From contig NZ_JARKMS010000002.1 of assembly GCF_029350945.1 (NCBI RefSeq), positions 701,376 to 765,375 of the forward strand: a stretch of DNA of 64,000 nucleotides. The letters are read 5' to 3'. Source of the stretch: Maribacter huludaoensis (GTDB lineage Bacteria; Bacteroidota; Bacteroidia; Flavobacteriales; Flavobacteriaceae). Shown piece by piece: positions 1-64,000 of the stretch. Position numbers and translations under genes: made by a program. Every line of letters starts with the position of its first letter. Positions within the stretch are counted from its first letter, which is position 1. The notes beneath the pieces are model-generated. The model did no database searches. It was not told the DNA's origin and saw only the letters and a list, made by a program, of their open reading frames with translations.

Positions 1-45
1 AAATTGAATGGATGAGAATCCGAAAATATTATAACAAATAATAAA

Positions 46-297
46 ATGGCAAATCACAAGTCGGCATTAAAGAGAATTAGAAGAAACGAAGCAGTTCGTT
101 TACGTAACAGATATCAGCATAAAACTACCCGTAATGCTATCAAAAGATTGCGTGCAGAAGAATCTAAGAAAGATGCAGAGGCTCTTTTTCCAAGTGTTGT
201 TAGTATGATCGATCGTTTAGCTAAGCGTAACATTATACATGATAATAAAGCTGCCAACTTAAAAAGTAAATTGGCAAAGCACGTTGCTGCATTGTAA
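46..297 (+). CDS. rpsT: 30S ribosomal protein S20
   Basis: This 83-residue, lysine- and arginine-rich protein is bS20, which binds 16S rRNA early in small-subunit assembly. It opens MANHKSALKRIRRNE and ends in a helical, alanine-rich tail (LAKHVAAL), as is usual for the family, and its length is normal for Bacteroidota. The ATG at 46 follows an A-rich leader with no strong Shine-Dalgarno sequence, which is typical of this phylum. A Rho-independent terminator follows 24 bases after the stop, so the gene is probably its own transcription unit. The promoter lies at or before the window start. Confidence 0.97.
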   Translation: MANHKSALKRIRRNEAVRLRNRYQHKTTRNAIKRLRAEESKKDAEALFPSVVSMIDRLAKRNIIHDNKAANLKSKLAKHVAAL

Positions 298-320
298 ATT
301 TCTGCTATTATAATATTTTA

Positions 321-348
321 AAGCCTTCCAATTTGGAGGGCTTTTTTT
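321..348 (+). terminator. Rho-independent terminator of rpsT
   Basis: A GC-rich stem (AAGCCTTCCAA pairing with TGGAGGGCTTT) with a tiny loop is followed by a run of T. It lies just after rpsT and ends its transcript. Confidence 0.85.
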
Positions 349-397
349 GTTTGTAACAGTTTCTGCAAAGATGTTGATGACTTAACTAATTATTGGT

Positions 398-1087
398 CTA
401 TTTAAACGAGCGTTTGCTGCTGTTCAAGAAACCAATAGTTAGCACACTGTACATTAATACAATTAGAATGTTTAATGCCAATCTTAAATTATAATATTCC
501 CACAAATCATATTGGGTATATCCTATAATCAATAAAAAGGGCGATGTAGAATAAAATATGATCAACGAACTATTTATCCAGAATACGAGATTATAGCGAT
601 TGATGATTTTTGCTCCTGCGTCGTATTTTTCTTTGAAATTAATGAATATGCAATATAGTAATGTTAAAGAGGCAATGGTGTATGCATAAAAGAGGGTAAT
701 GTCCATAGGGTTTTGAAAAAAACAACTTATAATATAGCTAGACATGGCTATTATTGACGTCCATAAAATTCTATTTCTATTTATTTTATTCGATGAAAGT
801 TTCCAATAGGCGTAATAGAAATAGGGGAAAAATACAAGGTCATACAAATTGTAGATGATTTCATTATACTGGCTATCTTTTAAATCGTTGAAAAAGGTAT
901 AATCAGGAAAATACTTAATCATATAACCCAATAATTCATTGCAAAAAGTATAGGTAATTATGACCGGAAGATATTTAAAAACGGTATCAAAATACTTTCT
1001 ATACGTTTTAATAGATGCTATTAATGCAATGCCGTAAATAATTACAAAGTAACTTCTACTGAAAAAATCCAATATCATTTGGGGCAT
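398..1087 (-). CDS. multi-pass membrane protein of unknown function
   Basis: This 229-residue protein has about six or seven hydrophobic helices and many aromatic residues (Tyr, Phe), with a short basic C-terminal tail (SSKRSFK). I recognise no enzymatic motif. It is the last gene of a tight minus-strand cassette: its ATG lies 3 bases after the stop of the small ORF at 1091-1255, which in turn overlaps the lipoprotein gene at 1270-1773. Such proteins in flavobacteria often neighbour signal-transduction genes, but no kinase is encoded beside it here, so a sensory membrane role is only a guess. Confidence 0.75.
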   Translation of the reverse strand: MPQMILDFFSRSYFVIIYGIALIASIKTYRKYFDTVFKYLPVIITYTFCNELLGYMIKYFPDYTFFNDLKDSQYNEIIYNLYDLVFFPYFYYAYWKLSSNKINRNRILWTSIIAMSSYIISCFFQNPMDITLFYAYTIASLTLLYCIFINFKEKYDAGAKIINRYNLVFWINSSLIIFYSTSPFLLIIGYTQYDLWEYYNLRLALNILIVLMYSVLTIGFLNSSKRSFK

Positions 1088-1090
1088 ATT

Positions 1091-1255
1091 TTAAAAATCT
1101 GTCCGAGGTGGTGGTCCGCCATTTCCGCGGTTTAATGCAAGACTGGTTGCTCTGGTTTGTAAGCTTGAATTTAAAGTGAATGTTGGTATTATGCTGGCAT
1201 ATGATTTTTCAGTTTCATCATGTCTGTAATTACCTATGCCGTTAATTTGATTCAT
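1091..1255 (-). CDS. small conserved-looking protein, 54 aa, unknown
   Basis: The short ORF encodes MNQINGIGNYRH and ends GGPPPRTDF. It has no membrane segment and no signal peptide. I start it at the ATG at 1255; a TTG at 1273 would add six residues and overlap the upstream stop codon. Its fit between two genes on the same strand (3 bases before the next ATG) argues that it is real and translationally coupled. The Gly/Pro-rich C-terminus is the most distinctive part. Function is unknown. Confidence 0.5.
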   Translation of the reverse strand: MNQINGIGNYRHDETEKSYASIIPTFTLNSSLQTRATSLALNRGNGGPPPRTDF

Positions 1256-1269
1256 TGTTAAGTCACGTA

Positions 1270-1773
1270 TCAATTTTGCTTTTCCATTTTCTCCAATATA
1301 AAAGGCGTAATCTTCTCCTTTTTATTTAATGTGGGAACTATAAATATAGAGTTCTGTCTTGGGTGTACAAATGGTTTACCGTCAGGGAAATTTCTTTTGG
1401 TAGGGTAGTTTGCAAAATACAGGCGTAATTTAGTTACTTTTTCTACACCTGCATTTTTAGCTTCTTGGTCAACATAGGCTATATAGTTTTTTATGGTTTG
1501 GTAATCAAAATCTACAAATCTACCTACTTGAAATTCTTTTTCTGGGGCACGTACCTTTTGTTCATATTGTTCAATTATATCAGCTCTATGCTCTGTATAA
1601 TTATTATATAACGTACTTGCTTCTTTTATAGAAATAATGCCTTCTGGAGCACTTACTGTAGCTATAGGGTGTGGTTGCTCAATATCCTTTTTCTCTTCTT
1701 TCTTGCAGTTAATAAAGGCTATAAGCATACTTGAGTATAAAATTTTACTGATTAGTGTGTGTGGTCCTTTCAT
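1270..1773 (-). CDS. hypothetical lipoprotein
   Basis: I start this protein at the ATG at 1773, giving 167 residues, because a clean lipoprotein signal peptide begins there (MKGPHTL, hydrophobic core, Cys23 in FINC followed by KKEEKK). An in-frame start at 1881 would put 36 unlikely residues in front. The mature part is charged, with a stretch on membership of a regular fold (VEKVTKLRLYFANYP) that I cannot assign to a family. It is the first gene of the three-gene cassette 1773-398. A role at the cell envelope is implied by the lipobox only. Confidence 0.7.
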   Translation of the reverse strand: MKGPHTLISKILYSSMLIAFINCKKEEKKDIEQPHPIATVSAPEGIISIKEASTLYNNYTEHRADIIEQYEQKVRAPEKEFQVGRFVDFDYQTIKNYIAYVDQEAKNAGVEKVTKLRLYFANYPTKRNFPDGKPFVHPRQNSIFIVPTLNKKEKITPFILEKMEKQN

Positions 1774-1910
1774 TTTCTGAGAATTAAAATGATTAATTAG
1801 AAAACTAGTAAAAGACTGGGGAGAGTTCTTTTGTTGGAGCAATAAAGATATTAAAAATAAATTTGAGACAATGTAAAACATTGTATGTCAGTAAGAAAAG
1901 TGTATAAATG

Positions 1911-1946
1911 AAAAAATCCCGATTTCTAAAGAAATCGGGATTTTTT
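1911..1946 (-). terminator. bidirectional-looking terminator downstream of rho
   Basis: AAAAAATCCCGATTTC pairs with GAAATCGGGATTTTTT around a 4-base loop. It lies 19 bases after the rho stop codon on the minus strand and also separates rho from the lipoprotein cassette that reads on in the same direction. Confidence 0.85.
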
Positions 1947-1964
1947 ATGATATTAGAAAAAGTT

Positions 1965-3605
1965 CTATTGATTCATCGTCATCAAGAACTCTTCGTTATT
2001 CTTAGTTTGTTTAAAGCGTTGCTCTATAAACTCCATAGCTTCTACAGGGTTCATATCCGCAAGGTACTTACGCATTATCCACATACGTTGTAGTGTGTTT
2101 TCGTCTAACAACATGTCATCTCTACGTGTACTAGAAGAAGTAAGGTCAATTGCAGGGAAAATTCTTCTGTTTGCAATCTTGCGATCTAATTGAAGTTCCA
2201 TGTTACCTGTACCTTTGAATTCTTCAAAGATAACTTCATCCATTTTAGATCCTGTCTCTGTTAATGCCGTGGCAATAATAGATAATGATCCGCCGCCTTC
2301 TATATTACGTGCGGCACCAAAGAATCTTTTTGGCTTGTGTAATGCGTTGGCATCAACACCACCACTCAATACTTTACCAGAAGCTGGTTGTACCGTATTG
2401 TATGCTCTTGCCAAACGTGTAATAGAATCTAAAAGAATTACTACGTCATGACCGCATTCTACCAAACGCTTCGCTTTTTCTAAAACAATGTTTGCTACAC
2501 GTACATGCTCTGTTGGTTCTTTGTCGAACGTAGAAGCAACTACTTCGCCACGTACGTTACGTTGCATGTCGGTTACCTCTTCTGGTCTTTCATCTATTAA
2601 TAAGATAATTTGATATACTTCTGGATGATTTGCGGCAATACCGTTCGCAATATCTTTCAATAGCATTGTCTTACCGGACTTTGGTTGCGATACGATCATA
2701 CCTCTTTGTCCTTTACCGATAGGGGAGAACAAATCGATAATACGGGTAGATATGGTACTTTGGCGTTCTGCCAAATTAAATTTTTCTTGTGGGAATAAAG
2801 GAGTCAAATGTTCAAATGATACACGATCACGAACTATCTGAGGATCTATACCGTTAATTTTATTCACCTTAATAAGAGGGAAATACTTTTCACCTTCTTT
2901 TGGTGGTCTTACGTTGCCCAGTACGGTATCGCCAGTTTTTAAACCAAAAAGACGAATTTGCGATTGAGAAACGTAAATATCATCTGGTGATGATAAATAG
3001 TTATAATCAGAAGAACGTAAAAAACCATATCCGTCTTGCATGATATCCAATACTCCTTCACTGGCAATAATGGAGTCAAACTCATACTCAGGTTCCTTGT
3101 ACCTATTTTTTAAGTCCTTGTCAAAATTACTTTTGTCGTGGCTGGGTCTAGGGTTAGGTTTTTTATTGTGATTGTTATTCTGGTTAGAATTCTTTTTGTT
3201 AGGCTGGTTTGCAGCTTTTGGTCTAGGTCTAGGTCTTTTTTGTTCTACAGGTTCCTTAGATACACTTTCTGTATTATTCTCTTTCTTCACCGGGGCAACT
3301 TTCTCAGGAGTAGTTTTTTCTTGAGTTGGTTTTGCAGGTACCTTAGATTCTGTACTGGTATTTTTGACAACACGTGGTCTAGGCCTTGGCTTCGGTTTTG
3401 GTTTTGCCTCTGCAGGTTTGCTGGTCTCCTCTGTTGCGGCAGGAACTATAGCTGCGGCAACTTTCGGATTTGCAGCTTGCACGTCCAAAATTTGATAAAC
3501 TAAATCTAGTTTTTTTAAGGTTTTGAATTTAGGAACCTTTAGTCCCTTAGCAATTTCCTGAAGCTCAGGTAGCTTTTTTGATTTTAAATCTGAAATCTCA
3601 AACAT
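1965..3605 (-). CDS. rho: transcription termination factor Rho
   Basis: This 546-residue protein is the hexameric RNA helicase that ends transcription at Rho-dependent sites. It has a SAP-like N-terminus ([19 protein letters not shown]), then about 120 residues of low-complexity Lys/Arg/Pro/Asn-rich sequence (repeated [10 protein letters not shown]-like stretches), which is typical of Bacteroidota Rho and makes it longer than the roughly 420-residue E. coli protein. The RNA-binding cold-shock-like domain ([26 protein letters not shown]) follows, then the ATPase core with Walker A (QPKSGKT, near residue 305), [10 protein letters not shown] and [14 protein letters not shown]. The start matches the conserved MFEISDLK beginning. 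Confidence 0.97.
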
Positions 3606-3770
3606 TAAGTAGTAGAATAAATTATATGTAGTTTGTATTGTAAGAAGTAACTGTTTTAATTGGATAATCTCAAGGAGATGTTTTCCTTACTGGTAGGCGT
3701 TATGGCATGATAACGTAGCAATATTACAAATTATTTTGAATAAAAGGGTTATATTTTTTGAAAAGACATG

Positions 3771-3778
3771 TATTTTTG
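3771..3778 (+). promoter_or_regulatory. possible -7 box (TATTTTTG) of the DUF4293 gene
   Basis: The sequence matches the Bacteroidota -7 consensus TAnnTTTG. No TTG lies 19 bases upstream, so only half of the promoter is recognised. It falls inside the longest reading frame but upstream of the ATG at 3803, which favours the later start. Confidence 0.35.
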
Positions 3779-3802
3779 CAGTGTAAACTGGTAATTGATT
3801 AT

Positions 3803-4213
3803 ATGATTCAAAGAATACAAAGCATTTATTTGTTAGTCGTAGCAATACTTACGGGTGTTCTACCGTTCTTCTTTAACCTATGGATAGATATTGATGGTGT
3901 TGAAGTATTTGCAAATAATGAAATGCTTATATCTATTGCCTTTTATGCAAGTACTGTTCTTGCCGTTTGGGCCATAGTACAATTTAAGAATAGAAAATCT
4001 CAGTTTGTTATAAACAGACTGAACATGATATTGAACCTTATTTTATTAGGATTTTTTGTTTATCGATCACTAAACTTATCCGGAGAGACTTCGGTCTCTG
4101 AGAAGGGTATTGGGATGCTGATTCCAGTATTTTCTATCATTTTTTTATTTCTAGCAAATAGAGCTATAAAAAAGGATGAAGATCTTGTAAAATCTGTTGA
4201 TCGCTTGCGTTAA
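3803..4213 (+). CDS. DUF4293 family membrane protein
   Basis: This 136-residue protein has four hydrophobic helices and the characteristic opening MIQRIQSIYLL of DUF4293, a small integral-membrane family found almost only in Bacteroidota and of unknown function. I choose the ATG at 3803 over the in-frame ATG at 3758 because the family begins at MIQRIQS and a possible -7 promoter box lies between the two. The gene diverges from rho, an arrangement common in flavobacteria, and is followed directly by a terminator. Confidence 0.88.
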   Translation: MIQRIQSIYLLVVAILTGVLPFFFNLWIDIDGVEVFANNEMLISIAFYASTVLAVWAIVQFKNRKSQFVINRLNMILNLILLGFFVYRSLNLSGETSVSEKGIGMLIPVFSIIFLFLANRAIKKDEDLVKSVDRLR

Positions 4214-4242
4214 ACCTATAATCTTAGTAGTATTAGTGCGTT

Positions 4243-4271
4243 AAAACCCGGGGTAGTTTCCGGGTTTTTTT
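4243..4271 (+). terminator. Rho-independent terminator after DUF4293
   Basis: AAAACCCGG pairs with CCGGGTTTT around an 8-base loop and is followed by T residues, 29 bases after the DUF4293 stop codon. Confidence 0.85.
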
Positions 4272-4392
4272 ATGCCCTTTTCCTTATTTATGCAATAACT
4301 CCTTCTTTATATATCACAAAATTATTGCAGCTTTTCTCTCTAATGTGATTAACTGTTTACTTTTTCTTGAATTCTTCGTGATACCCCAATTT

Positions 4393-4400
4393 TATGTTTG
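4393..4400 (+). promoter_or_regulatory. possible -7 box (TATGTTTG)
   Basis: The sequence matches TAnnTTTG, 76 bases before the lipoprotein ATG at 4476. The -33 element is not at standard spacing. Its overlap with the longest reading frame supports the downstream start. Confidence 0.35.
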
Positions 4401-4475
4401 TACCCAAGAAACAGCAAGGCAAACGATAGTCGTTGGTTACCTGTTTTAAAACTAAACATTTTAAAAATTAAAATT

Positions 4476-4961
4476 ATGAAAAACAGAAAATTTACTCTTG
4501 TATTACTAGCTAGTGTTATGACAACTTTCTTTGTCAGTTGTTCAGATGATGATGGGGAGGTGGTAACTGTTACCGAAACGGAAACTGTAGAGGTAGATTC
4601 GTCATTGCCGGTGGGTGATTTAATGGTTAACCTAAGCGGTAATCTAGTTGCTGAAAGCGGTACGCCTACACAAGGTTTGGTTGAAGTAGGTGTTGATGCG
4701 GACGATACAAACTTTGTTCGTTTTGCAGATGACTTTACTACTGAATTAGGAACTGGTACCGTTGGAATCTTTTTGTCTACTTCTGAAGTTTTTACGGCTG
4801 ATCCGGCAAACGGAAATCCAGATTTAATGTTAATAGGTAACGTGGCTGACAACGGTGAAATGTTCATTAAACTAGATGCTGCACCAGATGCTAAATACAC
4901 ACACATTATTCTTTGGTGTGCTACTGCAAACATACCATTTGGTAATGTTGCTTTGAACTAA
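4476..4961 (+). CDS. secreted lipoprotein, acidic, unknown function
   Basis: The 161-residue protein starts with a lipoprotein signal peptide (MKNRKFTLVLLAS, lipobox FVSC with Cys22), followed by an acidic spacer (SDDDGE) and a Thr/Val/Glu-rich segment. The mature protein looks beta-rich and has no catalytic motif that I recognise. I use the ATG at 4476 because the longer reading frame from 4398 would place 26 non-signal residues in front of the signal peptide. It has its own terminator at 4973-5030 and precedes an outer-membrane barrel on the same strand. The pair may act at the envelope, but nothing shows on what. Confidence 0.8.
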   Translation: MKNRKFTLVLLASVMTTFFVSCSDDDGEVVTVTETETVEVDSSLPVGDLMVNLSGNLVAESGTPTQGLVEVGVDADDTNFVRFADDFTTELGTGTVGIFLSTSEVFTADPANGNPDLMLIGNVADNGEMFIKLDAAPDAKYTHIILWCATANIPFGNVALN

Positions 4962-4972
4962 TAAACTATTTG

Positions 4973-5030
4973 CAGCCTTTGGGAATAGAGACACATGGTT
5001 CTGTTTTTCTATGTCTCCCAAAGGCTTTTT
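4973..5030 (+). terminator. long-stem terminator after the lipoprotein gene
   Basis: AGCCTTTGGGA pairs with TCCCAAAGGCT, and an inner stem (AGACA/TGTCT region) closes the loop. TTTTT follows. It lies 11 bases after the stop codon at 4961. Confidence 0.8.
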
Positions 5031-5068
5031 ATAAAGGTTATATCTCTATAACTTAAAATCAAAGAATT

Positions 5069-5929
5069 ATGAAAAATTTAAAAAGCATCATAGTCATATG
5101 TTGTTGCTTATTCACTTATAACGCCCAGGCACAAAGTGGATGGACGAGAGAGGCAAAAGCATTTTATGTTCAAGCATCTGCAGCACATTTCTCTTCTAAT
5201 AACTATTATACTACAGAAGGAAGATTGGCCAATGAGGGAAGTACTTTTAATACCAGCGCATTCTTAATTTATGGTGAATATGGAATAACCGATAGGATTA
5301 CGGCAATTCTCGATTTGCCCCTGGTGCGTTTAAATAGTTTTAGTACTACCGAAACTGTTGGCGGAGTTGGGAATATTCAATTAGGCGTAAAATATAAACT
5401 TTTAAAAACCTTCCCGTTATCGTTACAACTTGCCTTAGATATACCCACCAATGATGGCAGTAATTTTGCGCAATCAAAAAATGCCAATGCCTTTGGTCAA
5501 TTTGATGAAATAAATCTTCCGGTTTCTGATGGCGAGTTTAATGTTTGGACAACACTTGCGGCATCTCATGGTTTTGATAATGGTAAAACATATGCTTCAG
5601 CTTTCTCTAGTGTAAATTTTAGAACAGAGGGTTTTAGTAACCAATTACAAGCAGGGGTAGAATTGGGGCATTTGTTTTTTAATAGACTATATGTAATAGG
5701 AAAATTGAAAATTCAAGAGCGGTTATCTTCCGAAAATAATGTACAAAGTGGTTCGTTCTTGTTTGGTGAGGGTACTACATTTACCAATTACGGGGTTACT
5801 TCAATGTATAAGGTTACCGATCATTTCAACGTGGTAGCCCAATATTCCGATTATGCCGGCTTTTTGGTTGAGCGAAAGAATATTTATGATGGTGGCACAT
5901 TTTCTTTGGGCGTTTCGTTAGAATATTAA
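5069..5929 (+). CDS. outer-membrane beta-barrel protein
   Basis: This 286-residue protein has a signal peptide (MKNLKSIIVICCCLFTYNAQAQ, cleaved after AQA) and alternating hydrophobic/polar strands rich in Gly, Asn and aromatics. The last residue is Tyr (SLGVSLEY), as expected for a barrel inserted by Bam. The pattern of a GEYGITDRITAILDLPLVR strand pair and long strands throughout resembles transporter-type barrels of the phenol/MetA-degradation or DUF3187-like kind, but I cannot choose a family. It sits alone downstream of the lipoprotein gene; no substrate is implied by the neighbours. Confidence 0.75.
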   Translation: MKNLKSIIVICCCLFTYNAQAQSGWTREAKAFYVQASAAHFSSNNYYTTEGRLANEGSTFNTSAFLIYGEYGITDRITAILDLPLVRLNSFSTTETVGGVGNIQLGVKYKLLKTFPLSLQLALDIPTNDGSNFAQSKNANAFGQFDEINLPVSDGEFNVWTTLAASHGFDNGKTYASAFSSVNFRTEGFSNQLQAGVELGHLFFNRLYVIGKLKIQERLSSENNVQSGSFLFGEGTTFTNYGVTSMYKVTDHFNVVAQYSDYAGFLVERKNIYDGGTFSLGVSLEY

Positions 5930-5972
5930 TTAGTGAGATACAGGGTTTGGTTAAACATTAAAATCCTGTATT

Positions 5973-6467
5973 TTATCTTTTGCCCAATTCTATTACCTCA
6001 AGGTCTTTGATGTTATCTCCTTCTATGACAAAACGCAACATAGTACGTACTTGGTGAAAACCATGTTTACCACATGCTCCCGGGTTCATGTGTAAAACGC
6101 CTAATTTTTTATCCATCATTACTTTTAATATGTGCGAGTGTCCGCAAATGAACAATTTTGGCGGATTCTCTTTTATAATGTTTCTTGTTCTAATGTTATA
6201 TTTAGGAGGGTAACCACCAATATGGGTAATTAGTACATCTACACCTTCACAGAAAAATCTATTGTTTTCTGGGAATTCTTTTTGAATGATGTGATCGTCA
6301 ATATTACCGTAAACACCTTTCAAGGGTTTTAATTTTGCAATGGCATCAGTAACTTTTAACGAACCAATATCGCCGGCATGCCATACTTCATCTGCCCATT
6401 TCACGTGCTTTAATATAGCATCGTCTATATGTGAATGTGTATCGGAAAGTAATAGGATTTTGGTCAT
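5973..6467 (-). CDS. YfcE/MJ0936-type metallophosphoesterase
   Basis: The 164-residue protein is a small calcineurin-fold phosphodiesterase. All the metal-binding motifs are visible: the DTHSH motif at the start (LLLSDTHSH), HAGDIGS, VYGNIDD (GN[HD]-type motif), ICGHSH and the final MNPGACGKHGFH. Family members hydrolyse phosphodiester model substrates in the cytoplasm, and the physiological substrate is usually unknown. The length is normal for the YfcE family. It is convergent with the outer-membrane gene and divergent from truA. Confidence 0.9.
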   Translation of the reverse strand: MTKILLLSDTHSHIDDAILKHVKWADEVWHAGDIGSLKVTDAIAKLKPLKGVYGNIDDHIIQKEFPENNRFFCEGVDVLITHIGGYPPKYNIRTRNIIKENPPKLFICGHSHILKVMMDKKLGVLHMNPGACGKHGFHQVRTMLRFVIEGDNIKDLEVIELGKR

Positions 6468-6590
6468 TTTTAGTTTTGGTTATGCGGATAAGAAGATTGA
6501 ATTTAATGGTTGCTTAAGTATTTAAAATGGTAATTCTAATGTTTAGAATTACAGCTTAATCCATTCAATGTTAAAACGTATCCTTTTTAA

Positions 6591-6598
6591 TACCTTTG
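6591..6598 (+). promoter_or_regulatory. possible -7 box (TACCTTTG) of truA
   Basis: The sequence matches TAnnTTTG and lies 25 bases before the TTG start of truA, so the leader would be very short. No convincing -33 TTG is at 19 bases. Confidence 0.35.
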
Positions 6599-6623
6599 TG
6601 AGATACAAAACTAGTACATCCTT

Positions 6624-7373
6624 TTGAGATTCTTCATTCAATTTTCATACTTCGGTAAAGCTTATCATGGCTGGCAGTACCAACCAAATGCCATTACGGT
6701 ACAAGAAGTGCTAGAAAACGGTATGTCTAAACTTTTAAATTCTAAGGTTTCACTTATGGGTGCCGGTCGTACAGATACCGGTGTTCACGCTAAAGAAATG
6801 TATGCCCATTTTGATGTTGATGCTATTGATAATATTGAAGAATACGTTTTTAGACTAAATTCTTTCTTGCCGAATGATATTGCGGTAAATAGCATATTTG
6901 AAACAAAAGAAGATGCCCATGCCCGTTTCCATGCTACTGCTAGAACTTATGAATACCATATTGATAAAAAGAAAAATCCTTTTGCTACAGAACTTGCCCA
7001 TTATGTAAAAAAAGAGCTGGATATTGAACAAATGAATACTGCGGCAGAATTGTTGTTGGGTAAAAAAGATTTTGAATGTTTTTCAAAATCCAATACAGAT
7101 GTTTTTACCAATATTTGCGATTTAAGAGAAGCACATTGGCAACTAGAAAATGACAAACTTATTTTTACGATCACTGCGGATAGGTTTCTAAGAAATATGG
7201 TCAGAGCTATAGTTGGCACCTTAATTAATGTGGGTTTGGGTAAATACCCGGCAGACTATGTTAATACCATATTAAAAAGCAAGGATAGAACAAAAGCAGG
7301 TGTTTCTGTTCCTGCAAAAGGACTATATTTGACCTCTATTGTTTACCCCAATACTATTTTAAAGAATGGATAA
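6624..7373 (+). CDS. truA: tRNA pseudouridine(38-40) synthase TruA
   Basis: This 249-residue enzyme isomerises uridines 38-40 in the tRNA anticodon arm. The catalytic Asp is in GAGRTDTGVHA, and the conserved FLRNMVRAIVGTLINVG helix is near the C-terminus. The start is a TTG (MRFFIQFSYFGKAYHGWQ): an in-frame TAG sits at 6612-6614 and no ATG lies between, while the protein begins exactly where the family does. The gene overlaps the following ABC transporter ATG by 8 bases, so the two are probably co-transcribed and coupled. Confidence 0.95.
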   Translation: MRFFIQFSYFGKAYHGWQYQPNAITVQEVLENGMSKLLNSKVSLMGAGRTDTGVHAKEMYAHFDVDAIDNIEEYVFRLNSFLPNDIAVNSIFETKEDAHARFHATARTYEYHIDKKKNPFATELAHYVKKELDIEQMNTAAELLLGKKDFECFSKSNTDVFTNICDLREAHWQLENDKLIFTITADRFLRNMVRAIVGTLINVGLGKYPADYVNTILKSKDRTKAGVSVPAKGLYLTSIVYPNTILKNG

Positions 7374-9132
7374 GGATTCTGGCAAAGCATTTGACACACG
7401 TCTTTTTAAACGCCTACTCGCCTACACAAAACCGTATAAAATTACTTTCTATGGCGTTGCTTTGGCCGCAATTCTATTATCCGGTTTTGCCATTCTTACG
7501 CCTTTGATCGTAAAAGAAATTATAGATACCGCTATTAAGGGCAACAATGATGAGATGTTGCTTTACTTAACTATTGCTATGTTGGTAGTTTTATTGGGGC
7601 AAGTAATTTGTCAATTGGCATTTAACTACTATGCCAACTGGCTTGGAGAATCCGTGATTAGAGATGTTCGCATCAACCTGTTCAAAAAGATGCTTTCCTT
7701 CAAGATGACCTATTTTGATAATTCATCATTGGGCGTATTGGTGACCAGAGCGGTGGCCGATATGCAACGGATCGGAGAGATTTTTAGTCAAGGATTTTTT
7801 GTTATTGTTGCAGATTTGTTGAAAATGGTCGTTGCTGCCATAGTAATGCTTTTTATTAATTGGAAACTCTCGTTAATAGTCTTTGCCTTGTTGCCCGTTA
7901 TCGTATATGCTACAAGATGGTTTCAAAAAGCCATGAAAGTTGCTTTTACGGAGGTTAGGGCAGAGGTCTCCAATCTTAATTCATTTGTTCAAGAGCGTAT
8001 AACGGGTATGAAGATAGTGCAGCTGTTTACCCGTGAAAAAATTGAGAGTGACAAGTTTAGGGAAATCAATGAAAAGCATAAAAAAGCATGGTTGAAAACA
8101 GTATGGTATAATTCTATTTTCTTCCCAATCGCTGAAATTGTTTCCTCTATTACCGTAGGATTGATTGTATGGTACGGCGGATTGCAAAATGTAGCTAATA
8201 TTTCTACGGATATAGCAGGTACTGTATTTGCCTTCATTATGTTGATAGACTTGTTGTTTAGGCCACTTCGTCAAATAGCAGATAAATTCAACACGTTACA
8301 AATGGGGATGGTTGCCGCCAATAGGGTATTTAAAATTTTAGATACCGATAGCCACATTCAAGATGTAGGTTCTTATCAAAAACAAATTGTCAATGGCGAT
8401 ATTAAATTTGATGATGTTCATTTTGGATATTTAGAAAATGAAGAGGTCTTACACGGTATTTCTTTTGATGTAAAAGCGGGGGAGACCGTTGCTATAGTTG
8501 GCGCTACAGGTGCCGGAAAAAGTACCATTATTAATCTATTAAATAGATTTTATGAAATTAACAGCGGGTCTATATTAGTTGATGGGGTAGATATTAAAGA
8601 TTACGATCTAGCATCTCTGCGTTCTCATATTGCCGTAGTACTGCAAGATGTCTTTTTGTTTGCCGATACTATCGCCAATAATATTTCTTTAAAAGATCCA
8701 AGTATCACAGTTGAAAATATAGAGAATGCGGCCAAGGCTATAGGTGTAGATGAGTTTATTTCTAGTCTGCCAGGTGGTTATCATTATAATGTAAAAGAAA
8801 GAGGTACCATGCTTTCTAGCGGTCAACGACAATTAATTGCTTTTTTAAGAGCCTATGTTAGCAACCCTAGTATTTTAATTTTAGACGAAGCTACATCATC
8901 AGTAGATACCTATTCAGAACAATTGATACAATTGGCAACTGATAAAATAACTCAGGGAAGAACCTCTATAGTTATTGCCCACAGATTGGCAACTATTAAA
9001 AAAGCCGACAAAATTATTGTAATGGATGCGGGTAATATCGTGGAAACCGGTACGCACAAACAGTTACTAAAAAAGGGAGGATACTACAGTAATCTTTATG
9101 AAGCCCAGTTCTTAGCTGAGGAAGTTGCTTAA
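7366..9132 (+). CDS. ABC exporter, fused TMD-NBD (MsbA/multidrug type)
   Basis: The 588-residue half-transporter has an N-terminal six-helix membrane domain (residues about 20-320) and a C-terminal ATPase. Walker A is GATGAGKST (near residue 380), the signature is LSSGQRQL, Walker B is ILILDEATSSVD and the H-loop is IAHRLAT. It would work as a homodimer in the inner membrane, exporting lipids or hydrophobic compounds. The family is the lipid A-core flippase/multidrug group, but substrate cannot be read from sequence. Its start overlaps truA by 8 bases, a gene order seen in other flavobacteria. Confidence 0.92.
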   Translation: MDKDSGKAFDTRLFKRLLAYTKPYKITFYGVALAAILLSGFAILTPLIVKEIIDTAIKGNNDEMLLYLTIAMLVVLLGQVICQLAFNYYANWLGESVIRDVRINLFKKMLSFKMTYFDNSSLGVLVTRAVADMQRIGEIFSQGFFVIVADLLKMVVAAIVMLFINWKLSLIVFALLPVIVYATRWFQKAMKVAFTEVRAEVSNLNSFVQERITGMKIVQLFTREKIESDKFREINEKHKKAWLKTVWYNSIFFPIAEIVSSITVGLIVWYGGLQNVANISTDIAGTVFAFIMLIDLLFRPLRQIADKFNTLQMGMVAANRVFKILDTDSHIQDVGSYQKQIVNGDIKFDDVHFGYLENEEVLHGISFDVKAGETVAIVGATGAGKSTIINLLNRFYEINSGSILVDGVDIKDYDLASLRSHIAVVLQDVFLFADTIANNISLKDPSITVENIENAAKAIGVDEFISSLPGGYHYNVKERGTMLSSGQRQLIAFLRAYVSNPSILILDEATSSVDTYSEQLIQLATDKITQGRTSIVIAHRLATIKKADKIIVMDAGNIVETGTHKQLLKKGGYYSNLYEAQFLAEEVA

Positions 9133-9140
9133 TTATGGTG

Positions 9141-9932
9141 CTATTTTTTAAAAGTATCTGTGAAAAGGGCTATGTAAACAACCCCAATTATTATCATCAT
9201 CAAAGTACATATTGCAGCAAATAAAACAAGAAAGAGTAAAAGTTTTAATATGGTCTGCTTTATGGTCAAATTATAAAGTTTGTAAAATACCCGGGTGAAG
9301 TATCCAATTTGGAATACTAAATTGAACATGGAAACGTAGTAGAGTAATTTAGAATTCCACAAAATTAACATATAAATAATATTGATAATTATGGACAAAT
9401 GTGAGTAAGCATAGATGTTTATTATAAAATGTTCACTAAGGTTGAATTGTTTTTTATTGATAAATACGAGTCTTGAAATCAAAGCCAAAAATGGTAGCAT
9501 GGCCATGTAAAAGAGACTTTGATATTTGAATAAATACGTATTCCATTTCTTTTGAAAATCTTGTCCAAATTTTTCCGCTTCAGTTAAGGATGAAGAATTT
9601 TCATATCTAAAATCAAAATCTAAGGCTTCAGGAAAAAACTCAGTGTACACATAAACAAATAATCCCCCAAAAGTAAGGGCTATCGTAAAATAGCTTATTG
9701 GGTTTAGGTATTTCTTTCTTACACCATTAATATAGCCTCCGATAACTTTATCAGGTTTTGTAAAAAGATGCTTGAAGGTTTTTAAAAAAGTATTGTCAAC
9801 ATTGAAAAAACGTTCTGTGGCATCATTAATAAGATTCTTCACCGTAAGTCTATTTCGAATTACCTTAGCACCACAATCAGGACAATAAGTAAAATCTGTT
9901 CTTAAGTTGCTTTGGCAGTTCTTACAATTCAT
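9141..9932 (-). CDS. DUF3667 zinc-ribbon membrane protein
   Basis: The 263-residue protein starts with a zinc ribbon (CKNCQSNL...YCPDCGAKV, two CxxC pairs), then a conserved stretch NPISYFTIALTFGG, followed by about five membrane helices. This is the DUF3667 family of Bacteroidota, of unknown function. Its ATG overlaps the TAA of cdaA (TAATG), so it is very likely translated in coupling with the diadenylate cyclase. Regulation by or export linked to c-di-AMP is an inference from that coupling alone. The gene is convergent with the ABC exporter, 8 bases away. Confidence 0.88.
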   Translation of the reverse strand: MNCKNCQSNLRTDFTYCPDCGAKVIRNRLTVKNLINDATERFFNVDNTFLKTFKHLFTKPDKVIGGYINGVRKKYLNPISYFTIALTFGGLFVYVYTEFFPEALDFDFRYENSSSLTEAEKFGQDFQKKWNTYLFKYQSLFYMAMLPFLALISRLVFINKKQFNLSEHFIINIYAYSHLSIIINIIYMLILWNSKLLYYVSMFNLVFQIGYFTRVFYKLYNLTIKQTILKLLLFLVLFAAICTLMMIIIGVVYIALFTDTFKK

Positions 9933-10717
9933 TACACCAAATCTTGTTTGATCATATTGCCTAATTGCGTTATGGAGTCATACAGCACAAATTCTCCATT
10001 TTTAATGTAAGAAATCAGTCCTGTTTCTTCACTGACAACAATACTTATTGCATCGGTCTTTTCGCTAATACCTACGGCAGCTCTATGTCGTAAGCCAAAA
10101 CGTAACGGAATATTACGTTCGTTAGATACTGGTAAAATTACCCTTGTAGCAACTATATAATTACCAACAATAACGGCTGCTCCATCATGAAGTGTACTGT
10201 TTTTGTAAAAGATACTTTCTAAAATAGGTTGGTTAATTTCAATATTCATAGGGTCTCCCGTACTTTTTATAAAATCAAGTGAGTTGTTTCGTTCAATAAC
10301 CAAAATAGCTCCGGTTTTACTACTTGCCATTTTTTCACAGGCTTTAAGTATGGCATCAACATCGGTGTCAGTAGATAAACCTTCTTGCTTTAAAAACTTA
10401 AAATGCTTTACAAAGTTTCTTTTGTTCGCAAAATTGGTAGAGCCGATCATTAAGAGAAATTTTCTGATCTCTTGTTGAAAAACAATGATCAATGCAATAA
10501 GACCTACTTGCATAAAAGCCCCTACCATACTGCTGATCATTTGCATGTCCAATAATTCGGTCAATTTCCAAAAAGCCCAAACTATAACAATCCCAATAAA
10601 AATATTGATGGCAACAGACCCTCTAACAAGCTTGTAGATGTAGTAAAGAAGTACGGCAACAAAAATGATGTCCAGAACATCCGTAATCTTAAAGTCAATA
10701 AAATTTAAAAAATCCAA
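9932..10717 (-). CDS. cdaA: diadenylate cyclase CdaA
   Basis: This enzyme makes cyclic di-AMP from two ATP. It has three N-terminal membrane helices, a linker, and the DAC (DisA_N) domain with both signature motifs: DGAAVIVG (DGA) and GLRHRAA (RHR). IVVSEETG follows as usual. There is no ATG at the start. I propose the TTG at 10717 (MDFLNFIDFKITDVLDI), since the helix-forming sequence begins there; another TTG at 10756 would add 13 residues. The gene follows folP and its stop overlaps the DUF3667 start. folP-cdaA pairing is common in Bacteroidota. Confidence 0.95.
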   Translation of the reverse strand: MDFLNFIDFKITDVLDIIFVAVLLYYIYKLVRGSVAINIFIGIVIVWAFWKLTELLDMQMISSMVGAFMQVGLIALIIVFQQEIRKFLLMIGSTNFANKRNFVKHFKFLKQEGLSTDTDVDAILKACEKMASSKTGAILVIERNNSLDFIKSTGDPMNIEINQPILESIFYKNSTLHDGAAVIVGNYIVATRVILPVSNERNIPLRFGLRHRAAVGISEKTDAISIVVSEETGLISYIKNGEFVLYDSITQLGNMIKQDLV

Positions 10718-10765
10718 TCGGTACCGTTTTAGTAAAATTAAGAAATTAGATAACAAGAAATCAAT

Positions 10766-11599
10766 TTAACCCTGAGCATTTAATTGTTCAAAGAGTTTTA
10801 TACATTCCACAGCTTCTTTAACATCGTGTACGCGTAATATTTTTGCTCCCTTTTGCAAGCATACCATATGTAACGCTGTTGTTCCATTCAATGCATGCTC
10901 AGCAGTAGTATTCAAAGTTTTGTATATCATTGATTTTCTACTGATACCTGCTAGTAGTGGATGTTCGATCACATTTAAAACTTCCATGTGATTTAAAAGC
11001 TCATAGTTCTGTTTTAAATTTTTTGCAAATCCGAAACCTGGATCAATGATCATATCCGTAATACCCAAAGCTTTAGCTGCTCCCAATCTTTCTGAAAAAA
11101 AGAAAAGTATTTCTTTTAAAATATCTTCGTAACCGGTTTTTTGCTGCATATTTTGTGGAGTTCCGCGCATATGCATCATAATGTAGGGTACCTTCAATTC
11201 TGCAATTGTGCTTAGCATGTTTTTATCCTGTACTCCCGCAGAAATATCGTTTATTATTGCAGCTCCTCTTTCTATACATGCTTTGGCAACATTACTTCTA
11301 AAAGTGTCAATAGAAAGTACTGCTTCTGGAAAATTCTTTAGAATCAAATTAACTATTGGGGTAATTCTTTTTAATTCTTTTGCCTCATCAACTTCTAAAG
11401 CGCCTGGTCTTGAACTGTAGGCACCAACATCGATAAAGGTGGCACCTTGGAAAAGCATTTTTTCAACTTGTTGCAGTATACTGGATTCGTCCTTATATTT
11501 TCCTCCGTCAAAAAAAGAATCTGGAGTAACGTTTAGAATGCCCATTACCTTGGGCTGGTCTAGTGATATGAGTTTACCGTTGCAATTTATGGTCATCAT
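10766..11599 (-). CDS. folP: dihydropteroate synthase
   Basis: The 277-residue TIM-barrel enzyme joins p-aminobenzoate to dihydropterin pyrophosphate in folate synthesis and is the sulfonamide target. The two family signatures are clear: MGILNVTPDSFFDGGK (pyrophosphate loop) and MIIDPGFGFAKN, with GISRKSM near the end. I start at the ATG at 11599; an in-frame TTG at 11602 is the longest form and another ATG lies at 11596. It heads a minus-strand operon with cdaA and DUF3667, and is divergent from the DUF1599 gene. Confidence 0.96.
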   Translation of the reverse strand: MMTINCNGKLISLDQPKVMGILNVTPDSFFDGGKYKDESSILQQVEKMLFQGATFIDVGAYSSRPGALEVDEAKELKRITPIVNLILKNFPEAVLSIDTFRSNVAKACIERGAAIINDISAGVQDKNMLSTIAELKVPYIMMHMRGTPQNMQQKTGYEDILKEILFFFSERLGAAKALGITDMIIDPGFGFAKNLKQNYELLNHMEVLNVIEHPLLAGISRKSMIYKTLNTTAEHALNGTTALHMVCLQKGAKILRVHDVKEAVECIKLFEQLNAQG

Positions 11600-11699
11600 C
11601 AATTATTATCAGGAAATTGTGGCATTTTCCAAGTTTAAACCATCTATCTTGATGGTTACAATTTTTTAAGCGAAATTTACACAAATTAGATAGAATTAC

Positions 11700-12248
11700 A
11701 TGCTAGATACGGCAAAGGAATACGATGAGGTAATTCAGGTTTGTTTAAATCTGTACCAGAAAAAAATGTCAGATTACGGTAGTGCATGGCGCATATTACG
11801 ATTGCCATCGTTAACGGATCAAATTTTTATAAAAGCACAACGCATACGTAGTCTTCAAGAAAATGAAGTTAGAAAGGTTGACGAAGGTGAGCGATCTGAG
11901 TTTATTGGTATCATAAATTATTCTGTAATGGCCTTGATTCAGCTAGAATTAGGGGTTGCCGATCAACCGGATCTAACTACTGAAAAAGCAGTTGAATTGT
12001 ATAACAAGCATATAAAGGTCACCAAAGAATTGATGTTGAACAAGAATCACGACTATGGTGAAGCTTGGCGAGATATGAGAGTAAGTTCACTTACAGATTT
12101 AATTTTACAGAAACTTCTTCGTGTAAAACAAATTGAGGACAACAAAGGCAAAACCTTGGTAAGTGAAGGTATAGATGCCAATTATCAAGATATGATCAAT
12201 TATGCAGTTTTTGCATTGATACATTTAGGTTCAGAATCAGAAAAATAA
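11700..12248 (+). CDS. DUF1599 domain protein (internal duplication)
   Basis: The 182-residue protein consists of two copies of one helical unit. Residues about 10-80 (YQKKMSDYGSAWRILRLPSLTDQI...) and about 105-175 (LNKNHDYGEAWRDMRVSSLTDLI...) align throughout, ending in GIINYSVMALIQL and DMINYAVFALIHL. This is the DUF1599 family (also linked by name to nucleotide-modification-associated domains). The gene opens the conserved five-gene run DUF1599-DoxX-tpiA-prmA-clpS. Spacing to the next start is 7 bases. Biological role is unknown. Confidence 0.88.
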   Translation: MLDTAKEYDEVIQVCLNLYQKKMSDYGSAWRILRLPSLTDQIFIKAQRIRSLQENEVRKVDEGERSEFIGIINYSVMALIQLELGVADQPDLTTEKAVELYNKHIKVTKELMLNKNHDYGEAWRDMRVSSLTDLILQKLLRVKQIEDNKGKTLVSEGIDANYQDMINYAVFALIHLGSESEK

Positions 12249-12255
12249 GAATTGA

Positions 12256-13353
12256 ATGAAGTATTTAGTAGGGGTCGTTAGAATTTTTGTTGGTGTACTT
12301 TTTATTATAAGCGGCTTTATAAAACTGAACGACCCTGTTGGGTTTTCTTTTAAGTTAGAAGAATACTTTAGTCAAGGTGTTTTGGATTTGCCTTTTTTAA
12401 CTCCGTTCGCATTAGCTATTTCTATACTTGTAGTGATTGCAGAAGTAATGGTGGGAGTTATGCTAATACTTGGATATAAACGTAAAATTACCATATGGAC
12501 ATTGATTGCGATGATCGTATTCTTTACGTTCCTAACTTTTTACTCTGCTTATTTCAATAAGGTTACAGATTGTGGCTGCTTTGGCGATGCTATAAAGTTG
12601 ACGCCCTGGGAGTCTTTTACAAAAGATGTAGTGCTATTGGTTCTAATATTGATTATTTATGTTGGTAGAAAGTTTATTACACCCTTAGTAAATTCAAAAA
12701 TGTTGATGACAGCCTTAGCGGTATCATTTTTTGCCTGTATAGGTTATGTATATTATGTGCTGAACCATTTGCCGGTAATAGATTTTAGGCCTTATGAAAT
12801 TGGTAAGAACATTGAAGAGGGTATGAGTGTACCGGAGAATGCTCCAAAAGCTATTTTTGAATATAAATGGAAGTTCAATGTAAACGGTAATGAAGAAATT
12901 CATGTGACCACAGGAGATTACCCTTCGGTAAACGGTGAGTTTATAGATGTGGAAACAGAAGAGATTCAGGCAGGATATGAGCCACCTGTCCATGATTTCA
13001 CCATAGAACAAGAGGGTGAAGATTTTGCAGCTTCTTTACTACAAGAACCCAAACTGGTAATGGTGATTGCGTATGATTTAAGAAAATCAAATTTAGAAGA
13101 GTTCAATACTATTAAGGTAGTGGCAGATAAGGCAATAAAAGCGGGTTATAAAGTAATTGGTATGTCGGCATCGGGTCCTGATCAAACAAATGCGTTGATA
13201 AAAGAATATAATTTAGATTTTGAATTCTACTTTACCGATGAAACTACATTGAAGACCATAGTAAGATCAAATCCTGGTGTATTGGTCTTAGAAAAAGGTA
13301 CTATAAAACAGAAAGTACATTATAACGATTTAGAAGATTTGATTTTCAATTAA
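12256..13353 (+). CDS. DoxX/MauE-type membrane protein with thioredoxin-like tail
   Basis: The 365-residue protein has a four-helix DoxX/MauE domain at the N-terminus (VRIFVGVLFIISGFIKLNDPVGF...; CGCFGD motif after the third helix) and a soluble C-terminal part that looks thioredoxin-like (KVIGMSASGP...) but lacks a CxxC. MauE-like proteins handle disulfide chemistry in the envelope; the CGCFGD cysteines would suit that. This BT_3928-type arrangement is widespread in Bacteroidota next to tpiA. It follows DUF1599 by 7 bases and precedes tpiA by 40. Confidence 0.87.
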   Translation: MKYLVGVVRIFVGVLFIISGFIKLNDPVGFSFKLEEYFSQGVLDLPFLTPFALAISILVVIAEVMVGVMLILGYKRKITIWTLIAMIVFFTFLTFYSAYFNKVTDCGCFGDAIKLTPWESFTKDVVLLVLILIIYVGRKFITPLVNSKMLMTALAVSFFACIGYVYYVLNHLPVIDFRPYEIGKNIEEGMSVPENAPKAIFEYKWKFNVNGNEEIHVTTGDYPSVNGEFIDVETEEIQAGYEPPVHDFTIEQEGEDFAASLLQEPKLVMVIAYDLRKSNLEEFNTIKVVADKAIKAGYKVIGMSASGPDQTNALIKEYNLDFEFYFTDETTLKTIVRSNPGVLVLEKGTIKQKVHYNDLEDLIFN

Positions 13354-13393
13354 AATTTGAAACGAAAACAATATAATTAGAAACAAAAACAAC

Positions 13394-14143
13394 ATGAGAG
13401 CAAAAATAGTAGCAGGTAACTGGAAAATGAATAAGAATTTAGCCGAGACCGAAACACTTTTAGCGGAGTTGTCTGCAAAATTGCCGGATACCGATGCAGA
13501 AGTTATGGTAGCACCAACATTTGTGAATTTATCTTCCGCAGTTCATGCATTAGAAAGTTCTAAGATAGAGGTTATAGCACAGAATATGCATTATGCCGAG
13601 AGTGGGGCGTATACAGGTGAAATCTCTGCAGATATGTTATTGAACATTGGTATTGATACTGCTATTATAGGACACTCAGAAAGAAGAGCTTATTTTGGGG
13701 AAGACGATGATATTCTTTCAAAGAAAGTTGCAACTGCTTTAGGTAAAGGTATACGTGTTATGTTTTGCTTTGGTGAAGAATTAGAAGATCGTAAATCTGG
13801 TAATCATTTTAAATTGGTGGAGAGTCAGTTAAAGAATGTTCTTTTTGATTTGGAGCCATCTGCGTGGTCTAAAATTGTTTTGGCATATGAGCCGGTATGG
13901 GCAATTGGTACAGGTGAAACGGCTTCTCCTGAGCAGGCTCAAGAAATGCATGCCTTTATTCGTAAAACCATTTCAGAAGCATTTAATGCTACTATTGCCA
14001 ATAACGTAACCATTCTTTATGGTGGTAGTGTTAAGCCGGGCAATGCCGAAGAAATCTTTTCTAAACCAGACGTAGATGGTGGTTTGATCGGTGGCGCTTC
14101 TTTAGTTGCGGACGATTTTATTGCTATCATTAAAGCTATTTAA
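13394..14143 (+). CDS. tpiA: triose-phosphate isomerase
   Basis: The 249-residue TIM-barrel enzyme interconverts dihydroxyacetone phosphate and glyceraldehyde-3-phosphate. Active-site residues are present: the lysine in GNWKMN, the histidine in IGHSERR, the glutamate in AYEPVWAIGTG, and the phosphate loop YGGSVKPGN. Length and start are standard. It is the third gene of the DUF1599-to-clpS operon. Besides glycolysis, it would also process the DHAP made by the rhamnose aldolase encoded at 42 kb. Confidence 0.98.
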   Translation: MRAKIVAGNWKMNKNLAETETLLAELSAKLPDTDAEVMVAPTFVNLSSAVHALESSKIEVIAQNMHYAESGAYTGEISADMLLNIGIDTAIIGHSERRAYFGEDDDILSKKVATALGKGIRVMFCFGEELEDRKSGNHFKLVESQLKNVLFDLEPSAWSKIVLAYEPVWAIGTGETASPEQAQEMHAFIRKTISEAFNATIANNVTILYGGSVKPGNAEEIFSKPDVDGGLIGGASLVADDFIAIIKAI

Positions 14144-14157
14144 GCTAGTATTTATAA

Positions 14158-14994
14158 ATGAGCGATAACACATATATTGAATACCGTTTTACGGTAGAAC
14201 CTAAAGATCCGGCTTCAGACCTTCTTATTGCAGAATTGGGCGAAGTCGGTTTTGAAAGTTTTATAGAAGAGGAAGATGATGTTTTGGCATATATTCAAAA
14301 AACTGAATGGTCTGTAGGTATATTAAAAGATCTTCCTATTTTACAGAATTCCAGATATAAATTTACATATGACTACAAGGAAATAGAACAAGAGAACTGG
14401 AACGCTACTTGGGAGCAAAATTTTCAACCTATAATTGTTGATGATATTTGCATGATAAGAGCTCCTTTTCATGAGGCTATTGATGTGAAGTATGATATTG
14501 TCATTGAACCTAAAATGAGTTTTGGTACTGGTCATCATGAAACTACACATATGATGTTGCAACATATCCTACAGTTAGATGTGAAGAATAAAACTGTTTT
14601 AGATATGGGCAGTGGTACGGGTGTTTTAGCAATTTTAGCAGCTATGCGGGGCGCAACTGACATTGATGCCATTGACATTGATAATTGGTGTTATTTGAAT
14701 GCTAAAGAGAATGTTGCGCGTAATAAAATGGATTTCATTTCTGTATACGAAGGAGATGTTACATTGCTTGAAGGTAGGAAGTATGATTTGATCATTGCAA
14801 ACATTAACAGGAACATTCTGTTAGCGGATTTGCCTAGTTATGCGAAATCCTTAAATTCAGGGGGTGTTTTATTGTTAAGTGGTTTTTATACAGAAGATTT
14901 AAAAATGATTTCACAAAAATGCACAGATTTAGCGTTAAAATTTGAAAAAAACCTTGAACGCAATAATTGGGTTGCGGCAAAATATGTAAATTAG
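14158..14994 (+). CDS. prmA: ribosomal protein L11 methyltransferase
   Basis: The 278-residue SAM-dependent enzyme methylates L11. The N-terminal substrate-recognition domain is followed by the Rossmann methyltransferase domain with SFGTGHHETT, VLDMGSGTGVLAI (SAM loop) and the post-I motif IIANINRNIL. The start lies 14 bases after tpiA. The clpS frame opens within its 3' end, but the likely clpS start is 18 bases after the prmA stop. Confidence 0.96.
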   Translation: MSDNTYIEYRFTVEPKDPASDLLIAELGEVGFESFIEEEDDVLAYIQKTEWSVGILKDLPILQNSRYKFTYDYKEIEQENWNATWEQNFQPIIVDDICMIRAPFHEAIDVKYDIVIEPKMSFGTGHHETTHMMLQHILQLDVKNKTVLDMGSGTGVLAILAAMRGATDIDAIDIDNWCYLNAKENVARNKMDFISVYEGDVTLLEGRKYDLIIANINRNILLADLPSYAKSLNSGGVLLLSGFYTEDLKMISQKCTDLALKFEKNLERNNWVAAKYVN

Positions 14995-15011
14995 AAGGTA
15001 TTAATTGGAAT

Positions 15012-15290
15012 ATGATGAGTACAAGAGAAGAAATTTCCGAAGAATTACTTTTAGAAGAAGAAACGGTTCAGCAGAATGAAATCGTTCTTTTTAATGATGA
15101 AGTCAATACATTTGACCATGTTATAAACACACTTATGTCTGTATGTGAACATTCTCCGGAACAAGCAGAACAGTGTTCCTTGATCGTACATTATAATGGA
15201 AAGTGTACGGTAAAAACAGGGGAGTATGAAGAGTTAAAACCAAAATGTTCTAAATTATTACAGGCTGGGCTAAGTGCAGAAATCGTTTAA
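15012..15290 (+). CDS. clpS: ATP-dependent Clp protease adaptor ClpS
   Basis: The 92-residue adaptor delivers N-degron substrates to ClpAP. The core is conserved: VLFNDEVNTFDHVI, then SVCEHSPEQAEQCSLIVHYNGKCTVKTG. I start at the ATG at 15012 (another ATG follows at 15015); the longer frame from 14967 overlaps prmA and adds non-conserved residues. It is the last gene of the operon, with a terminator 50 bases downstream. Confidence 0.94.
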   Translation: MMSTREEISEELLLEEETVQQNEIVLFNDEVNTFDHVINTLMSVCEHSPEQAEQCSLIVHYNGKCTVKTGEYEELKPKCSKLLQAGLSAEIV

Positions 15291-15339
15291 TGAAAACACG
15301 TAAAACTTGGAATGTTGTTTATTTTAAGTTTTCAATAAT

Positions 15340-15372
15340 AAAAAATCCCTTGATCAAATCAAGGGATTTTTT
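15340..15372 (+). terminator. bidirectional terminator between clpS and the 82-aa ORF
   Basis: AAAAAATCCCTTGAT pairs perfectly with ATCAAGGGATTTTTT around CAA. The symmetric A and T runs let it act for clpS on the plus strand and for the convergent small gene on the minus strand. Confidence 0.88.
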
Positions 15373-15422
15373 ATTTTTAAATCTCTATAGAGAATTTAAA
15401 TAAGTCTGTAAATCTATAAAAC

Positions 15423-15671
15423 TTATACTAAGGGTACTCCGTTCAATCTTTTTTCAATCTTCTTCTTTTTGACTGTAACTTCTTTCATTACATCCATCAA
15501 GTTAGAATCTTTAGTTTCCTTGTATATTTCGTTAATGCTTAAAATAAGTGCTTTTGCCTCTCTTGACGCCTCTACTCGGTCACTAGTAGACATATTACTC
15601 ATTTTTCGACCTATAAATTCCTGAGCTTTTTCAAGTAACTCCATTTGCTTCTTTTTTTTCAAAGTTAACAT
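15423..15671 (-). CDS. small charged helical protein, unknown
   Basis: The 82-residue protein begins MLTLKKKKQMELLEKAQ and is almost entirely helical and charged, ending KKKKIEKRLNGVPLV. No membrane segment or catalytic motif is visible. The ATG at 15671 is preferred; a TTG at 15689 would add six residues and an internal Met at residue 10 is also possible. It is a single gene, convergent with clpS and sharing its terminator. A role as a small nucleic-acid- or protein-binding factor is only suggested by composition. Confidence 0.6.
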   Translation of the reverse strand: MLTLKKKKQMELLEKAQEFIGRKMSNMSTSDRVEASREAKALILSINEIYKETKDSNLMDVMKEVTVKKKKIEKRLNGVPLV

Positions 15672-15943
15672 AATATTCAAATTACGCAATTCTTTGTCAA
15701 TTGTATATAGTTATAGAACTATTAGATAATAGTATTTATGAACAATTTAACGAAATAAGTATGTTTTGACCTCTTTTTTGTGTTGTTAATAGAATTTTGG
15801 GGATATTTTTCTAGCTCATTTCAATTTGTTGCCATGAATGGGCTTAATAATTGTAGCTATTTCATTAGCTCAAGGTGTATTTTTGTGAATCGTACAATTT
15901 CTAATAATAAAGTTAGGTATTATCACATTTTCTGATTGATTTA

Positions 15944-15974
15944 CTTGCTAAATATATAAAATAGGATATATTTG
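15944..15974 (+). promoter_or_regulatory. promoter of the uxaC-TRAP unit (CTTG-N19-TATATTTG)
   Basis: CTTG at 15944-15947 is separated by exactly 19 bases from TATATTTG at 15967-15974, matching the Bacteroidota primary-sigma promoter (TTTG-N19-TAnnTTTG). Transcription would start near 15981, giving uxaC a leader of roughly 190 bases. The LacI-type operator lies directly on the start region. I see no gene elsewhere in the 15690-16173 gap; the remainder is AT-rich. Confidence 0.6.
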
Positions 15975-15988
15975 TGTAATCGATTGCA
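15975..15988 (+). promoter_or_regulatory. LacI-type operator in front of uxaC
   Basis: TGTAATCGATTGCA has CG at its centre and arms that differ at one position. CG-centred palindromes of this kind are the usual targets of LacI-family repressors. It begins one base after the -7 box, so a bound repressor would block the start site. The LacI regulator encoded at 20439-21461 is the natural candidate. Confidence 0.55.
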
Positions 15989-16173
15989 TTAAAATTTTAA
16001 TCTGTTTTATGAGATAGTAAAATTGTCGTGACTTCTTAAACTATAAATAGTACGAAAGTTTTAACGCTATATTTTACAATGTGTATTATGTATTCAGGTT
16101 TTATAGATTGGAATGTTCATAACATCATTTTTGATGGTAAACCATTTAAATGACAATCAATAAATGAAGAACA

Positions 16174-17592
16174 ATGAGTAATTCTATAGCAAATAATAAT
16201 ACGTTTATTACCCATGATTTTCTTTTGGAAAATCAATACTCGCAAAGGTTATTTCATGACTACGCATCACAAATGCCTATCATAGATTACCATTGTCACT
16301 TGCCGCCAGCTGAAATTGCGAGGAATAGACAGTTTAAGAACCTTACAAAAATATGGAATGATGGCGATCATTATAAATGGCGGGCCATGAGAACTTTTGG
16401 TATAGATGAAAAGTTTATTACAGGTAATGCTACAGATAGGGAGAAATTTTTACAATGGGGCAAGACTGTACCATATACCCTAAGGAACCCGCTATATCAT
16501 TGGACACATTTAGAACTTAAACGCTATTTTAATATTGACCTGCTGTTGAATGAAGACACTGCAAATAATATTTATGATGATGCAACAGCAAAACTTCAAA
16601 CACCTGAGTATAGTTGTCAAAGTCTCATTAATAAAATGAATGTTGAGGTTATCTGTACTACGGAAGATCCTATTGATAGTTTAGATAATCATGTAAAACT
16701 TAAGAACAGTCATTTTAATGTAAAAGTGAGCACTGCATTTAGGCCCGATAAAGCTATTGTAATTTCCAGCGAATCTTATCTAGATTATATAGAAAAGTTA
16801 TCTACAGTAAGTAAGGTTTCTATTAATTCATATAAATCTTTGTGTGATGCGCTCTTGTTACGTTTAGATTATTTTGAGGAAAATGGATGTTCATTGTCAG
16901 ACCATGGCTTAAGTTACGTTCCGTTTAGAGCGTTTACGGATGCTGAAATTGAAAACATTTTTCAAAAGAGAAGGAATAAAAAGCAATTGACTTTAGAGGA
17001 AGATGAGAAATTTCAAACTTCAATCTTATTATTTCTGTGTGAGCAATACCATTCTCGCGGGTGGATTCAACAATTTCATTTAGGAGCTTTACGAAACAAC
17101 AATGCTAGAATGACCCAAATTCTAGGTCCTGATTCTGGTTGGGATTCCATAGGTGATTATTCGCAAGCCAGAACTCTTTCCAGCTTTTTAAATGCTTTGG
17201 ATAGAAAAGATAAACTAGCCAAAACTATTTTATACAATCTAAATCCATCGGACAATGAAGTTTTGGCCACTATGATAGGTAATTATAACGATGGTAAAGT
17301 AAAAGGTAAAATGCAGTTTGGTTCCGGTTGGTGGTTTATGGATCAAAAAGATGGTATGACAAGGCAGTTGAATGCATTGTCAAATATGAGTCTAATTAGT
17401 TGTTTTATAGGAATGTTGACCGATTCTAGGTCATTTCTCTCGTTCCCTCGGCATGAATATTTTAGAAGAATAGTCTGTAACCTTTTCGGACAAGAGATGC
17501 AGAGAGGAGAACTGCCAAAAGATTTTGATTTGGTGGGTAAGATAATTCAAGATATAAGTTACAATAATGCCAAAGAGTATTTCAAGTTTTAA
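16174..17592 (+). CDS. uxaC: uronate isomerase (glucuronate/galacturonate isomerase)
   Basis: The 472-residue amidohydrolase-fold enzyme converts D-glucuronate to D-fructuronate and D-galacturonate to D-tagaturonate in the cytoplasm. Family features are the metal-binding IIDYHCHLPP near residue 40, the RAMRTFGI segment, WIQQFHLGALRNNN and a final SFLSFPRHEYFRR. Length is normal. It is the first gene of a plus-strand unit with a TRAP transporter, which supports uptake and isomerisation of a free uronate. Products would pass to UxuB and UxuA, each present twice in this window. Confidence 0.95.
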   Translation: MSNSIANNNTFITHDFLLENQYSQRLFHDYASQMPIIDYHCHLPPAEIARNRQFKNLTKIWNDGDHYKWRAMRTFGIDEKFITGNATDREKFLQWGKTVPYTLRNPLYHWTHLELKRYFNIDLLLNEDTANNIYDDATAKLQTPEYSCQSLINKMNVEVICTTEDPIDSLDNHVKLKNSHFNVKVSTAFRPDKAIVISSESYLDYIEKLSTVSKVSINSYKSLCDALLLRLDYFEENGCSLSDHGLSYVPFRAFTDAEIENIFQKRRNKKQLTLEEDEKFQTSILLFLCEQYHSRGWIQQFHLGALRNNNARMTQILGPDSGWDSIGDYSQARTLSSFLNALDRKDKLAKTILYNLNPSDNEVLATMIGNYNDGKVKGKMQFGSGWWFMDQKDGMTRQLNALSNMSLISCFIGMLTDSRSFLSFPRHEYFRRIVCNLFGQEMQRGELPKDFDLVGKIIQDISYNNAKEYFKF

Positions 17593-17633
17593 TTAAAAAT
17601 GTAGGTCTTTTCTAATCCTGTTAATCTATTTAT

Positions 17634-18611
17634 ATGAAAAGTGTTCAAATACTATCGTTCTTTATTTTGGTCATAACGTTTATAGGTTGTGAAATTCAGA
17701 CCGATGTAAAAACATTGCGTTTGGGACATGGCTTAGATGTTAGCCACTCTGTACACAAGGCAATGGTAAAAATGGGAGAAGATTTATTGGAGCGATCGGG
17801 AGGTAGACTAAAGCTTGAAATTTACCCTAGCCAACAATTGGGCACGGAAAGAGAATGTCTGGAACTACTACAAATAGGTAGTTTGGATATGACTAAAGTA
17901 TCTGTGGGGGTGTTAGAAAATTTTGCCCCCAAAATGAAGGTCCTTGGTTTACCATTTCTATTTAGAGACCGTCAACATTCCTTTAACGTACTTGATGGCC
18001 CTATAGGGGAAATGTTGTTGAACGAAGGTGAAAAATATTGGTTAAAAGGTTTAGGGTATTATGATGCAGGCAGCCGTAGCTTTTATACCATGAACAAACC
18101 AATAGAAAAACCAGAAGATTTAGTAGGAGAAAAAATACGTGTTATGGAAAGTGCTACCGCTGTAAATATGGTCAAGGCATTAGGTGGTTCGCCAACTCCA
18201 ATTTCATGGGGTGAGCTTTACACGTCGCTTCAGCAAGGTGTGGTTGATGGTGCCGAGAATAATCCACCAAGTTTTTACCTCTCTCGCCATTATGAAGTAT
18301 GCAAATATTATTCTCTAGATGAACATACAGTGCTACCGGATGTTTTGTTGATAGGTACTTATGTTTATGATAAATTAAATGAACAAGAGCAGAAATGGTT
18401 GAACGAGTCTGTAAAAGAATCGGTAAAATATCAGCGTATCCTTTGGGCAGAAGCTGAGGAAGAGGCTTTGCGTGAAGTTCAGAAAGCAGGGGTAGAGGTA
18501 ATAAGACCGGATAAATCTCTTTTTGCAGAAAGGGTTTCAGGAATTTTCGATAGTTATAAAGATGATCAAGAAATATATCCGCTTATAAAACAAATTCAAG
18601 CAACTAAATAG
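17634..18611 (+). CDS. dctP: TRAP transporter solute-binding lipoprotein DctP
   Basis: The 325-residue binding protein of a tripartite ATP-independent periplasmic transporter shows the DctP fold: KTLRLGHGLDVSHSVHKAM, EIYPSQQLGTERECLELLQIG, KIRVMESATAVNMVKALGGSPTPISW (with the conserved substrate-carboxylate Arg) and VDGAENNPPSF. The signal peptide is of lipoprotein type (FIGC, Cys19), so the protein is probably membrane-anchored rather than free. Next to uxaC, the likely ligand is a hexuronate. dctQ and dctM follow directly. Confidence 0.93.
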   Translation: MKSVQILSFFILVITFIGCEIQTDVKTLRLGHGLDVSHSVHKAMVKMGEDLLERSGGRLKLEIYPSQQLGTERECLELLQIGSLDMTKVSVGVLENFAPKMKVLGLPFLFRDRQHSFNVLDGPIGEMLLNEGEKYWLKGLGYYDAGSRSFYTMNKPIEKPEDLVGEKIRVMESATAVNMVKALGGSPTPISWGELYTSLQQGVVDGAENNPPSFYLSRHYEVCKYYSLDEHTVLPDVLLIGTYVYDKLNEQEQKWLNESVKESVKYQRILWAEAEEEALREVQKAGVEVIRPDKSLFAERVSGIFDSYKDDQEIYPLIKQIQATK

Positions 18612-18617
18612 TTTACT

Positions 18618-19076
18618 ATGCGTAATAAAATAGATTCCGTTTTAGGCAAGACGTTGGTACTTATCATGTCCATCATGGTCATCAATGTGCTCTGGCAAGT
18701 TTTTACAAGATATGTCACCGGTAACCCTAGTTCATTTACAGATGAATTAGCGCGCTTTTTAATGATTTGGATAGGTGTATTGGGCGCAGCATATGTTTCT
18801 GGTAAAAATTTGCACGTAGCCATAGATATTTTACCTCTTAGGCAAAGTAAACAAACACAAAAAAAGTTAAAAACAATCGTCACCTTTTTGATCATACTAT
18901 TTGTTTTTTTCGCTTTTGTGATCGGTGGTTCAAGGTTGGTTTATATTTCCTATGTATTAGGGCAACAATCACCAGCATTACAATTGCCTTTGGCAATTGT
19001 TTACCTAATTATTCCCATAAGTGGCCTGTTGATTATGTATTACAAAATTTTCGACTTAAAACAAATGAACTCATGA
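18618..19076 (+). CDS. dctQ: TRAP transporter small permease DctQ
   Basis: The 152-residue protein has four membrane helices and the DctQ features WQVFTRYVTGNPSSFTDELARFLMIWIGVLGAAY. It pairs with DctM to form the membrane part of the sodium-driven transporter. The start lies 6 bases after dctP and its TGA overlaps the dctM ATG by four bases (ATGA), showing coupled translation. Confidence 0.93.
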   Translation: MRNKIDSVLGKTLVLIMSIMVINVLWQVFTRYVTGNPSSFTDELARFLMIWIGVLGAAYVSGKNLHVAIDILPLRQSKQTQKKLKTIVTFLIILFVFFAFVIGGSRLVYISYVLGQQSPALQLPLAIVYLIIPISGLLIMYYKIFDLKQMNS

Positions 19077-20371
19077 TGGAGCATTTACCAATTATCGTTT
19101 TAGTATTAAGTTTCATATGCTTACTGTCAATAGGGACGCCTGTAGCTTGGAGTATAGCAATTTCATCTTTATTGACCATGTTGGTGAGTATACCTGCCAT
19201 GCCGGCATTTACTACTGTATCTCAACGTATGGCAACTGGTCTGGACAGTTTTGCCTTGTTGGCAATTCCATTCTTCGTATTGTCTGGTGAGCTTATGAAT
19301 AAGGGTGGTATAGCTCATAGGCTCATTGCATTTGCCAAAACTTTGGTAGGTTCTTTTCCTGGTGGTTTGGCATTAATAAATGTTATTGCCGCAATGTTAA
19401 TGGGGGCCATTGCCGGGTCTGCAATGGCATCGGCATCCGCAATGGGCAGCATTTTGGGACCGGAGATGGAAAAGGAAGGGTACTCCAAGGAATTTGGTGC
19501 AGCGGTAAATATCACTTCTGCAACTACAGGTTTAATTATACCACCTAGTAACGTTTTAATCGTTTATTCATTGGCAAGTGGCGGTGCGTCTATTGCCGCG
19601 CTATTTTTAGCAGGATACGTTCCTGGTATTATGACCGGTCTATTTTTAATGATCGTAGCCGCTTTTTGGGCAAAAAAGAAGAAGTACAAAGTAGGTAAAC
19701 GAAGTAGTTTAAAAGAAGTTGGGAAAACATTTATAGACGCTTTACCCAGTCTATTTATGCTGGTAGTGGTAATTGGTGGTATAGTTACCGGTATTTTTAC
19801 GGCAACAGAAGCTTCGGCCATTGCAGTTTTGTATAGCTTGGTGTTAGGTTTTATTTACAAAGAAATATCCCTACCTAAATTACCTCAAATTTTACTGGAT
19901 TCTTCAGCTACCACGGCAATTGTTATGTTGTTAATCGGATCATCAATGTGCATGTCATGGGCATTGTCCTATGAAAATATTCCGCAAGATATTAGTACAG
20001 GACTTTTAAGTTTAAGTGATAATAAAATTGTTATTCTTTTAATTATCAACTTACTATTATTGTTCGTGGGTATTTTTATGGACATGACCCCGGCTGTTTT
20101 GATCTTTACGCCAATTTTTTTACCCGTTGTAACTAAATTGGGACTGGACCCGGTGCATTTTGGAATTATCATGGTGCTCAATCTATGTATCGGGTTATGT
20201 ACACCGCCCGTAGGTTCTGTTTTGTTTGTTGGGGTAGGTGTGGCCAAAACTACTATTGAAAAGGTGTTTAAACCATTATTGCCGCTGTTTATAGCAATGA
20301 TAGTTGCCCTTTTCTTGGTCACTTATATTCCACAATTAAGCTTATGGTTGCCAAGCTTGTTCAATTTGTAG
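19073..20371 (+). CDS. dctM: TRAP transporter large permease DctM
   Basis: The 432-residue protein has about 12 helices and typical DctM motifs: LDSFALLAIPFFVLSGELMNKGGIAHRL, AGSAMASASAMGSILGPEM, a PPSN motif in TGLIIPPSNVLIVY, and FMDMTPAVLIFTPIFLPV. It is the translocation subunit, driven by the sodium gradient. It is the last gene of the uxaC-dctPQM unit. The convergent lacI gene ends 67 bases downstream, and no clear terminator is visible between them. Confidence 0.94.
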   Translation: MMEHLPIIVLVLSFICLLSIGTPVAWSIAISSLLTMLVSIPAMPAFTTVSQRMATGLDSFALLAIPFFVLSGELMNKGGIAHRLIAFAKTLVGSFPGGLALINVIAAMLMGAIAGSAMASASAMGSILGPEMEKEGYSKEFGAAVNITSATTGLIIPPSNVLIVYSLASGGASIAALFLAGYVPGIMTGLFLMIVAAFWAKKKKYKVGKRSSLKEVGKTFIDALPSLFMLVVVIGGIVTGIFTATEASAIAVLYSLVLGFIYKEISLPKLPQILLDSSATTAIVMLLIGSSMCMSWALSYENIPQDISTGLLSLSDNKIVILLIINLLLLFVGIFMDMTPAVLIFTPIFLPVVTKLGLDPVHFGIIMVLNLCIGLCTPPVGSVLFVGVGVAKTTIEKVFKPLLPLFIAMIVALFLVTYIPQLSLWLPSLFNL

Positions 20372-20438
20372 AATTATGTGGGTCGCATAAATTGCGCGAT
20401 TAAAGCTGAAGATAAATAATGAATTTATAGCGTAAAAC

Positions 20439-21461
20439 CTATTTTACCTTGCTTGATGATTTCCTAACGATCAATCTTGCCGGAAGCACAACATTAGTGT
20501 TAGTTTTTGTTGCAGCTTTGTTTTCAATTTGTTCCAAGAATACTTTAGCGGCCATCTTTCCCATTTCTACGGGTGATTGGTCTACAGAACTGATAGATGG
20601 CTCCAAAAACTGAGTAAACGGCTCATTACTAAAGCCCACTACGCCAACATCTTCAGGTATTCTAAAAGATTTACTTTGTAAAAATTTAACGGCACCTAAT
20701 AGACCGTTATCGGTAGAAGAGAAAATGGCATCTGGTGGTACGGGCAGTTCCATTAGTTTTTTTGCAGCTTCCTTACCTGCTTCCATAGTGTTTTTTATGG
20801 TAATTATGTAATCACTGTTATATGTAATACCATGTTTTATAAGAGCGTCTTTGTAACCTTTAAATCGGTTGCTATAGAGTTCAATATTTTGATTTACGTT
20901 AAAATGGGCTATTCTTCTGTATCCTTGATCAATTAAATGTTCGGTGGCATCAAAGCCACCTTGGTAATCATCTATTGTTACCGTGCTAATGCCATCAAAC
21001 TTTAAAACACGATCAAAAAATATAAACGGTGACGATTTTTTTAAAACTTGATGTAATTGATTTTTATTCTCATTTGTAAAAGAGGTGGAAACTAGAATTC
21101 CATCTACCTGCGCATTTATTAAATTCTGTATAATTTTCTTCTCGCGGTCATTCTCTTCATGGGTTTGGGAAATAATAACATGAAACCCCTTAGGATATAG
21201 TTCTTCTTCAATACCGCGAATAACGGATGCAAAAAAGTTTTTATTGATAAAGGGTACTACTACGCCAACATTATTGCTCTTGCCACTTTTAAGTGCTACG
21301 GCAAGCCTGTTTTGTTTGTAATTTAATTTTTCAGCCGTCTCAAGAACAAGATTGCGCGTTTTTTCACTTATTTTAGGATTGTTGTTCAAAGCCCTAGAAA
21401 CCGTAGCTGCAGTTATTTTAAGCTCTTTTGCAATATCGTAAATGGTGGCTTTCTTGCTCAT
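20439..21461 (-). CDS. LacI-family transcriptional regulator
   Basis: The 340-residue repressor has an N-terminal LacI helix-turn-helix (ATIYDIAKELKITAATVSRALNNNPKISEKTR), hinge (LNYKQNRLAVALKSGKSNNVGVVVP) and a sugar-binding effector domain (FFDRVLKFDGISTVTIDDYQGG; GVVGFSNEPFTQFLEPSISSV). It is placed between the uxaC-TRAP operon and a NUDIX regulator, so it probably senses a uronate or an intermediate such as fructuronate. CG-centred palindromes upstream of uxaC (15975) and at 27897 fit its class of operator. A 20-bp element 65 bases upstream of its start recurs before the NUDIX gene. Confidence 0.93.
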   Translation of the reverse strand: MSKKATIYDIAKELKITAATVSRALNNNPKISEKTRNLVLETAEKLNYKQNRLAVALKSGKSNNVGVVVPFINKNFFASVIRGIEEELYPKGFHVIISQTHEENDREKKIIQNLINAQVDGILVSTSFTNENKNQLHQVLKKSSPFIFFDRVLKFDGISTVTIDDYQGGFDATEHLIDQGYRRIAHFNVNQNIELYSNRFKGYKDALIKHGITYNSDYIITIKNTMEAGKEAAKKLMELPVPPDAIFSSTDNGLLGAVKFLQSKSFRIPEDVGVVGFSNEPFTQFLEPSISSVDQSPVEMGKMAAKVFLEQIENKAATKTNTNVVLPARLIVRKSSSKVK

Positions 21462-21525
21462 AAAAATAGTAGAACGAATTTACGATTATTGAACCAAAAA
21501 TTCTTTCTGCAAGTGGCTTAAATAC

Positions 21526-21545
21526 TAATTGATACTATATTTTAA
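21526..21545 (-). promoter_or_regulatory. 20-bp repeated element upstream of lacI
   Basis: The plus-strand sequence TAATTGATACTATATTTTAA lies 65 bases before the lacI start and straddles the stop codon of the NUDIX gene. It matches the element at 22289-22308 in 19 of 20 positions, at nearly the same distance from the following start codon. The likely role is a shared operator. Confidence 0.5.
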
Positions 21546-22227
21546 AGCAAAAACCTTCTTCTAACTTTTTCTGATACTTGTCTTCATCGAATTTAAATAG
21601 AAATGCTCCTTTTTTTGATGAGCTCATATCCTTTTCATTCAATTTTCTTAAAAGGTCAAAAGAATTGAACTTATTTATGAAATTTCTTTTATCCAGTTCA
21701 GTATCCAAAATTGCTTCGTACATTTTTTGAAGTTGGCGCATGGTAAACTTCTCAGGCAAAAGTTCAAACCCAACGGGCTTATTGGTAATTCTATTACGCA
21801 ACAGTGTAATTGCATCTTTCACCATTTTATTATGGTCAAAAATTAAACTGGGCATATCCTTAAGATTAAACCATTTTATAGGATTTTCTTTTAGGAGATC
21901 TTTACAATGATGTGCAATATCTATAAGTGCAAAATAAGAAACTGAAATTGTTCTTTCTTTAGGGTCACGATCTACTTTTGAGTAAGAATGAACTTGCTCC
22001 ATGTAAATATTGTTGAGTCCGGTTAATCTTTTTAATATTCTAGAGGCAGCATCGTTTAGGTTCTCTTTTTGTTTAAGAAAACCACCAATAAGCGACCATT
22101 CACCCATTGCCGGTTCAAAATCTCTTTTCACAACTAAAATTTTTAGTTCTTCTTGGTAAAATCCAAAAATAATGCAATCTACGGCAAGCAAGACTTTGTC
22201 TTCTTTGCAATATGTATTCAAGACCAT
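21535..22227 (-). CDS. NUDIX-domain transcriptional regulator (NrtR/AraR-like)
   Basis: The 230-residue protein has an N-terminal NUDIX hydrolase-like domain (LLAVDCIIFGFYQEELKILVVKR, GEWSLIGGFLKQKENLNDAASRIL) and a C-terminal winged helix (FTMRQLQKMYEAILDTELDKRNFINKF), the hallmark of NrtR-type regulators. The NUDIX box is degenerate (no REx2EE), so it probably binds rather than hydrolyses its ligand. In Bacteroidota such proteins control arabinose, xylose and other sugar genes. Its position between lacI and an epimerase gene implies control of sugar genes here. Confidence 0.9.
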   Translation of the reverse strand: MVLNTYCKEDKVLLAVDCIIFGFYQEELKILVVKRDFEPAMGEWSLIGGFLKQKENLNDAASRILKRLTGLNNIYMEQVHSYSKVDRDPKERTISVSYFALIDIAHHCKDLLKENPIKWFNLKDMPSLIFDHNKMVKDAITLLRNRITNKPVGFELLPEKFTMRQLQKMYEAILDTELDKRNFINKFNSFDLLRKLNEKDMSSSKKGAFLFKFDEDKYQKKLEEGFCFKI

Positions 22228-22288
22228 GTTTTAATTTTTGTAGGTCTAAAAATAACAAGAATCTTATGAATTAAATTTCTTGAAAAAA

Positions 22289-22308
22289 TAATTGATACTA
22301 GATTTTAA
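22289..22308 (-). promoter_or_regulatory. 20-bp repeated element upstream of the NUDIX regulator
   Basis: TAATTGATACTAGATTTTAA lies 62 bases before the NUDIX start and differs in one base from the element at 21526-21545. Autoregulation and co-control of lacI by the NUDIX protein would explain it. Confidence 0.5.
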
Positions 22309-22682
22309 CCCTACAGTGAGCTATTTATTAGAAGGTTATCTGTATGTAGAAACTTTTTTATTACTAATATATGAGGTGTAATTTTATTGAACGTAAATTT
22401 ATTTTTTTGTCGATATACTCAGCGGCAACCTTAATTTTTGTCTCTGTTTTCGTGTTAAAAAATAGTACGGAGATTGTCTATATTTTTCCATTTCATGACA
22501 AGTTGAAGTAAACATCATAATAAGTAAAAATTATTTTTTTAACATTTAATGTTTATATAATTATATTACTTAACATTAGATTGTTGAATTATTATACAGG
22601 TTAAAAAAAGATTGAAAAATTAATAGTTTATTATGTTTTGTTCCTATTGTTTTTATAAACTATTGCAATTAATGATGAGAAT
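22309..22682. other. AT-rich intergenic region before the epimerase gene
   Basis: No gene is visible. A short inverted repeat AACATTTAATGTT lies at 22541-22553, with a further AACATTA about 20 bases on; neither can be tied to a regulator. The epimerase promoter must be here, but no TTG-N19-TAnnTTTG match was found by eye. Confidence 0.4.
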
Positions 22683-23780
22683 ATGAAAAGTATAGTAAAT
22701 GAAGATTTACAAAAAATACTAACTATTAATAGGAGCCATTATGGGCGAACCTCTTTCAATGAGGATGTGGAGTTATTACAGCTTAAGAAAAATGACGGTA
22801 TAGAGGTAAATATTATTACGTACGGTGGCAGAATTACATCTATAAAAACGTTGGATAAAAAAGGGGATTTAGATAATGTTGTTCTTACTCTTGCAAATTT
22901 AGAGTTGTACGAAAATGAAAATCCATTTTTTGGAGCAATAGTAGGGCGTTATGGAAATAGAATTGCCAATGGAAAATTTAAATTAGATGGTGAGAAATAT
23001 ATTCTGGCACAAAATAATGGAACCAATTCTTTGCATGGTGGTGAAAAAGGTTTCGATAAAGTAATTTGGGATGTAGAGGAAGTCAAAGAATCATCAACAT
23101 TTGTCTCTTTAAAATTAAATTACGTTAGTAAGGATATGGAAGAAGGCTTTCCAGGTAATTTAAAGACAACGGTAACTTACACTTTGCATAATAATAACAG
23201 TCTTGATGTTTTGTATGAAGCTACTACAGATAAAACAACCGTTGTAAATTTGACCCAGCATTCGTATTTTAATTTATCGGGAGATTTCACAAAAGCAATT
23301 ACGGACCATGAAGTAAAGATTAATGCGGATAGGTTTGTACCGGTAAATAATTTGTTGATACCAAATGGAGAATTACAATCTGTGGATAATTCGCCTTTTG
23401 ATTTTAGGTCTTCAATTAGAGTTAGCAATGCCTTAGATAATCACAACGAGCAAATTAAAATAGCCCGTGGTTTTGATCATTGTTGGGTTTTGAACGGGGC
23501 GGCAAAAGGTTATCGTTCTGTTGCCACTGCTTACCATTCTCTAACGGGCAGACTTATGGAGGTTCTAACAGATCAACCGGGAATGCAGTTTTATACCGGT
23601 AATTTTTTAGATGGTACATTGCCAATACCAACTGGTGGAGTATATAAAAAGAGAAGCGGATTCTGTTTTGAGACGCAACATTTCCCTGATTCTCCAAATC
23701 AGCCACAGTTTCCTAGTACTAGGCTTGTTCCCGGAGAAAAATATGCTACCAAAACAACCTTCAAATTTTCTGTTGTTTAG
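22683..23780 (+). CDS. galM: aldose 1-epimerase (mutarotase)
   Basis: The 365-residue cytoplasmic enzyme interconverts alpha and beta anomers of aldoses. Catalytic features are NNGTNSLHGGEKGFDK (substrate-binding His), VNLTQHSYFNLSG (catalytic His) and GFCFETQHFPDSPN (catalytic Glu), with DHCWVLNG between. There is no signal peptide. It is followed 153 bases later by an SDR on the same strand. The true substrate could be galactose, xylose or glucose; context does not decide. Confidence 0.93.
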   Translation: MKSIVNEDLQKILTINRSHYGRTSFNEDVELLQLKKNDGIEVNIITYGGRITSIKTLDKKGDLDNVVLTLANLELYENENPFFGAIVGRYGNRIANGKFKLDGEKYILAQNNGTNSLHGGEKGFDKVIWDVEEVKESSTFVSLKLNYVSKDMEEGFPGNLKTTVTYTLHNNNSLDVLYEATTDKTTVVNLTQHSYFNLSGDFTKAITDHEVKINADRFVPVNNLLIPNGELQSVDNSPFDFRSSIRVSNALDNHNEQIKIARGFDHCWVLNGAAKGYRSVATAYHSLTGRLMEVLTDQPGMQFYTGNFLDGTLPIPTGGVYKKRSGFCFETQHFPDSPNQPQFPSTRLVPGEKYATKTTFKFSVV

Positions 23781-23933
23781 TCAGTTGCTAGCTTGGTCAA
23801 TATTTAGCCATTCTCAGAATTTTTGTGTTAAATTTTAATTTCTAATATGTATGTGTTGTACTATTAATTTTGGTTATTGAGGTAATTAGATTCATGAATT
23901 CAAAATACATTTAGTTCCATAAAATGAAAAATT

Positions 23934-24752
23934 ATGCAAAAACCAAATAAAAGATTACAAGAACAGACCTGTATTGTTACAGGTTCTAGTGATGGTATTG
24001 GTGAAGCGGTTGCCAAAGCAATGGGAATGGAAGGAGCCAATATTGTTGTTAATTATCATAGTAGTAAAGAAGAGGCGGAGGAAGTGGCACATTGGATCAG
24101 TGAGAATTCTGAATGTGGAGATGCCATTGTCATCAAATGCGATGTTAGTAAAGAAGATGAGGTGCAGAATATGTTCCAAAAAACGGTATCAAAATTTGGT
24201 ACTGTTGATGTATGTGTTGCAAATGCCGGTTTACAGTTAGACCACCCTATACATGAAATGCCATTATCTGATTGGCAAAGAGTGATAGACGTGAATCTTA
24301 CAGGTCAATTTCTATGTGCCAAAGAGGCTATAATAGAATTTAAGAGAAGGGGTATGCGACCTAAAGTGTCAAATTCTTTAGGTAAAATTATACATATGAG
24401 TTCTGTACATGAAGTTATACCATGGGCAGGTCATGCTAATTATGCGGCAAGTAAAGGTGGCCTGGTCATGCTTATGCAAACTATTTGTCAGGAATATGGA
24501 CCAGATAAAATACGTTGTAATTCCATTGCACCCGGTGCAATTAAAACGGATATCAATAAAGATGTATGGAGTACAAAGGAAGGGTGGGAAGGTATGCTAA
24601 ATTTAATACCGTACAAACAAATTGGTGTGCCCGATGATATTGGTAGTGTAGCAAGCTGGTTGGCATCAGATGAGTCTGAATATATAAATGGAACAACAAT
24701 TTTTGTAGACGGTGGTATGACCTGTTATCCGGGTTTTACGGCCAATGGATAA
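23934..24752 (+). CDS. SDR oxidoreductase, glucose 1-dehydrogenase-like
   Basis: The 272-residue Rossmann enzyme has the NAD(P) motif TGSSDGIGEAVAKAMG, NAG (VANAG), the catalytic Ser in HMSSVHE and YAASKGG, and ends with INGTTIFVDGGMTCYPGF. The YPGF-type ending is typical of the glucose 1-dehydrogenase group. Beside an aldose epimerase, oxidation of an aldose to a lactone is a plausible role. It is distinct from the two mannonate oxidoreductases and KduD in this window. A terminator follows 8 bases after the stop. Confidence 0.88.
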   Translation: MQKPNKRLQEQTCIVTGSSDGIGEAVAKAMGMEGANIVVNYHSSKEEAEEVAHWISENSECGDAIVIKCDVSKEDEVQNMFQKTVSKFGTVDVCVANAGLQLDHPIHEMPLSDWQRVIDVNLTGQFLCAKEAIIEFKRRGMRPKVSNSLGKIIHMSSVHEVIPWAGHANYAASKGGLVMLMQTICQEYGPDKIRCNSIAPGAIKTDINKDVWSTKEGWEGMLNLIPYKQIGVPDDIGSVASWLASDESEYINGTTIFVDGGMTCYPGFTANG

Positions 24753-24760
24753 AATAAGAC

Positions 24761-24791
24761 AAAAAAAAGCCACCCAATGGGTGGCTTTTTA
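24761..24791 (+). terminator. bidirectional terminator, SDR / SYLF genes
   Basis: AAAAAAAAGCCACCC pairs with GGGTGGCTTTTT around AAT. It lies between two convergent genes and can serve both. Confidence 0.88.
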
Positions 24792-24808
24792 TATTGTTGG
24801 TACAATGT

Positions 24809-25345
24809 TTATTTCATTATAGGAGTATAATCAAACTTTTGTCCGCCTACAGATGCATCGGCCATTAGACCGGCTTTTGGTAATGCAAATACTGCAACAC
24901 CATCTCTATATTTTGCATTAACAGATACACCGGATTTTAATGCTACCGCTGATGCTTCAGCAGAAAATTCAAAATCACCTTCTTTAAATTCGGCCAAATC
25001 TTTCTCGGTTTCAAAGAATATTATCTCGGTAATAGCTTGTCCACCTGCTTGTAGACCTACACTTAGTTTTTTCAGATCGGCCATACCTACCATTTCACCA
25101 TTTTCATATACAACACCATTACCCGATGCACCACCAATGATAAAACCGCCTTTTCCTACATTAGGGAAAATTACATATCCCGCAGAATTATTGAAAAATT
25201 GATCTAGACCAACTTCCATAGTCATTAGTTTTTCTTTGGCATTATCGGCATCCTTAATAATTTTCTTGTCTTTCGTACTTTGGGCATTTACCCCTATCGC
25301 TAAAAATAATATGGTTGCGAATGTTATCGATTTTAAAATTTTCAT
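24809..25345 (-). CDS. SYLF (Ysc84) lipid-binding domain protein, secreted
   Basis: The 178-residue protein has a Sec signal peptide (MKILKSITFATILFLAIGVNAQ) and a SYLF domain: GYVIFPNVGKGGFIIGGASGNGVVYENG, then LQAGGQAITEIIFFET and the alanine/glycine-rich C-terminal half. SYLF proteins bind phosphoinositides in eukaryotes; the bacterial role in the periplasm is poorly known. I start at 25345 because the signal peptide begins there; a longer frame from 25399 adds 18 unsuitable residues. It belongs to the ordinary genes between sugar blocks. Confidence 0.88.
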   Translation of the reverse strand: MKILKSITFATILFLAIGVNAQSTKDKKIIKDADNAKEKLMTMEVGLDQFFNNSAGYVIFPNVGKGGFIIGGASGNGVVYENGEMVGMADLKKLSVGLQAGGQAITEIIFFETEKDLAEFKEGDFEFSAEASAVALKSGVSVNAKYRDGVAVFALPKAGLMADASVGGQKFDYTPIMK

Positions 25346-25618
25346 TTGTTCTATTTTTAAAGATTTATAATTTTTTCTTTGATTCAAATTTACGGTCATG
25401 GCTCCACGTTCTTTACCTTAATCCCTCTTAGTTTTAGCTCAAATGAATGTTAAGTATTTGTAAATCAGTTAATTGAAAGTTAAAATTTGCTTTAGGATGC
25501 TTACATTGAAGAAGTAACTGCCTTAAACAAAACAAATTACGGCTTCAATGTAATTCTTAAAAATTTGTTAATTAATTCTATAAGTTTTATATTCATAAAA
25601 GATTTAAAGAGACATGAG

Positions 25619-25810
25619 ATGGCGAATAATGAAAATATAATAGATTCAAAAACTATTGCGAACATGCTAATAGTCTTGGCATTGATGCTTACTGCAATTT
25701 ATTGCCTGAATAATTACGAAGAAATTGAAAGTGAAGTAAGTTCTGCAATTGTTAGTTCTTTGGTAGATGTGAACAATAGCTTGGCAGAGCATGAAGCACC
25801 CCGCAAATAA
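25619..25810 (+). CDS. small single-pass membrane protein
   Basis: The 63-residue protein starts MANNENIIDSKTIANM, has one hydrophobic helix (LIVLALMLTAIYCL) and an acidic periplasmic or cytoplasmic tail (NNYEEIESEVSSAIV...). The ATG at 25619 is preferred to the longer frame at 25565, since AAAGAGA lies just ahead of it. No family is recognised. It stands alone between the divergent SYLF gene and the convergent EamA permease. Confidence 0.6.
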   Translation: MANNENIIDSKTIANMLIVLALMLTAIYCLNNYEEIESEVSSAIVSSLVDVNNSLAEHEAPRK

Positions 25811-25880
25811 TTAAATTTCCCAACCAATACTAAAATTTTCCCGTTCAATGTAATGGGCAGGTCTGTTTCTAACCAGTTTT

Positions 25881-26714
25881 TTAACTCTTCTTGCCAACCA
25901 GAATGTTAGCAATTAAGGCGCCAACGATCATTATAATTCCCAAAAGACTCCAAAGCGAGTATATATCACCAAACCAAAAAATACCAACGGTTATCGTAAA
26001 TATTACTTCTATATATTTTAATGGTGCTACCAAATTTGTTTTCGCAATTTGAAAAGCTTTGGTCATGAACACTTGACCAAAAAAGCCAAAAATGCCCAAG
26101 CTTGATAATAATAACCAATCAATACCTTTAGGGTTGACCCAATTACGGATACTCAATATACCTCCAATAACGGTACCGGTAAACATGAAGTAATTAACGA
26201 TAACCAACGGGTGGTCGCCATTACCTATTTTACGTATCAAGACATAGACCAGCCCGCTAAAAATAGATGCTGCCAATACAAGTAATAAGCCAGTAGTATC
26301 TATATTTTTATCAAATCCTTTTAAAACCAAAACACCTGCAAACGCAAACAAAAATAAAAACCATTGTATGGGTTTTAGCCTTTCCTTAAGTAAAAATACC
26401 GCGAATATAGCGGCATAGATAGGGGCAAGGTATCTTAATGATACCGCCGTGCCAACGGGTAAATATTTTAATGACATAAAAAATAAGCTCATAGCCGTTA
26501 ATCCTGCTAGGGCTCTATAAATCATATATTTACGATTGTTTCCTAGAATAGGTATCCCTTTTATTAATATGTAAGAGGTACCTAAAATTAAGGAGCCTAT
26601 AGTTCTAAAAAAGACAATTTCAAATGTGGGGAAATGATCTAAGTATTTTACGAACGAGTTCATTAAGCTGAATGAAAACGTACTAATAATCATAAATAGA
26701 ATTGCTTTCTTCAC
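25881..26714 (-). CDS. EamA/DMT-superfamily permease
   Basis: The 277-residue protein has ten membrane helices in two EamA repeats (residues about 5-130 and 145-272), with SFVKYLDHFPTFEIVFFRTIGSLIL in the first and GQVFMTKAFQIAKTNLVAPLKYIEVIFT in the second. Members export metabolites or amino acids, or import nucleotide sugars; substrate is not predictable. It lies beside sugar genes but has no operon partner. Confidence 0.9.
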   Translation of the reverse strand: MKKAILFMIISTFSFSLMNSFVKYLDHFPTFEIVFFRTIGSLILGTSYILIKGIPILGNNRKYMIYRALAGLTAMSLFFMSLKYLPVGTAVSLRYLAPIYAAIFAVFLLKERLKPIQWFLFLFAFAGVLVLKGFDKNIDTTGLLLVLAASIFSGLVYVLIRKIGNGDHPLVIVNYFMFTGTVIGGILSIRNWVNPKGIDWLLLSSLGIFGFFGQVFMTKAFQIAKTNLVAPLKYIEVIFTITVGIFWFGDIYSLWSLLGIIMIVGALIANILVGKKS

Positions 26715-27049
26715 GGTCTAGAATTGAATGTGCAAAGTTACTGGGGACAATATGAATAAAGTATCTATGCTATTTAAAATATCTATTTAGCTATAACTTT
26801 TATGATAATCTGAAAATTGAGGTAAGAATTATAACTGTTCTATTTTGTTTTGTCGTATCCTTTCAATTTTAGGCAGAATGTTGGGTTATTTAGCCTAAGC
26901 ATTTTCAGTTATTTTATTGGGTAAAATTTTTATTGATATAGATTGCCGTTTGATTTTTTTAGATCTCTTAACTTGGCATTATAAGATAGATGTGTGTATT
27001 TCATTTGTTTCTTAAAATAATACACCGATAATTATTTAATTAATATAAA
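26715..27049. other. intergenic region between EamA and uxuB genes
   Basis: The two flanking genes diverge, so two promoters should lie here. I see no gene, no strong dyad and no copy of the GntR or LacI-type motifs found elsewhere in the window. Confidence 0.4.
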
Positions 27050-27868
27050 ATGAACGAATTATTATCCTTAAAAGATAAAAATTATGCACTTTCAGGTGGA
27101 ACAGGAACCTTAGGTGGATCCATTGCCCAATATTTAGTTGAAAATGGTGCTAAAGTTTTATTGTTAGGAAGGTCAGAAGATAAATTAAAGGATAAGCAGA
27201 ACGAGCTGAATGCGCTTGTACCAAATAGTACATTCGTATTTAAGGTCGATGTCATGAATGAGTCTGAACTTGTTAAGTTGAAGAATAATATAAAAGAAGA
27301 ATTTAAACACCTTGACGGACTAGTAAACCTAGCTGGCGGTAATATTCCGGGAGCAACCTTAAAGCCAGACCAAACAATTAGGGATATTTCTATGGGTGAT
27401 ACTAGAAAGGTTGTTGATATTAATTTATTCGGTACGGTTATACCAACTGTAATTTTAAGTGAATTAATGGTAGAGCAGGGCTATGGCTCAATTGTTAATA
27501 TTTCTTCAATGGCCGCAAAACAAACTATTTCTAGAGTTCTTGGGTATTCAATGGCCAAGAGTGCCGTAGATATTTTCACCAAGTGGATGGCCAATGAACT
27601 GGCTTCTAAACATGGAGATAAAATTAGGGTAAATGCCGTAGCGCCCGGGTTTTTTATAGGCAATCAAAATAGACGTTTGTTGACCAATGAGGACGGTTCC
27701 TTTACCGAAAGAGGTAACAGTATTATTAAAAATACGCCAATGGGTAGATTTGGCGATGCGTCTGAGTTAAATGGTATGGTTCATTACTTGCTTAGTGATG
27801 CATCTAGTTTTGTTACCGGTAGTATTTTTGATGTAGATGGTGGCTTTACTTCCTTTTCTGGAGTGTAA
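27050..27868 (+). CDS. uxuB: SDR-type D-mannonate oxidoreductase, copy 1
   Basis: The 272-residue SDR has SGGTGTLGGSIA (cofactor loop), NLAGGN, NISSMAA and YSMAKSA (YxxxK). The long GFFIGNQNRRLLTNEDGSFTERG and the ending DVDGGFTSFSGV are shared almost word for word with the copy at 56427-57257. This subgroup reduces D-fructuronate to D-mannonate in Bacteroidota uronate pathways. Product would go to UxuA. It is followed 60 bases later by the NHL/cytochrome lipoprotein, with a LacI-type palindrome in that gap. Confidence 0.85.
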   Translation: MNELLSLKDKNYALSGGTGTLGGSIAQYLVENGAKVLLLGRSEDKLKDKQNELNALVPNSTFVFKVDVMNESELVKLKNNIKEEFKHLDGLVNLAGGNIPGATLKPDQTIRDISMGDTRKVVDINLFGTVIPTVILSELMVEQGYGSIVNISSMAAKQTISRVLGYSMAKSAVDIFTKWMANELASKHGDKIRVNAVAPGFFIGNQNRRLLTNEDGSFTERGNSIIKNTPMGRFGDASELNGMVHYLLSDASSFVTGSIFDVDGGFTSFSGV

Positions 27869-27896
27869 ATGCAATTTTTAAAGTTTGGCTATTCTT

Positions 27897-27908
27897 GTAA
27901 TCGATTAC
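27897..27908 (+). promoter_or_regulatory. LacI-type operator GTAATCGATTAC
   Basis: This is a perfect 12-bp palindrome with a CG centre, lying between the uxuB stop and the ATG of the NHL/cytochrome gene at 27929. It shares its core GTAATCGATT with the uxaC operator. Its position inside the longest reading frame of the downstream gene also argues for the later start. Confidence 0.5.
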
Positions 27909-27928
27909 CTAATTTACCATTAATTTTC

Positions 27929-30166
27929 ATGCGCTTAATTTTTTATAGTTTACTTGTTTTCTTCTGTCTTTTAATCTCTTGTAATTCAGGTTATGATGAA
28001 ACAGAAGTATCTTTAGATTCATATGTTGTAGAGGACGGATTCAACTTAAAGGTTTTGGCGGCAGAACCACTACTTAAAGCTCCTGTTGCCATAGATTTTG
28101 ATGCTAAAGGTAGAATTTGGGTAGCGCAAATGCCTGGGTATATGAACGATCTTCAAGGGTCTGGTGAAGAAGAACCTTCCGGCAGTATTGTTATTCTTGA
28201 AGACTTGGATAAAGACGGTGTCGCAGATCATTCTAAAATATTTATGGATAGTTTGGTAATGCCTCGGGCCTTGGCGCACGTTTATGGTGGTTTACTGTAT
28301 GCAGAACCTCCATATTTATGGTTCGTGGATATTGAAAATGATAAGCCGGTAAACAAAGTTATGGTTGATTCAATTTATGCGGTTGAAGGTAACCCGGAAC
28401 ATCAGCCAAACGGATTGGAACTGAATATTGATAATTGGATATATAATGCAAAGTCTAATTTTAGATATCGAAGAATTGATGGTGTTTGGAAAAAAGAACC
28501 CACGACGTTTAGAGGCCAATGGGGCATTACCCACGATAATTTTGGCCGACTTTACTACAATGATAATTCTAGAATTTTATTGGGAGATTATGTGTTGCCA
28601 AATACACTGATAGATAACCAATATTATACACCTAAAGCTAGCGTAGATAAACTATTGACCAATGATCAAAGGGTGTATCCTGCTTTTGCGGGGTCTGTAA
28701 ATAGAGGGTATGCAAAGGGAGTTTTGAATGCAGATAGCTTACTCGTCAATGCTACGGCAGCTTGTAGTCCATTGGTTTATAGAGGAGGGAGCTTTACTCA
28801 ATCTTATTCCGAGAATGTTTTCGTATGTATTCCTGAAGGGAATTTGATAAAGCGTTTGCGTTTAAACTTTATGGGAGATGCTACCAAAGCAGAACAAGTT
28901 TGGCAGAATAAGGAATTTATAACCTCTTTAGATGAAGGGTTTAGACCGGTAAGCTTAAAGAACGGTCCCAATGGTAGTATGTATGTGGTAGATATGCATA
29001 GAGGTATGATTGGGCATCATGCATATATGAGTCCGTATCTACGGGATAAAGCAAAGGCTAAAGAGTTGGATACCATTGTTAACTTCGGAAGGATTTTTAA
29101 GGTATCTCATAATAATGCAACTAGTAATTATTTAACGGATTTTGATTCTTTAAATGGTAGTGAATTGGTCTCTTTGCTACAAAGTGATAATGGATGGATT
29201 CGTGATCGTGCCCAGCATTTTTTAATCTTTAAGGAGCTGAAAACGGTTATTGACGACGTTAAAGACCTTGCATTGAACAACAAAAATCCTTTAGGTCAAC
29301 TACATGCACTATACGTTTTGGAAGGCTGGAATGCCTTGTCCTTCGATTTTCTTGTAAGTGTTATTGAAGAAAGTAATAGTGATGTAGCTTCTCATGCTTT
29401 GGTGATTATAAAGGATTTTATTTCAGAAAAGTCAATTGAACAGGCAAGTCATATTTTTAAGAGTGCTTTAGATAGGAATGAATTAGGTTTAGATGTTTAC
29501 CTAGCCAATGTTCTAGGTCACTGGGTTAAAATTGATAAGGATCGATTTCAGCCTTTATTGACCAAAATCTTAGAGCGAAGGGAGCTGAATACCACTGTAA
29601 TAGATGCTGCAATCAGTGGAGTGGAAAAGGTAGATGCCGTTTTATATAATGATCAGGTCATAAAGAAAAACCTCAAAAACACCCCTTTTCTCAGTAAGCT
29701 TGAAAATGCGATAACCAATAGAAAATCTGATAAGAAGAATGCTATTTATACTCGTGAAGTAATACGTGAAGATACGCGTACTAGTGGGTCTAAAATGTTT
29801 TTTCAAATTTGCGCCTCGTGTCACGGTGCAGATGGTAAAGGTATTGATGGTTTGGCACCACCACTTATGGGATCTGAGCATGTTAAGAATACAGAGCGTT
29901 TGGCATTGATTATATTACACGGGTTGGAAGGTCCTGTTCATGTAAATGGAGAACGTTATGATATAAATTTGGCAATGCCCGGACTTATTAGAAATGAATC
30001 TATAAGCGATCAAGATATTGCCAATATTATATCATATGTAACCAATGCTTTTTCTGATCGATCCAGAAGTTTAAGCAACAAGCGAATTAGTGAGTTGCGA
30101 AACGTAAAATCATCTACGGGGATGGAGTTTACCGAACCGGAATTACAAGCTTTAGATAAAAAATAG
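27929..30166 (+). CDS. secreted NHL-type dehydrogenase lipoprotein with C-terminal cytochrome c
   Basis: The 745-residue protein has a lipoprotein signal (MRLIFYSLLVFFCLLISC, Cys18). The N-terminal half is a PVC-type beta-propeller domain (FNLKVLAAEPLLKAPVAIDF, GRIWVAQMPGYM, EGNPEHQPNGLELNIDNWIYNA), followed by a helical repeat region and a c-type cytochrome domain (CASCH at residues 628-632, with a later methionine ligand in LAMPGL). Such proteins are thought to be periplasmic dehydrogenases passing electrons to a cytochrome chain; substrate is unknown. I start at 27929 because the signal peptide begins there. It meets uxuA copy 1 tail to tail, 2 bases apart. Confidence 0.85.
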   Translation: MRLIFYSLLVFFCLLISCNSGYDETEVSLDSYVVEDGFNLKVLAAEPLLKAPVAIDFDAKGRIWVAQMPGYMNDLQGSGEEEPSGSIVILEDLDKDGVADHSKIFMDSLVMPRALAHVYGGLLYAEPPYLWFVDIENDKPVNKVMVDSIYAVEGNPEHQPNGLELNIDNWIYNAKSNFRYRRIDGVWKKEPTTFRGQWGITHDNFGRLYYNDNSRILLGDYVLPNTLIDNQYYTPKASVDKLLTNDQRVYPAFAGSVNRGYAKGVLNADSLLVNATAACSPLVYRGGSFTQSYSENVFVCIPEGNLIKRLRLNFMGDATKAEQVWQNKEFITSLDEGFRPVSLKNGPNGSMYVVDMHRGMIGHHAYMSPYLRDKAKAKELDTIVNFGRIFKVSHNNATSNYLTDFDSLNGSELVSLLQSDNGWIRDRAQHFLIFKELKTVIDDVKDLALNNKNPLGQLHALYVLEGWNALSFDFLVSVIEESNSDVASHALVIIKDFISEKSIEQASHIFKSALDRNELGLDVYLANVLGHWVKIDKDRFQPLLTKILERRELNTTVIDAAISGVEKVDAVLYNDQVIKKNLKNTPFLSKLENAITNRKSDKKNAIYTREVIREDTRTSGSKMFFQICASCHGADGKGIDGLAPPLMGSEHVKNTERLALIILHGLEGPVHVNGERYDINLAMPGLIRNESISDQDIANIISYVTNAFSDRSRSLSNKRISELRNVKSSTGMEFTEPELQALDKK

Positions 30167-30168
30167 AA

Positions 30169-31347
30169 CTATTTTAAGCTTTTTCTAATTCCCATTTCCA
30201 AACCTCTTAATTCAGCTAAACCTCTAAGTCTACCAATGCCAGAATATCCCGGATTGGTTTTCTTTCTAAGGTCGTCTAACATTTTATGCCCGTGGTCGGG
30301 GCGCAAGGGCATTCTAGTGTCGTTACGACCAGCGGCTTTTCTTTTATTTTGCTCATTGATCAACGCTTTCATTACCGAGTACATATCAACATCACCTTCT
30401 AAATGATTCGCTTCATGAAAATTACCATCGGCATCGCGCTGTGTACTACGTAAATGAATAAAGTGAATTCGGTCTCCTAAGCGGTATACCATGCCCGGTA
30501 AATCATTGTCCGGTCTTACACCAAAAGACCCTGTACAAAATGTTAATCCGTTATTAGGGCTATCAACGGCTTTATAAAGATCAACAATATCTTGTTCCGT
30601 ACTTACCACTCGTGGTAAACCTAAGATAGGAAAAGGCGGGTCATCTGGATGAATACACATACGAATACCCGATGCTTCGGCTACCGGAATAATTTCAGAT
30701 AAAAATTCAAATAGATTATTCTTCAATTCTTTTGGTCCTATAGCATCATAGGTTGCTAAAATTTCATTGAATTCCTCTAATGTGTACCCTTCTTCTGCAC
30801 CAGGTAAACCGGCTATTATGTTACCGATAAGCTTGTTTTTGTCCGCTTCTGAAAGCTTTTGGAAATAGGCTTTGGCAGCATTTTTTTGTGTCTCGGTATA
30901 AGTGTCTTCCGCTCCGGGTCTTTTTAACAGATATAATTCAAAGGCAGCAAAGGCATTAGCTTCAAACCGAAGCGCGGTAGAGCCATCTGCCACTTCGTAA
31001 TCTAAATTGGTACGTGTCCAATCTAAAACGGGCATAAAATTGTAGCAAACCGTATCTATGCCACATTGTCCAAGATTGGTAATAGTTTGTTTGTAGTTGT
31101 CGTAATAAGTTATATAATCTCCTTTTTGGGTCTTTATTTGCTCATGAATTGGAACACTTTCTACGACCGACCACGTTAAGCCGGCAGCTTCTATAGTGTT
31201 TTTTCGCTTCATTATTTCATCTACGGACCATATAACTCCGTTGGGAATATGGTGCAATGCGCTAACAATTCCTGTTGCACCTGCTTGTTTTATATCTGAT
31301 AACGATACTGGATCATTTGGTCCGTACCAACGCCATGTTTGTTCCAT
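30169..31347 (-). CDS. uxuA: mannonate dehydratase, copy 1
   Basis: The 392-residue enzyme dehydrates D-mannonate to 2-keto-3-deoxy-D-gluconate. Family motifs are [42 protein letters not shown], the metal-site segments [17 protein letters not shown] and [19 protein letters not shown] and [12 protein letters not shown] start at 31347, where the conserved MEQTWRW begins; a GTG/ATG further upstream adds 19 unlike residues. It is very similar to copy 2 at 55228-56412, with long identical blocks. It follows the Gfo/Idh gene (36 bases) in the DUF1080-Gfo/Idh-uxuA operon. Confidence 0.94.
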
Positions 31348-31382
31348 TCTTTTAAATAAATTTCTAAGATAATATATTAGAA

Positions 31383-32738
31383 TTACACATCTTTTATTTC
31401 CCAACCAGGCTCATAGGTTCTAGACCATAATTTCATGGCTTCCCTATTAAAAATACGACCTGTAGTTTCATCAACTTCAAATGAATCATCTATTCTAGTA
31501 GCTATGTTTGCATAATGTGTTAACATTTGGCTAATAGCACCCTCATCTATAGGAGAGGTTAATTCGGCTTTTCCCCTAATGGCATCAAAGAAGTTGACAG
31601 TGTGTAGAGTTGACATATCGCCACCACCACCTAGTGCGGTACCTGCCTCTTCACCGGAAGAAAGGTTTTCTTTAATGAAATTTCCTTTTTGGTCAAATAA
31701 CTTATAACCGCCGCGATCAATATATGCAGTACCTTCTGAACCTGAAACTATGGTGCCTCTACCATATTTATTGCCAAATTTATGATAGCCGGTTCTACTA
31801 TTTCCATCCCACTTAATAGTTTTGTTTCCAGCGAATTTAAAAGTTGCTTCCATTGTGTCATACATTTCCCAGCCATCATCTTTATAATGATACTTGCCAG
31901 CATCTACAGATACGTGTTTGGGATAGGTAACACCCAATGCCCAACGTGCAATGTCAAGTTCATGGGTTGCATTGTTGCCCATTTCCGCGGTACCATAGTC
32001 CCATCCGTACCAATGCCAATTATAATCCCAAGTGTTGTCCGTGTACGCTCTTCTTGGAGCCGGTCCTTGAAAAAGTTCCCAATCCAAACCTTCTGGTGGG
32101 TTTGCTTTGGTTTGGTGGGGTACACGACCTCTTGCACTAATATAGAATGCGGTTGCCTTATATACATCACCAATTACGCCGTTATGTATATCTCTTATAA
32201 TTTCTTGAGATTCTAGGGCAGATCTTTGCTGGTTGCCCATTTGAACTACTTTATCAAATTTCTTTTGATAGGCAACCACCAACTCACCTTCGCGCGGGTT
32301 ATGGCTACAAGGTTTTTCTAAATAAACGTGTTTGCCGGCTTGCATTGCCATACAGGCACCTGGTGCATGCCAATGATCTGGTGTGGACATAAATATGGCA
32401 TCAACATTTTTATCGTCCAATATTTTTCTGATGTCATTCTCCAATTTTGGTTTGCTGCTAATTTTAGAGGCTACTTCTGTGGCAGCTTTGTCTCGCTGAC
32501 TTTTCATTACATCACATAAATAGGTAAGCTCAACATTATTTTTTTTATGTGCTATAGCAGGTATATAGGCACCATACCTTCTACCTAAACCTTGAATAGC
32601 TACATGAATTCTATCGTTTGCACCTATTATTTTAGAATAGCTCTTTGCTGTCATCGCATTCGCGGTACTACTGGCTATTGTAGCCCCAACTGCACCCAAA
32701 GCTGTTTTCTTAATAAAATTTCTTCTGTTTGAACTCAT
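31383..32738 (-). CDS. Tat-exported Gfo/Idh/MocA oxidoreductase
   Basis: The 451-residue protein has a twin-arginine signal ([27 protein letters not shown]), a Rossmann domain ([26 protein letters not shown]) with the EKP motif ([11 protein letters not shown]), and the usual C-terminal catalytic domain ([25 protein letters not shown]). Tat export implies folding with bound NAD in the cytoplasm, as in the GH109-like and 3-keto-forming members of this family. It is encoded 5 bases from the DUF1080 gene, which suggests joint action on an exported sugar. Substrate is unknown. Confidence 0.9.
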
Positions 32739-32743
32739 CGTAT

Positions 32744-34132
32744 TTATTCTTTTGTATTATTTATAGCTCGGATTTTTACATTTTTGAACGATACCAAATC
32801 TCCATGGTCCTGTAGTAGTATTTGACCTTGATCCAATTCCCCGAAATTGGGCCACTTGGCATATTTACTTTCAGAAACCAATGTTCTATATGCATCACTT
32901 TTTCTTTCATATTCAAGAACTTTGGTCCCGTTTAGCCAATGTTCTACATGGTTGTTTTTAGATATGATATAAGCTGTATTCCATTCACCTATAGGTTTAA
33001 TGGGTTTGTTTACATCTGCTTGAATTAAATCGTAAAGAGAGCTAACAGTTCTGCTGCCTTCATGGTTTCCTTTTTTTGCATCGGGGTGAAGGTTGTCATC
33101 CAATATTTGATATTCCAGCCCAATTGAAGAGCCTTCACCTTTATTGATCTTAGTGTCAACATAGTATTTAATACCACTGTTGGCTCCTGGGGTTAATTTA
33201 AAATCAACTTTCAATTCAAAATCTCCATAAAGTTCTTTGGTTACAATATCACCACCTGCGGCAGACTCTTCCCCTCCAGAAGAAAGTACGCTTAGAACGC
33301 CATCTTCAATTTTCCATCCTTTCTCAGGGAATTCTTCTAACTTGGCACCTCTCCAACCATCAGTAGTTTTTCCGTCCCAGAGAAGTTTCCAGCCGTCTTT
33401 CTTTTCATCTATGGTCAGTTGATTTTTGATAATAATTGGTGTTAAAGGAGAATTTCTTGAGTATTTAGAAACACTATCGGTTATGATTCTTACATTTTTC
33501 CAAATAATATCTGTTCCTGCTTTTTGATCTTTGTGTATGCTATGCACTTGTAGGCATATAAAGCCTTTTGCGGTTTTATCATCTATAAGATATGCGGCTG
33601 GTACGTCATTTACCCAAGTTTTAATCGTATCACCTATAGCTTCAATTCTATAATGGTTCCAATCGTTTTGCTTAAAGGCTTTTTGTGCAGCGGGATTATC
33701 GGTCATAGGGTTTAGCCAACCACGCCTTGACTCATCATAAATACCGCCGCTCCAGGCTCTTTCAGAAGGGTCTATTTCAACTTGATATCCATGTACCCTG
33801 CCATCTCTATATGTTGGTATACTATTACTTCTAATTTGAATTCCCGAATTCATGGTAGAATCTACCTTATAGTCTAATTCTAATATGAAATCGCTATACA
33901 TTTCATCGGTAGTTAAAAATGTATTAGGTGTGTTGTGTGTTGTGGTTCCTACTATGGCACCTTCTTTAATGGCATAGGTTGCATCTCCTCCTAATTTATG
34001 CCATCCTTTTAAAGTTTCTCCATCAAAAAGATTCACCCAAGGAGCATCGTCTTTAGGAGTTTCGGCGCAACTAATTAGAAATGTAGCTGTTGTCGCAAGT
34101 AATAATTTGGTCTTTAATAGGTGATTTTTCAT
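32744..34132 (-). CDS. tandem DUF1080 (3-keto-disaccharide hydrolase family) lipoprotein
   Basis: The 462-residue protein has a lipoprotein signal (FLISC, Cys22) and two copies of the DUF1080/PF06439 jelly-roll domain: residues about 30-220 ([18 protein letters not shown] ... NSGIQIRSN) and about 245-455 ([17 protein letters not shown] ... NSGIKYYVD). Characterised members act on 3-keto-glycosides made by a partner oxidoreductase. Pairing with the Tat-exported Gfo/Idh enzyme fits that idea. The fused double form is common in Bacteroidota. It heads the operon DUF1080-Gfo/Idh-uxuA and has a long palindrome 34 bases upstream. Confidence 0.88.
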
Positions 34133-34165
34133 TTTTGGTATAATTGTGCGATTTAATGCGAAATA

Positions 34166-34193
34166 TATATAATGTAATGGATTACATTATATA
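34166..34193 (-). promoter_or_regulatory. 28-bp palindrome upstream of the DUF1080 operon
   Basis: Thirteen-base arms (TATATAATGTAAT / ATTACATTATATA) flank GG. It resembles the LacI-type sites at 15975 and 27897 (GTAAT-NN-ATTAC) but has GG rather than CG at the centre. It lies 34-61 bases upstream of the DUF1080 start, overlapping the likely promoter. Confidence 0.45.
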
Positions 34194-34734
34194 AAAATAT
34201 TAATTTATGTTGCATTTATTGTGTAATTAATAATTTTATTCATTAATTATTCAAATATTATGAAATACTGAGGATTGTTGTGGATAATAAATGTTAAATG
34301 TCAAGCAATTGACAATCGATAATGCTCGTAGGTAGATTGTCGCAATTTTTCTCTAAGAGTTAGTAGTTAATGAAGGATGATACTACTATAATGTGGGCAA
34401 TAGAAATACCAATATATCGGTTATTTTTTAGTTATAAGTTTATAGGAAATAATTATTCCATTTTGTAACTACTAGGTATTAAGTGTTCTTAGGAAGGTTT
34501 CTGTTATATTTTCAAAATAAGTAATGTTTAATGGTGATCGCTCTTTACAGATTAATTTATAGCTATTACAATTTACACTATAATGCAAATAATAGAGCCA
34601 ATAGCAATACATGTTACTTTTATTCCATTATTTTTAGTGAAAGGTAGATTAAAACAGGTTGGGTTTAGATTTCTTAATTAACTAAACTAACTATGAAAGT
34701 ATTTGTGTAAATGGTTGTCATTATTTAAACCAAT
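34194..34734. other. AT-rich region without recognisable genes
   Basis: Two ORFs of about 32 codons can be read on the plus strand (from near 34371 and 34583), but neither resembles a known protein. Taken with the tRNA remnant at 34770, the region looks like a junction between blocks acquired or rearranged separately. Confidence 0.35.
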
Positions 34735-34767
34735 AAAAAAAAGCTCCATAAAAATGGAGCTTTTTTT
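34735..34767 (-). terminator. terminator adjoining the tRNA remnant
   Basis: AAAAAAAAGCTCCAT pairs with ATGGAGCTTTTTTT around a 4-base loop. Read on the minus strand, it directly follows the tRNA 3' end, as a tRNA gene's own terminator would. Confidence 0.8.
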
Positions 34768-34769
34768 AG

Positions 34770-34794
34770 TGACCTCGACAGGATTCAAACCTAT
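34770..34794 (-). pseudogene. tRNA 3'-end remnant (T-arm and acceptor 3' strand)
   Basis: On the minus strand, ATAGG-TTTGAAT-CCTGT forms a full five-pair T-stem with a 7-base loop. CGAGGTC follows as a 7-base acceptor 3' strand, then A as discriminator. The matching acceptor 5' strand (GACCTCG), D-arm and anticodon arm are absent upstream, so no complete tRNA exists here. Such fragments usually mark attachment sites of elements integrated in tRNA genes. Isotype cannot be told. No integrase is seen in this window. Confidence 0.6.
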
Positions 34795-34981
34795 TGTTGA
34801 AAATGCTTAAATCCTGGAGAATCTGCGAAATTTTATTTTTACTGTTGTCTATTTGTTATCTACTTATCTTAAGGTAGTATTTTAAATTACTTCGTCTTTA
34901 AATTAAAGATAGAAAAATGTTAGTGTCGTTTTTTGTTAAATAGTCAAATTATCATTGGCACTTAACCCCACCACTAAAAAT

Positions 34982-35023
34982 AAAAACCCTTCTCGTAGTG
35001 CTCAATTACGTAAAGGGTTTTTT
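34982..35023 (-). terminator. terminator of the susCD operon
   Basis: AAAAACCCTT pairs with AAGGGTTTTT, with an inner CGTA/TACG pair. It lies 26 bases after the stop of the fasciclin-like gene on the minus strand. Confidence 0.8.
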
Positions 35024-35048
35024 AAACTAACTCAACACGAACTTAACT

Positions 35049-35762
35049 TTAATTATTTGGCTTTGGATATGGTTTATTTCTCACCGGATCGCTTAAGCTA
35101 TGACCTATGCCGTTATTAAAAACATAATTATAATTTCTAAGCCTTTCATTATTGCCTCCTCCAGTTGCCGTGCTAGGCAAAGGTGCAGGTGACCTATTAA
35201 CATCAATTCTTAGTTGGCTATCTCTTCTAAGAACAATTTTACCATCTTCACCTGGTATTAATGTTTGAAACTCGTAGTTAACGTCACGAACCAATAATGG
35301 GTCGTTCTGGGTTATATACGTGGTAATGATATGGTATTGAAGTATTAAGCGTAATACATCAACATCTGCCCTTGCCATAACTTCCGTAGGTGTTTCACCT
35401 TCTTCTATATCTGCTGATCCTGTCACTAAGGCGATGATATCACCATTACCTTCAAAAGCATTATTGTTCAGCATTAGAAATGTTCTGCCATTGTTTGCTG
35501 TGTTGTATTCGGCTACCATATCAGCGGCCTCTATAGCAGCTTTAAAATAGTTCAGGCCGTCACCGTTCAGGGTGCCATCTTCGTTCAGTTTTAGTACTTG
35601 TGGAGTATTAAGGAATTGCCAAGCTGTCATTTCACCATATGGGTCTGTAAGATCAACTTCCGGTTCAAAGACGAAACGCTCTTGTAAATCAATGTCGCAT
35701 CCTATTAATGCAAACATCAGTAGAAACGTTCCACAAAATTTTAGTGCTTTTATTCTTTTCAT
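35049..35762 (-). CDS. fasciclin-like surface lipoprotein of the susCD operon
   Basis: The 237-residue lipoprotein (FALIGC, Cys22) contains a divergent fasciclin-like domain: FLNTPQVLKLNEDG, GLNYFKAAIEAADM, RTFLMLNNNAF, VDVLRLILQYHII and the final NNGIGHSLSDPV. Fasciclin-like lipoproteins are frequent third genes of susCD operons and are presumed to be outer-leaflet glycan-binding or complex proteins. It starts 29 bases after susD and ends at a terminator. Confidence 0.8.
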   Translation of the reverse strand: MKRIKALKFCGTFLLMFALIGCDIDLQERFVFEPEVDLTDPYGEMTAWQFLNTPQVLKLNEDGTLNGDGLNYFKAAIEAADMVAEYNTANNGRTFLMLNNNAFEGNGDIIALVTGSADIEEGETPTEVMARADVDVLRLILQYHIITTYITQNDPLLVRDVNYEFQTLIPGEDGKIVLRRDSQLRIDVNRSPAPLPSTATGGGNNERLRNYNYVFNNGIGHSLSDPVRNKPYPKPNN

Positions 35763-35791
35763 TTTGGTGTGTATTTTTTAAGATTTATTTT

Positions 35792-37369
35792 TTAATACCC
35801 TGGTGTTTGTTCCAATAATGGGTTTTCAACTAAATGCTCATCAAATATTGGAAAAAGCAGTCTCTCGTCCGTTAATGTACGGCCACCTGTAAGTGTATCT
35901 AAAATTGGGTTTAAAATTTCAAGAGCTCTTCCTGTTCTTCTCAAATCCCACCAGCGTTGGCCTTCGCCCAAAAGTTCTAGCTGACGCTCGTCTAATATAA
36001 ATAGCTCACGTTCTTGTTCTGTAGCCCCAAATTCAGCCGCTTCAACTAATGGTAGTTGTCTTGCAGTTCTAAATTCATTTATGATTTCCAGGGCTCTTAA
36101 TTCATTACCAAGTCTATTCTCTACCTCTGCTAGATATAATACAATGTTAGAATAACGGTAAAGAACCATATCACTATCATCTAATGTTTGATTAAAATTT
36201 GCCTTATTGTATTTGGCCATTCTAGCATTACCTACTCCCTTTAGTTCAAGATTGGTAATACCTTCTCGTGATAGGTAATATCTGTAATCTCCATAAACAA
36301 ACTCTTCTTCACCTTCTTCGTTAGTAGTGGTAAGCACTGGGTCAGTGTCAGGATATTTAGTTACCCATTCAAGAGAATCTATAGGAAATTTTTCGCGCCA
36401 TTTTTGTTCCAGTGCCGGTGATAACGTAAAAGAAGGTATACCTGCAAAGAACAAATTAAAAATACCTGCTCTGTTTCGGTTGCCACTACCTGGCTCTTCG
36501 TTTAAGCTGAAACCGATTGACATAATCAATTCAGGACCTTGTTGTATCTTTAATGGACCGGAGCTAGATGGATTAGGTGCAAATGGGTCTATGTTATCGT
36601 TTAAAAACAAATTCTGCCAATCTCTAGCACTGGTAACCAAACTGAATTCATTGCTCTCCACAATCTTAAGAAGAGCTTCTTTGGTTTTTATATCATCACC
36701 TAAAAAACCATAGACCTCGGCTTGTAGTGCCCAAATACTAGTTAATGAAAATCTATATGGTCTACTTACTATATCCATATTTTCCTCTGCGGCAAGCATG
36801 TCAGGTATGATAACTTCATTAATTATCGTATTGGCTTCTGTTCTAGGTCTTTGTAAATCTGGACTAGCACCAATAACGGGTTCAGTGAACAATGGTACGT
36901 CTCCCCATACTCTAACCGCTTGGAAATATGCATAAGCTCTCATGGCTTGTGCTTCTGCCAATAATTCCGCGTCAAAACCACTAATATTAGGTACGTTGGC
37001 AATTACCAGATTAGCTCTGTTGATCAAATCGTAATAATCGTTCCATCTTAAAACACCTGCATTACCAGAAGTAACGTCGTTGGTAGTAAGCTCAATATTA
37101 TTTGCGTTGGCACCATCATTTCCATTTATGTAACTATCACCTCTAAATTCTCCCCAATAATAGTGTTTTAACCGAAATGCAGGTTGCATACCGTCGTACA
37201 TTCCTATTACAGTAGCTAAGGCATCATTATTATTTCTGAAAAAATTATCTGGCGAAATTTCACTGATCGGTGATTCATCAACTAAATTTTCACATGATGA
37301 TATAGATAGGGCTCCCAACAGAATGGCAACACTACCTATTATATATTTATTTAATTTTCGTAGTTCCAT
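35792..37369 (-). CDS. susD: SusD/RagB-family glycan-binding lipoprotein
   Basis: The 525-residue protein has a lipoprotein signal (ALSISSC, followed by ENLVDESPIS), SusD-like TPR helices (LLAEAQAMRAYAYFQAVRVWGDVPLFTEPV) and the C-terminal signature LELLGEGQRWWDLRRTG. It caps the SusC channel and binds oligosaccharide at the cell surface. It follows susC by 10 bases. The ligand is probably the rhamnose/uronate glycan handled by the neighbouring genes, but specificity cannot be read from sequence. Confidence 0.96.
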   Translation of the reverse strand: MELRKLNKYIIGSVAILLGALSISSCENLVDESPISEISPDNFFRNNNDALATVIGMYDGMQPAFRLKHYYWGEFRGDSYINGNDGANANNIELTTNDVTSGNAGVLRWNDYYDLINRANLVIANVPNISGFDAELLAEAQAMRAYAYFQAVRVWGDVPLFTEPVIGASPDLQRPRTEANTIINEVIIPDMLAAEENMDIVSRPYRFSLTSIWALQAEVYGFLGDDIKTKEALLKIVESNEFSLVTSARDWQNLFLNDNIDPFAPNPSSSGPLKIQQGPELIMSIGFSLNEEPGSGNRNRAGIFNLFFAGIPSFTLSPALEQKWREKFPIDSLEWVTKYPDTDPVLTTTNEEGEEEFVYGDYRYYLSREGITNLELKGVGNARMAKYNKANFNQTLDDSDMVLYRYSNIVLYLAEVENRLGNELRALEIINEFRTARQLPLVEAAEFGATEQERELFILDERQLELLGEGQRWWDLRRTGRALEILNPILDTLTGGRTLTDERLLFPIFDEHLVENPLLEQTPGY

Positions 37370-37379
37370 TTTAGTTTAT

Positions 37380-40300
37380 TTAAAATTTAAGATTAAGACC
37401 TAGGATTACTTCACGGTCATTTGGAAACCTTAGGTTGTCCACCCCTGGTTGTAACGGATTACCTCTTGTTCCTAATTCTGGATTAAAGCCTGGATAATTG
37501 GTCCAAGTAAGCAAGTTGTTACCAGATATATAAAAAGAACACTTTTTAACAAAACCAAACTGCTCTAAAGCTTTTTTAGGCAAGTCATAACCCAGTCTAA
37601 CAAAACGTAGTTTTATAAAGCTACCGTCAGTTACATAGAAACTATTAGGTCTGTCCCTGTTTTGTGGGACCCTGGTTAATCTTGGATAAACCGTAATGTC
37701 TCCAGGATTTTGCCAAGCACCCTCTATACGGTCTGGACCCGGTGTCTCACCTCCTGAGTTTAAATCATTTCTAGCTTCGTCCCAACGTCTCCACGTATCG
37801 TTTCCTAAAGTAAAGTCAAACAAAAAGCTAAGGCTTATATCTTTATATTTAAAATCGTTTGAGAATCCACCAAATGATTTTGGTAAACCATTTCCTATGG
37901 TCTGTCTGTCTTCGTTTGTTATGACGAAATCACCATCAACATCATCCCAGAAGATATCACCACCTTGGGCAACACGACCGTCATTTCTTATTTGGTTCAC
38001 ATCTCCGGTAAACTCTGATCCGTTAAGGGTATAATTCACAAACTCTCCAGAATTGTCAAAATTAGGTGTCAGCTGAACGCCATCATTTGTAAATGCGTTA
38101 GATTCATCATATTGAAAAACCCCTAAGTTTTTAAAACCGTAAATATTACCAATTGGTTGACCTTCTTCAATTAAGTAGTCACCTGATTGAAATGATGTAC
38201 CACCGAAGAGTTGAGTAACCTCATTTTCTTGAAAACTAATGTTGAAATTACTATTCCAACTAAAATTTTTGGATTGTATGATGCTTCCACCAATATTTAG
38301 GTCAATACCTTGATTTCTTACTGCTCCAACATTCTGTCTTATGCCAGAGAAACCAGACTCCTCCGGTAGAGGTACATTGGCCAATAAATCTTTGGTATCT
38401 TTTCTCCAAACATCAAAATTTATAGTAAATCTATTCTTGAACATTCCTAAATCAAAACCTAGGTTAGTGGCAACCGTACTTTCCCAACTTAATTCTGGAT
38501 TTCCTAATCTGGTAGGTGATACTCCGCTAATACCATCGTAAACTGCACCAGGTGTAAAAGCAGATGTAAATTCATAATCCCCAATTCGATCATTTCCGGT
38601 TTCACCATAACTGGCTCTTAACAAAAGGTTGTTGATTTTACTATTACTGTTCTTGAAGAACGGTTCATTGCTTACTCTCCACCCAATTGAACCTGAGGGG
38701 AAATAACCAAATTCATTGTTGTCTCCAAATCTTGATGAACCATCTCGTCTTAACGTTGCACTTATAAGATAGCGGTTATCAAAGTCGTAGTTGAAACCTC
38801 CAAAGAGTGAGTAAAGGTTACTTTTTGTGTTAAAAGTTTGCCCTCCGTTAATACCTATACCATTTGGATCAACATTGTTAAATGTCTGTACGTCTTCTGA
38901 AACGAAAAGAGCATTTGAAATTCCAAAATTTTCCTCACTTCTACGAAGTATTTGCATACCGGCAAAAGAGGATACACTATGTTTACCAAAATCTTTATTA
39001 TAGTTTATAAAATTTTCTTGTTGTATATCATAGTCGATTCTATCTCTAAGGCTACCCAAAGGATTTGTGTTTCTAGGGTTTAAAACCAATAAAGGTTGAA
39101 AATCATTATTACGTCTCAATCTAAAGTTGATACCTAATGTAGATTTTATAGAGAAGGACGGAGTAAATTTATATTGAACAGAATTAAAGCTTTGTGCCCT
39201 CCACGTTCTTAACTTTAATTGTCTAAGTTGCGCTTCGGCAACCGGATTTTGTCTACCACCAAATTCTGGGGTAAAACTACCGTCCGGTTCAAATACAGGA
39301 TAATAGGCAATACGTTCAACAAGTTGCTGAAAAACCTGATTTTCATTTAATCCACTAAATTCTTCAAATGATGCGTTAAAGCTTGTACTTAACGTTAGTT
39401 TTGTAGATGGGGTGAAATCTAATTTAAATCGGCTATTGATTCTTTTAAAACTACTGTTGATAACAATACCTTCTTCATTTAAAAAACCGTTGTTCCAGTA
39501 AGCTTTTAGTTTTTCGCCACCTCCACTTACTGCTACGTTTACCTGATTTCTTATACCAGCCTTGGTAATCAATTCTTGAAGATCAAATGAATTACGGTTT
39601 CTAAGACTTAATGAATCTCGTTGCAGTCCTGTGGGATTTTCACGTTGTGCCGCAGTACGTCTTACATCTTCGTAAAACAAGCGTTGTCTGGTATTGGCAA
39701 CCGGTATAGCTCCGTTTAATGTGTTTATTCCACTTACTACGTTTACATCTATGGTAACATCACCTCTCTTACCAGATTTTGTGGTAATCAAAACAACACC
39801 GTTTGCACCACGTGTACCGTAAATTGCAGTGGTGGCACCATCTTTTAAAACCTCAAGGGAAGCTATATCATTTGGGTCTATATTGTCTATATTGTCCAGT
39901 TGTTGACCGTCTACTACATATAAAGGTCCCGTACCACCGGCACTAAACGTTGATGTACCTCTTACTCTAATATCAAAACCAGCACCTGGACCTCCGTTAC
40001 TTGCAATTTGTACCCCGGCCAATCTACCTTGTACACCTTCAAAAGCATTTGAAGGAGTTACCTCGGCAATTTTTTCTGATTTTACAGAACTTAATGAGCC
40101 TAATACCTTCTCCCTAGAAACGGATGAATAACCTATTACGACAACTTCATCCAGGGCTTCGGTATCTTCTTCTAATGTCACATTTATGCTAGAGGAATTA
40201 ACCGTTACATCCTTGGTATTAAAACCAATATAGGAAAAGGTCAATACTCTAGAACCTGGTACTAAATTAATAGTATAATTACCATCAAAATCACTGGACA

Positions 40301-40487
40301 TACCGTTATTTGTCCCTTTTTGTACTACGTTAACGCCGGGCAAAGGTTCTCCGTTAACGTCGGTAACTGTACCTTTTACGGTACTTACCTGTGCAAAAGC
40401 TGATGTACTGGTTATCATGAACATGATCATGGTAGCCAATACAGAGAAGGTAGCAATACGCGAGCGTTTGTTACACTTTTTTTTCAT
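37380..40487 (-). CDS. susC: SusC/RagA-family TonB-dependent transporter
   Basis: The 1035-residue outer-membrane transporter has a signal peptide (ending STSAFAQ), a carboxypeptidase-like domain (VSTVKGTVTDVNGEPLPGVNVVQKGTNNG... DFDGNYTI), the plug with TonB-type box region (EALDEVVVIGYSSVSRE, LYVVDGQQLDNI, LKDGATTAIYGTRGANGVVLITTKSG) and a 22-strand barrel ending REVILGLNLKF. It imports oligosaccharides with SusD, powered by TonB. The operon is susC-susD-fasciclin. The candidate GntR operator A lies 131 bases before its start. Confidence 0.97.
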   Translation of the reverse strand: MKKKCNKRSRIATFSVLATMIMFMITSTSAFAQVSTVKGTVTDVNGEPLPGVNVVQKGTNNGMSSDFDGNYTINLVPGSRVLTFSYIGFNTKDVTVNSSSINVTLEEDTEALDEVVVIGYSSVSREKVLGSLSSVKSEKIAEVTPSNAFEGVQGRLAGVQIASNGGPGAGFDIRVRGTSTFSAGGTGPLYVVDGQQLDNIDNIDPNDIASLEVLKDGATTAIYGTRGANGVVLITTKSGKRGDVTIDVNVVSGINTLNGAIPVANTRQRLFYEDVRRTAAQRENPTGLQRDSLSLRNRNSFDLQELITKAGIRNQVNVAVSGGGEKLKAYWNNGFLNEEGIVINSSFKRINSRFKLDFTPSTKLTLSTSFNASFEEFSGLNENQVFQQLVERIAYYPVFEPDGSFTPEFGGRQNPVAEAQLRQLKLRTWRAQSFNSVQYKFTPSFSIKSTLGINFRLRRNNDFQPLLVLNPRNTNPLGSLRDRIDYDIQQENFINYNKDFGKHSVSSFAGMQILRRSEENFGISNALFVSEDVQTFNNVDPNGIGINGGQTFNTKSNLYSLFGGFNYDFDNRYLISATLRRDGSSRFGDNNEFGYFPSGSIGWRVSNEPFFKNSNSKINNLLLRASYGETGNDRIGDYEFTSAFTPGAVYDGISGVSPTRLGNPELSWESTVATNLGFDLGMFKNRFTINFDVWRKDTKDLLANVPLPEESGFSGIRQNVGAVRNQGIDLNIGGSIIQSKNFSWNSNFNISFQENEVTQLFGGTSFQSGDYLIEEGQPIGNIYGFKNLGVFQYDESNAFTNDGVQLTPNFDNSGEFVNYTLNGSEFTGDVNQIRNDGRVAQGGDIFWDDVDGDFVITNEDRQTIGNGLPKSFGGFSNDFKYKDISLSFLFDFTLGNDTWRRWDEARNDLNSGGETPGPDRIEGAWQNPGDITVYPRLTRVPQNRDRPNSFYVTDGSFIKLRFVRLGYDLPKKALEQFGFVKKCSFYISGNNLLTWTNYPGFNPELGTRGNPLQPGVDNLRFPNDREVILGLNLKF

Positions 40488-40617
40488 TTTGAGTTGAGTT
40501 TTGTTAATATTAAATTGACTTAATCTAATTTTTAAGGATTTTTATTAATTATTAACCAATAAAACGACCTAAAAATTATTAGATTCTCAACAATTATATT
40601 AACAAGAAGTTGTGAAG

Positions 40618-40637
40618 GCATCCTGTACTGTACTGTA
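40618..40637 (-). promoter_or_regulatory. candidate GntR operator, site A (susC)
   Basis: Read toward susC the site is TACAGTACAGTACAGGATGC. It matches site B in 18 of 20 bases. It lies in the 306-base gap between gntR and susC, which otherwise holds no gene. CTGTA is repeated three times on the plus strand here, so two overlapping registers are possible. Confidence 0.6.
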
Positions 40638-40793
40638 GGGATGGTGGTAAGAGGCGTCAAAAAAAATAGGGTTAAATCGTTAATTATCTGAAAGTCAAAT
40701 TTTTAATAATTGTTTTTATAGTCTTGCTGCAAAAAAAATATTAGAGAAGAAAGCATTAAAATAAGGATATGTTATTTAGGGATAAAAATTTGT

Positions 40794-41840
40794 TTAAACA
40801 GAGTGTCTGTCAATAAAATTAAAATCGTTTTTTATTTCTACTCTTTTGTTTTCAACGATCATTTTAGCCGCTTCTTCACCCATTTTTTTAAAGTCTGTAC
40901 TAATTACGGTTATACCCAATAATTCTTTTAAAGGTGTGTCATTGTAAGATATTATGCCAATATCCTCACCTAGTTTATAATGTCTATCTCTACTTTGTTT
41001 TACCAAATTGACTAAATCCGATTCTTCTATTATAATATATAAATCCCCCAATTGTAATTCCATGCTGTCATAAATTTCATCAAGTATTTCGTAGTCCATA
41101 TCATGTTGAATACAAAATCTCTTAAAACCTGTTACAATACCTTTAGGGTATGGATAAACACCTTTGCTAGGGTATACCAATATGACTTTTTTATATTTTG
41201 ATAATTTTTCTAATCCGGCGGTAAGGGCATTATAAATATCTTCCGTAAAGTCTTGATATACTCTGCCTGCCTCTTTTGATAAACTCTTTAAATTCCGGTC
41301 CATAATGATCAGCTTTCCATTTGGTATGGAATGAATTGCTTTTAAAATATCATCGGTACAACCCATATGCTGAAGATTTTCATTTTTAAAATGAGGCATT
41401 ATAACATAGTAATCGTATAAGTTTTTTTTATTTTCAATTATGTTGCTAAATACTAAAGGTTCACAGTGGTAAATATCTAAATCTACATGGGTATTCGCAT
41501 CTAGACTATTTACAAATGAATTGAAAATTCTCATTTTGTAAGTACTTAACTTATTAATAAGAAAAAGCACTTTTGCTTTTATGGTTAGATCTGTTTTTGA
41601 TATGTAATACCCTTTACCTTTTACCGATATAATTATATTTTGTTCTTTTAATAGACCGTAGGCTTTTTCTACCGTATCTCTAGAGAGTAGGTATTCTTCG
41701 CTTACCTCGTTAATTGAAGGGATTTTTTCTCCCATACTCAATACACCTTTATGGATGCTATTGATTATAGAGTCCATAACTTGTTTGTATTTAGGAATAC
41801 GGGATTCAGTGTCTACATAAATATATTCAAGTTTTTTCAA
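40794..41840 (-). CDS. GntR-type regulator with sugar-binding effector domain (AraR-like architecture)
   Basis: The 348-residue protein has a GntR winged helix at residues about 8-75 (RIPKYKQVMDSIINSIHKGVL, GEKIPSINEVSEEYLLSRDTVEKAYGLLKEQ, KGKGYYI) and a periplasmic-binding-type effector domain (VLFLINKLSTYKMRIFNSFV..., DIGIISYNDTPLKELLGITVIST). This is the AraR-like combination. It diverges from the rhamnose operon and precedes susC on the minus strand, so L-rhamnose or rhamnulose (phosphate) is a likely ligand. Site B in the divergent gap would allow autoregulation. Confidence 0.92.
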   Translation of the reverse strand: MKKLEYIYVDTESRIPKYKQVMDSIINSIHKGVLSMGEKIPSINEVSEEYLLSRDTVEKAYGLLKEQNIIISVKGKGYYISKTDLTIKAKVLFLINKLSTYKMRIFNSFVNSLDANTHVDLDIYHCEPLVFSNIIENKKNLYDYYVIMPHFKNENLQHMGCTDDILKAIHSIPNGKLIIMDRNLKSLSKEAGRVYQDFTEDIYNALTAGLEKLSKYKKVILVYPSKGVYPYPKGIVTGFKRFCIQHDMDYEILDEIYDSMELQLGDLYIIIEESDLVNLVKQSRDRHYKLGEDIGIISYNDTPLKELLGITVISTDFKKMGEEAAKMIVENKRVEIKNDFNFIDRHSV

Positions 41841-41947
41841 GTTGTGCGGTTTTAGTTTTATGACCTAAATTAGGGTATATACAGAATTAATCAAATTCAA
41901 ACTTATGTAATCTTTTTGGCTTTTTATTTTTTTTATCGAATTTAACT

Positions 41948-41967
41948 AACAGTATAGTACAGGATGC
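41948..41967 (+). promoter_or_regulatory. candidate GntR operator, site B (rhamnose operon)
   Basis: AACAGTATAGTACAGGATGC lies 58 bases before the aldolase-dehydrogenase start and about 108 bases before the gntR start. It contains the pseudo-dyad GTA-N3-TAC, suited to a GntR dimer, followed by AGGATGC. It is closest to the consensus of the four sites. Confidence 0.6.
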
Positions 41968-42024
41968 GTTGTTTTTATTCATGCTCTATTTTCGTTGACA
42001 ACCATAATTTAAAAAAACAGATTA

Positions 42025-44124
42025 ATGCAGGTCAAAACATATAAACACGTAGATTATCTTTGGGACGAATCAAAAGCGTCAGAGCTAGGGGACAACCAGG
42101 TAGAGTTGTTTCTTTACAGGTCAAATATTTTAGGAGCAGACCTTCGTATAACAAACTTCGGTGGTGGTAATACTAGCTGTAAAACTATTGAAAAAGATCC
42201 TCTTACAAATGAAGAGGTTGAAGTAATGTGGATCAAAGGTTCTGGTGGTGATATTGGGACTCTTACAAAAGCTGGTATAGCGGGCCTGTATACAGAGCGA
42301 CTTAGAAATTTGAAGAATGTTTATGGTGGTCTAGAAGATGAAGACCGTATGGTAGGGCTGTTTAATCATTGTATTTATGATTTGGACAGCAAAGCTCCTT
42401 CAATTGACACCCCTTTACACGGTTTACTTCCTTTTAAACATATAGATCATTTACATCCTGATGCATTAATAGCGGTAGCCGCGGCAAAAGACAGCGAGAA
42501 GGTTACCAAAGAAATTTGGGGAGATACCATGGGGTGGGTGCCATGGCAAAGACCAGGTTTCGATTTAGGTCTGCAACTTGAAAAGTGTTTAAATGACAAC
42601 CCTGGTATTAGAGGTATTGTATTAGGTAGCCATGGTCTTTTTACTTGGGGAGATACATCATACGAGTGTTACCTTAATAGTTTAGAGGTTATTGAAATGG
42701 CCTCTGAATACATTGAGAAAAAAATTAAAGAGAACGGTAGTGTATTTGGTGGGCAAAAAGTAGAAAGTCTTCCTGAAGAAGAGCGCAAGGAAAAAGCAGC
42801 TAAACTTATGCCGTTACTTAGAGGACTTTGTTCTTCAGAAAATCAAATGATCGGTCATTTTACCGATACGGATGTAGTATTGGAGTATATTAATAGTAAT
42901 GATTTGGAAAGATTGGCACCTATGGGGACTTCTTGTCCGGATCATTTTTTAAGAACCAAGATTCAACCATTGGTTCTTACCTTAAGTACAGATGAGGATT
43001 TTTCCAATAGTGAAAAGGTATTGGAAAAACTTACTCCTGCATTTGAAAATTATAGAAAAGAATACGCTGAATATTACGAAAATTGTAAAAGGGATAATAG
43101 CCCTGGAATGAGGGATCCTAACCCGGTAATTATTATTTATCCTGGGGTAGGTATGTTCAGTTTTGCAAAGAATAAGCAGACTACAAGGGTGGCAAGCGAG
43201 TTTTATATCAATGCCATAAACGTAATGCGTGGTGCCGAGGCCATAACCGAGTATACATCTTTGCCAAGACAAGAGGCATTTGATATTGAATATTGGTTGT
43301 TGGAAGAAGCTAAATTACAGCGTATGCCAAAAGAAAAACCATTGTCTAGAAAAGTAGCTCTGGTTACCGGCGCCGGTGGCGGTATTGGTAAAGCTATAGC
43401 GGATAAACTTGCTGAAGAGGGTGCCAATGTAGTGCTTACCGATATTGTTGAAGATCGGTTGGTTGAAGGTGTGGCAACCTACAAAAGAGATGTAGCCAGC
43501 TATGCTGTTTGTGATGTTACCAATACGGAGTCTATAGCCAATGCCTTTAAAAAAGCATGTTTAGAATTCGGCGGTGTAGATATCATAGTTCACAGTGCTG
43601 GTTTGGCCATTTCCAAACCCTTGGAGGAAACTACCGACAAAGATTGGAATTTGTTACAGAACGTGCTAGTTAAAGGTCAGTTTGACCTGGCTAAGCAAGG
43701 TGTTGCCGTAATGAGAGATCAGGGCTTAGGAGGTAATTTTATTAGTATAGCCAGTAAAAACGGATTAGTTTCTGGACCTAACAATGTTGGGTATGGTACC
43801 TCTAAAGCAGCGCAACAACATATGAGCCGTTTATTGGCAGCGGAACTAGGCAAAGATAAAATTAGGGTTAACGTTGTAAATCCTGATGGGGTAATAGTTG
43901 GTAGTAAGATTTGGGAAGGTGACTGGGCCGAAGGTCGTGCCAAAGCGTATGGAATAACTGTAGATGAGTTGCCTGCACATTACGCTAAAAGAAATTTATT
44001 GAACGAGATCATTTATCCAGAAGACATTGCTAACGGTGTTTTTGCCTGTGTAGGAATTTTAGACAAATCAACAGGTAATATTATTAATGTCGATGGCGGT
44101 ATGGCCAATGCATTTGTAAGGTAG
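42025..44124 (+). CDS. bifunctional rhamnulose-1-phosphate aldolase / lactaldehyde dehydrogenase
   Basis: The 699-residue fusion has a class II aldolase domain (residues about 30-400; GGGNTSCKT, HIDHLHPDALIAVAAAK zinc site, VLGSHGLFTWG) and a C-terminal SDR domain (VALVTGAGGGIGKAIADKL, HSAGLA, ISIASKNG, YGTSKAA, NIINVDGG). The known RhaEW-type enzymes split L-rhamnulose-1-phosphate into DHAP and L-lactaldehyde and oxidise the latter to L-lactate. The following isomerase, kinase and L-lactate dehydrogenase complete the route. It is the first gene of the plus-strand rhamnose operon, under site B. Confidence 0.95.
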   Translation: MQVKTYKHVDYLWDESKASELGDNQVELFLYRSNILGADLRITNFGGGNTSCKTIEKDPLTNEEVEVMWIKGSGGDIGTLTKAGIAGLYTERLRNLKNVYGGLEDEDRMVGLFNHCIYDLDSKAPSIDTPLHGLLPFKHIDHLHPDALIAVAAAKDSEKVTKEIWGDTMGWVPWQRPGFDLGLQLEKCLNDNPGIRGIVLGSHGLFTWGDTSYECYLNSLEVIEMASEYIEKKIKENGSVFGGQKVESLPEEERKEKAAKLMPLLRGLCSSENQMIGHFTDTDVVLEYINSNDLERLAPMGTSCPDHFLRTKIQPLVLTLSTDEDFSNSEKVLEKLTPAFENYRKEYAEYYENCKRDNSPGMRDPNPVIIIYPGVGMFSFAKNKQTTRVASEFYINAINVMRGAEAITEYTSLPRQEAFDIEYWLLEEAKLQRMPKEKPLSRKVALVTGAGGGIGKAIADKLAEEGANVVLTDIVEDRLVEGVATYKRDVASYAVCDVTNTESIANAFKKACLEFGGVDIIVHSAGLAISKPLEETTDKDWNLLQNVLVKGQFDLAKQGVAVMRDQGLGGNFISIASKNGLVSGPNNVGYGTSKAAQQHMSRLLAAELGKDKIRVNVVNPDGVIVGSKIWEGDWAEGRAKAYGITVDELPAHYAKRNLLNEIIYPEDIANGVFACVGILDKSTGNIINVDGGMANAFVR

Positions 44125-44143
44125 TTGTTTGTAGTTTTTTTAA

Positions 44144-44182
44144 AAGCTTTTATAGATGAAAATCTATAGAAGCTTATTTTTA
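44144..44182 (+). terminator. intercistronic hairpin (attenuator or partial terminator) between aldolase and isomerase genes
   Basis: A 14-pair stem (AAGCTTTTATAGAT with ATCTATAGAAGCTT, one G-U pair) is closed by a GAAA tetraloop and followed by ATTTTTA. It lies 20 bases after the aldolase stop and ends shortly before the isomerase ATG. It may lower expression of downstream genes or stabilise the upstream message. Confidence 0.6.
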
Positions 44183-44199
44183 ATGGGAAATTAATATTT

Positions 44200-45480
44200 A
44201 TGAGAGTAGACGAAAATCAATTAGACGAAATAAATAAAAAACATCTGTCCTTACATGATGAGAAATATAATTTTTTGGGCAACATATTGTCAAAACAAGG
44301 AAAAGATGTTGATGGCATCCTTAAAATGCTTGGAGATTTTCAGGTAGCCATTCCTAGTTGGGCATTAGGAGCTGGTGGAACCAGATTTGGACGCTTTGGC
44401 TTTCAGGGAGAACCTAGTACGTTGGAGCAAAAAATAGATGATGTGGGTATCATTCATAAATTAACCCAAACGGCCGGGGCGATCTCTTTACATATTCCTT
44501 GGGATGTACCAAGTGATTATAAAGCTATCAAAGAAGTAGCTGCCTCTCATAATATTGTTTTTGATGCTGTTAATAGTAATACTTTTCAAGATCAAAAAAA
44601 TGCTAAAGAGAGCTATAAGTTTGGGTCATTGTCCAATATTAACAAAGCTTCTCGCGATCAAGCAATTGCACATAATATAGATGTTATTAATATAGGTAAT
44701 AAATTAGGCTCTAAAAGTTTAACAATTTGGTTGGCAGATGGATCTAATTTTCCTGGTCAAAGCAATTTTCAGCATGTACTTCAAAATACAGAGGATAGTG
44801 TTAAGGAAATATATAAAGCACTGCCGGAAGACTGGAAAATGTTTATAGAATACAAACCCTATGAACCAAATTTTTACAGTACTGTAATTCAAGATTGGGG
44901 AACGTCATTTATGCTGGCGAATGCTTGTGGCGAAAAAGCATATAGCTTGGTGGATTTGGGACATCATTTACCCAATACGAATATCGAGCAGATCGTATCA
45001 ACATTGATGATGAAAGGTAAATTAGGTGGTTTTCACTTTAATGATAGTAAATATGGAGATGATGATGTTACAGTTGGTAGTATTAAACCTTATTCTTTGT
45101 TCTTGATCTTTAACTCTTTGGTTTACGGAATGGAAAACAATCCTCAAAATCCATATCCGGCTTGGATGATAGATGCTAGTCATAATATCAAAGATCCTTT
45201 AGAAGATTTGATACAATCTTTAGAGGCAATTCAAGAAGCTTATGCCAAGGCATTGTTAATTGATCAAAACGAACTTGCTGCAGCACAAAAGAATAATGAT
45301 GTTGTAAAATGTCAAGAAATTCTTCAGAATGCTTATCGTACAGATGTGAGACCTTTAATAGAAAAAGCAAGAGTTGGTAGAGGAGGAGCAATCAACCCTA
45401 TAGAAACTTATAGAGCATTAAAAGTAAGAGAAGGTTTAATAAAAGAAAGAGGAGTGAACTCGGTAGCATCGGGATTATAA
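44200..45480 (+). CDS. rhaI: L-rhamnose isomerase (RhaI type)
   Basis: The 426-residue TIM-barrel isomerase converts L-rhamnose to L-rhamnulose. It resembles the Pseudomonas stutzeri-type rather than E. coli RhaA: VAIPSWALGAGGTRFGRF, SLHIPWD, then metal ligands in MFIEYKPYEP (Glu), YSLVDLGHH (Asp) and GGFHFNDSKYGDDD (His/Asp). The kinase ATG follows its TAA without a gap. Placement within the operon supports the assignment. Confidence 0.94.
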   Translation: MRVDENQLDEINKKHLSLHDEKYNFLGNILSKQGKDVDGILKMLGDFQVAIPSWALGAGGTRFGRFGFQGEPSTLEQKIDDVGIIHKLTQTAGAISLHIPWDVPSDYKAIKEVAASHNIVFDAVNSNTFQDQKNAKESYKFGSLSNINKASRDQAIAHNIDVINIGNKLGSKSLTIWLADGSNFPGQSNFQHVLQNTEDSVKEIYKALPEDWKMFIEYKPYEPNFYSTVIQDWGTSFMLANACGEKAYSLVDLGHHLPNTNIEQIVSTLMMKGKLGGFHFNDSKYGDDDVTVGSIKPYSLFLIFNSLVYGMENNPQNPYPAWMIDASHNIKDPLEDLIQSLEAIQEAYAKALLIDQNELAAAQKNNDVVKCQEILQNAYRTDVRPLIEKARVGRGGAINPIETYRALKVREGLIKERGVNSVASGL

Positions 45481-46863
45481 ATGAAGAGTATGAAAACCAA
45501 CGTAACCGCAGTATTTGATATAGGAAAGACCAATAAAAAGTTTTTTCTATTTGACGAAGATTATCAGGAAATCTATCGAGAATATACTCGATTTGAGCCT
45601 ATTGAAGATGAAGACGGTCATCCGACGGAAGATTTACATTCGTTACAGATATGGTTAAAAGAGGTTTTTGATAGAATTCTTAATGCTAAGGAACATAATA
45701 TAACGGCCATAAATTTTTCTACTTACGGTGCCAGTTTTGTACACCTAGATGAAAACGGAAAAGTACTTACCCCTTTGTATAATTATACAAAACCAATGGA
45801 TGAAAAGGTTTTGAATGATTTTTATGAAAAGTATGGTCCTAAAAATGAATTTGTAAAAGCTACAGGTTCTTCTGATTCGGGTATGTTGAATTCAGGCATG
45901 CAGTTGTTTTGGATAAAACACACGAAACCGGAAATCTATGAGAAAATTGCATTTTCATTACATCTACCCCAATACTTAAGTTATGTTTTTACGGGTATTC
46001 CGTTAAGTGAATACACCAGTATTGGTTGTCATACAGGCTTGTGGAACTATGCAGATAAAGATTACCATTCTTGGGTTTATAAAGAAGGTATAGATCGTAT
46101 ACTGCCCCCAATTGTTTCTACTGAGACAAGTATTAATATGAATTATAATGGTAAACGCATTAAAATAGGCGTAGGTATTCATGATAGTTCTGCGGCATTG
46201 CTACCCTATGTAAGAAGTATTAAGCAAAAATTTATCTTGGTTTCTACCGGAACATGGAGTATTGCCTTAAACCCTTTTTCTCAAAAGCACTTAACAGAAA
46301 AAGATATAGAAAAGAATTGTATTAATTACATGAGAATTAACGGCAAACCAGCGAAAGCAAGCCGTATATTTTTGGGTAATGAATATAGTTTGCAAGTAAA
46401 AAAATTGACCCAGTATTTTAATGTGCCCAATGATTATCATAAATCGGTCGCTTTTAGTTATGATACGTTTTTTGCAATAATGAAAGATTTTAATTATTGC
46501 TTTAAATGGGAAAGTATTGCTGATAAAAATATGCCGGCAGAAACAAAATTCAATTTTGATCAATTTGAGCATGCCTACCATCAACTAATGGTTGAGTTGG
46601 TTTTATTACAGGTAGATAGCATAAAAACTGCGGCTGGTAATGATGATATAGAGAAATTATATATAGATGGCGGTTTTAGTGATAATGATGTCTATATAAA
46701 GTTGGTATCCCATTACCTAAGAAATATGGAATTACGTACCACAGATTCATCATTAGGTTCGGCTTTGGGTGCCGCCATTGCTATATCTGACACGAAGCTT
46801 AATTCAAAATTCTTAAAAAAGAACTACGCGTTGAAAAAACACGTTCCCTTTATTATCAAATAA
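45481..46863 (+). CDS. FGGY-family kinase, probable L-rhamnulokinase
   Basis: The 460-residue kinase has both ASKHA lobes: the N-terminal phosphate loop VFDIGKTNKKFFLFD, then IGVGIHDSSAALLPY with the catalytic Asp, FILVSTGTWSIALNP and the adenosine-binding LYIDGGFSDNDVYIKLVSHYL. The operon position between rhamnose isomerase and lactate dehydrogenase implies L-rhamnulose as substrate. It is not close to E. coli RhaB in its loops and belongs to the divergent FGGY group found with RhaI. A second ATG lies 9 bases in. Confidence 0.9.
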   Translation: MKSMKTNVTAVFDIGKTNKKFFLFDEDYQEIYREYTRFEPIEDEDGHPTEDLHSLQIWLKEVFDRILNAKEHNITAINFSTYGASFVHLDENGKVLTPLYNYTKPMDEKVLNDFYEKYGPKNEFVKATGSSDSGMLNSGMQLFWIKHTKPEIYEKIAFSLHLPQYLSYVFTGIPLSEYTSIGCHTGLWNYADKDYHSWVYKEGIDRILPPIVSTETSINMNYNGKRIKIGVGIHDSSAALLPYVRSIKQKFILVSTGTWSIALNPFSQKHLTEKDIEKNCINYMRINGKPAKASRIFLGNEYSLQVKKLTQYFNVPNDYHKSVAFSYDTFFAIMKDFNYCFKWESIADKNMPAETKFNFDQFEHAYHQLMVELVLLQVDSIKTAAGNDDIEKLYIDGGFSDNDVYIKLVSHYLRNMELRTTDSSLGSALGAAIAISDTKLNSKFLKKNYALKKHVPFIIK

Positions 46864-46873
46864 GTAGAATTAT

Positions 46874-48022
46874 ATGTCAAAGGAATTCAATTCAGATTAT
46901 CCATCTGTAGACGATTTACGAAATAAAGCAATGAGGAGAATTCCAAAGTTCGCTTTTGAGTATTTGGATGGTGGTTGTAACGAAGATGTTAGTATATCTA
47001 GAAATACTTCAGAAATACGGGAGGTTCAACTACAGCCCCGTTATCTAAGAAATCATGGTACAAGCTCCATTAAAACTAAAGTTATGGGAATGGAGTTCGA
47101 TGCCCCTTTTGGCATAGCACCGGTAGGTTTACAGGGGTTAATGTGGCCAAATACACCTGCAATTTTGGCAAAGTCCGCCTTTAAGCATAATATACCTTTT
47201 ATACTTAGTACGGTAACTACTATGGATATTGAAAAGGCAAGTGAACTTACAGAAGGTAATGCTTGGTTTCAATTATATAATCCTGTAGACGATGCTATTC
47301 GCGATGATATTATTGACAGGGCCGAAGCAGCAGGTTGTCCTGTATTGGTGTTACTTTGTGATGTTCCCACCTTTGGTTACCGACCTAGGGATTTCAAAAA
47401 TGGACTGGCACTACCACCTAAAATGACTGCAGCGAACATTATGCAGATTTTGGGCAACCCTACATGGGCATTGAATACACTTAAGTATGGCCAACCCTCT
47501 TTTGAAACTTTAAAACCTTATACTCCAGAAGGACTTAATTTAAAACAATTGGGTGCCTTTATGGACAAAACATTTTCCGGTAGGCTAAATGAGGAGAAAA
47601 TAAAGCCGATAAGGGATAAATGGAAGGGTAAATTGGTATTGAAGGGAGTAGCTTCGGAACAAGATACACAAGATGCAATACGCATGGGGTTTGATGGCGT
47701 TATCGTTTCCAACCACGGTGGAAGACAATTAGATGCAGCTCAATCAACCATAAACTCGCTACAGGAAATTGCTGCAAAATACAGTGATCAAATTGAAGTT
47801 ATGATGGATAGTGGTCTACGGTCAGGTCCTGATATTGCTAGAGCCATGGCAAGTGGTGCAAAATTTACTTTCATGGGACGTTCCTTCGTTTATGGAACTG
47901 GAGCCCTTGGGAATAAAGGAGGCGATCACACCATTAGTATGTTGAAAATACAGTTTAAGCAGGTAATGGATCAGCTTTGTTGCGATCGTGTCGAAGATTT
48001 GCCAAACCACCTAATTAAATAA
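46874..48022 (+). CDS. lldD: FMN-dependent alpha-hydroxyacid dehydrogenase, probable L-lactate dehydrogenase
   Basis: The 382-residue TIM-barrel flavoprotein has the N-terminal SVDDLRNKAMRRIPKFAFEYLDGG, the FMN-binding GIAPVGLQGLMWP and the active-site segment VIVSNHGGRQLDAAQST with the catalytic His, followed by MMDSGLRSGPDIARAMASGA. It would oxidise the L-lactate released from rhamnose to pyruvate with electrons to quinone. It lies 10 bases after the kinase and 14 before the permease. Confidence 0.92.
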   Translation: MSKEFNSDYPSVDDLRNKAMRRIPKFAFEYLDGGCNEDVSISRNTSEIREVQLQPRYLRNHGTSSIKTKVMGMEFDAPFGIAPVGLQGLMWPNTPAILAKSAFKHNIPFILSTVTTMDIEKASELTEGNAWFQLYNPVDDAIRDDIIDRAEAAGCPVLVLLCDVPTFGYRPRDFKNGLALPPKMTAANIMQILGNPTWALNTLKYGQPSFETLKPYTPEGLNLKQLGAFMDKTFSGRLNEEKIKPIRDKWKGKLVLKGVASEQDTQDAIRMGFDGVIVSNHGGRQLDAAQSTINSLQEIAAKYSDQIEVMMDSGLRSGPDIARAMASGAKFTFMGRSFVYGTGALGNKGGDHTISMLKIQFKQVMDQLCCDRVEDLPNHLIK

Positions 48023-48036
48023 AAATAACCAAAATT

Positions 48037-49449
48037 ATGAGCCAAAACCATCACGAAGAAGATATTGTTGAAGAAATTGCTGGCGGTGAATTTGAAAGAG
48101 AACCGGTTCCCCAATCTAAATTAAAAAGCTGGAAAAGCTTTCTTGGCATGTACGCGGGCGAACATGCTGCAGGTACAGAATTTGTTATTGGTCCCCTGTT
48201 TTTAACAACGGGCGTTAGTGCTTTTGATTTGATTGTAGGGTTATTATTGGGCAATTTAATGGCAGTATTAAGCTGGCGTTTTCTAACATCGGAAATCGCG
48301 GTTAAAAGAAGACTTACCCTTTATTATCAATTGGAAAAAATTTGCGGTAAAAAACTGGTCATCGGTTATAATTTGGCCAACGGTATTTTGTTCTGTTTTT
48401 TGGCGGGTGCAATGATTACCGTTTCGGCTACTGCCGTAGGTATACCTTTTAATATGGAGATGCCAAAATTGACAGATACTTTGCCTAATGGTCCTACTTG
48501 GATAATTATAGTACTGGTTATCGGTGCCGTTATTTCATTAATAGCATCTAAGGGTTATGATACCGTTTCCAAAGCGGCTAACTGGATGTCTCCAATTATC
48601 GTTCTGGCATTTGTAGCTTGCGGTATTGTTGCATTACAACAATTGGGTGTTGGTAGTTTTGAAGATTTTTGGAATATTTGGGGTGATGGTGGTGAGCCAT
48701 TTCCGGGTCAAGTTAAGTATACTTTTTGGCATGTTTTCTTTTGGTCCTGGTTTGCAAATGGGGCCATGCATATAGGTATGTCAGATCTTTCCGTTTTTCG
48801 TTTTGCAAAAAAAGCAAGTTCAGGGTGGACAACTGCCGCAGGTATGTATGTGGGGCATTATATGGCGTGGATAGCAGCGGCTTTGTTATATGCCGTTTAC
48901 GTACAATCACCTGAAGCTCAAGCATTATTGAGCCAAGGTCAGGCTCCTAATGTTGCTCCGGGTCCTTTGGCTTACAACGCAATCGGGGTATTCGGTATCC
49001 TTGCTGTAGTATTGGCAGGTTGGACAACCGCTAATCCTACAATATATAGAGCTGGCCTTGCATTTCAAGCGATCATGCCTAAGACGTCTACATTCTGGGT
49101 AACCATTTTGGCAGGTTCTATTGCTACGGTTGCTGGTCTTTTTCCGGCATTTGCCATGAAATTACTGGATTTTGTAGCACTGTATGGTTTTATTTTAGCT
49201 CCTGTAGGTGCGGTAATCGTATTTGAACATTTCTTTCATAAACAAGTAGGTATCGTAAAGAATTACGCAGAAGTATCCGGAGAAAAGTTTAGCAAATCGG
49301 TACTATTGGCATGGGGTATAAGTTTTGGTCTTTTTTATTTTATATCTATTCAATTTGAAGTTTTCTTGTCCTTTGTTACTTTACCTGCATGGTTACTGTG
49401 CGGCGTATTGTTTTTAATATTCAGTAAAAAGTTTCAAAAGAAATTTTAA
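48037..49449 (+). CDS. NCS1-like (purine-cytosine permease family) transporter, candidate rhamnose or lactate carrier
   Basis: The 470-residue protein has about 12 membrane helices and looks like the nucleobase-cation-symport-1 group of the APC superfamily (FLGMYAGEHAAGTEFVIGPLFL; ASKGYDTVSKAANWMSPIIVL; VLAGWTTANPTIYRAGLAFQ). No nucleobase gene is nearby; it is the last gene of the rhamnose operon. That context suggests transport of L-rhamnose or L-lactate, which would be unusual for NCS1. The N-terminus is acidic and cytoplasmic. Substrate needs testing. Confidence 0.82.
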   Translation: MSQNHHEEDIVEEIAGGEFEREPVPQSKLKSWKSFLGMYAGEHAAGTEFVIGPLFLTTGVSAFDLIVGLLLGNLMAVLSWRFLTSEIAVKRRLTLYYQLEKICGKKLVIGYNLANGILFCFLAGAMITVSATAVGIPFNMEMPKLTDTLPNGPTWIIIVLVIGAVISLIASKGYDTVSKAANWMSPIIVLAFVACGIVALQQLGVGSFEDFWNIWGDGGEPFPGQVKYTFWHVFFWSWFANGAMHIGMSDLSVFRFAKKASSGWTTAAGMYVGHYMAWIAAALLYAVYVQSPEAQALLSQGQAPNVAPGPLAYNAIGVFGILAVVLAGWTTANPTIYRAGLAFQAIMPKTSTFWVTILAGSIATVAGLFPAFAMKLLDFVALYGFILAPVGAVIVFEHFFHKQVGIVKNYAEVSGEKFSKSVLLAWGISFGLFYFISIQFEVFLSFVTLPAWLLCGVLFLIFSKKFQKKF

Positions 49450-49550
49450 CTATATAGCGTATACTACTTTATTAAGTACTATTGCTATCGTAAAGCCAGA
49501 CCAAATCTAGTACATTTTATTAGTTTTATTATTTAAATGTATATGTCGTT

Positions 49551-50525
49551 ATGAAGGTTATTAGGTGGGGTATTATTGGTTGTGGAGATGTTGCTGAAGT
49601 AAAAAGCGGACCAGCTTTTAATAGAATTAAAAATTCAGAATTAATTGGTGTCATGCGTCGTAACCGGGCAAAAGTGGAAGATTTTGCCAAAAGGCATAAT
49701 GTACCCTACTGGACAGATAATGCCGATGATTTATTAAACCATAAGGATATTAATTCTATATATGTTGCAACTCCGCCCTCAACTCATTTACGGTACGCTT
49801 TAAAAGCTTTGTCCCTAGATAAAAATGTATATCTAGAAAAGCCAATGACTTTGACTTCTGTGGAAGCTGAGATGATCGGTGAGGCGGTAAAACAATCAAA
49901 AGGAAAACTAAGTGTAGCGCATTATAGAAGAAAATTACCGGCTTTTGTAAAGGTTAAAGAATTAATTGATGCTAACAGTATTGGTGAAATTTTAGTTGTA
50001 GATATACAAATTCTTCAGCCTAAAAAATCTAAAATAGTTTCCCAATCAGAAGAAAATTGGCGTTTGGATCCCAAGGTTTCTGGTGGCGGATTATTTTATG
50101 ACTTAGCACCGCACCAAATTGATTTAATGTATCATTATTTTGGTACTTTTAAAAGCATAGCAGGGTTCTCTACTTCAGTTACAAATGAGATGATAGAAGA
50201 TACGGTAAACGGCATAATAGAGTTTAATAACGGTGTTCAATTTAGAGGGGTTTGGAATTTTAACGGATCAGAAGTTAATAATAAAGAAGAATGTATAATA
50301 TATGGTACAAACGGTAATATAAATTTTTCTTTCTATGGTGAATGTGTGGTTTTAAAAACTAAAAATAGAAATGATGTTTTAAAATTTAGCAACCCTAAAC
50401 ATATTCAAGAACCTATGATTGCATCTGTGGTATCTTATTTTAATGGGGAATCTGAAAATCCTTGTTCTGTAAAGGAGGGGATTATAGTAATGAAAGCTTT
50501 AGAGAAATTAAGTGGGCGTCAGTAA
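49551..50525 (+). CDS. cytoplasmic Gfo/Idh/MocA-family oxidoreductase
   Basis: The 324-residue enzyme has the Rossmann motif (VIRWGIIGCGDVAEVKSGPAF), the EKP motif (NVYLEKPMTL) and the C-terminal catalytic domain (HYRRKLPAFVKVKELI, GGGLFYDLAPHQIDLMYHYFG with the catalytic His). It has no signal, unlike the Tat-exported homologue at 31383. It sits 101 bases after the permease gene on the same strand and is convergent with the GMC gene. It may oxidise a sugar or sugar acid. Confidence 0.9.
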   Translation: MKVIRWGIIGCGDVAEVKSGPAFNRIKNSELIGVMRRNRAKVEDFAKRHNVPYWTDNADDLLNHKDINSIYVATPPSTHLRYALKALSLDKNVYLEKPMTLTSVEAEMIGEAVKQSKGKLSVAHYRRKLPAFVKVKELIDANSIGEILVVDIQILQPKKSKIVSQSEENWRLDPKVSGGGLFYDLAPHQIDLMYHYFGTFKSIAGFSTSVTNEMIEDTVNGIIEFNNGVQFRGVWNFNGSEVNNKEECIIYGTNGNINFSFYGECVVLKTKNRNDVLKFSNPKHIQEPMIASVVSYFNGESENPCSVKEGIIVMKALEKLSGRQ

Positions 50526-50568
50526 ATGATTTACCGATCACTTACCGACTTTGCCCAAAATTTAGCTA

Positions 50569-52269
50569 TTAAATATTACGTTTTTTCAATTCTTCCACAG
50601 CATGGTTTGCGGCTCTCGCTGTAAGGGCCATATATGTTAATGACGGATTTTGATTTGCAGAAGAGGTCATACAAGCACCATCTGTAACATAAACGTTAGA
50701 AACCTCGTGTAGTTGATTATGTTTGTTCAAAACCGATGTTTTAGGGTTATGTCCCATTCTAGCAGTTCCCATTTCGTGAATGCCACCGCCCATGTGAGAT
50801 TTTCTTTTGTTGGCCCTTACATCTTTAAAACCAGATTTTTCCAGCATTTCTTGTGCTTGAATGATCCAGTCTTTTTTCATTAACCTTTCATTTTCCTTAA
50901 ACTCGGCATCGAATACAATAGTGGGTAAACCGTATTGATCTAGTTTGTCATAGTTTAGCCACATGTGATTTTCATGGTAGGGCAGTACTTCTCCAAACCC
51001 ACCTAGATTTATTCTCCATCCGCCAGGTTTTAACATCTCTGCTTTATATTCTGCTCCGTATTGGTACTCCGGTATTACCGTACTATAATCACTGCGGCCG
51101 GCACTACCTTGATATCCATAACCTCTAATGAAGTCTTTTGTACTTGATTTTGAATCTATATTTCTAAATCTGGGTATATAAAAACCATTAGGTCTTCTTC
51201 CTTTGTAATATTTGTCATCATAACCATCAATTTTTGCCGATGCACCACCGCCTAACTGATGGTCCATAATATTGTGGCCAAGTTCGCCACTTGCGTTACC
51301 CATACCGTTTGGAAAAGCGTCTGATTTAGATTGCATTAATATTGCTGTAGATGCCATTGATGAAGCACAAAGAAAAATGACTTTTGCCTTGAATTCTATA
51401 ACCTCTTTGGTCATTCTATCTATTACACGAACACCGGTTGCTTTCTTTTTGTTTTTATCGTACAAAACTTCCGTTACGATAGAATTTGGTCTCAAGGTCA
51501 TATTTCCAGTGGCTTCGGCCATTGGTATGGTTGAAGAATTGGAACTAAAATATGCACCATATGGGCAACCACGTTTACACCTATTTCTGTTTTGGCAGGT
51601 TCCTCTACCGGCACCGGGTTTTGAACCTTCGGTTATATGGGCCACCCTTCCAATGGTAAGCACTCTATTGTCATAATTTTTTTCAATACCATTTTTAAAA
51701 TGCTCTTCAACACAATTCAATTCCATTGGTTTCAAAAAAACACTATCTGGTAAATGTGGTAGACCCAGTGATTCTCCACTTACACCAACGTGTTTTTCTA
51801 CGTAGGTATACCATGGCTCAATATCTTTATAGCGAATAGGCCAATCAACACCTACGCCATCTTTGGCATTCGCTTCAAAATCTAAATCTGACCAACGATA
51901 TGTTTGTTTGCCCCATATTAAAGAACGTCCACCAACTTGAGTACCTCTAATCCAATCAAAGCGTTTGGCTTCGTCATAATCATACACTGAGTCATCATTA
52001 AAAAAATGCCTCGTGAACTCGTCTATTTTCCAACGTGACTGTTTTGGGTATTTTGCTTTTATTTCAGAAGAAAGTGTGCCTGCATTTGGTACATCCCAAG
52101 GGTCTAAGTGCATATGCGGGTAGTCAATTACATGATTGACCATTCTACCACGTTCAAGCACAAGTGTCTTTAGACCTTTTTCACATAATTCTTTTGCTGC
52201 CCAACCGCCACTAATACCAGTACCTACAACTATGGCATCATAGGTTTCGTCCATTATATTTTTTGACAT
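50569..52269 (-). CDS. GMC-family FAD oxidoreductase
   Basis: The 566-residue flavoenzyme has the ADP-binding loop AIVVGTGISGGWAAKELCEKG, the GMC segment GTQVGGRSLIWGKQTYRW, the cysteine-rich GTCQNRNRCKRGCPYGAYFSS and the C-terminal active site HEMGTARMGHNP (His) with SANQNPSLTYMALTARA (Asn). Homologues in Bacteroidota oxidise sugar hydroxyls and usually accompany a Tat-carrying gluconate-dehydrogenase subunit 3. That partner is not seen here. No export signal is visible. Site C stands 50 bases before the start. Confidence 0.92.
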   Translation of the reverse strand: MSKNIMDETYDAIVVGTGISGGWAAKELCEKGLKTLVLERGRMVNHVIDYPHMHLDPWDVPNAGTLSSEIKAKYPKQSRWKIDEFTRHFFNDDSVYDYDEAKRFDWIRGTQVGGRSLIWGKQTYRWSDLDFEANAKDGVGVDWPIRYKDIEPWYTYVEKHVGVSGESLGLPHLPDSVFLKPMELNCVEEHFKNGIEKNYDNRVLTIGRVAHITEGSKPGAGRGTCQNRNRCKRGCPYGAYFSSNSSTIPMAEATGNMTLRPNSIVTEVLYDKNKKKATGVRVIDRMTKEVIEFKAKVIFLCASSMASTAILMQSKSDAFPNGMGNASGELGHNIMDHQLGGGASAKIDGYDDKYYKGRRPNGFYIPRFRNIDSKSSTKDFIRGYGYQGSAGRSDYSTVIPEYQYGAEYKAEMLKPGGWRINLGGFGEVLPYHENHMWLNYDKLDQYGLPTIVFDAEFKENERLMKKDWIIQAQEMLEKSGFKDVRANKRKSHMGGGIHEMGTARMGHNPKTSVLNKHNQLHEVSNVYVTDGACMTSSANQNPSLTYMALTARAANHAVEELKKRNI

Positions 52270-52318
52270 TATAAATTTTTAGGGTTTATTCTAAAATTAC
52301 AGTTTTGTAGTAAAGGTA

Positions 52319-52338
52319 GTGTCCTGTACTATACGGCA
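52319..52338 (-). promoter_or_regulatory. candidate GntR operator, site C (GMC gene)
   Basis: Read toward the gene the site is TGCCGTATAGTACAGGACAC. It shares the core GTATAGTACAGGA with site B (15 of 20 overall) and begins 50 bases upstream of the GMC start. Confidence 0.5.
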
Positions 52339-52371
52339 AACCTTAAAAGTATAGGTAAATTGGCTTTAGAA

Positions 52372-53553
52372 TTATTGTTGTACGGTTACTTTTAATGGGT
52401 TTTTTAGTCTTTCCGCAAACATGTTCAAATATCCGTTCCATTCTTTCTGCGACTTAAATTGATTACTTTTTTTCCAGCCAAAACCTGCATAGTATAAAGC
52501 CATATTTTCAGTTACCTTAATATTTGCAAATAGATTACTTTCATCTTTTTTATCGGTAATATAATGGTCATAACCGGTCATTTTATAATCAGGTACTACA
52601 ATTGCCGTACCTAACTCAGAATTATCATGTGGTTCCCAATAGCTTACCCAACCATTTTGGTCGTTTACCGCAATTTCTCCATCCTTGTCATGAAGCGTAA
52701 GTCCTGCGGATATAGTATCTGTACCCTTTATCGTAATCTCAAATTTTGACAGATTACTGCCATAATCCAGTGAGATTTTCTTTTCCTCGGAAATCATATT
52801 TCCATTTGCGTCCCAGTTTTCATAAGTTAATACAAAACTTGTTCTTATGGGTCCTGTAGTAATGGTTTTCCACGTGGTGAAGTTTTTAGAGTAATAATAA
52901 GTAGAATCTACTTTTTTTGCTATACCGCCAACACCTCGGCTAACACCAACATGAAAATTATCTAGACCCTCACCATCATCTTTATGGTAACTACCTTCGG
53001 TATTTAGTTCTTTATGGTACCATTTATTGATGATTGGGTAATCTACCCTTTTTAACCAAGCGTCTATACCGCTAGATAGTGTGCCGCCTTTAACGCCATC
53101 TTCTTTCATTTTTTGAGCAACTGGACCATATGTCCTAAAGGCTACCCTATTGTTCTCCCAAGCATAATCATCGGTACGTTCAGGTGCAAATCTTGAATAA
53201 CAAGCAGATATAGTATCTGGCACTTTAATTTTTTCTTTAACAATAACTTCAAAAGTCTTTTTGCTAAGAGGGGGCATTTTGGGCTGAAACAGAAGAATAT
53301 CCATCCTATAATCACCATCGTTATCTACAACTTGCGATATTAATTCCTTCTTCGAATCTAGATCTCTGATTACTATTGTCTGATCTAAATTTTCAATTTT
53401 AAAATTATCCAAATCAACAGAAACAGTTTCAAAAGAACGATTTGTTCCCGAGGTATTTTCAATAACTATTTGTGGGTTGGACAAACCTTCTTCTTTACAG
53501 GAAAAAAGACAAATTAGTAAAGAGGAACTTAGTAATAGGATAGATTTTCTCAT
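52372..53553 (-). CDS. DUF4861 lipoprotein
   Basis: The 393-residue protein has a lipoprotein signal (LLICLFSC, Cys19) and the DUF4861 (PF16153) fold: RNNRVAF-like ENNRVAFRTYGPVAQKM, YHKDDGEGLDNFHVGVSRGVGG, GPIRTSFVLTYENW. This family occurs in PULs for uronate-containing glycans, and its activity is not settled. It is last in the uxuB-uxuA-kduI-kduD operon, 12 bases after kduD, so it probably acts extracytoplasmically on the same material. An enzyme role with the DDGEGLDNFHVG segment as active site is speculation. Confidence 0.85.
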   Translation of the reverse strand: MRKSILLLSSSLLICLFSCKEEGLSNPQIVIENTSGTNRSFETVSVDLDNFKIENLDQTIVIRDLDSKKELISQVVDNDGDYRMDILLFQPKMPPLSKKTFEVIVKEKIKVPDTISACYSRFAPERTDDYAWENNRVAFRTYGPVAQKMKEDGVKGGTLSSGIDAWLKRVDYPIINKWYHKELNTEGSYHKDDGEGLDNFHVGVSRGVGGIAKKVDSTYYYSKNFTTWKTITTGPIRTSFVLTYENWDANGNMISEEKKISLDYGSNLSKFEITIKGTDTISAGLTLHDKDGEIAVNDQNGWVSYWEPHDNSELGTAIVVPDYKMTGYDHYITDKKDESNLFANIKVTENMALYYAGFGWKKSNQFKSQKEWNGYLNMFAERLKNPLKVTVQQ

Positions 53554-53565
53554 AAAACTCTATAT

Positions 53566-54360
53566 TTAATTTTCATTACTTGGTTTACCAATAGTGGCTA
53601 AAATTCCGCCATCAACATAAACTACATGACCATTAACGAAATCACTCGCTTTTGATGCCAGGAATATAGCCGTTCCAGCCAAATCATCAGGGTCTCCCCA
53701 TTTTGCGGCAGGTGTTCTATTAATTATAAACTCGTTAAAAGGGTGCCCATCTACCCGTATGGGCGCAGTTTGTGAAGTGGCAAAATATCCGGGACCAATA
53801 CCATTGGTTTGGATGTTGTGCTTGGCCCATTCCGTAGCCATATTTTGGGTAAGCATTTTTAGGCCTCCTTTTGCGGCTGCATAAGCTCCAACAGTATTAC
53901 GACCAAGCTCGCTCATCATAGAACAGATGTTTATTATTTTACCTTGTTTTCTCAGTATCATACTTTTTACAACATGTTTAGATACTATGAAAGGACTTAC
54001 CAAATCAATATCAATTACTTGTTTAAAATCTGCTACCTCCATTTCTTCTAAAGGAGTACGTTTTATTATACCGGCATTGTTTACTAAAATGTCAATAGGT
54101 CCTAACTGACTTTGAATATCACTTATTGCGTTAATGACTTGAGATTCATCTGCTACATTGAATTTGTAGCCAACCGCATGAATACCTTCACTTTTATAAA
54201 GGGCAACGGCATCATCAATTTTTTGTTGAGATGAATTTCCGTTGACTACAATGATTGCGCCGGCTTTACCTAAACCTTTGGCCATGGCCATTCCTAGTCC
54301 GTGGGTGCTACCGGTTACCAAGGCAATTTTTCCTTTTAAATTAAACAGTTCTATACTCAT
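53566..54360 (-). CDS. kduD: 2-deoxy-D-gluconate 3-dehydrogenase / DKII reductase KduD
   Basis: The 264-residue SDR reduces 2,5-diketo-3-deoxygluconate (DKII) to 2-keto-3-deoxygluconate. Motifs are TGSTHGLGMAMAKGLG, NNAGIIKRTP, CSMMSELG, YAAAKGG and the ending VNGHVVYVDGG. FNLKGKIALVTG is the usual start. It is 11 bases from kduI. The pair handles the unsaturated uronate released by lyase plus GH105 activity. Confidence 0.94.
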   Translation of the reverse strand: MSIELFNLKGKIALVTGSTHGLGMAMAKGLGKAGAIIVVNGNSSQQKIDDAVALYKSEGIHAVGYKFNVADESQVINAISDIQSQLGPIDILVNNAGIIKRTPLEEMEVADFKQVIDIDLVSPFIVSKHVVKSMILRKQGKIINICSMMSELGRNTVGAYAAAKGGLKMLTQNMATEWAKHNIQTNGIGPGYFATSQTAPIRVDGHPFNEFIINRTPAAKWGDPDDLAGTAIFLASKASDFVNGHVVYVDGGILATIGKPSNEN

Positions 54361-54371
54361 ATTTCTATTTT

Positions 54372-55211
54372 CTATCTTAACTCAGTTATTTTAGCAACGT
54401 CCATATCGTTATAATCTAAATTTTCTCCTGCCATACCCCAGATAAAAGTATAGTTGGATGTGCCTGAACCGCAGTGAATTGACCAAGGTGGTGAAATGAC
54501 TGCTTCGTGGTTTTGCATCCAGATATGGCGAGTCTCTTGTGGTTGCCCCATAAAATGACAAACAGATTGTCCTTCTGGTACATCTAAGTAGAAATAAACT
54601 TCCATTCTTCTATCATGAACATGAGCGGGCATGGTATTCCATACACTACCGGTCTTTAACTCTGTCATTCCCATTTGTAGTTGACAAGTGGTTACTACGC
54701 CGCCAATAATCATTTGGCTAACCGTTCTGTGGTTAGCGGTTTCTAAAGAACCAAGTTCAAGTTTATTTGCATCGGCAAGACTAACTTTTTTGGTTGGGTA
54801 TGTAGTATGTGCAGGTGCTGAGTTCAGATAGAATTTAGCTACATTTTTTTTGTCATCGCTCTTAAATGTAACTTCTTTGGCCCCCATACCAATGTAAAGT
54901 GCGTCTTTATGACCCAAACTGTAAACTGTACCATCTACCTCTACTTTACCCGAACTACCTACATTTATGATACCTAGCTCTCTGCGGTCTAAAAAGTATT
55001 TTGATTTTAGCGGATCAATGGCCTCAAGCTTTAGCGGTTCAACAGGTACTGCAGATCCTGCAATATACCTATCGTAGTGGGTATAGGTAAGATTGATTTT
55101 GCCTTCTTGCATTAAATTGTTGATTAAAAACTCTTCGCGTAATTCAGTAGTGTCATATTGTTTTACAGCTTCAGGACTAGAAGCATATCTAGTTTCGTAT
55201 GATATTGACAT
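54372..55211 (-). CDS. kduI: 5-keto-4-deoxyuronate isomerase KduI
   Basis: The 279-residue double cupin isomerises 4-deoxy-5-ketouronate (DKI), the open form of 4,5-unsaturated uronate, to DKII. Family features are SPEAVKQYDTTELREEFL, YFLDRRELGIINVG, the zinc ligands of MPAHVHDRRMEVYFY and SPPWSIHCGSGTSNYTFIWGMAGEN. Length is standard (about 280). It lies between uxuA copy 2 and kduD. Confidence 0.97.
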   Translation of the reverse strand: MSISYETRYASSPEAVKQYDTTELREEFLINNLMQEGKINLTYTHYDRYIAGSAVPVEPLKLEAIDPLKSKYFLDRRELGIINVGSSGKVEVDGTVYSLGHKDALYIGMGAKEVTFKSDDKKNVAKFYLNSAPAHTTYPTKKVSLADANKLELGSLETANHRTVSQMIIGGVVTTCQLQMGMTELKTGSVWNTMPAHVHDRRMEVYFYLDVPEGQSVCHFMGQPQETRHIWMQNHEAVISPPWSIHCGSGTSNYTFIWGMAGENLDYNDMDVAKITELR

Positions 55212-55227
55212 TTTTATTGTTTTAATA

Positions 55228-56412
55228 TTAGTTAAGTATTGATTTTCTTATTCCTAATTCAAGACCGCGTAGTTCCGCTAATCCTCTTAATCTACCGATG
55301 CCAGAGTAGCCTGGGTTGGTTTTTTTAGTTAGGTCATCTAACATTTTATGACCGTGATCTGGTCTCATGGGCATTCTTATATCTTTTCTTCCCACTTTTT
55401 TTCTTTTTTCCTGTTCAATAATCAGCGCTTTCATTACAGCATACATATCTACATCACCTTCCAAATGATTGGCTTCGTGAAAATTACCGTTGCTATCGCG
55501 TTTGGTACTTCTTAAATGTATAAAGTGTATTCTATCGGCAAGGCGCCTGACCATTTCGGGCAAATCGTTGTTTTCCAGAACCCCAAAAGAACCCGTGCAA
55601 AATGTGAGCCCGCAGTTGGGGCTGTCTATGGCCCTGTATAGTTCAAGTATGTCTTGTTGAGTACTTACTACTCTAGGCAATCCAAGTATAGGATATGGGG
55701 GGTCATCTGGATGAATGCACATTAAAATCTTGGCCTTCTCTGCAGTAGGCATGATGTGTCCTAAAAAATCATACAAGTGCTTTTTTAGGTCTAAAGGCGT
55801 AATATCTTTATAATTAGCTAAAATACTATTGAACTCTGCTAAAGTGTAACCTTCTTCGGCACCAGGTAGACCCGCAATAATATTTTTGGTCAGTTTTTCT
55901 TTTTCACTTTTGGTTAAAGAATCAAAATAGGTTTTAGCTGAAGATATTTCTTCTTCTGTATAACTTTTTTCTGCGTTTGGTCTTTTTAACAAAAAAAGTT
56001 CAAACGCAGCAAAGGCCTTTGCTTCAAAACGTAGTGCAGTAGATCCATCTTCCATTTGATACTCTAAATCTGTACGTGTCCAATCTAACACGGGCATAAA
56101 ATTATAACAGACAATATCTATATTGCATGAACCTAAATTGGCTAAAGTTTGTTTGTAGTTTTCTACATAGTGCATATAGCCATCTGCCTGGGTTTTTATA
56201 GATTCATGTATAGGTACACTTTCTACAACAGACCACGTAAGACCTGCTTCTTCTATACAATCTTTTCTTTTCTGTATTTCTGATATAGGCCATATCTCGC
56301 CATTGGGTATATGGTGCAATGCAGAAACTATACCTGTGGCCCCGGCCTGTTTAATATCAGAAAGAGATACTGGATCTTCTGGTCCGTACCATCTCCAAGT
56401 TTGTTCTAACAT
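55228..56412 (-). CDS. uxuA: mannonate dehydratase, copy 2
   Basis: The 394-residue enzyme has the same motifs as copy 1: [45 protein letters not shown] and [11 protein letters not shown]. Long stretches are identical to copy 1, but the DNA has diverged, so the duplication is not recent, or the copies came separately. It is in the uxuB-uxuA-kduI-kduD-DUF4861 operon, likely under site D, whereas copy 1 is in the DUF1080 operon. Confidence 0.95.
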
Positions 56413-56426
56413 ATTTTATAATTGTT

Positions 56427-57257
56427 TTATACTCCACTAAATGCGCTAAATCCTCCGTCAATTGGTACCACAATGCCGGTAACAAAGGCAGCATAATCTC
56501 CGCACAACCATAATGTAGTACCCACTAAATCTTCTGGTTCTCCAAAACGCCCCATAGGAGTTTGTTCTATTATTGTATTGCCCCTGGCAGTCAAAGAGCC
56601 GTCTTCTTGCGTTAATAATGTTCTGTTTTGGTCGGTTAGAAAAAAACCGGGCGCCAAAGCGTTTACTCGAATACCAACTTTAGAAAAATGAACGGCCAGC
56701 CATTGTGTAAAATTAGAAACAGCTGCTTTTGCGCCACTATAAGCTGGTATTTTCGTTAATGGCGTAAAAGCGTTCATGGACGATATGTTCAAAATGCTAC
56801 AGCCTTTACGACCGATCATGTCTTGTGCAAATACCTGTGTAGGTAAGAGTGTACCAATAAAATTAAGATTAAAAGTAAATTCAATACCCGTAGTTTCTAG
56901 ATTAAAAAAGGTCTTAAAACCTTCTGTAGTATTCATCAAATCTTCTTCTTCTAAATATGGCTTACTGGTAGTTCCCAATGGATGGTTACCTCCAGCTCCA
57001 TTGATCAAAATATCACAAGGGCCTAAATTGTCATCGACTTCTTTTTTTGCTTTCTCCAATGAACTTTTGTCAAGAACATTGGCTACAACCCCAATAGCTT
57101 CGCCGCCAGTTGTATTAATTTCATCTGCTACTCTTTGCGCTGCGTCTTTGCTAAGATCTAATACGGCAATTTTATAACTTTCTTTAGAAAGTGCTTTTGC
57201 CAAAGTGCTACAAAGTACACCACCAGCACCAGTTAATACTACTACTTTTTTTATCAT
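56427..57257 (-). CDS. uxuB: SDR-type D-mannonate oxidoreductase, copy 2
   Basis: The 276-residue SDR begins MIKKVVVLTGAGGVLCSTLAKAL and shows INGAGGNHPLG, LNISSMNAF, YSGAKAA and the ending VVPIDGGFSAFSGV. It shares GFFLTDQNRTLLTQEDGSLTARG with copy 1 at 27050. It heads the five-gene minus-strand operon, 14 bases from uxuA. Together with UxuA it turns fructuronate into 2-keto-3-deoxygluconate. It has an insert around residue 90 (GTTSKPYLEEEDLMN) not shared with copy 1. Confidence 0.88.
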   Translation of the reverse strand: MIKKVVVLTGAGGVLCSTLAKALSKESYKIAVLDLSKDAAQRVADEINTTGGEAIGVVANVLDKSSLEKAKKEVDDNLGPCDILINGAGGNHPLGTTSKPYLEEEDLMNTTEGFKTFFNLETTGIEFTFNLNFIGTLLPTQVFAQDMIGRKGCSILNISSMNAFTPLTKIPAYSGAKAAVSNFTQWLAVHFSKVGIRVNALAPGFFLTDQNRTLLTQEDGSLTARGNTIIEQTPMGRFGEPEDLVGTTLWLCGDYAAFVTGIVVPIDGGFSAFSGV

Positions 57258-57430
57258 TATGCTTTATTGTTTTGTTTTGTCAGCGTTGTTGTAAGTATAG
57301 TTTGACACTATTCTCAAATTTTAAAATTTTAATTTAAACGAACTAAGGACTTACTTGAACAATAGTACATTTTAAGGGGTCAATTCGTTCATTTTAAATA
57401 TTACAAGTCTACTTTTTACTTTTCTTTTAT

Positions 57431-57450
57431 GCATCCTGTAGTATCTTGTT
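57431..57450 (-). promoter_or_regulatory. candidate GntR operator, site D (uxuB-kdu operon)
   Basis: Read toward uxuB the site is AACAAGATACTACAGGATGC, matching site B in 17 of 20 bases. It lies 174 bases upstream of the start, the farthest of the four. Confidence 0.5.
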
Positions 57451-57679
57451 TAATACAGATGATTTGAATGATTTTACCTTTGAAAACTATATCCTAAAGA
57501 TTTTATTTGTGAAGAAATTTGAGTAAAATTATTGATGAAATTTTTGACGAAAAGGTCAGGGGTTAATAAGGTTATTAATTTCGTGTGCTAATTTTTTAAA
57601 TATAACTAGTGTGTTTAAGGTTATCTAAAATTGCTTATTTACTACCCCTATTTCTAAAGAAGTTTACACTTTTAATAGT

Positions 57680-57790
57680 ATGACAAATAGATTATACAAG
57701 TTGTGTTTTTTGCTATTGCCTTGCTTATGCTTTGCTCAAATTGAAAAAAACACTTATCAGTTTAAACACTTAAGTACTTCTGATGATTAA
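57680..57790 (+). pseudogene. remnant of a hybrid two-component system regulator (5' end only)
   Basis: An ATG opens a 36-codon frame with a signal peptide (MTNRLYKLCFLLLPCLCFAQ) followed by IEKNTYQFKHLSTSDD and a TAA. The YxFKHLSTxDGLSQ pattern right after the signal is the hallmark start of the periplasmic beta-propeller of Bacteroidota hybrid two-component regulators, which are normally over 1300 residues. Nothing downstream continues it before the convergent rhaM end at 57834. The gene therefore seems truncated, on the plus strand between two minus-strand operons. Confidence 0.7.
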
Positions 57791-57833
57791 GATTTTAAAA
57801 TCTACCATCGTTAGTCGTGTTCAACTCTTTATC

Positions 57834-58151
57834 TTACTCCATATAAAATACCTCGTCCAAAGGTTTTGAAATAGGGGAGTTGTCATCATTGGTTTCCATA
57901 ATGTCAGCCATAAATGCCCACCATTTCTTTACAATCTGGTTCTGGCTTAAATCTTGTGAACCACCATTGCCTGACACTTTTTGAAATGCAAAAAGTGTGT
58001 TTGTTTCTTCATCTAAAAAGATGGAGTATTCACTTACGCCAGCCTTCTTTAGCAGTTCTTTTAGTTCTGGCCATATTTCATTGTGCCTTTTTGTATATTC
58101 TTCTTTAGCACCGGCTTTTAGTTTCATTTTAAATGACAATCGTTTCATCAT
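57834..58151 (-). CDS. rhaM: L-rhamnose mutarotase
   Basis: The 105-residue protein interconverts the anomers of L-rhamnose, speeding entry into the isomerase. Motifs are the opening RLSFKMKLKAGAKEEYTKRHNEIWPEL (catalytic His region), SEYSIFLDEETNTLFAFQKV and the conserved KKWWAFMADIM. Two ATGs are adjacent at 58151 and 58148. It is last in the minus-strand enzyme operon GH3-lyase-GH105-PL-rhaM, which links glycan breakdown to rhamnose use. Confidence 0.94.
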   Translation of the reverse strand: MMKRLSFKMKLKAGAKEEYTKRHNEIWPELKELLKKAGVSEYSIFLDEETNTLFAFQKVSGNGGSQDLSQNQIVKKWWAFMADIMETNDDNSPISKPLDEVFYME

Positions 58152-58179
58152 AATAGTTGTTTTGGTTCATAGTAATGTA

Positions 58180-59472
58180 TTACCGGTTATATGGGTATAG
58201 TAAAATATCTAAATGGTCTACTTTCTTTGTATTATGACCTAGTTTACAATACTCTTTTATGCTTAACATGCTACCTGTGTTTCTAAACATTCTTCTTAGT
58301 TTTTCCACTGCGTTTTCCATACTGCCCAGTTGCTTAAAGGACCATTGATCTGGAGTTTTTAAAAAGGGTAAGAGGTAGTCGTAAGCTTTTTGTAAATCGC
58401 CTGTATTTGACCGGTAATTCCATATATCTATTTGAACACCATCTTTCCTGCCAAAAAATGCAAGTTTTGATAATCCTGTTAAATTTAAAATACTGTACGT
58501 TAATGATTTTGTTCGTTGAAGTTCATGGGGTTGTTTACCATCTGCTTCAATTTGGGGTTCAACTAGTTTTTCAACTACTGATGACAGAATATTTCTTGCT
58601 TCTTCTATTCTATTTAGGAATAGGAGTAAAGCTACCACTTGCACTTCATAAAGCGTGGCATGATTATTTTTTCTCGATTTTTCCAATTGCCCCAGTTCAC
58701 TTGTTTGTAACCAATTTAGATAGCTTTTTAACCAGGCTTTAAGTTCATTTCCTAAATTTGGTTCTAATGAATTGTTTAATTCTAAAATTTCAATGGCGGT
58801 AATGATATGTGTAATTCCTGAAAACTCTATTATGCCAAAACATCTTCCGGTACTGGAGCCTGGTACTCCTTGGGCATAATTTAGGTTAGGATTCATTCTA
58901 GTCTCCTTGTCTACGAACCATACTTTAAGTAGCTCTTTGGTTTTTTTAGCATATGTATTATCTCCAGAAAAAAAGTACGCCAAAGAAAGAATTTTGACGT
59001 TATTTATCATTTTATCCTTTACGGGCTCATCTACGTTTTGACCCCTTGTTAGGGGATTAATTTTACCATCTTTTCTGACCCAAGGTAAACCATCATCTTT
59101 ACTAGGGTCTGGCCACCAATAGGGCGCTAGACTTAAATAATCATGCTTATTATTGCTAACGGCAACCTGCTTTTTGGTCATTACCGAAAAACTACCTTCT
59201 TTTAGCGCTTTATCTGCCGCTTTGATGAGCGATTTATAGGCAGGTAGAAAATCATCATCTCTTTTTCTAATTGCCAGTTTTACTTGAGAGAGCAGTTTGT
59301 AGTTGTAAACCGTAAGCTCATTACCAACTATATTCCAACCAGGCTTAGTCGAATAAATAGTAGGTACATCCGTTTGAAATGTACCTACATTTTTTTCTTT
59401 TTTTTGACCACAAGCATTATTTATGATGAACACTACTAAAAGTAAAGTAGCTTTTAAAGTGTTTTTGTTCAT
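58180..59472 (-). CDS. alginate-lyase-superfamily (PF05426) protein, PL38-like candidate
   Basis: The 430-residue protein has a signal (lipoprotein-like NNACGQ) and an alpha/alpha toroid of the alginate-lyase type: HDYLSLAPYWWPDPSKDDGLPW, GVPGSSTGRCFGIIEFSG and KNNHATLYEVQVVALLLF (the Asn-His pair and Tyr suited to beta-elimination). Members of this superfamily include glucuronan- and alginate-active PL38 lyases. It lies 28 bases before rhaM and 11 after GH105, so it should act on a uronate-containing oligosaccharide. Family number cannot be fixed by eye. Confidence 0.82.
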   Translation of the reverse strand: MNKNTLKATLLLVVFIINNACGQKKEKNVGTFQTDVPTIYSTKPGWNIVGNELTVYNYKLLSQVKLAIRKRDDDFLPAYKSLIKAADKALKEGSFSVMTKKQVAVSNNKHDYLSLAPYWWPDPSKDDGLPWVRKDGKINPLTRGQNVDEPVKDKMINNVKILSLAYFFSGDNTYAKKTKELLKVWFVDKETRMNPNLNYAQGVPGSSTGRCFGIIEFSGITHIITAIEILELNNSLEPNLGNELKAWLKSYLNWLQTSELGQLEKSRKNNHATLYEVQVVALLLFLNRIEEARNILSSVVEKLVEPQIEADGKQPHELQRTKSLTYSILNLTGLSKLAFFGRKDGVQIDIWNYRSNTGDLQKAYDYLLPFLKTPDQWSFKQLGSMENAVEKLRRMFRNTGSMLSIKEYCKLGHNTKKVDHLDILLYPYNR

Positions 59473-59483
59473 CTGAAAATAAC

Positions 59484-60611
59484 TTATTTAAGTTTTAGGA
59501 TTTCACTACCTGCTAATAAAAATGCCCCGGTACCATAATTTTGCCAGCTATCTGCAGTTGCTGGTTGAGGATCTGCACCTATATCTTGTACCCAGCCTAC
59601 CATACCATTTTCGTGTTGGCAAGCAGCCAATGCTTGCCATGCTTTTGTTACTACAGGCGTATATTCTGCTTTATTCAAAAGTCCGTTGTTTATACCCCAG
59701 GCTAGCGCAAAAGTGTAAAAACCGCTTGCACTAACTTCACCATGCTTAAAAGATTCTGGTGAAAGTAAACTTGTACGCCATAGCCCATCTTCTTGTTGTA
59801 GTCCTTTAATTCTAGCAGACATTTTTTTATATAGGTTTACATAAAAATCACGATGTTCATAATCTTCAGGCATATCAGATAGTATTAAAGCAAGTCCGCC
59901 AAGTACCCAGCCATTACCTCTGGCCCAGAAAATTTTCTTTCCGTTAGGTTCTTTTAAATCTTTTTTATTCACACCCCATTGATAGCGTGTATCCCTTGCA
60001 AATAATTGTTCTTTGTGATCAAAGAGTTTATCATAGGTTTCTTTATAATACTTGTGCATGGCATCTAAATATTTTTGCTCACCTGTTTGTTTTGCATATA
60101 GCGTAATTACGGGAGGTGCCATAAATAAAGCATCACACCACCACCATAGTATTTTTTTTTCGGCATGTTTATCTGTTCCGTCTTTCCATGCATTTGGTTC
60201 ATAGAGGTGTATGTCTAAAAATTCTTTGGTGGGAGATAAGTCTACAAGATTTTTTCTAGTCGAGTTTGCATATAGGTAAGCATATGAAATAGCGACATCA
60301 TCTGCATGATGGGTACGGTACAATGGTTTCCAGTCATTAGTATATCCCATAGTTTTTAACGCTGCTAAAAATATAGGGTTGTCCGTGGCTTGGTGTGCAC
60401 GTGTAACACCAATGTAATAAGCACCATTGGTCCAATCGGTCGGTGCTAAAGCAAAAATAGGGTGGGCTTCTTGCCATTCCAATGCCTTGACCATAGCGTT
60501 TTCTATATCTGATTTTTCAATTTTATTTTGCGCATTGGTATTTACTATGTGCAAGAATGAAAGAAATACTATAGTAGTATTTAGTATTTTTCTAATTTGT
60601 TTACTTTTCAT
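59484..60611 (-). CDS. GH105 unsaturated uronyl hydrolase
   Basis: The 375-residue protein has a signal peptide (ending NTNAQ) and a GH105 toroid: [42 protein letters not shown] (with the catalytic-type Asp), [13 protein letters not shown] and [14 protein letters not shown]. It removes 4,5-unsaturated glucuronyl or galacturonyl residues from the non-reducing end of lyase products, giving the 5-keto-4-deoxyuronate used by KduI. I start at the ATG at 60611; a TTG at 60617 is possible. Confidence 0.94.
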
Positions 60612-60631
60612 TATCAATTGTTTAAATAGAA

Positions 60632-63262
60632 TTAATAGTTTTTTGAGTTGTAAATCTTTACATCTGTAGTACGTTTAAGTGTAATACCTTCTTTGGTTTT
60701 AACTTTTGGTCCATTGTTCTTAAAATCAATAAACAGCGCCGTTGGTTGTCCTGAGTTTGATTTAATAATGGTATTTCTAAATTTTAAGTATGACCCTTCA
60801 CCTACATAAATTGTTTGTAAATTTTCGTTTTCATTTAAAGTAATTACTGCATAACTGCCAGTAAATACAATTTCTTTATGATGATCGGTAAAAGTGGCGT
60901 CTTTTGAATCTTGAACCAGAATTAATTGCTTTATATTTTTTTTATCAATGCAGCTTATTACCTCAAAACCTTTAAAAATTTTGTCTTGTTTAATTTCTGA
61001 AACCGATACTATACTCCCATTTTCTCCTTTAACAGGTTCAAATAGCAAAGCGAAAGGGTTTTGCCAAGCTTCATTCTTTTTACGAATAACCAATGTTGGA
61101 GTTTTTTCTGATCTGTAAGATTTGGGTCCCTCGGTGCTTGGTGGTGCCATAACAGAAGTATATTCCCTATCTTCTGCTCCAAGAATAAAAGCTTTCATTT
61201 TTATGGGTTCTGGGCTAAGTTTATTGACCGTAAAAATTGCAGTTACATTTTCTGATGTCTGTTTTGATGTTTTTACCGATTCAAAGTAATGCCACCCAGG
61301 ATGCTTCGCTTTTTTGTTGTTTGTCCATGGCTTATTTTTTGAATTCGAATACCTCTTTTGGTCAGGAAATAGCGGTAGTGGCCCTTCGTTACCTATAATA
61401 TTTAAAGAATCTCCAATATTGTGATATATATAGTCATGATATTGGTTTGGTAGCGCAGATTTAGACCTGAATACATCAACATAATAACCAGTGGTTGGTG
61501 AAGTTATTATAATACCCAAAGTTCTTTCTTGTGTTGCTTCGGTAAAATCTCCCTTATCATCTTTAAAACTTGTTCTAGAAAATGAATTATAAGGAGAAAT
61601 AGCTTCTGTTCTTGGTTCTGGTTCCACCACAATTTTTTCCACCCTATTTATTTCTAGACCGGCCCAACCGCCTTTACCTTCAGATGATCCATTTACAATT
61701 ACAGTGTTGTTAGATGCAAATAACCTATAGTAATTTTCATGAATTTCTGTACGGTATCTACTTCTGCCAGATTTGCCTCCTAAAACAAAACCTTTACCAT
61801 ACAATTCCATAAACATTCCTGTAGCATGCCCATGTACATAATGCCCGCCACCTACAAAAGTCATAAGGTCATCTTCGGCATTTTCATTTTTGTTTAAATT
61901 ACGTTGTAGAATAATGCCTGCAAAAGGTAGTTCATCTGTAACAGGTAATGGGTAATCTTTAACACTACCTTCAATATTGGTTTCGAACCAAAGTAATTTG
62001 GTAGGTTCATTGTAAAAACTAGCTCCATAGTTACGCCCGCTTAACTGAAATCTTCTATAATTTCCGTTGGCGATATTACTATTTATAAGAGATCCAAATA
62101 TGGTTGCGAACTTTTCCTGATTTTCTAATTTTGCCAGGTAATATGCCGTTTCGTAAGCGTGATAATTTGGGTTGTATTCACGATGACCGTCTCCAAATAA
62201 TATAGTTTCCTTTTTGTTTGGATAAGTTAAGTAATACGGTTTGGGTAACGCTTCTAGAATTTGAGGATACTTTTGACCTAAATGTAAAGATGGATCATAC
62301 TTGGTCAATAAGGTCATTAAATAGGTTAGAAAAGTATTTACCCCATTAGCATAGTTTATACTCTCTGGCCAGTCACCATTGTATTCTAGATAGTGATCAG
62401 CAATCTTTTGCAAGGCATCTTGATGTTTAGTGTTTATTGTCAAAAAATAGGGGAGCAGTCTTTTACGTTCACCTTCATCATCCAATGCCAATATATTGCC
62501 TACTAGGCTTGGTGATTCTAAAATAGGCCAATTACAGTTAATTATGCCACGCTCAAGAGCCAGTTTTACATAAGTACGAAACACTTTTTGACCATCCTCA
62601 AAATTGTAGGTAACCATAGAAGTCTTACCTAGGTCATATACTTTGCCGTTATTTTTTAAATAATGATAAACAAAATCATAAATAATAGGTAATTGAGCAC
62701 CAATTTCACGGGCTTCCCTTAAATGATCCTGTGTATATAACCATCCGGCATTATGGCTTGCTTCTGGTTGGGGCAGTGCTAATAATCCATTTGAGATATT
62801 GTATAATACTGATCCGGCATATTCGGCATATTGTTCATCATCGGTTAAAAAATAGAGAACTCCGCAATCAATTGCTGTTTGCAAATAATGCATTATGGTA
62901 TTTTGTTCTTCTCTTGCCCTACCATTAAAACTGGTATAAGTATGTAACGGCGGAAATTTCTTTGTTTTTATACCAGTGTAGTTCCATGGTAGCTTTTTTA
63001 TATAACTCTCTTTATCGCTTTGGTATGTGATAAGATCATTTTCTACCCTTTCAGTAAAATTTTTATAATAATCGCTAATCTCAGTATTGGTCTTGATCTT
63101 GTGAAGAATGGTTGGCTTGTCAGCTTCTTTAACCCAAATAGAAGGACGTTCGGTGACCTGAGAATATAGGGGTGTATAATAACATAAAAAAACAACTAGT
63201 ATCAGTTGCCCGATACGAGTTTGTTTTTCTATAAATAGGTTTATTATACTGCTTTTTTGCAT
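60632..63262 (-). CDS. secreted heparinase II/III-fold polysaccharide lyase (family uncertain)
   Basis: The 876-residue protein has a signal peptide ([13 protein letters not shown]), an N-terminal alpha/alpha toroid ([67 protein letters not shown]) and a C-terminal beta-sandwich of the heparinase II/III type ([38 protein letters not shown]). The Asn, His and Tyr residues suit uronate elimination. PL12, PL15, PL17, PL21 and PL37-like families share this fold. Neighbours suggest a rhamnose-uronate substrate. It ends 20 bases before the GH105 start. Confidence 0.85.
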
Positions 63263-63264
63263 TC

Positions 63265-64000
63265 TTATTTTTCTAATCTAAACTTTGCCATTTTTACTTC
63301 TTTAGAAGAGGTGCCGATCATAATAGTATAATCACCTGTCTCCAATATCTTATCCATAGTTAAACCGGTAAATTTCAACATTCTTGGAGTTATGGTAAAA
63401 CTTACTTTCTTTGATTCACCTGGTGAGAGTTCTATTTTTTCAAAACCCTTCAATTCTTTATCCGGGCGGGTAACAGAACCAATATCATCTTTAAGATACA
63501 TTTGAACCACTTCTTTAGCTTTCATTTTGCCTATGTTGGTTACGGTTGTACTAACTATAAGTTCGGTATTGGGTGTAATCGTATCGTTAGAAATTTTGAG
63601 ATCGGCATACTCGAATTGGCTATAACTTAAACCATGGCCAAAAGGATATATAGGACCATCTTCAAGAAATAAATATCCTTTTTTATTATTTATTTCCTTC
63701 ATGCTGTAGTGAAAGGGAATTTGTCCAATGGATCTTGGTACGGTTACCGGAGATTTACCTGATGGTGAAACTTCGCCAAATATTATTTTAGCTAAGGAGG
63801 AATCGCCCAATTCGCTTAAATCCCATCCGTCTAAAATTGCATCTGCTTTATCAGCTATAGTATTTATAGAAAGAGTTCTTCTATGTTTTAGTACCACTAT
63901 TACGGGTTTGCCTAGTTCTTTTACTTTTTGAACTAGTTGATCTTGGGCCCCAACAGGATCAATGGTTGCGCGGTCTCCTAGCGCATTATTGAAAAAGGCT
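63265..64000 (-). CDS. GH3 glycoside hydrolase, C-terminal part (cut by window end)
   Basis: The frame is open to position 64000 without a start, and the translated segment matches the GH3 C-terminal domain: ALGDRATIDPVGAQDQLVQ, GKPVIVVLKHRRTLSI, AILDGWDLSELGDSSLAKIIFGEVSPSGKSPVTVPRSIGQIPFHYS, then a fibronectin-III-like domain (VSTTVTNIGKMKAKEVVQMYLKD). About 245 residues are visible of an expected 700-800. It probably cleaves beta-glucosidic or beta-xylosidic ends. It is 2 bases from the lyase gene, so it belongs to the same operon. Confidence 0.93.
   Translation of the reverse strand, partial: AFFNNALGDRATIDPVGAQDQLVQKVKELGKPVIVVLKHRRTLSINTIADKADAILDGWDLSELGDSSLAKIIFGEVSPSGKSPVTVPRSIGQIPFHYSMKEINNKKGYLFLEDGPIYPFGHGLSYSQFEYADLKISNDTITPNTELIVSTTVTNIGKMKAKEVVQMYLKDDIGSVTRPDKELKGFEKIELSPGESKKVSFTITPRMLKFTGLTMDKILETGDYTIMIGTSSKEVKMAKFRLEK

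Follow-up and report, generated by a model that had tools for sequence, protein, structure and literature searches.

The closest described system to the locus studied here is the oxidative glycoside pathway of the BT2156-BT2160 and AL3 type, reportedly described by Nasseri et al. (2024, Nature), and we take PDB entry 8tda to be the DUF1080 partner from that work. Like our locus, it combines an exported Gfo/Idh enzyme with a PF06439 partner, and its AL3 enzyme (8tdf and 8tdh, by title) is the best sequence match of the dehydrogenase analyzed below. BT2157 has been called a 3-ketotrehalose hydrolase (PMC9007349; PMC articles are cited here for excerpts of their text). Deletions of BT2157 and BT2158 left growth on raffinose-family sugars unimpaired (PMC11501099), which speaks against the importance of the pathway.

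Two other routes share part of this chemistry. In the Caulobacter lactose route a DUF1080 protein accompanies a 3-dehydrogenase, but the dehydrogenase is the membrane-bound LacABC and the sugar is lactose (excerpts of PMC9007349). The Agrobacterium O-glycoside beta-eliminase pathway proceeds through C3 oxidation, elimination, hydration and reduction, but with a TIM-barrel Mn eliminase and a flavin dehydrogenase; PF06439 is not named in the excerpts, and a hydratase role is given to an AP_endonuc_2 gene in this related system (PMC10628242). A further Gfo/Idh enzyme, P2B11 (8tdi), is titled glucuronide-3-dehydrogenase in the PDB, so oxidative attack on uronides has precedent. NCBIfam also contains a glycoside 3-dehydrogenase family (NF058561). 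Oxidative chemistry of the BT2157/BT2158 type is already known and is not new here; a sequence-only reading of the locus had presented the combination as unfamiliar, which does not hold for the chemistry given BT2157/BT2158, the NCBIfam family and 8tdi, whereas the link to ulvan and uronate looks new.

Organization of the locus

The window, the whole stretch of 64,000 nucleotides analyzed, is from Maribacter huludaoensis (GCF_029350945.1, contig NZ_JARKMS010000002.1, positions 701,376-765,375 of the forward strand); all coordinates are window positions (Table 1).

Table 1. Features of the window around the DUF1080 and Gfo/Idh genes
Feature	Position	Strand	Basis
Uronate isomerase UxaC	16174-17592	+	
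TRAP transporter: DctP, DctQ, DctM (19073-20371)	17634-20371	+	DctP, DctQ: Pfam; DctM: named by sequence reading
UxuB-type SDR, D-mannonate oxidoreductase family, convergent with the unit	27050-27868	+	NF006132, 306 bits (cut-off 281)
DUF7133 + cytochrome c protein, convergent with uxuA, 2 nt between	27869-30166	+	Pfam/NCBIfam and loci of relatives
Mannonate dehydratase UxuA, 392 aa, third gene of the unit	30169-31347	-	Pfam and NCBIfam
Tat-type Gfo/Idh/MocA dehydrogenase, 451 aa	31383-32738	-	ORF call, Pfam and PDB comparison
Two-domain DUF1080 (PF06439) lipoprotein, 462 aa	32744-34132	-	ORF call and Pfam
Terminator-like stem, 14 pairs and T tail, between FAS1 and DUF1080 genes	34736-34767	-	Consensus match only
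SusC, SusD, FAS1-like lipoprotein	35049-40487	-	Names from reading of the sequences
Rhamnose catabolism: aldolase/dehydrogenase fusion, isomerase-like, kinase-like	42025-46863	+	Fusion: NCBIfam; others: sequence reading
Second UxuA and neighboring SDR (UxuB-like by place and similarity)	55228-57257	-	
PF05426 lyase, GH88, Uly1040-like, GH3 (probably truncated by the window edge)	58180-63897	-	

The sequence-only reading had described a lipoprotein with two DUF1080 domains and a Tat-exported Gfo/Idh enzyme encoded 5 nt apart, together with a mannonate dehydratase, and this description is borne out. The ORFs are separated by 5 nt. The lipoprotein has two PF06439 stretches (304.4 bits, curated cut-off 26.8) and a lipobox-like LISC, and the dehydrogenase matches PF01408 (56.5 bits) and begins with the twin-arginine-type SNRRNFIKK. 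The uxuA gene follows 35 nt further downstream, and its product scores 595.6 bits against TIGR00695 (cut-off 199.55). UxuA is also AP_endonuc_2-like (43.6 bits); because it clears the mannonate dehydratase cut-off, we treat the idea that it acts as a stand-in hydratase as speculation.

The three genes may form a unit separate from the SusCD genes. A single operon with SusCD could still exist but is less likely, because 916 nt separate the unit from the upstream FAS1/SusD/SusC genes, a terminator-like stem lies between them (such sites are only mildly over-represented, 11 found for 7.3 expected) and Maribacter spongiicola (L083) has the three-gene block without this SusCD. None of the ORFs compared has left a trace in the 916-nt gap, and Pfam gave no match for the FAS1-like ORF (35049-35762) at E 0.001. 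A scan with what we take to be the Bacteroidota-type promoter pattern was uninformative, as it gave no match in the window where 4.5 are expected by chance; sigma-70-like sites are at chance level (38 found, 38.8 expected). The DUF7133-cytochrome c gene stays with the three-gene unit in Maribacter relatives.

The DUF1080 and Gfo/Idh genes form a conserved module

The pairing was followed in two sets of loci, the family set (40 loci out of 52 Gfo hits in other genomes) and the named set (the best 80 of at least 579 relatives; 55 of the 80 stretches are full length and 25 are shorter than 21 kb). Because the sets share genomes (for example L044/L092, L045/L094, L047/L098 and L051/L119), their counts are not independent. 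At 35 of the 40 family loci, one of the two genes preceding this Gfo/Idh encodes a two-domain DUF1080 protein and is read from the same strand; the median gap is 5 nt. In both sets together the gap is at most 30 nt in 76 of 79 directly adjacent pairs, some negative gaps stemming from over-long ORF starts. The arrangement is therefore not due to chance, and the pair is a conserved module.

Other partners vary. A second exported Gfo/Idh gene is found at 25 of the 80 named and 19 of the 40 family loci; the window unit has none, and its closest counterpart in the Maribacter genome, on another contig, is 29% identical. The AP_endonuc_2 partner gene is also missing from the unit: among the scanned window ORFs (the RhaA-like ORF lay outside the scan) only the two UxuA proteins match PF01261. 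Such a gene does adjoin another DUF1080-Gfo pair of the Maribacter genome (L038).

The two proteins resemble a known oxidative pair, with a Gfo/Idh of another subfamily

In profile searches of PDB sequences, the dehydrogenase matched AL3 glucoside-3-dehydrogenase best (8tdf/8tdh, 135/134 bits), followed by DgpA (87 bits). AL3 was also ranked first by Foldseek for the predicted fold and by VIA-align (Z 35.5, rmsd 3.0, 371 aligned residues, 28% identity), where it is tied with DgpA1 (Z 35.1) and DgpA (Z 34.7). P2B11 is more distant (Z 33.2, 16% identity) and is absent from the 57 profile matches to PDB sequences at E 1e-5. The Maribacter protein has the Gfo/Idh fold, the twin-arginine start and the EKP lysine, which we take to be the marks of membership; the lysine is present in all 126 family proteins and R[RK]xF[ILV] in 124 of them. 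It nevertheless belongs to a different subfamily from the BT2156-BT2160/AL3 enzymes: it scores 147.6 bits against NF058561 (BT_2158), far under the 750 cut-off, and 124 of 126 family members carry Asn where all 41 control proteins have Asp. The unit also differs in its two-domain DUF1080 protein and in having UxuA instead of AP_endonuc_2. The low family score, the Asn, the missing partner genes and the greater distance of P2B11 speak against the reading that we prefer below. In our alignments of both proteins the window sequences lack Met1, so their residue numbers are one below the true ones.

The DUF1080 protein matches the two-domain 4jqt over its full length (549 bits, PDB sequence comparison). 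Its C-terminal domain is the closer of the two to solved single-domain DUF1080 enzymes (8v31, 8rr2 and 8tda, 125-127 bits) and contains the E-x-Q-x-L-D, H-P-D-A-K, S-L-Y-D and Q-D-H-G-D stretches common to all five alignments (4jqt, 3hbk, 8v31, 8rr2 and 3osd). This domain is likely to be the active one. The N-terminal domain matches solved single-domain proteins weakly (at most 37 bits) and the E-x-Q / H-P-D-A-K stretch is absent from it in the domain alignment, so a second identical active site there is disfavored. By family membership, the Maribacter protein is a predicted cleaver of a 3-keto glycoside.

Association with uronate and ulvan genes

We compared the module loci with control loci around BT_2158-like genes (64 genomes at E 1e-100, 10 of them over the family's own cut-off), for which 40 of 84 hits were picked by hand, in most cases a single hit from each genome and one not close to a contig end. 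With DUF1080 at 10 of the 40 loci, SusC-like genes at 3, KdgK-like at 1 and AP_endonuc_2 at none, the controls do not represent the canonical pathway, and their surroundings resemble PULs less than those of the test set, where SusC occurs at 10 of 40 loci. Marker calls used BLAST bit thresholds that we set ourselves, and KdgK was outside the marker list.

Uronate-catabolism, GH78 rhamnosidase-like or ulvan-lyase-like genes lie near 39 of the 80 named loci and none of the 40 less PUL-like controls. GH78-like, UxuA/UxuB/UxaC or ulvan-lyase-like genes are found at 17 of the 40 family loci versus 0 of 40 controls, and the same markers at 0 of the 10 controls having a DUF1080 (p 0.01). A point against our reading is that uronate, GH78 and ulvan-lyase markers are all missing from the stretch read at 23 of the 40 family loci and at 41 of the 80 named ones. 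The GH78 component is mixed: 12 of its proteins are sulfatase-GH78 hybrids of 1172-1196 aa, and 11 are GH78-like proteins that stand alone (611-755 aa). The Pfam check of this component covered L117, L036 and L085.

The window itself has a Uly1040-like protein (60632-63262, 668 bits), Uly1040 being presumably an ulvan lyase. A PL28 ulvan lyase lies 5.5 kb past the window end (L037:5548-8610, 400 bits), and the region also contains a sulfatase-GH78 hybrid, next to another copy of the DUF1080-Gfo pair. Judged by these genes, the window is within an ulvan-type region, surroundings that suit the earlier guess of a rhamnosyl-uronate substrate. The Formosa agariphila ulvan pathway has the same elements as are seen around the Maribacter module or its own-genome copy (sulfatase-GH78 hybrid, PL28, Uly1040-like, GH3 and GH88), but there the saturated GlcA/IdoA-Rha3S is cut by GH3, or by a dehydratase and GH105 (excerpts of PMC8511951). 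In the main text of that article, "oxidoreductase", "dehydrogenase", "Gfo" and "3-keto" do not occur and "DUF" occurs once. The GH88 and GH3 enzymes of the window could take over the same cleavage job, which counts against our reading of the pair.

At the genome level, UxuA is present in 39 of 41 genomes with this Gfo/Idh versus 16 of 108 without (odds ratio 112), counting 68 full-length hits in 55 genomes; dropping weaker or partial matches removed two genomes (57 to 55). Associations were also found for XylA (odds ratio 47), GH78 (20; best E below 1e-20, 31 of 62 genomes) and UxaA (11). The co-occurrence owes partly to lifestyle, and the sharing of sugar genes by PUL-rich genomes is a point against a specific uronate link. 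RhaA (PF06134) was of no use as a lifestyle control since none of 149 genomes passed its cut-off, and XylA was used instead. Among UxuA-positive genomes, the altronate dehydratase UxaA has no extra link to Gfo (1.16, p 1.0); Gfo/Idh thus looks more strongly tied to the glucuronate branch than to the UxaA branch. A UxuA gene lies no further than 10 kb from 7 of the 54 Gfo hits and from none of the 84 control hits.

Alternative explanations

The same oxidative chemistry might act on a neutral glycoside (a glucoside, xyloside, galactoside or rhamnoside), the uronate genes being mere PUL neighbors. The best match is titled a glucoside-3-dehydrogenase, XylA co-occurs with Gfo too, xylose is also found in ulvan oligosaccharides (excerpts of PMC8511951), UxuA/UxuB/UxaC are absent from 34 of 40 family and 57 of 80 named loci within the stretch read, and AP_endonuc_2 is present at 15 of the 80 named loci. 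Against this, the genome-level link to UxuA persists within XylA-positive genomes (odds ratio 34, p 3e-5), four Cyclobacterium loci (L122, L123, L129 and L159) have Gfo immediately after uxuA and no DUF1080x2 gene, and none of the 15 AP_endonuc_2 loci has uronate, GH78 or ulvan-lyase-like markers (Fisher p 1.3e-5, confounded by phylogeny). We regard a neutral substrate as unlikely.

It is a good deal less probable that the DUF1080 protein works as a conventional glycosidase or binding protein, with the Gfo/Idh enzyme acting on the released sugar or at another step. A DUF1080 endo-xanthanase of Thermogutta terrifontis is active on unoxidized glucans (excerpts of PMC10881899), which, with the weak N-terminal matches and the lack of a DUF1080x2 gene at 25 of the 80 named Gfo loci (several of these stretches being short), would agree with such a role. 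The very tight, conserved pairing argues otherwise, as do the defect on lactose of a mutant in the Caulobacter DUF1080 gene near the lactose 3-dehydrogenase and the term used for BT2157 (excerpts of PMC9007349). A GFOR-like, cofactor-recycling oxidoreductase acting on free sugars, apart from bond cleavage, is very unlikely: glucose-fructose and aldose-aldose oxidoreductases are among the fold matches (Z 31-32), but they rank under AL3 and DgpA, and a tight PF06439 partnership would not be expected.

Proposed pathway and its significance

The reading that we prefer, at about even chances, places the pair in a variant of the oxidation-elimination pathway for glycosides, likely acting on saturated glucuronosyl- (or iduronosyl-) rhamnose of ulvan-type polymers. 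It builds on the genes, their conservation, family membership, the predicted fold and the association with uronate and ulvan genes. From these we infer the reaction, its C3 regiochemistry, its location, the substrate and all steps after cleavage. The exported Gfo/Idh enzyme, with its own NAD(P), would oxidize the non-reducing-end sugar at C3, and the DUF1080 lipoprotein, likely through its C-terminal domain, would eliminate the leaving group from the 3-keto sugar. The resulting keto-glycal would be hydrated and reduced, either by a second Gfo/Idh, which many relatives but not this locus have alongside the pair, or by enzymes from other loci. Saturated glucuronate (or iduronate) released from rhamnose would be imported, perhaps by the TRAP system, and feed UxaC, then UxuB and UxuA. 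For the oxidative cleavage of a uronate glycoside proposed in the sequence-only reading, homology and fold thus favor the chemistry, and neighborhood and co-occurrence the uronate link; the substrate is still one that we infer.

The repeated link of the module to the breakdown of glucuronic acid and green-algal ulvan looks new; searches of the open-access literature turned up no paper that places DUF1080 or Gfo/Idh in an ulvan locus. More tentatively, and with the chances rather against it, the module may be a dedicated non-hydrolytic oxidation-elimination route for saturated glucuronosyl/iduronosyl-rhamnose across marine Bacteroidota. It would then be a third way of finishing ulvan beside GH3 and the P29-type dehydratase with GH105, with a subfamily (Asn replacing Asp, a DUF1080 protein of two domains, no AP_endonuc_2 partner) tuned to acidic sugars. 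Large amounts of marine carbon are available as green-tide ulvan, and the cleavage of its saturated uronate-rhamnose ends is understood only in part. If our reading is true, annotation limited to GH and PL families overlooks a step encoded in many marine PULs, and the recently described oxidative pathway would extend from glucosides to acidic algal glycans.

The probable DUF1080-Gfo/Idh-UxuA unit

The pair as first described from the sequence, two PF06439 stretches in one protein and a twin-arginine Gfo/Idh encoded at a spacing of 5 nt, was confirmed by the ORF coordinates and Pfam scores. Another 35 nt separate the Gfo/Idh gene from uxuA. The FAS1, SusD and SusC genes are set off from these three genes by a 916-nt gap containing a 14-pair terminator-like stem (a consensus match only). 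In Maribacter spongiicola (locus L083), the DUF1080-Gfo-UxuA block is preserved without the SusCD of the window, and is convergent with a DUF7133/cytochrome c gene and UxuB. Because of the gap, the stem and this SusCD-free block, DUF1080, Gfo and UxuA more probably form a natural unit of their own than belong to a SusCD operon. The same block occurs in Maribacter MAG-157 (L103) at 96-99% DNA identity. The window's own DUF7133/cytochrome c gene, retained in Maribacter relatives, ends 2 nt from uxuA; its product is possibly a heme-linked sugar dehydrogenase or the electron acceptor of the module.

Positions of the module and of other features in the window
Feature	Position	Strand	Details
DUF1080 gene	32744-34132	minus	462 aa, two PF06439 stretches, 304.4 bits
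Gfo/Idh/MocA gene	31383-32738	minus	451 aa, twin-arginine start
Mannonate dehydratase (UxuA)	30169-31347	minus	TIGR00695, 595.6 bits
Uly1040 match	60632-63262		668 bits
DUF7133/cytochrome c protein	27869-30166		Piru_Ver_Nterm-type
Second uronate cluster	50569-57257		KduD-like SDR, KduI, second UxuA + SDR, DUF4861, GMC-oxidoreductase-like protein
ORF in rhamnose cluster	48037-49449		470 aa, after FMN-dependent dehydrogenase; no Pfam match at E 1e-6

Gfo/Idh proteins of the window's type were found in 41 of 149 genomes of its family (E <= 1e-100). The family loci, each a 20-kb stretch, cover 40 of the 52 Gfo matches outside the own genome; 35 of the 40 have a two-domain DUF1080 gene on the same strand at most two genes upstream of Gfo, as do 52 of the 80 named loci (the best 80 of at least 579 relatives). 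Directly adjacent pairs (n = 79, from two overlapping sets) have a median gap of 5 nt, and 76 of 79 lie within 30 nt. Among the matches listed, the named relatives include genera of Flavobacteriales, Cytophagales and Bacteroidales. The own genome holds a second pair ~66 kb further on, 69% (DUF1080) and 59% (Gfo) identical to that of the window.

L047-L049 and L069-L081 show opposite patterns of partner identity to the window, as if partners had been swapped (L047, DUF1080 52% and Gfo 73%; L070, 78% and 47%). A second exported Gfo/Idh (~396 aa) lies near the module at 19/40 family loci and at 25 of the best 80 of at least 579 named loci, immediately downstream at 21 of these 80; the window unit has none.

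Homology of the two proteins

The Gfo/Idh model (pLDDT 84.5) has the Alistipes glucoside-3-dehydrogenase AL3 as its first Foldseek match and as its top match in VIA-align (Z 35.5, rmsd 3.0, 371 aligned, 28% identity). DgpA-type enzymes are less than one Z unit from AL3, a tie in this comparison, so function is not fixed by the fold. By sequence profile AL3 is clearly ahead (135 bits versus 87 for DgpA). The protein falls outside the NCBIfam BT_2158 glycoside 3-dehydrogenase family (147.6 bits against a cut-off of 750). The EKP lysine is invariant in the subfamily (126/126). Residue 255, at what we take to be the position of the usual catalytic Asp of Gfo/Idh enzymes, is Asn in the window protein and in 124/126 of the subfamily, versus Asp in 41/41 control proteins and Glu in 44/44 second exported Gfo/Idh proteins.

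The DUF1080 protein shows full-length homology to PDB 4jqt (549 bits), whose title says no more than 'putative glycosyl hydrolase'. Homologues of its C-domain are 8v31, 8rr2 and 8tda (125-127 bits); the N-domain has drifted. PMC9007349 terms BT2157 a 3-ketotrehalose hydrolase, and states that growth of Caulobacter on lactose depends importantly on a DUF1080 gene near a 3-dehydrogenase.

Association with uronate and ulvan genes

The sequence-only reading drew its uronate link from a single uxuA gene; genome co-occurrence and local UxuA/UxuB/UxaC counts now support it. Full-length UxuA is present in 39 of 41 Gfo-positive and 16 of 108 Gfo-negative genomes (odds ratio 112, p 1.5e-20; the tests assume independent genomes, and shared ancestry makes p values too generous). 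Lifestyle explains part of this, since XylA also gives an odds ratio of 47. Among XylA-positive genomes, the UxuA link persists (37/38 versus 12/23, odds ratio 34, p 3e-5). For the BT_2158-like family, the odds ratio with UxuA is 3.45 (34/64 genomes, only 10/64 over that family's own cut-off). UxuA lies within 10 kb of 7/54 Gfo matches versus 0/84 control matches. Among the named loci (best 80 of at least 579), 23 have UxuA, UxuB or UxaC genes and 13 have TRAP DctM; at four Cyclobacterium loci, Gfo immediately follows uxuA without the two-domain DUF1080 gene. Given UxuA, UxaA showed no additional tie to Gfo in the family genomes, a result that favours the glucuronate branch. The window has a second uronate cluster.

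GH78 rhamnosidase-like genes occur near the module at 11/40 family, 15/80 named (best 80 of at least 579) and 0/40 control loci. Pooled with UxuA/UxuB/UxaC and ulvan-lyase-like markers, the counts are 17/40, 39/80 and 0/40; against DUF1080-bearing controls only, 17/40 versus 0/10 (p 0.01). One family of 1172-1196 aa proteins occurs at 12 loci (both sets and own-genome locus L036), and both members scanned, from L117 and beside the second own-genome pair, have sulfatase and GH78 by Pfam, as does P36 of the ulvan pathway described for Formosa in PMC8511951. A PL28 ulvan lyase gene begins 5.5 kb beyond the window end (L037), and at L113 PL28 is ~7 kb from the module. The window also has rhamnose genes, GH88 and GH3; its rhamnose cluster includes a 470-aa ORF. 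This flavobacterial ulvan-type region also encodes DUF1501 proteins and PSCyt1/PSCyt2/PSD1 cytochromes of planctomycete type (L037:10076-14384), flanked by PL28 and sulfatase genes.

A candidate route

In Formosa, according to PMC8511951, sulfatase-GH78 action leaves a saturated uronate at the non-reducing end (GlcA/IdoA-Rha3S), then cut by GH3 or by a dehydratase and GH105. A third way of cleaving this saturated uronate-Rha3S may be provided by the module. By homology, Gfo/Idh would oxidise C3 and the DUF1080 protein would carry out elimination; hydration and reduction would follow, and the free uronate would enter UxaC-UxuB-UxuA. Judging from gene neighbours, the substrate is probably a saturated uronate unit.

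An AP_endonuc_2 gene, like the second exported Gfo/Idh a companion at other loci, is also missing from the window unit. Among the named loci (best 80 of at least 579), AP_endonuc_2 (15/80) and the uronate/GH78/ulvan markers (39/80) coincide in none, where simple multiplication predicts ~7 (Fisher p 1.3e-5); this exclusion may be due to shared ancestry. The missing steps could be supplied by the own genome's other DUF1080-Gfo-AP cluster (L038).

Oxidation-elimination chemistry is already known. A 2024 Nature study reportedly described an oxidative glycoside pathway of the same chemistry, and PDB 8tdi is titled glucuronide-3-dehydrogenase. Our search of open-access literature found no report of DUF1080 with Gfo/Idh in ulvan or uronate loci. 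The candidate novelty is therefore the tie of DUF1080 and Gfo/Idh to ulvan and uronate loci, rather than the chemistry itself.
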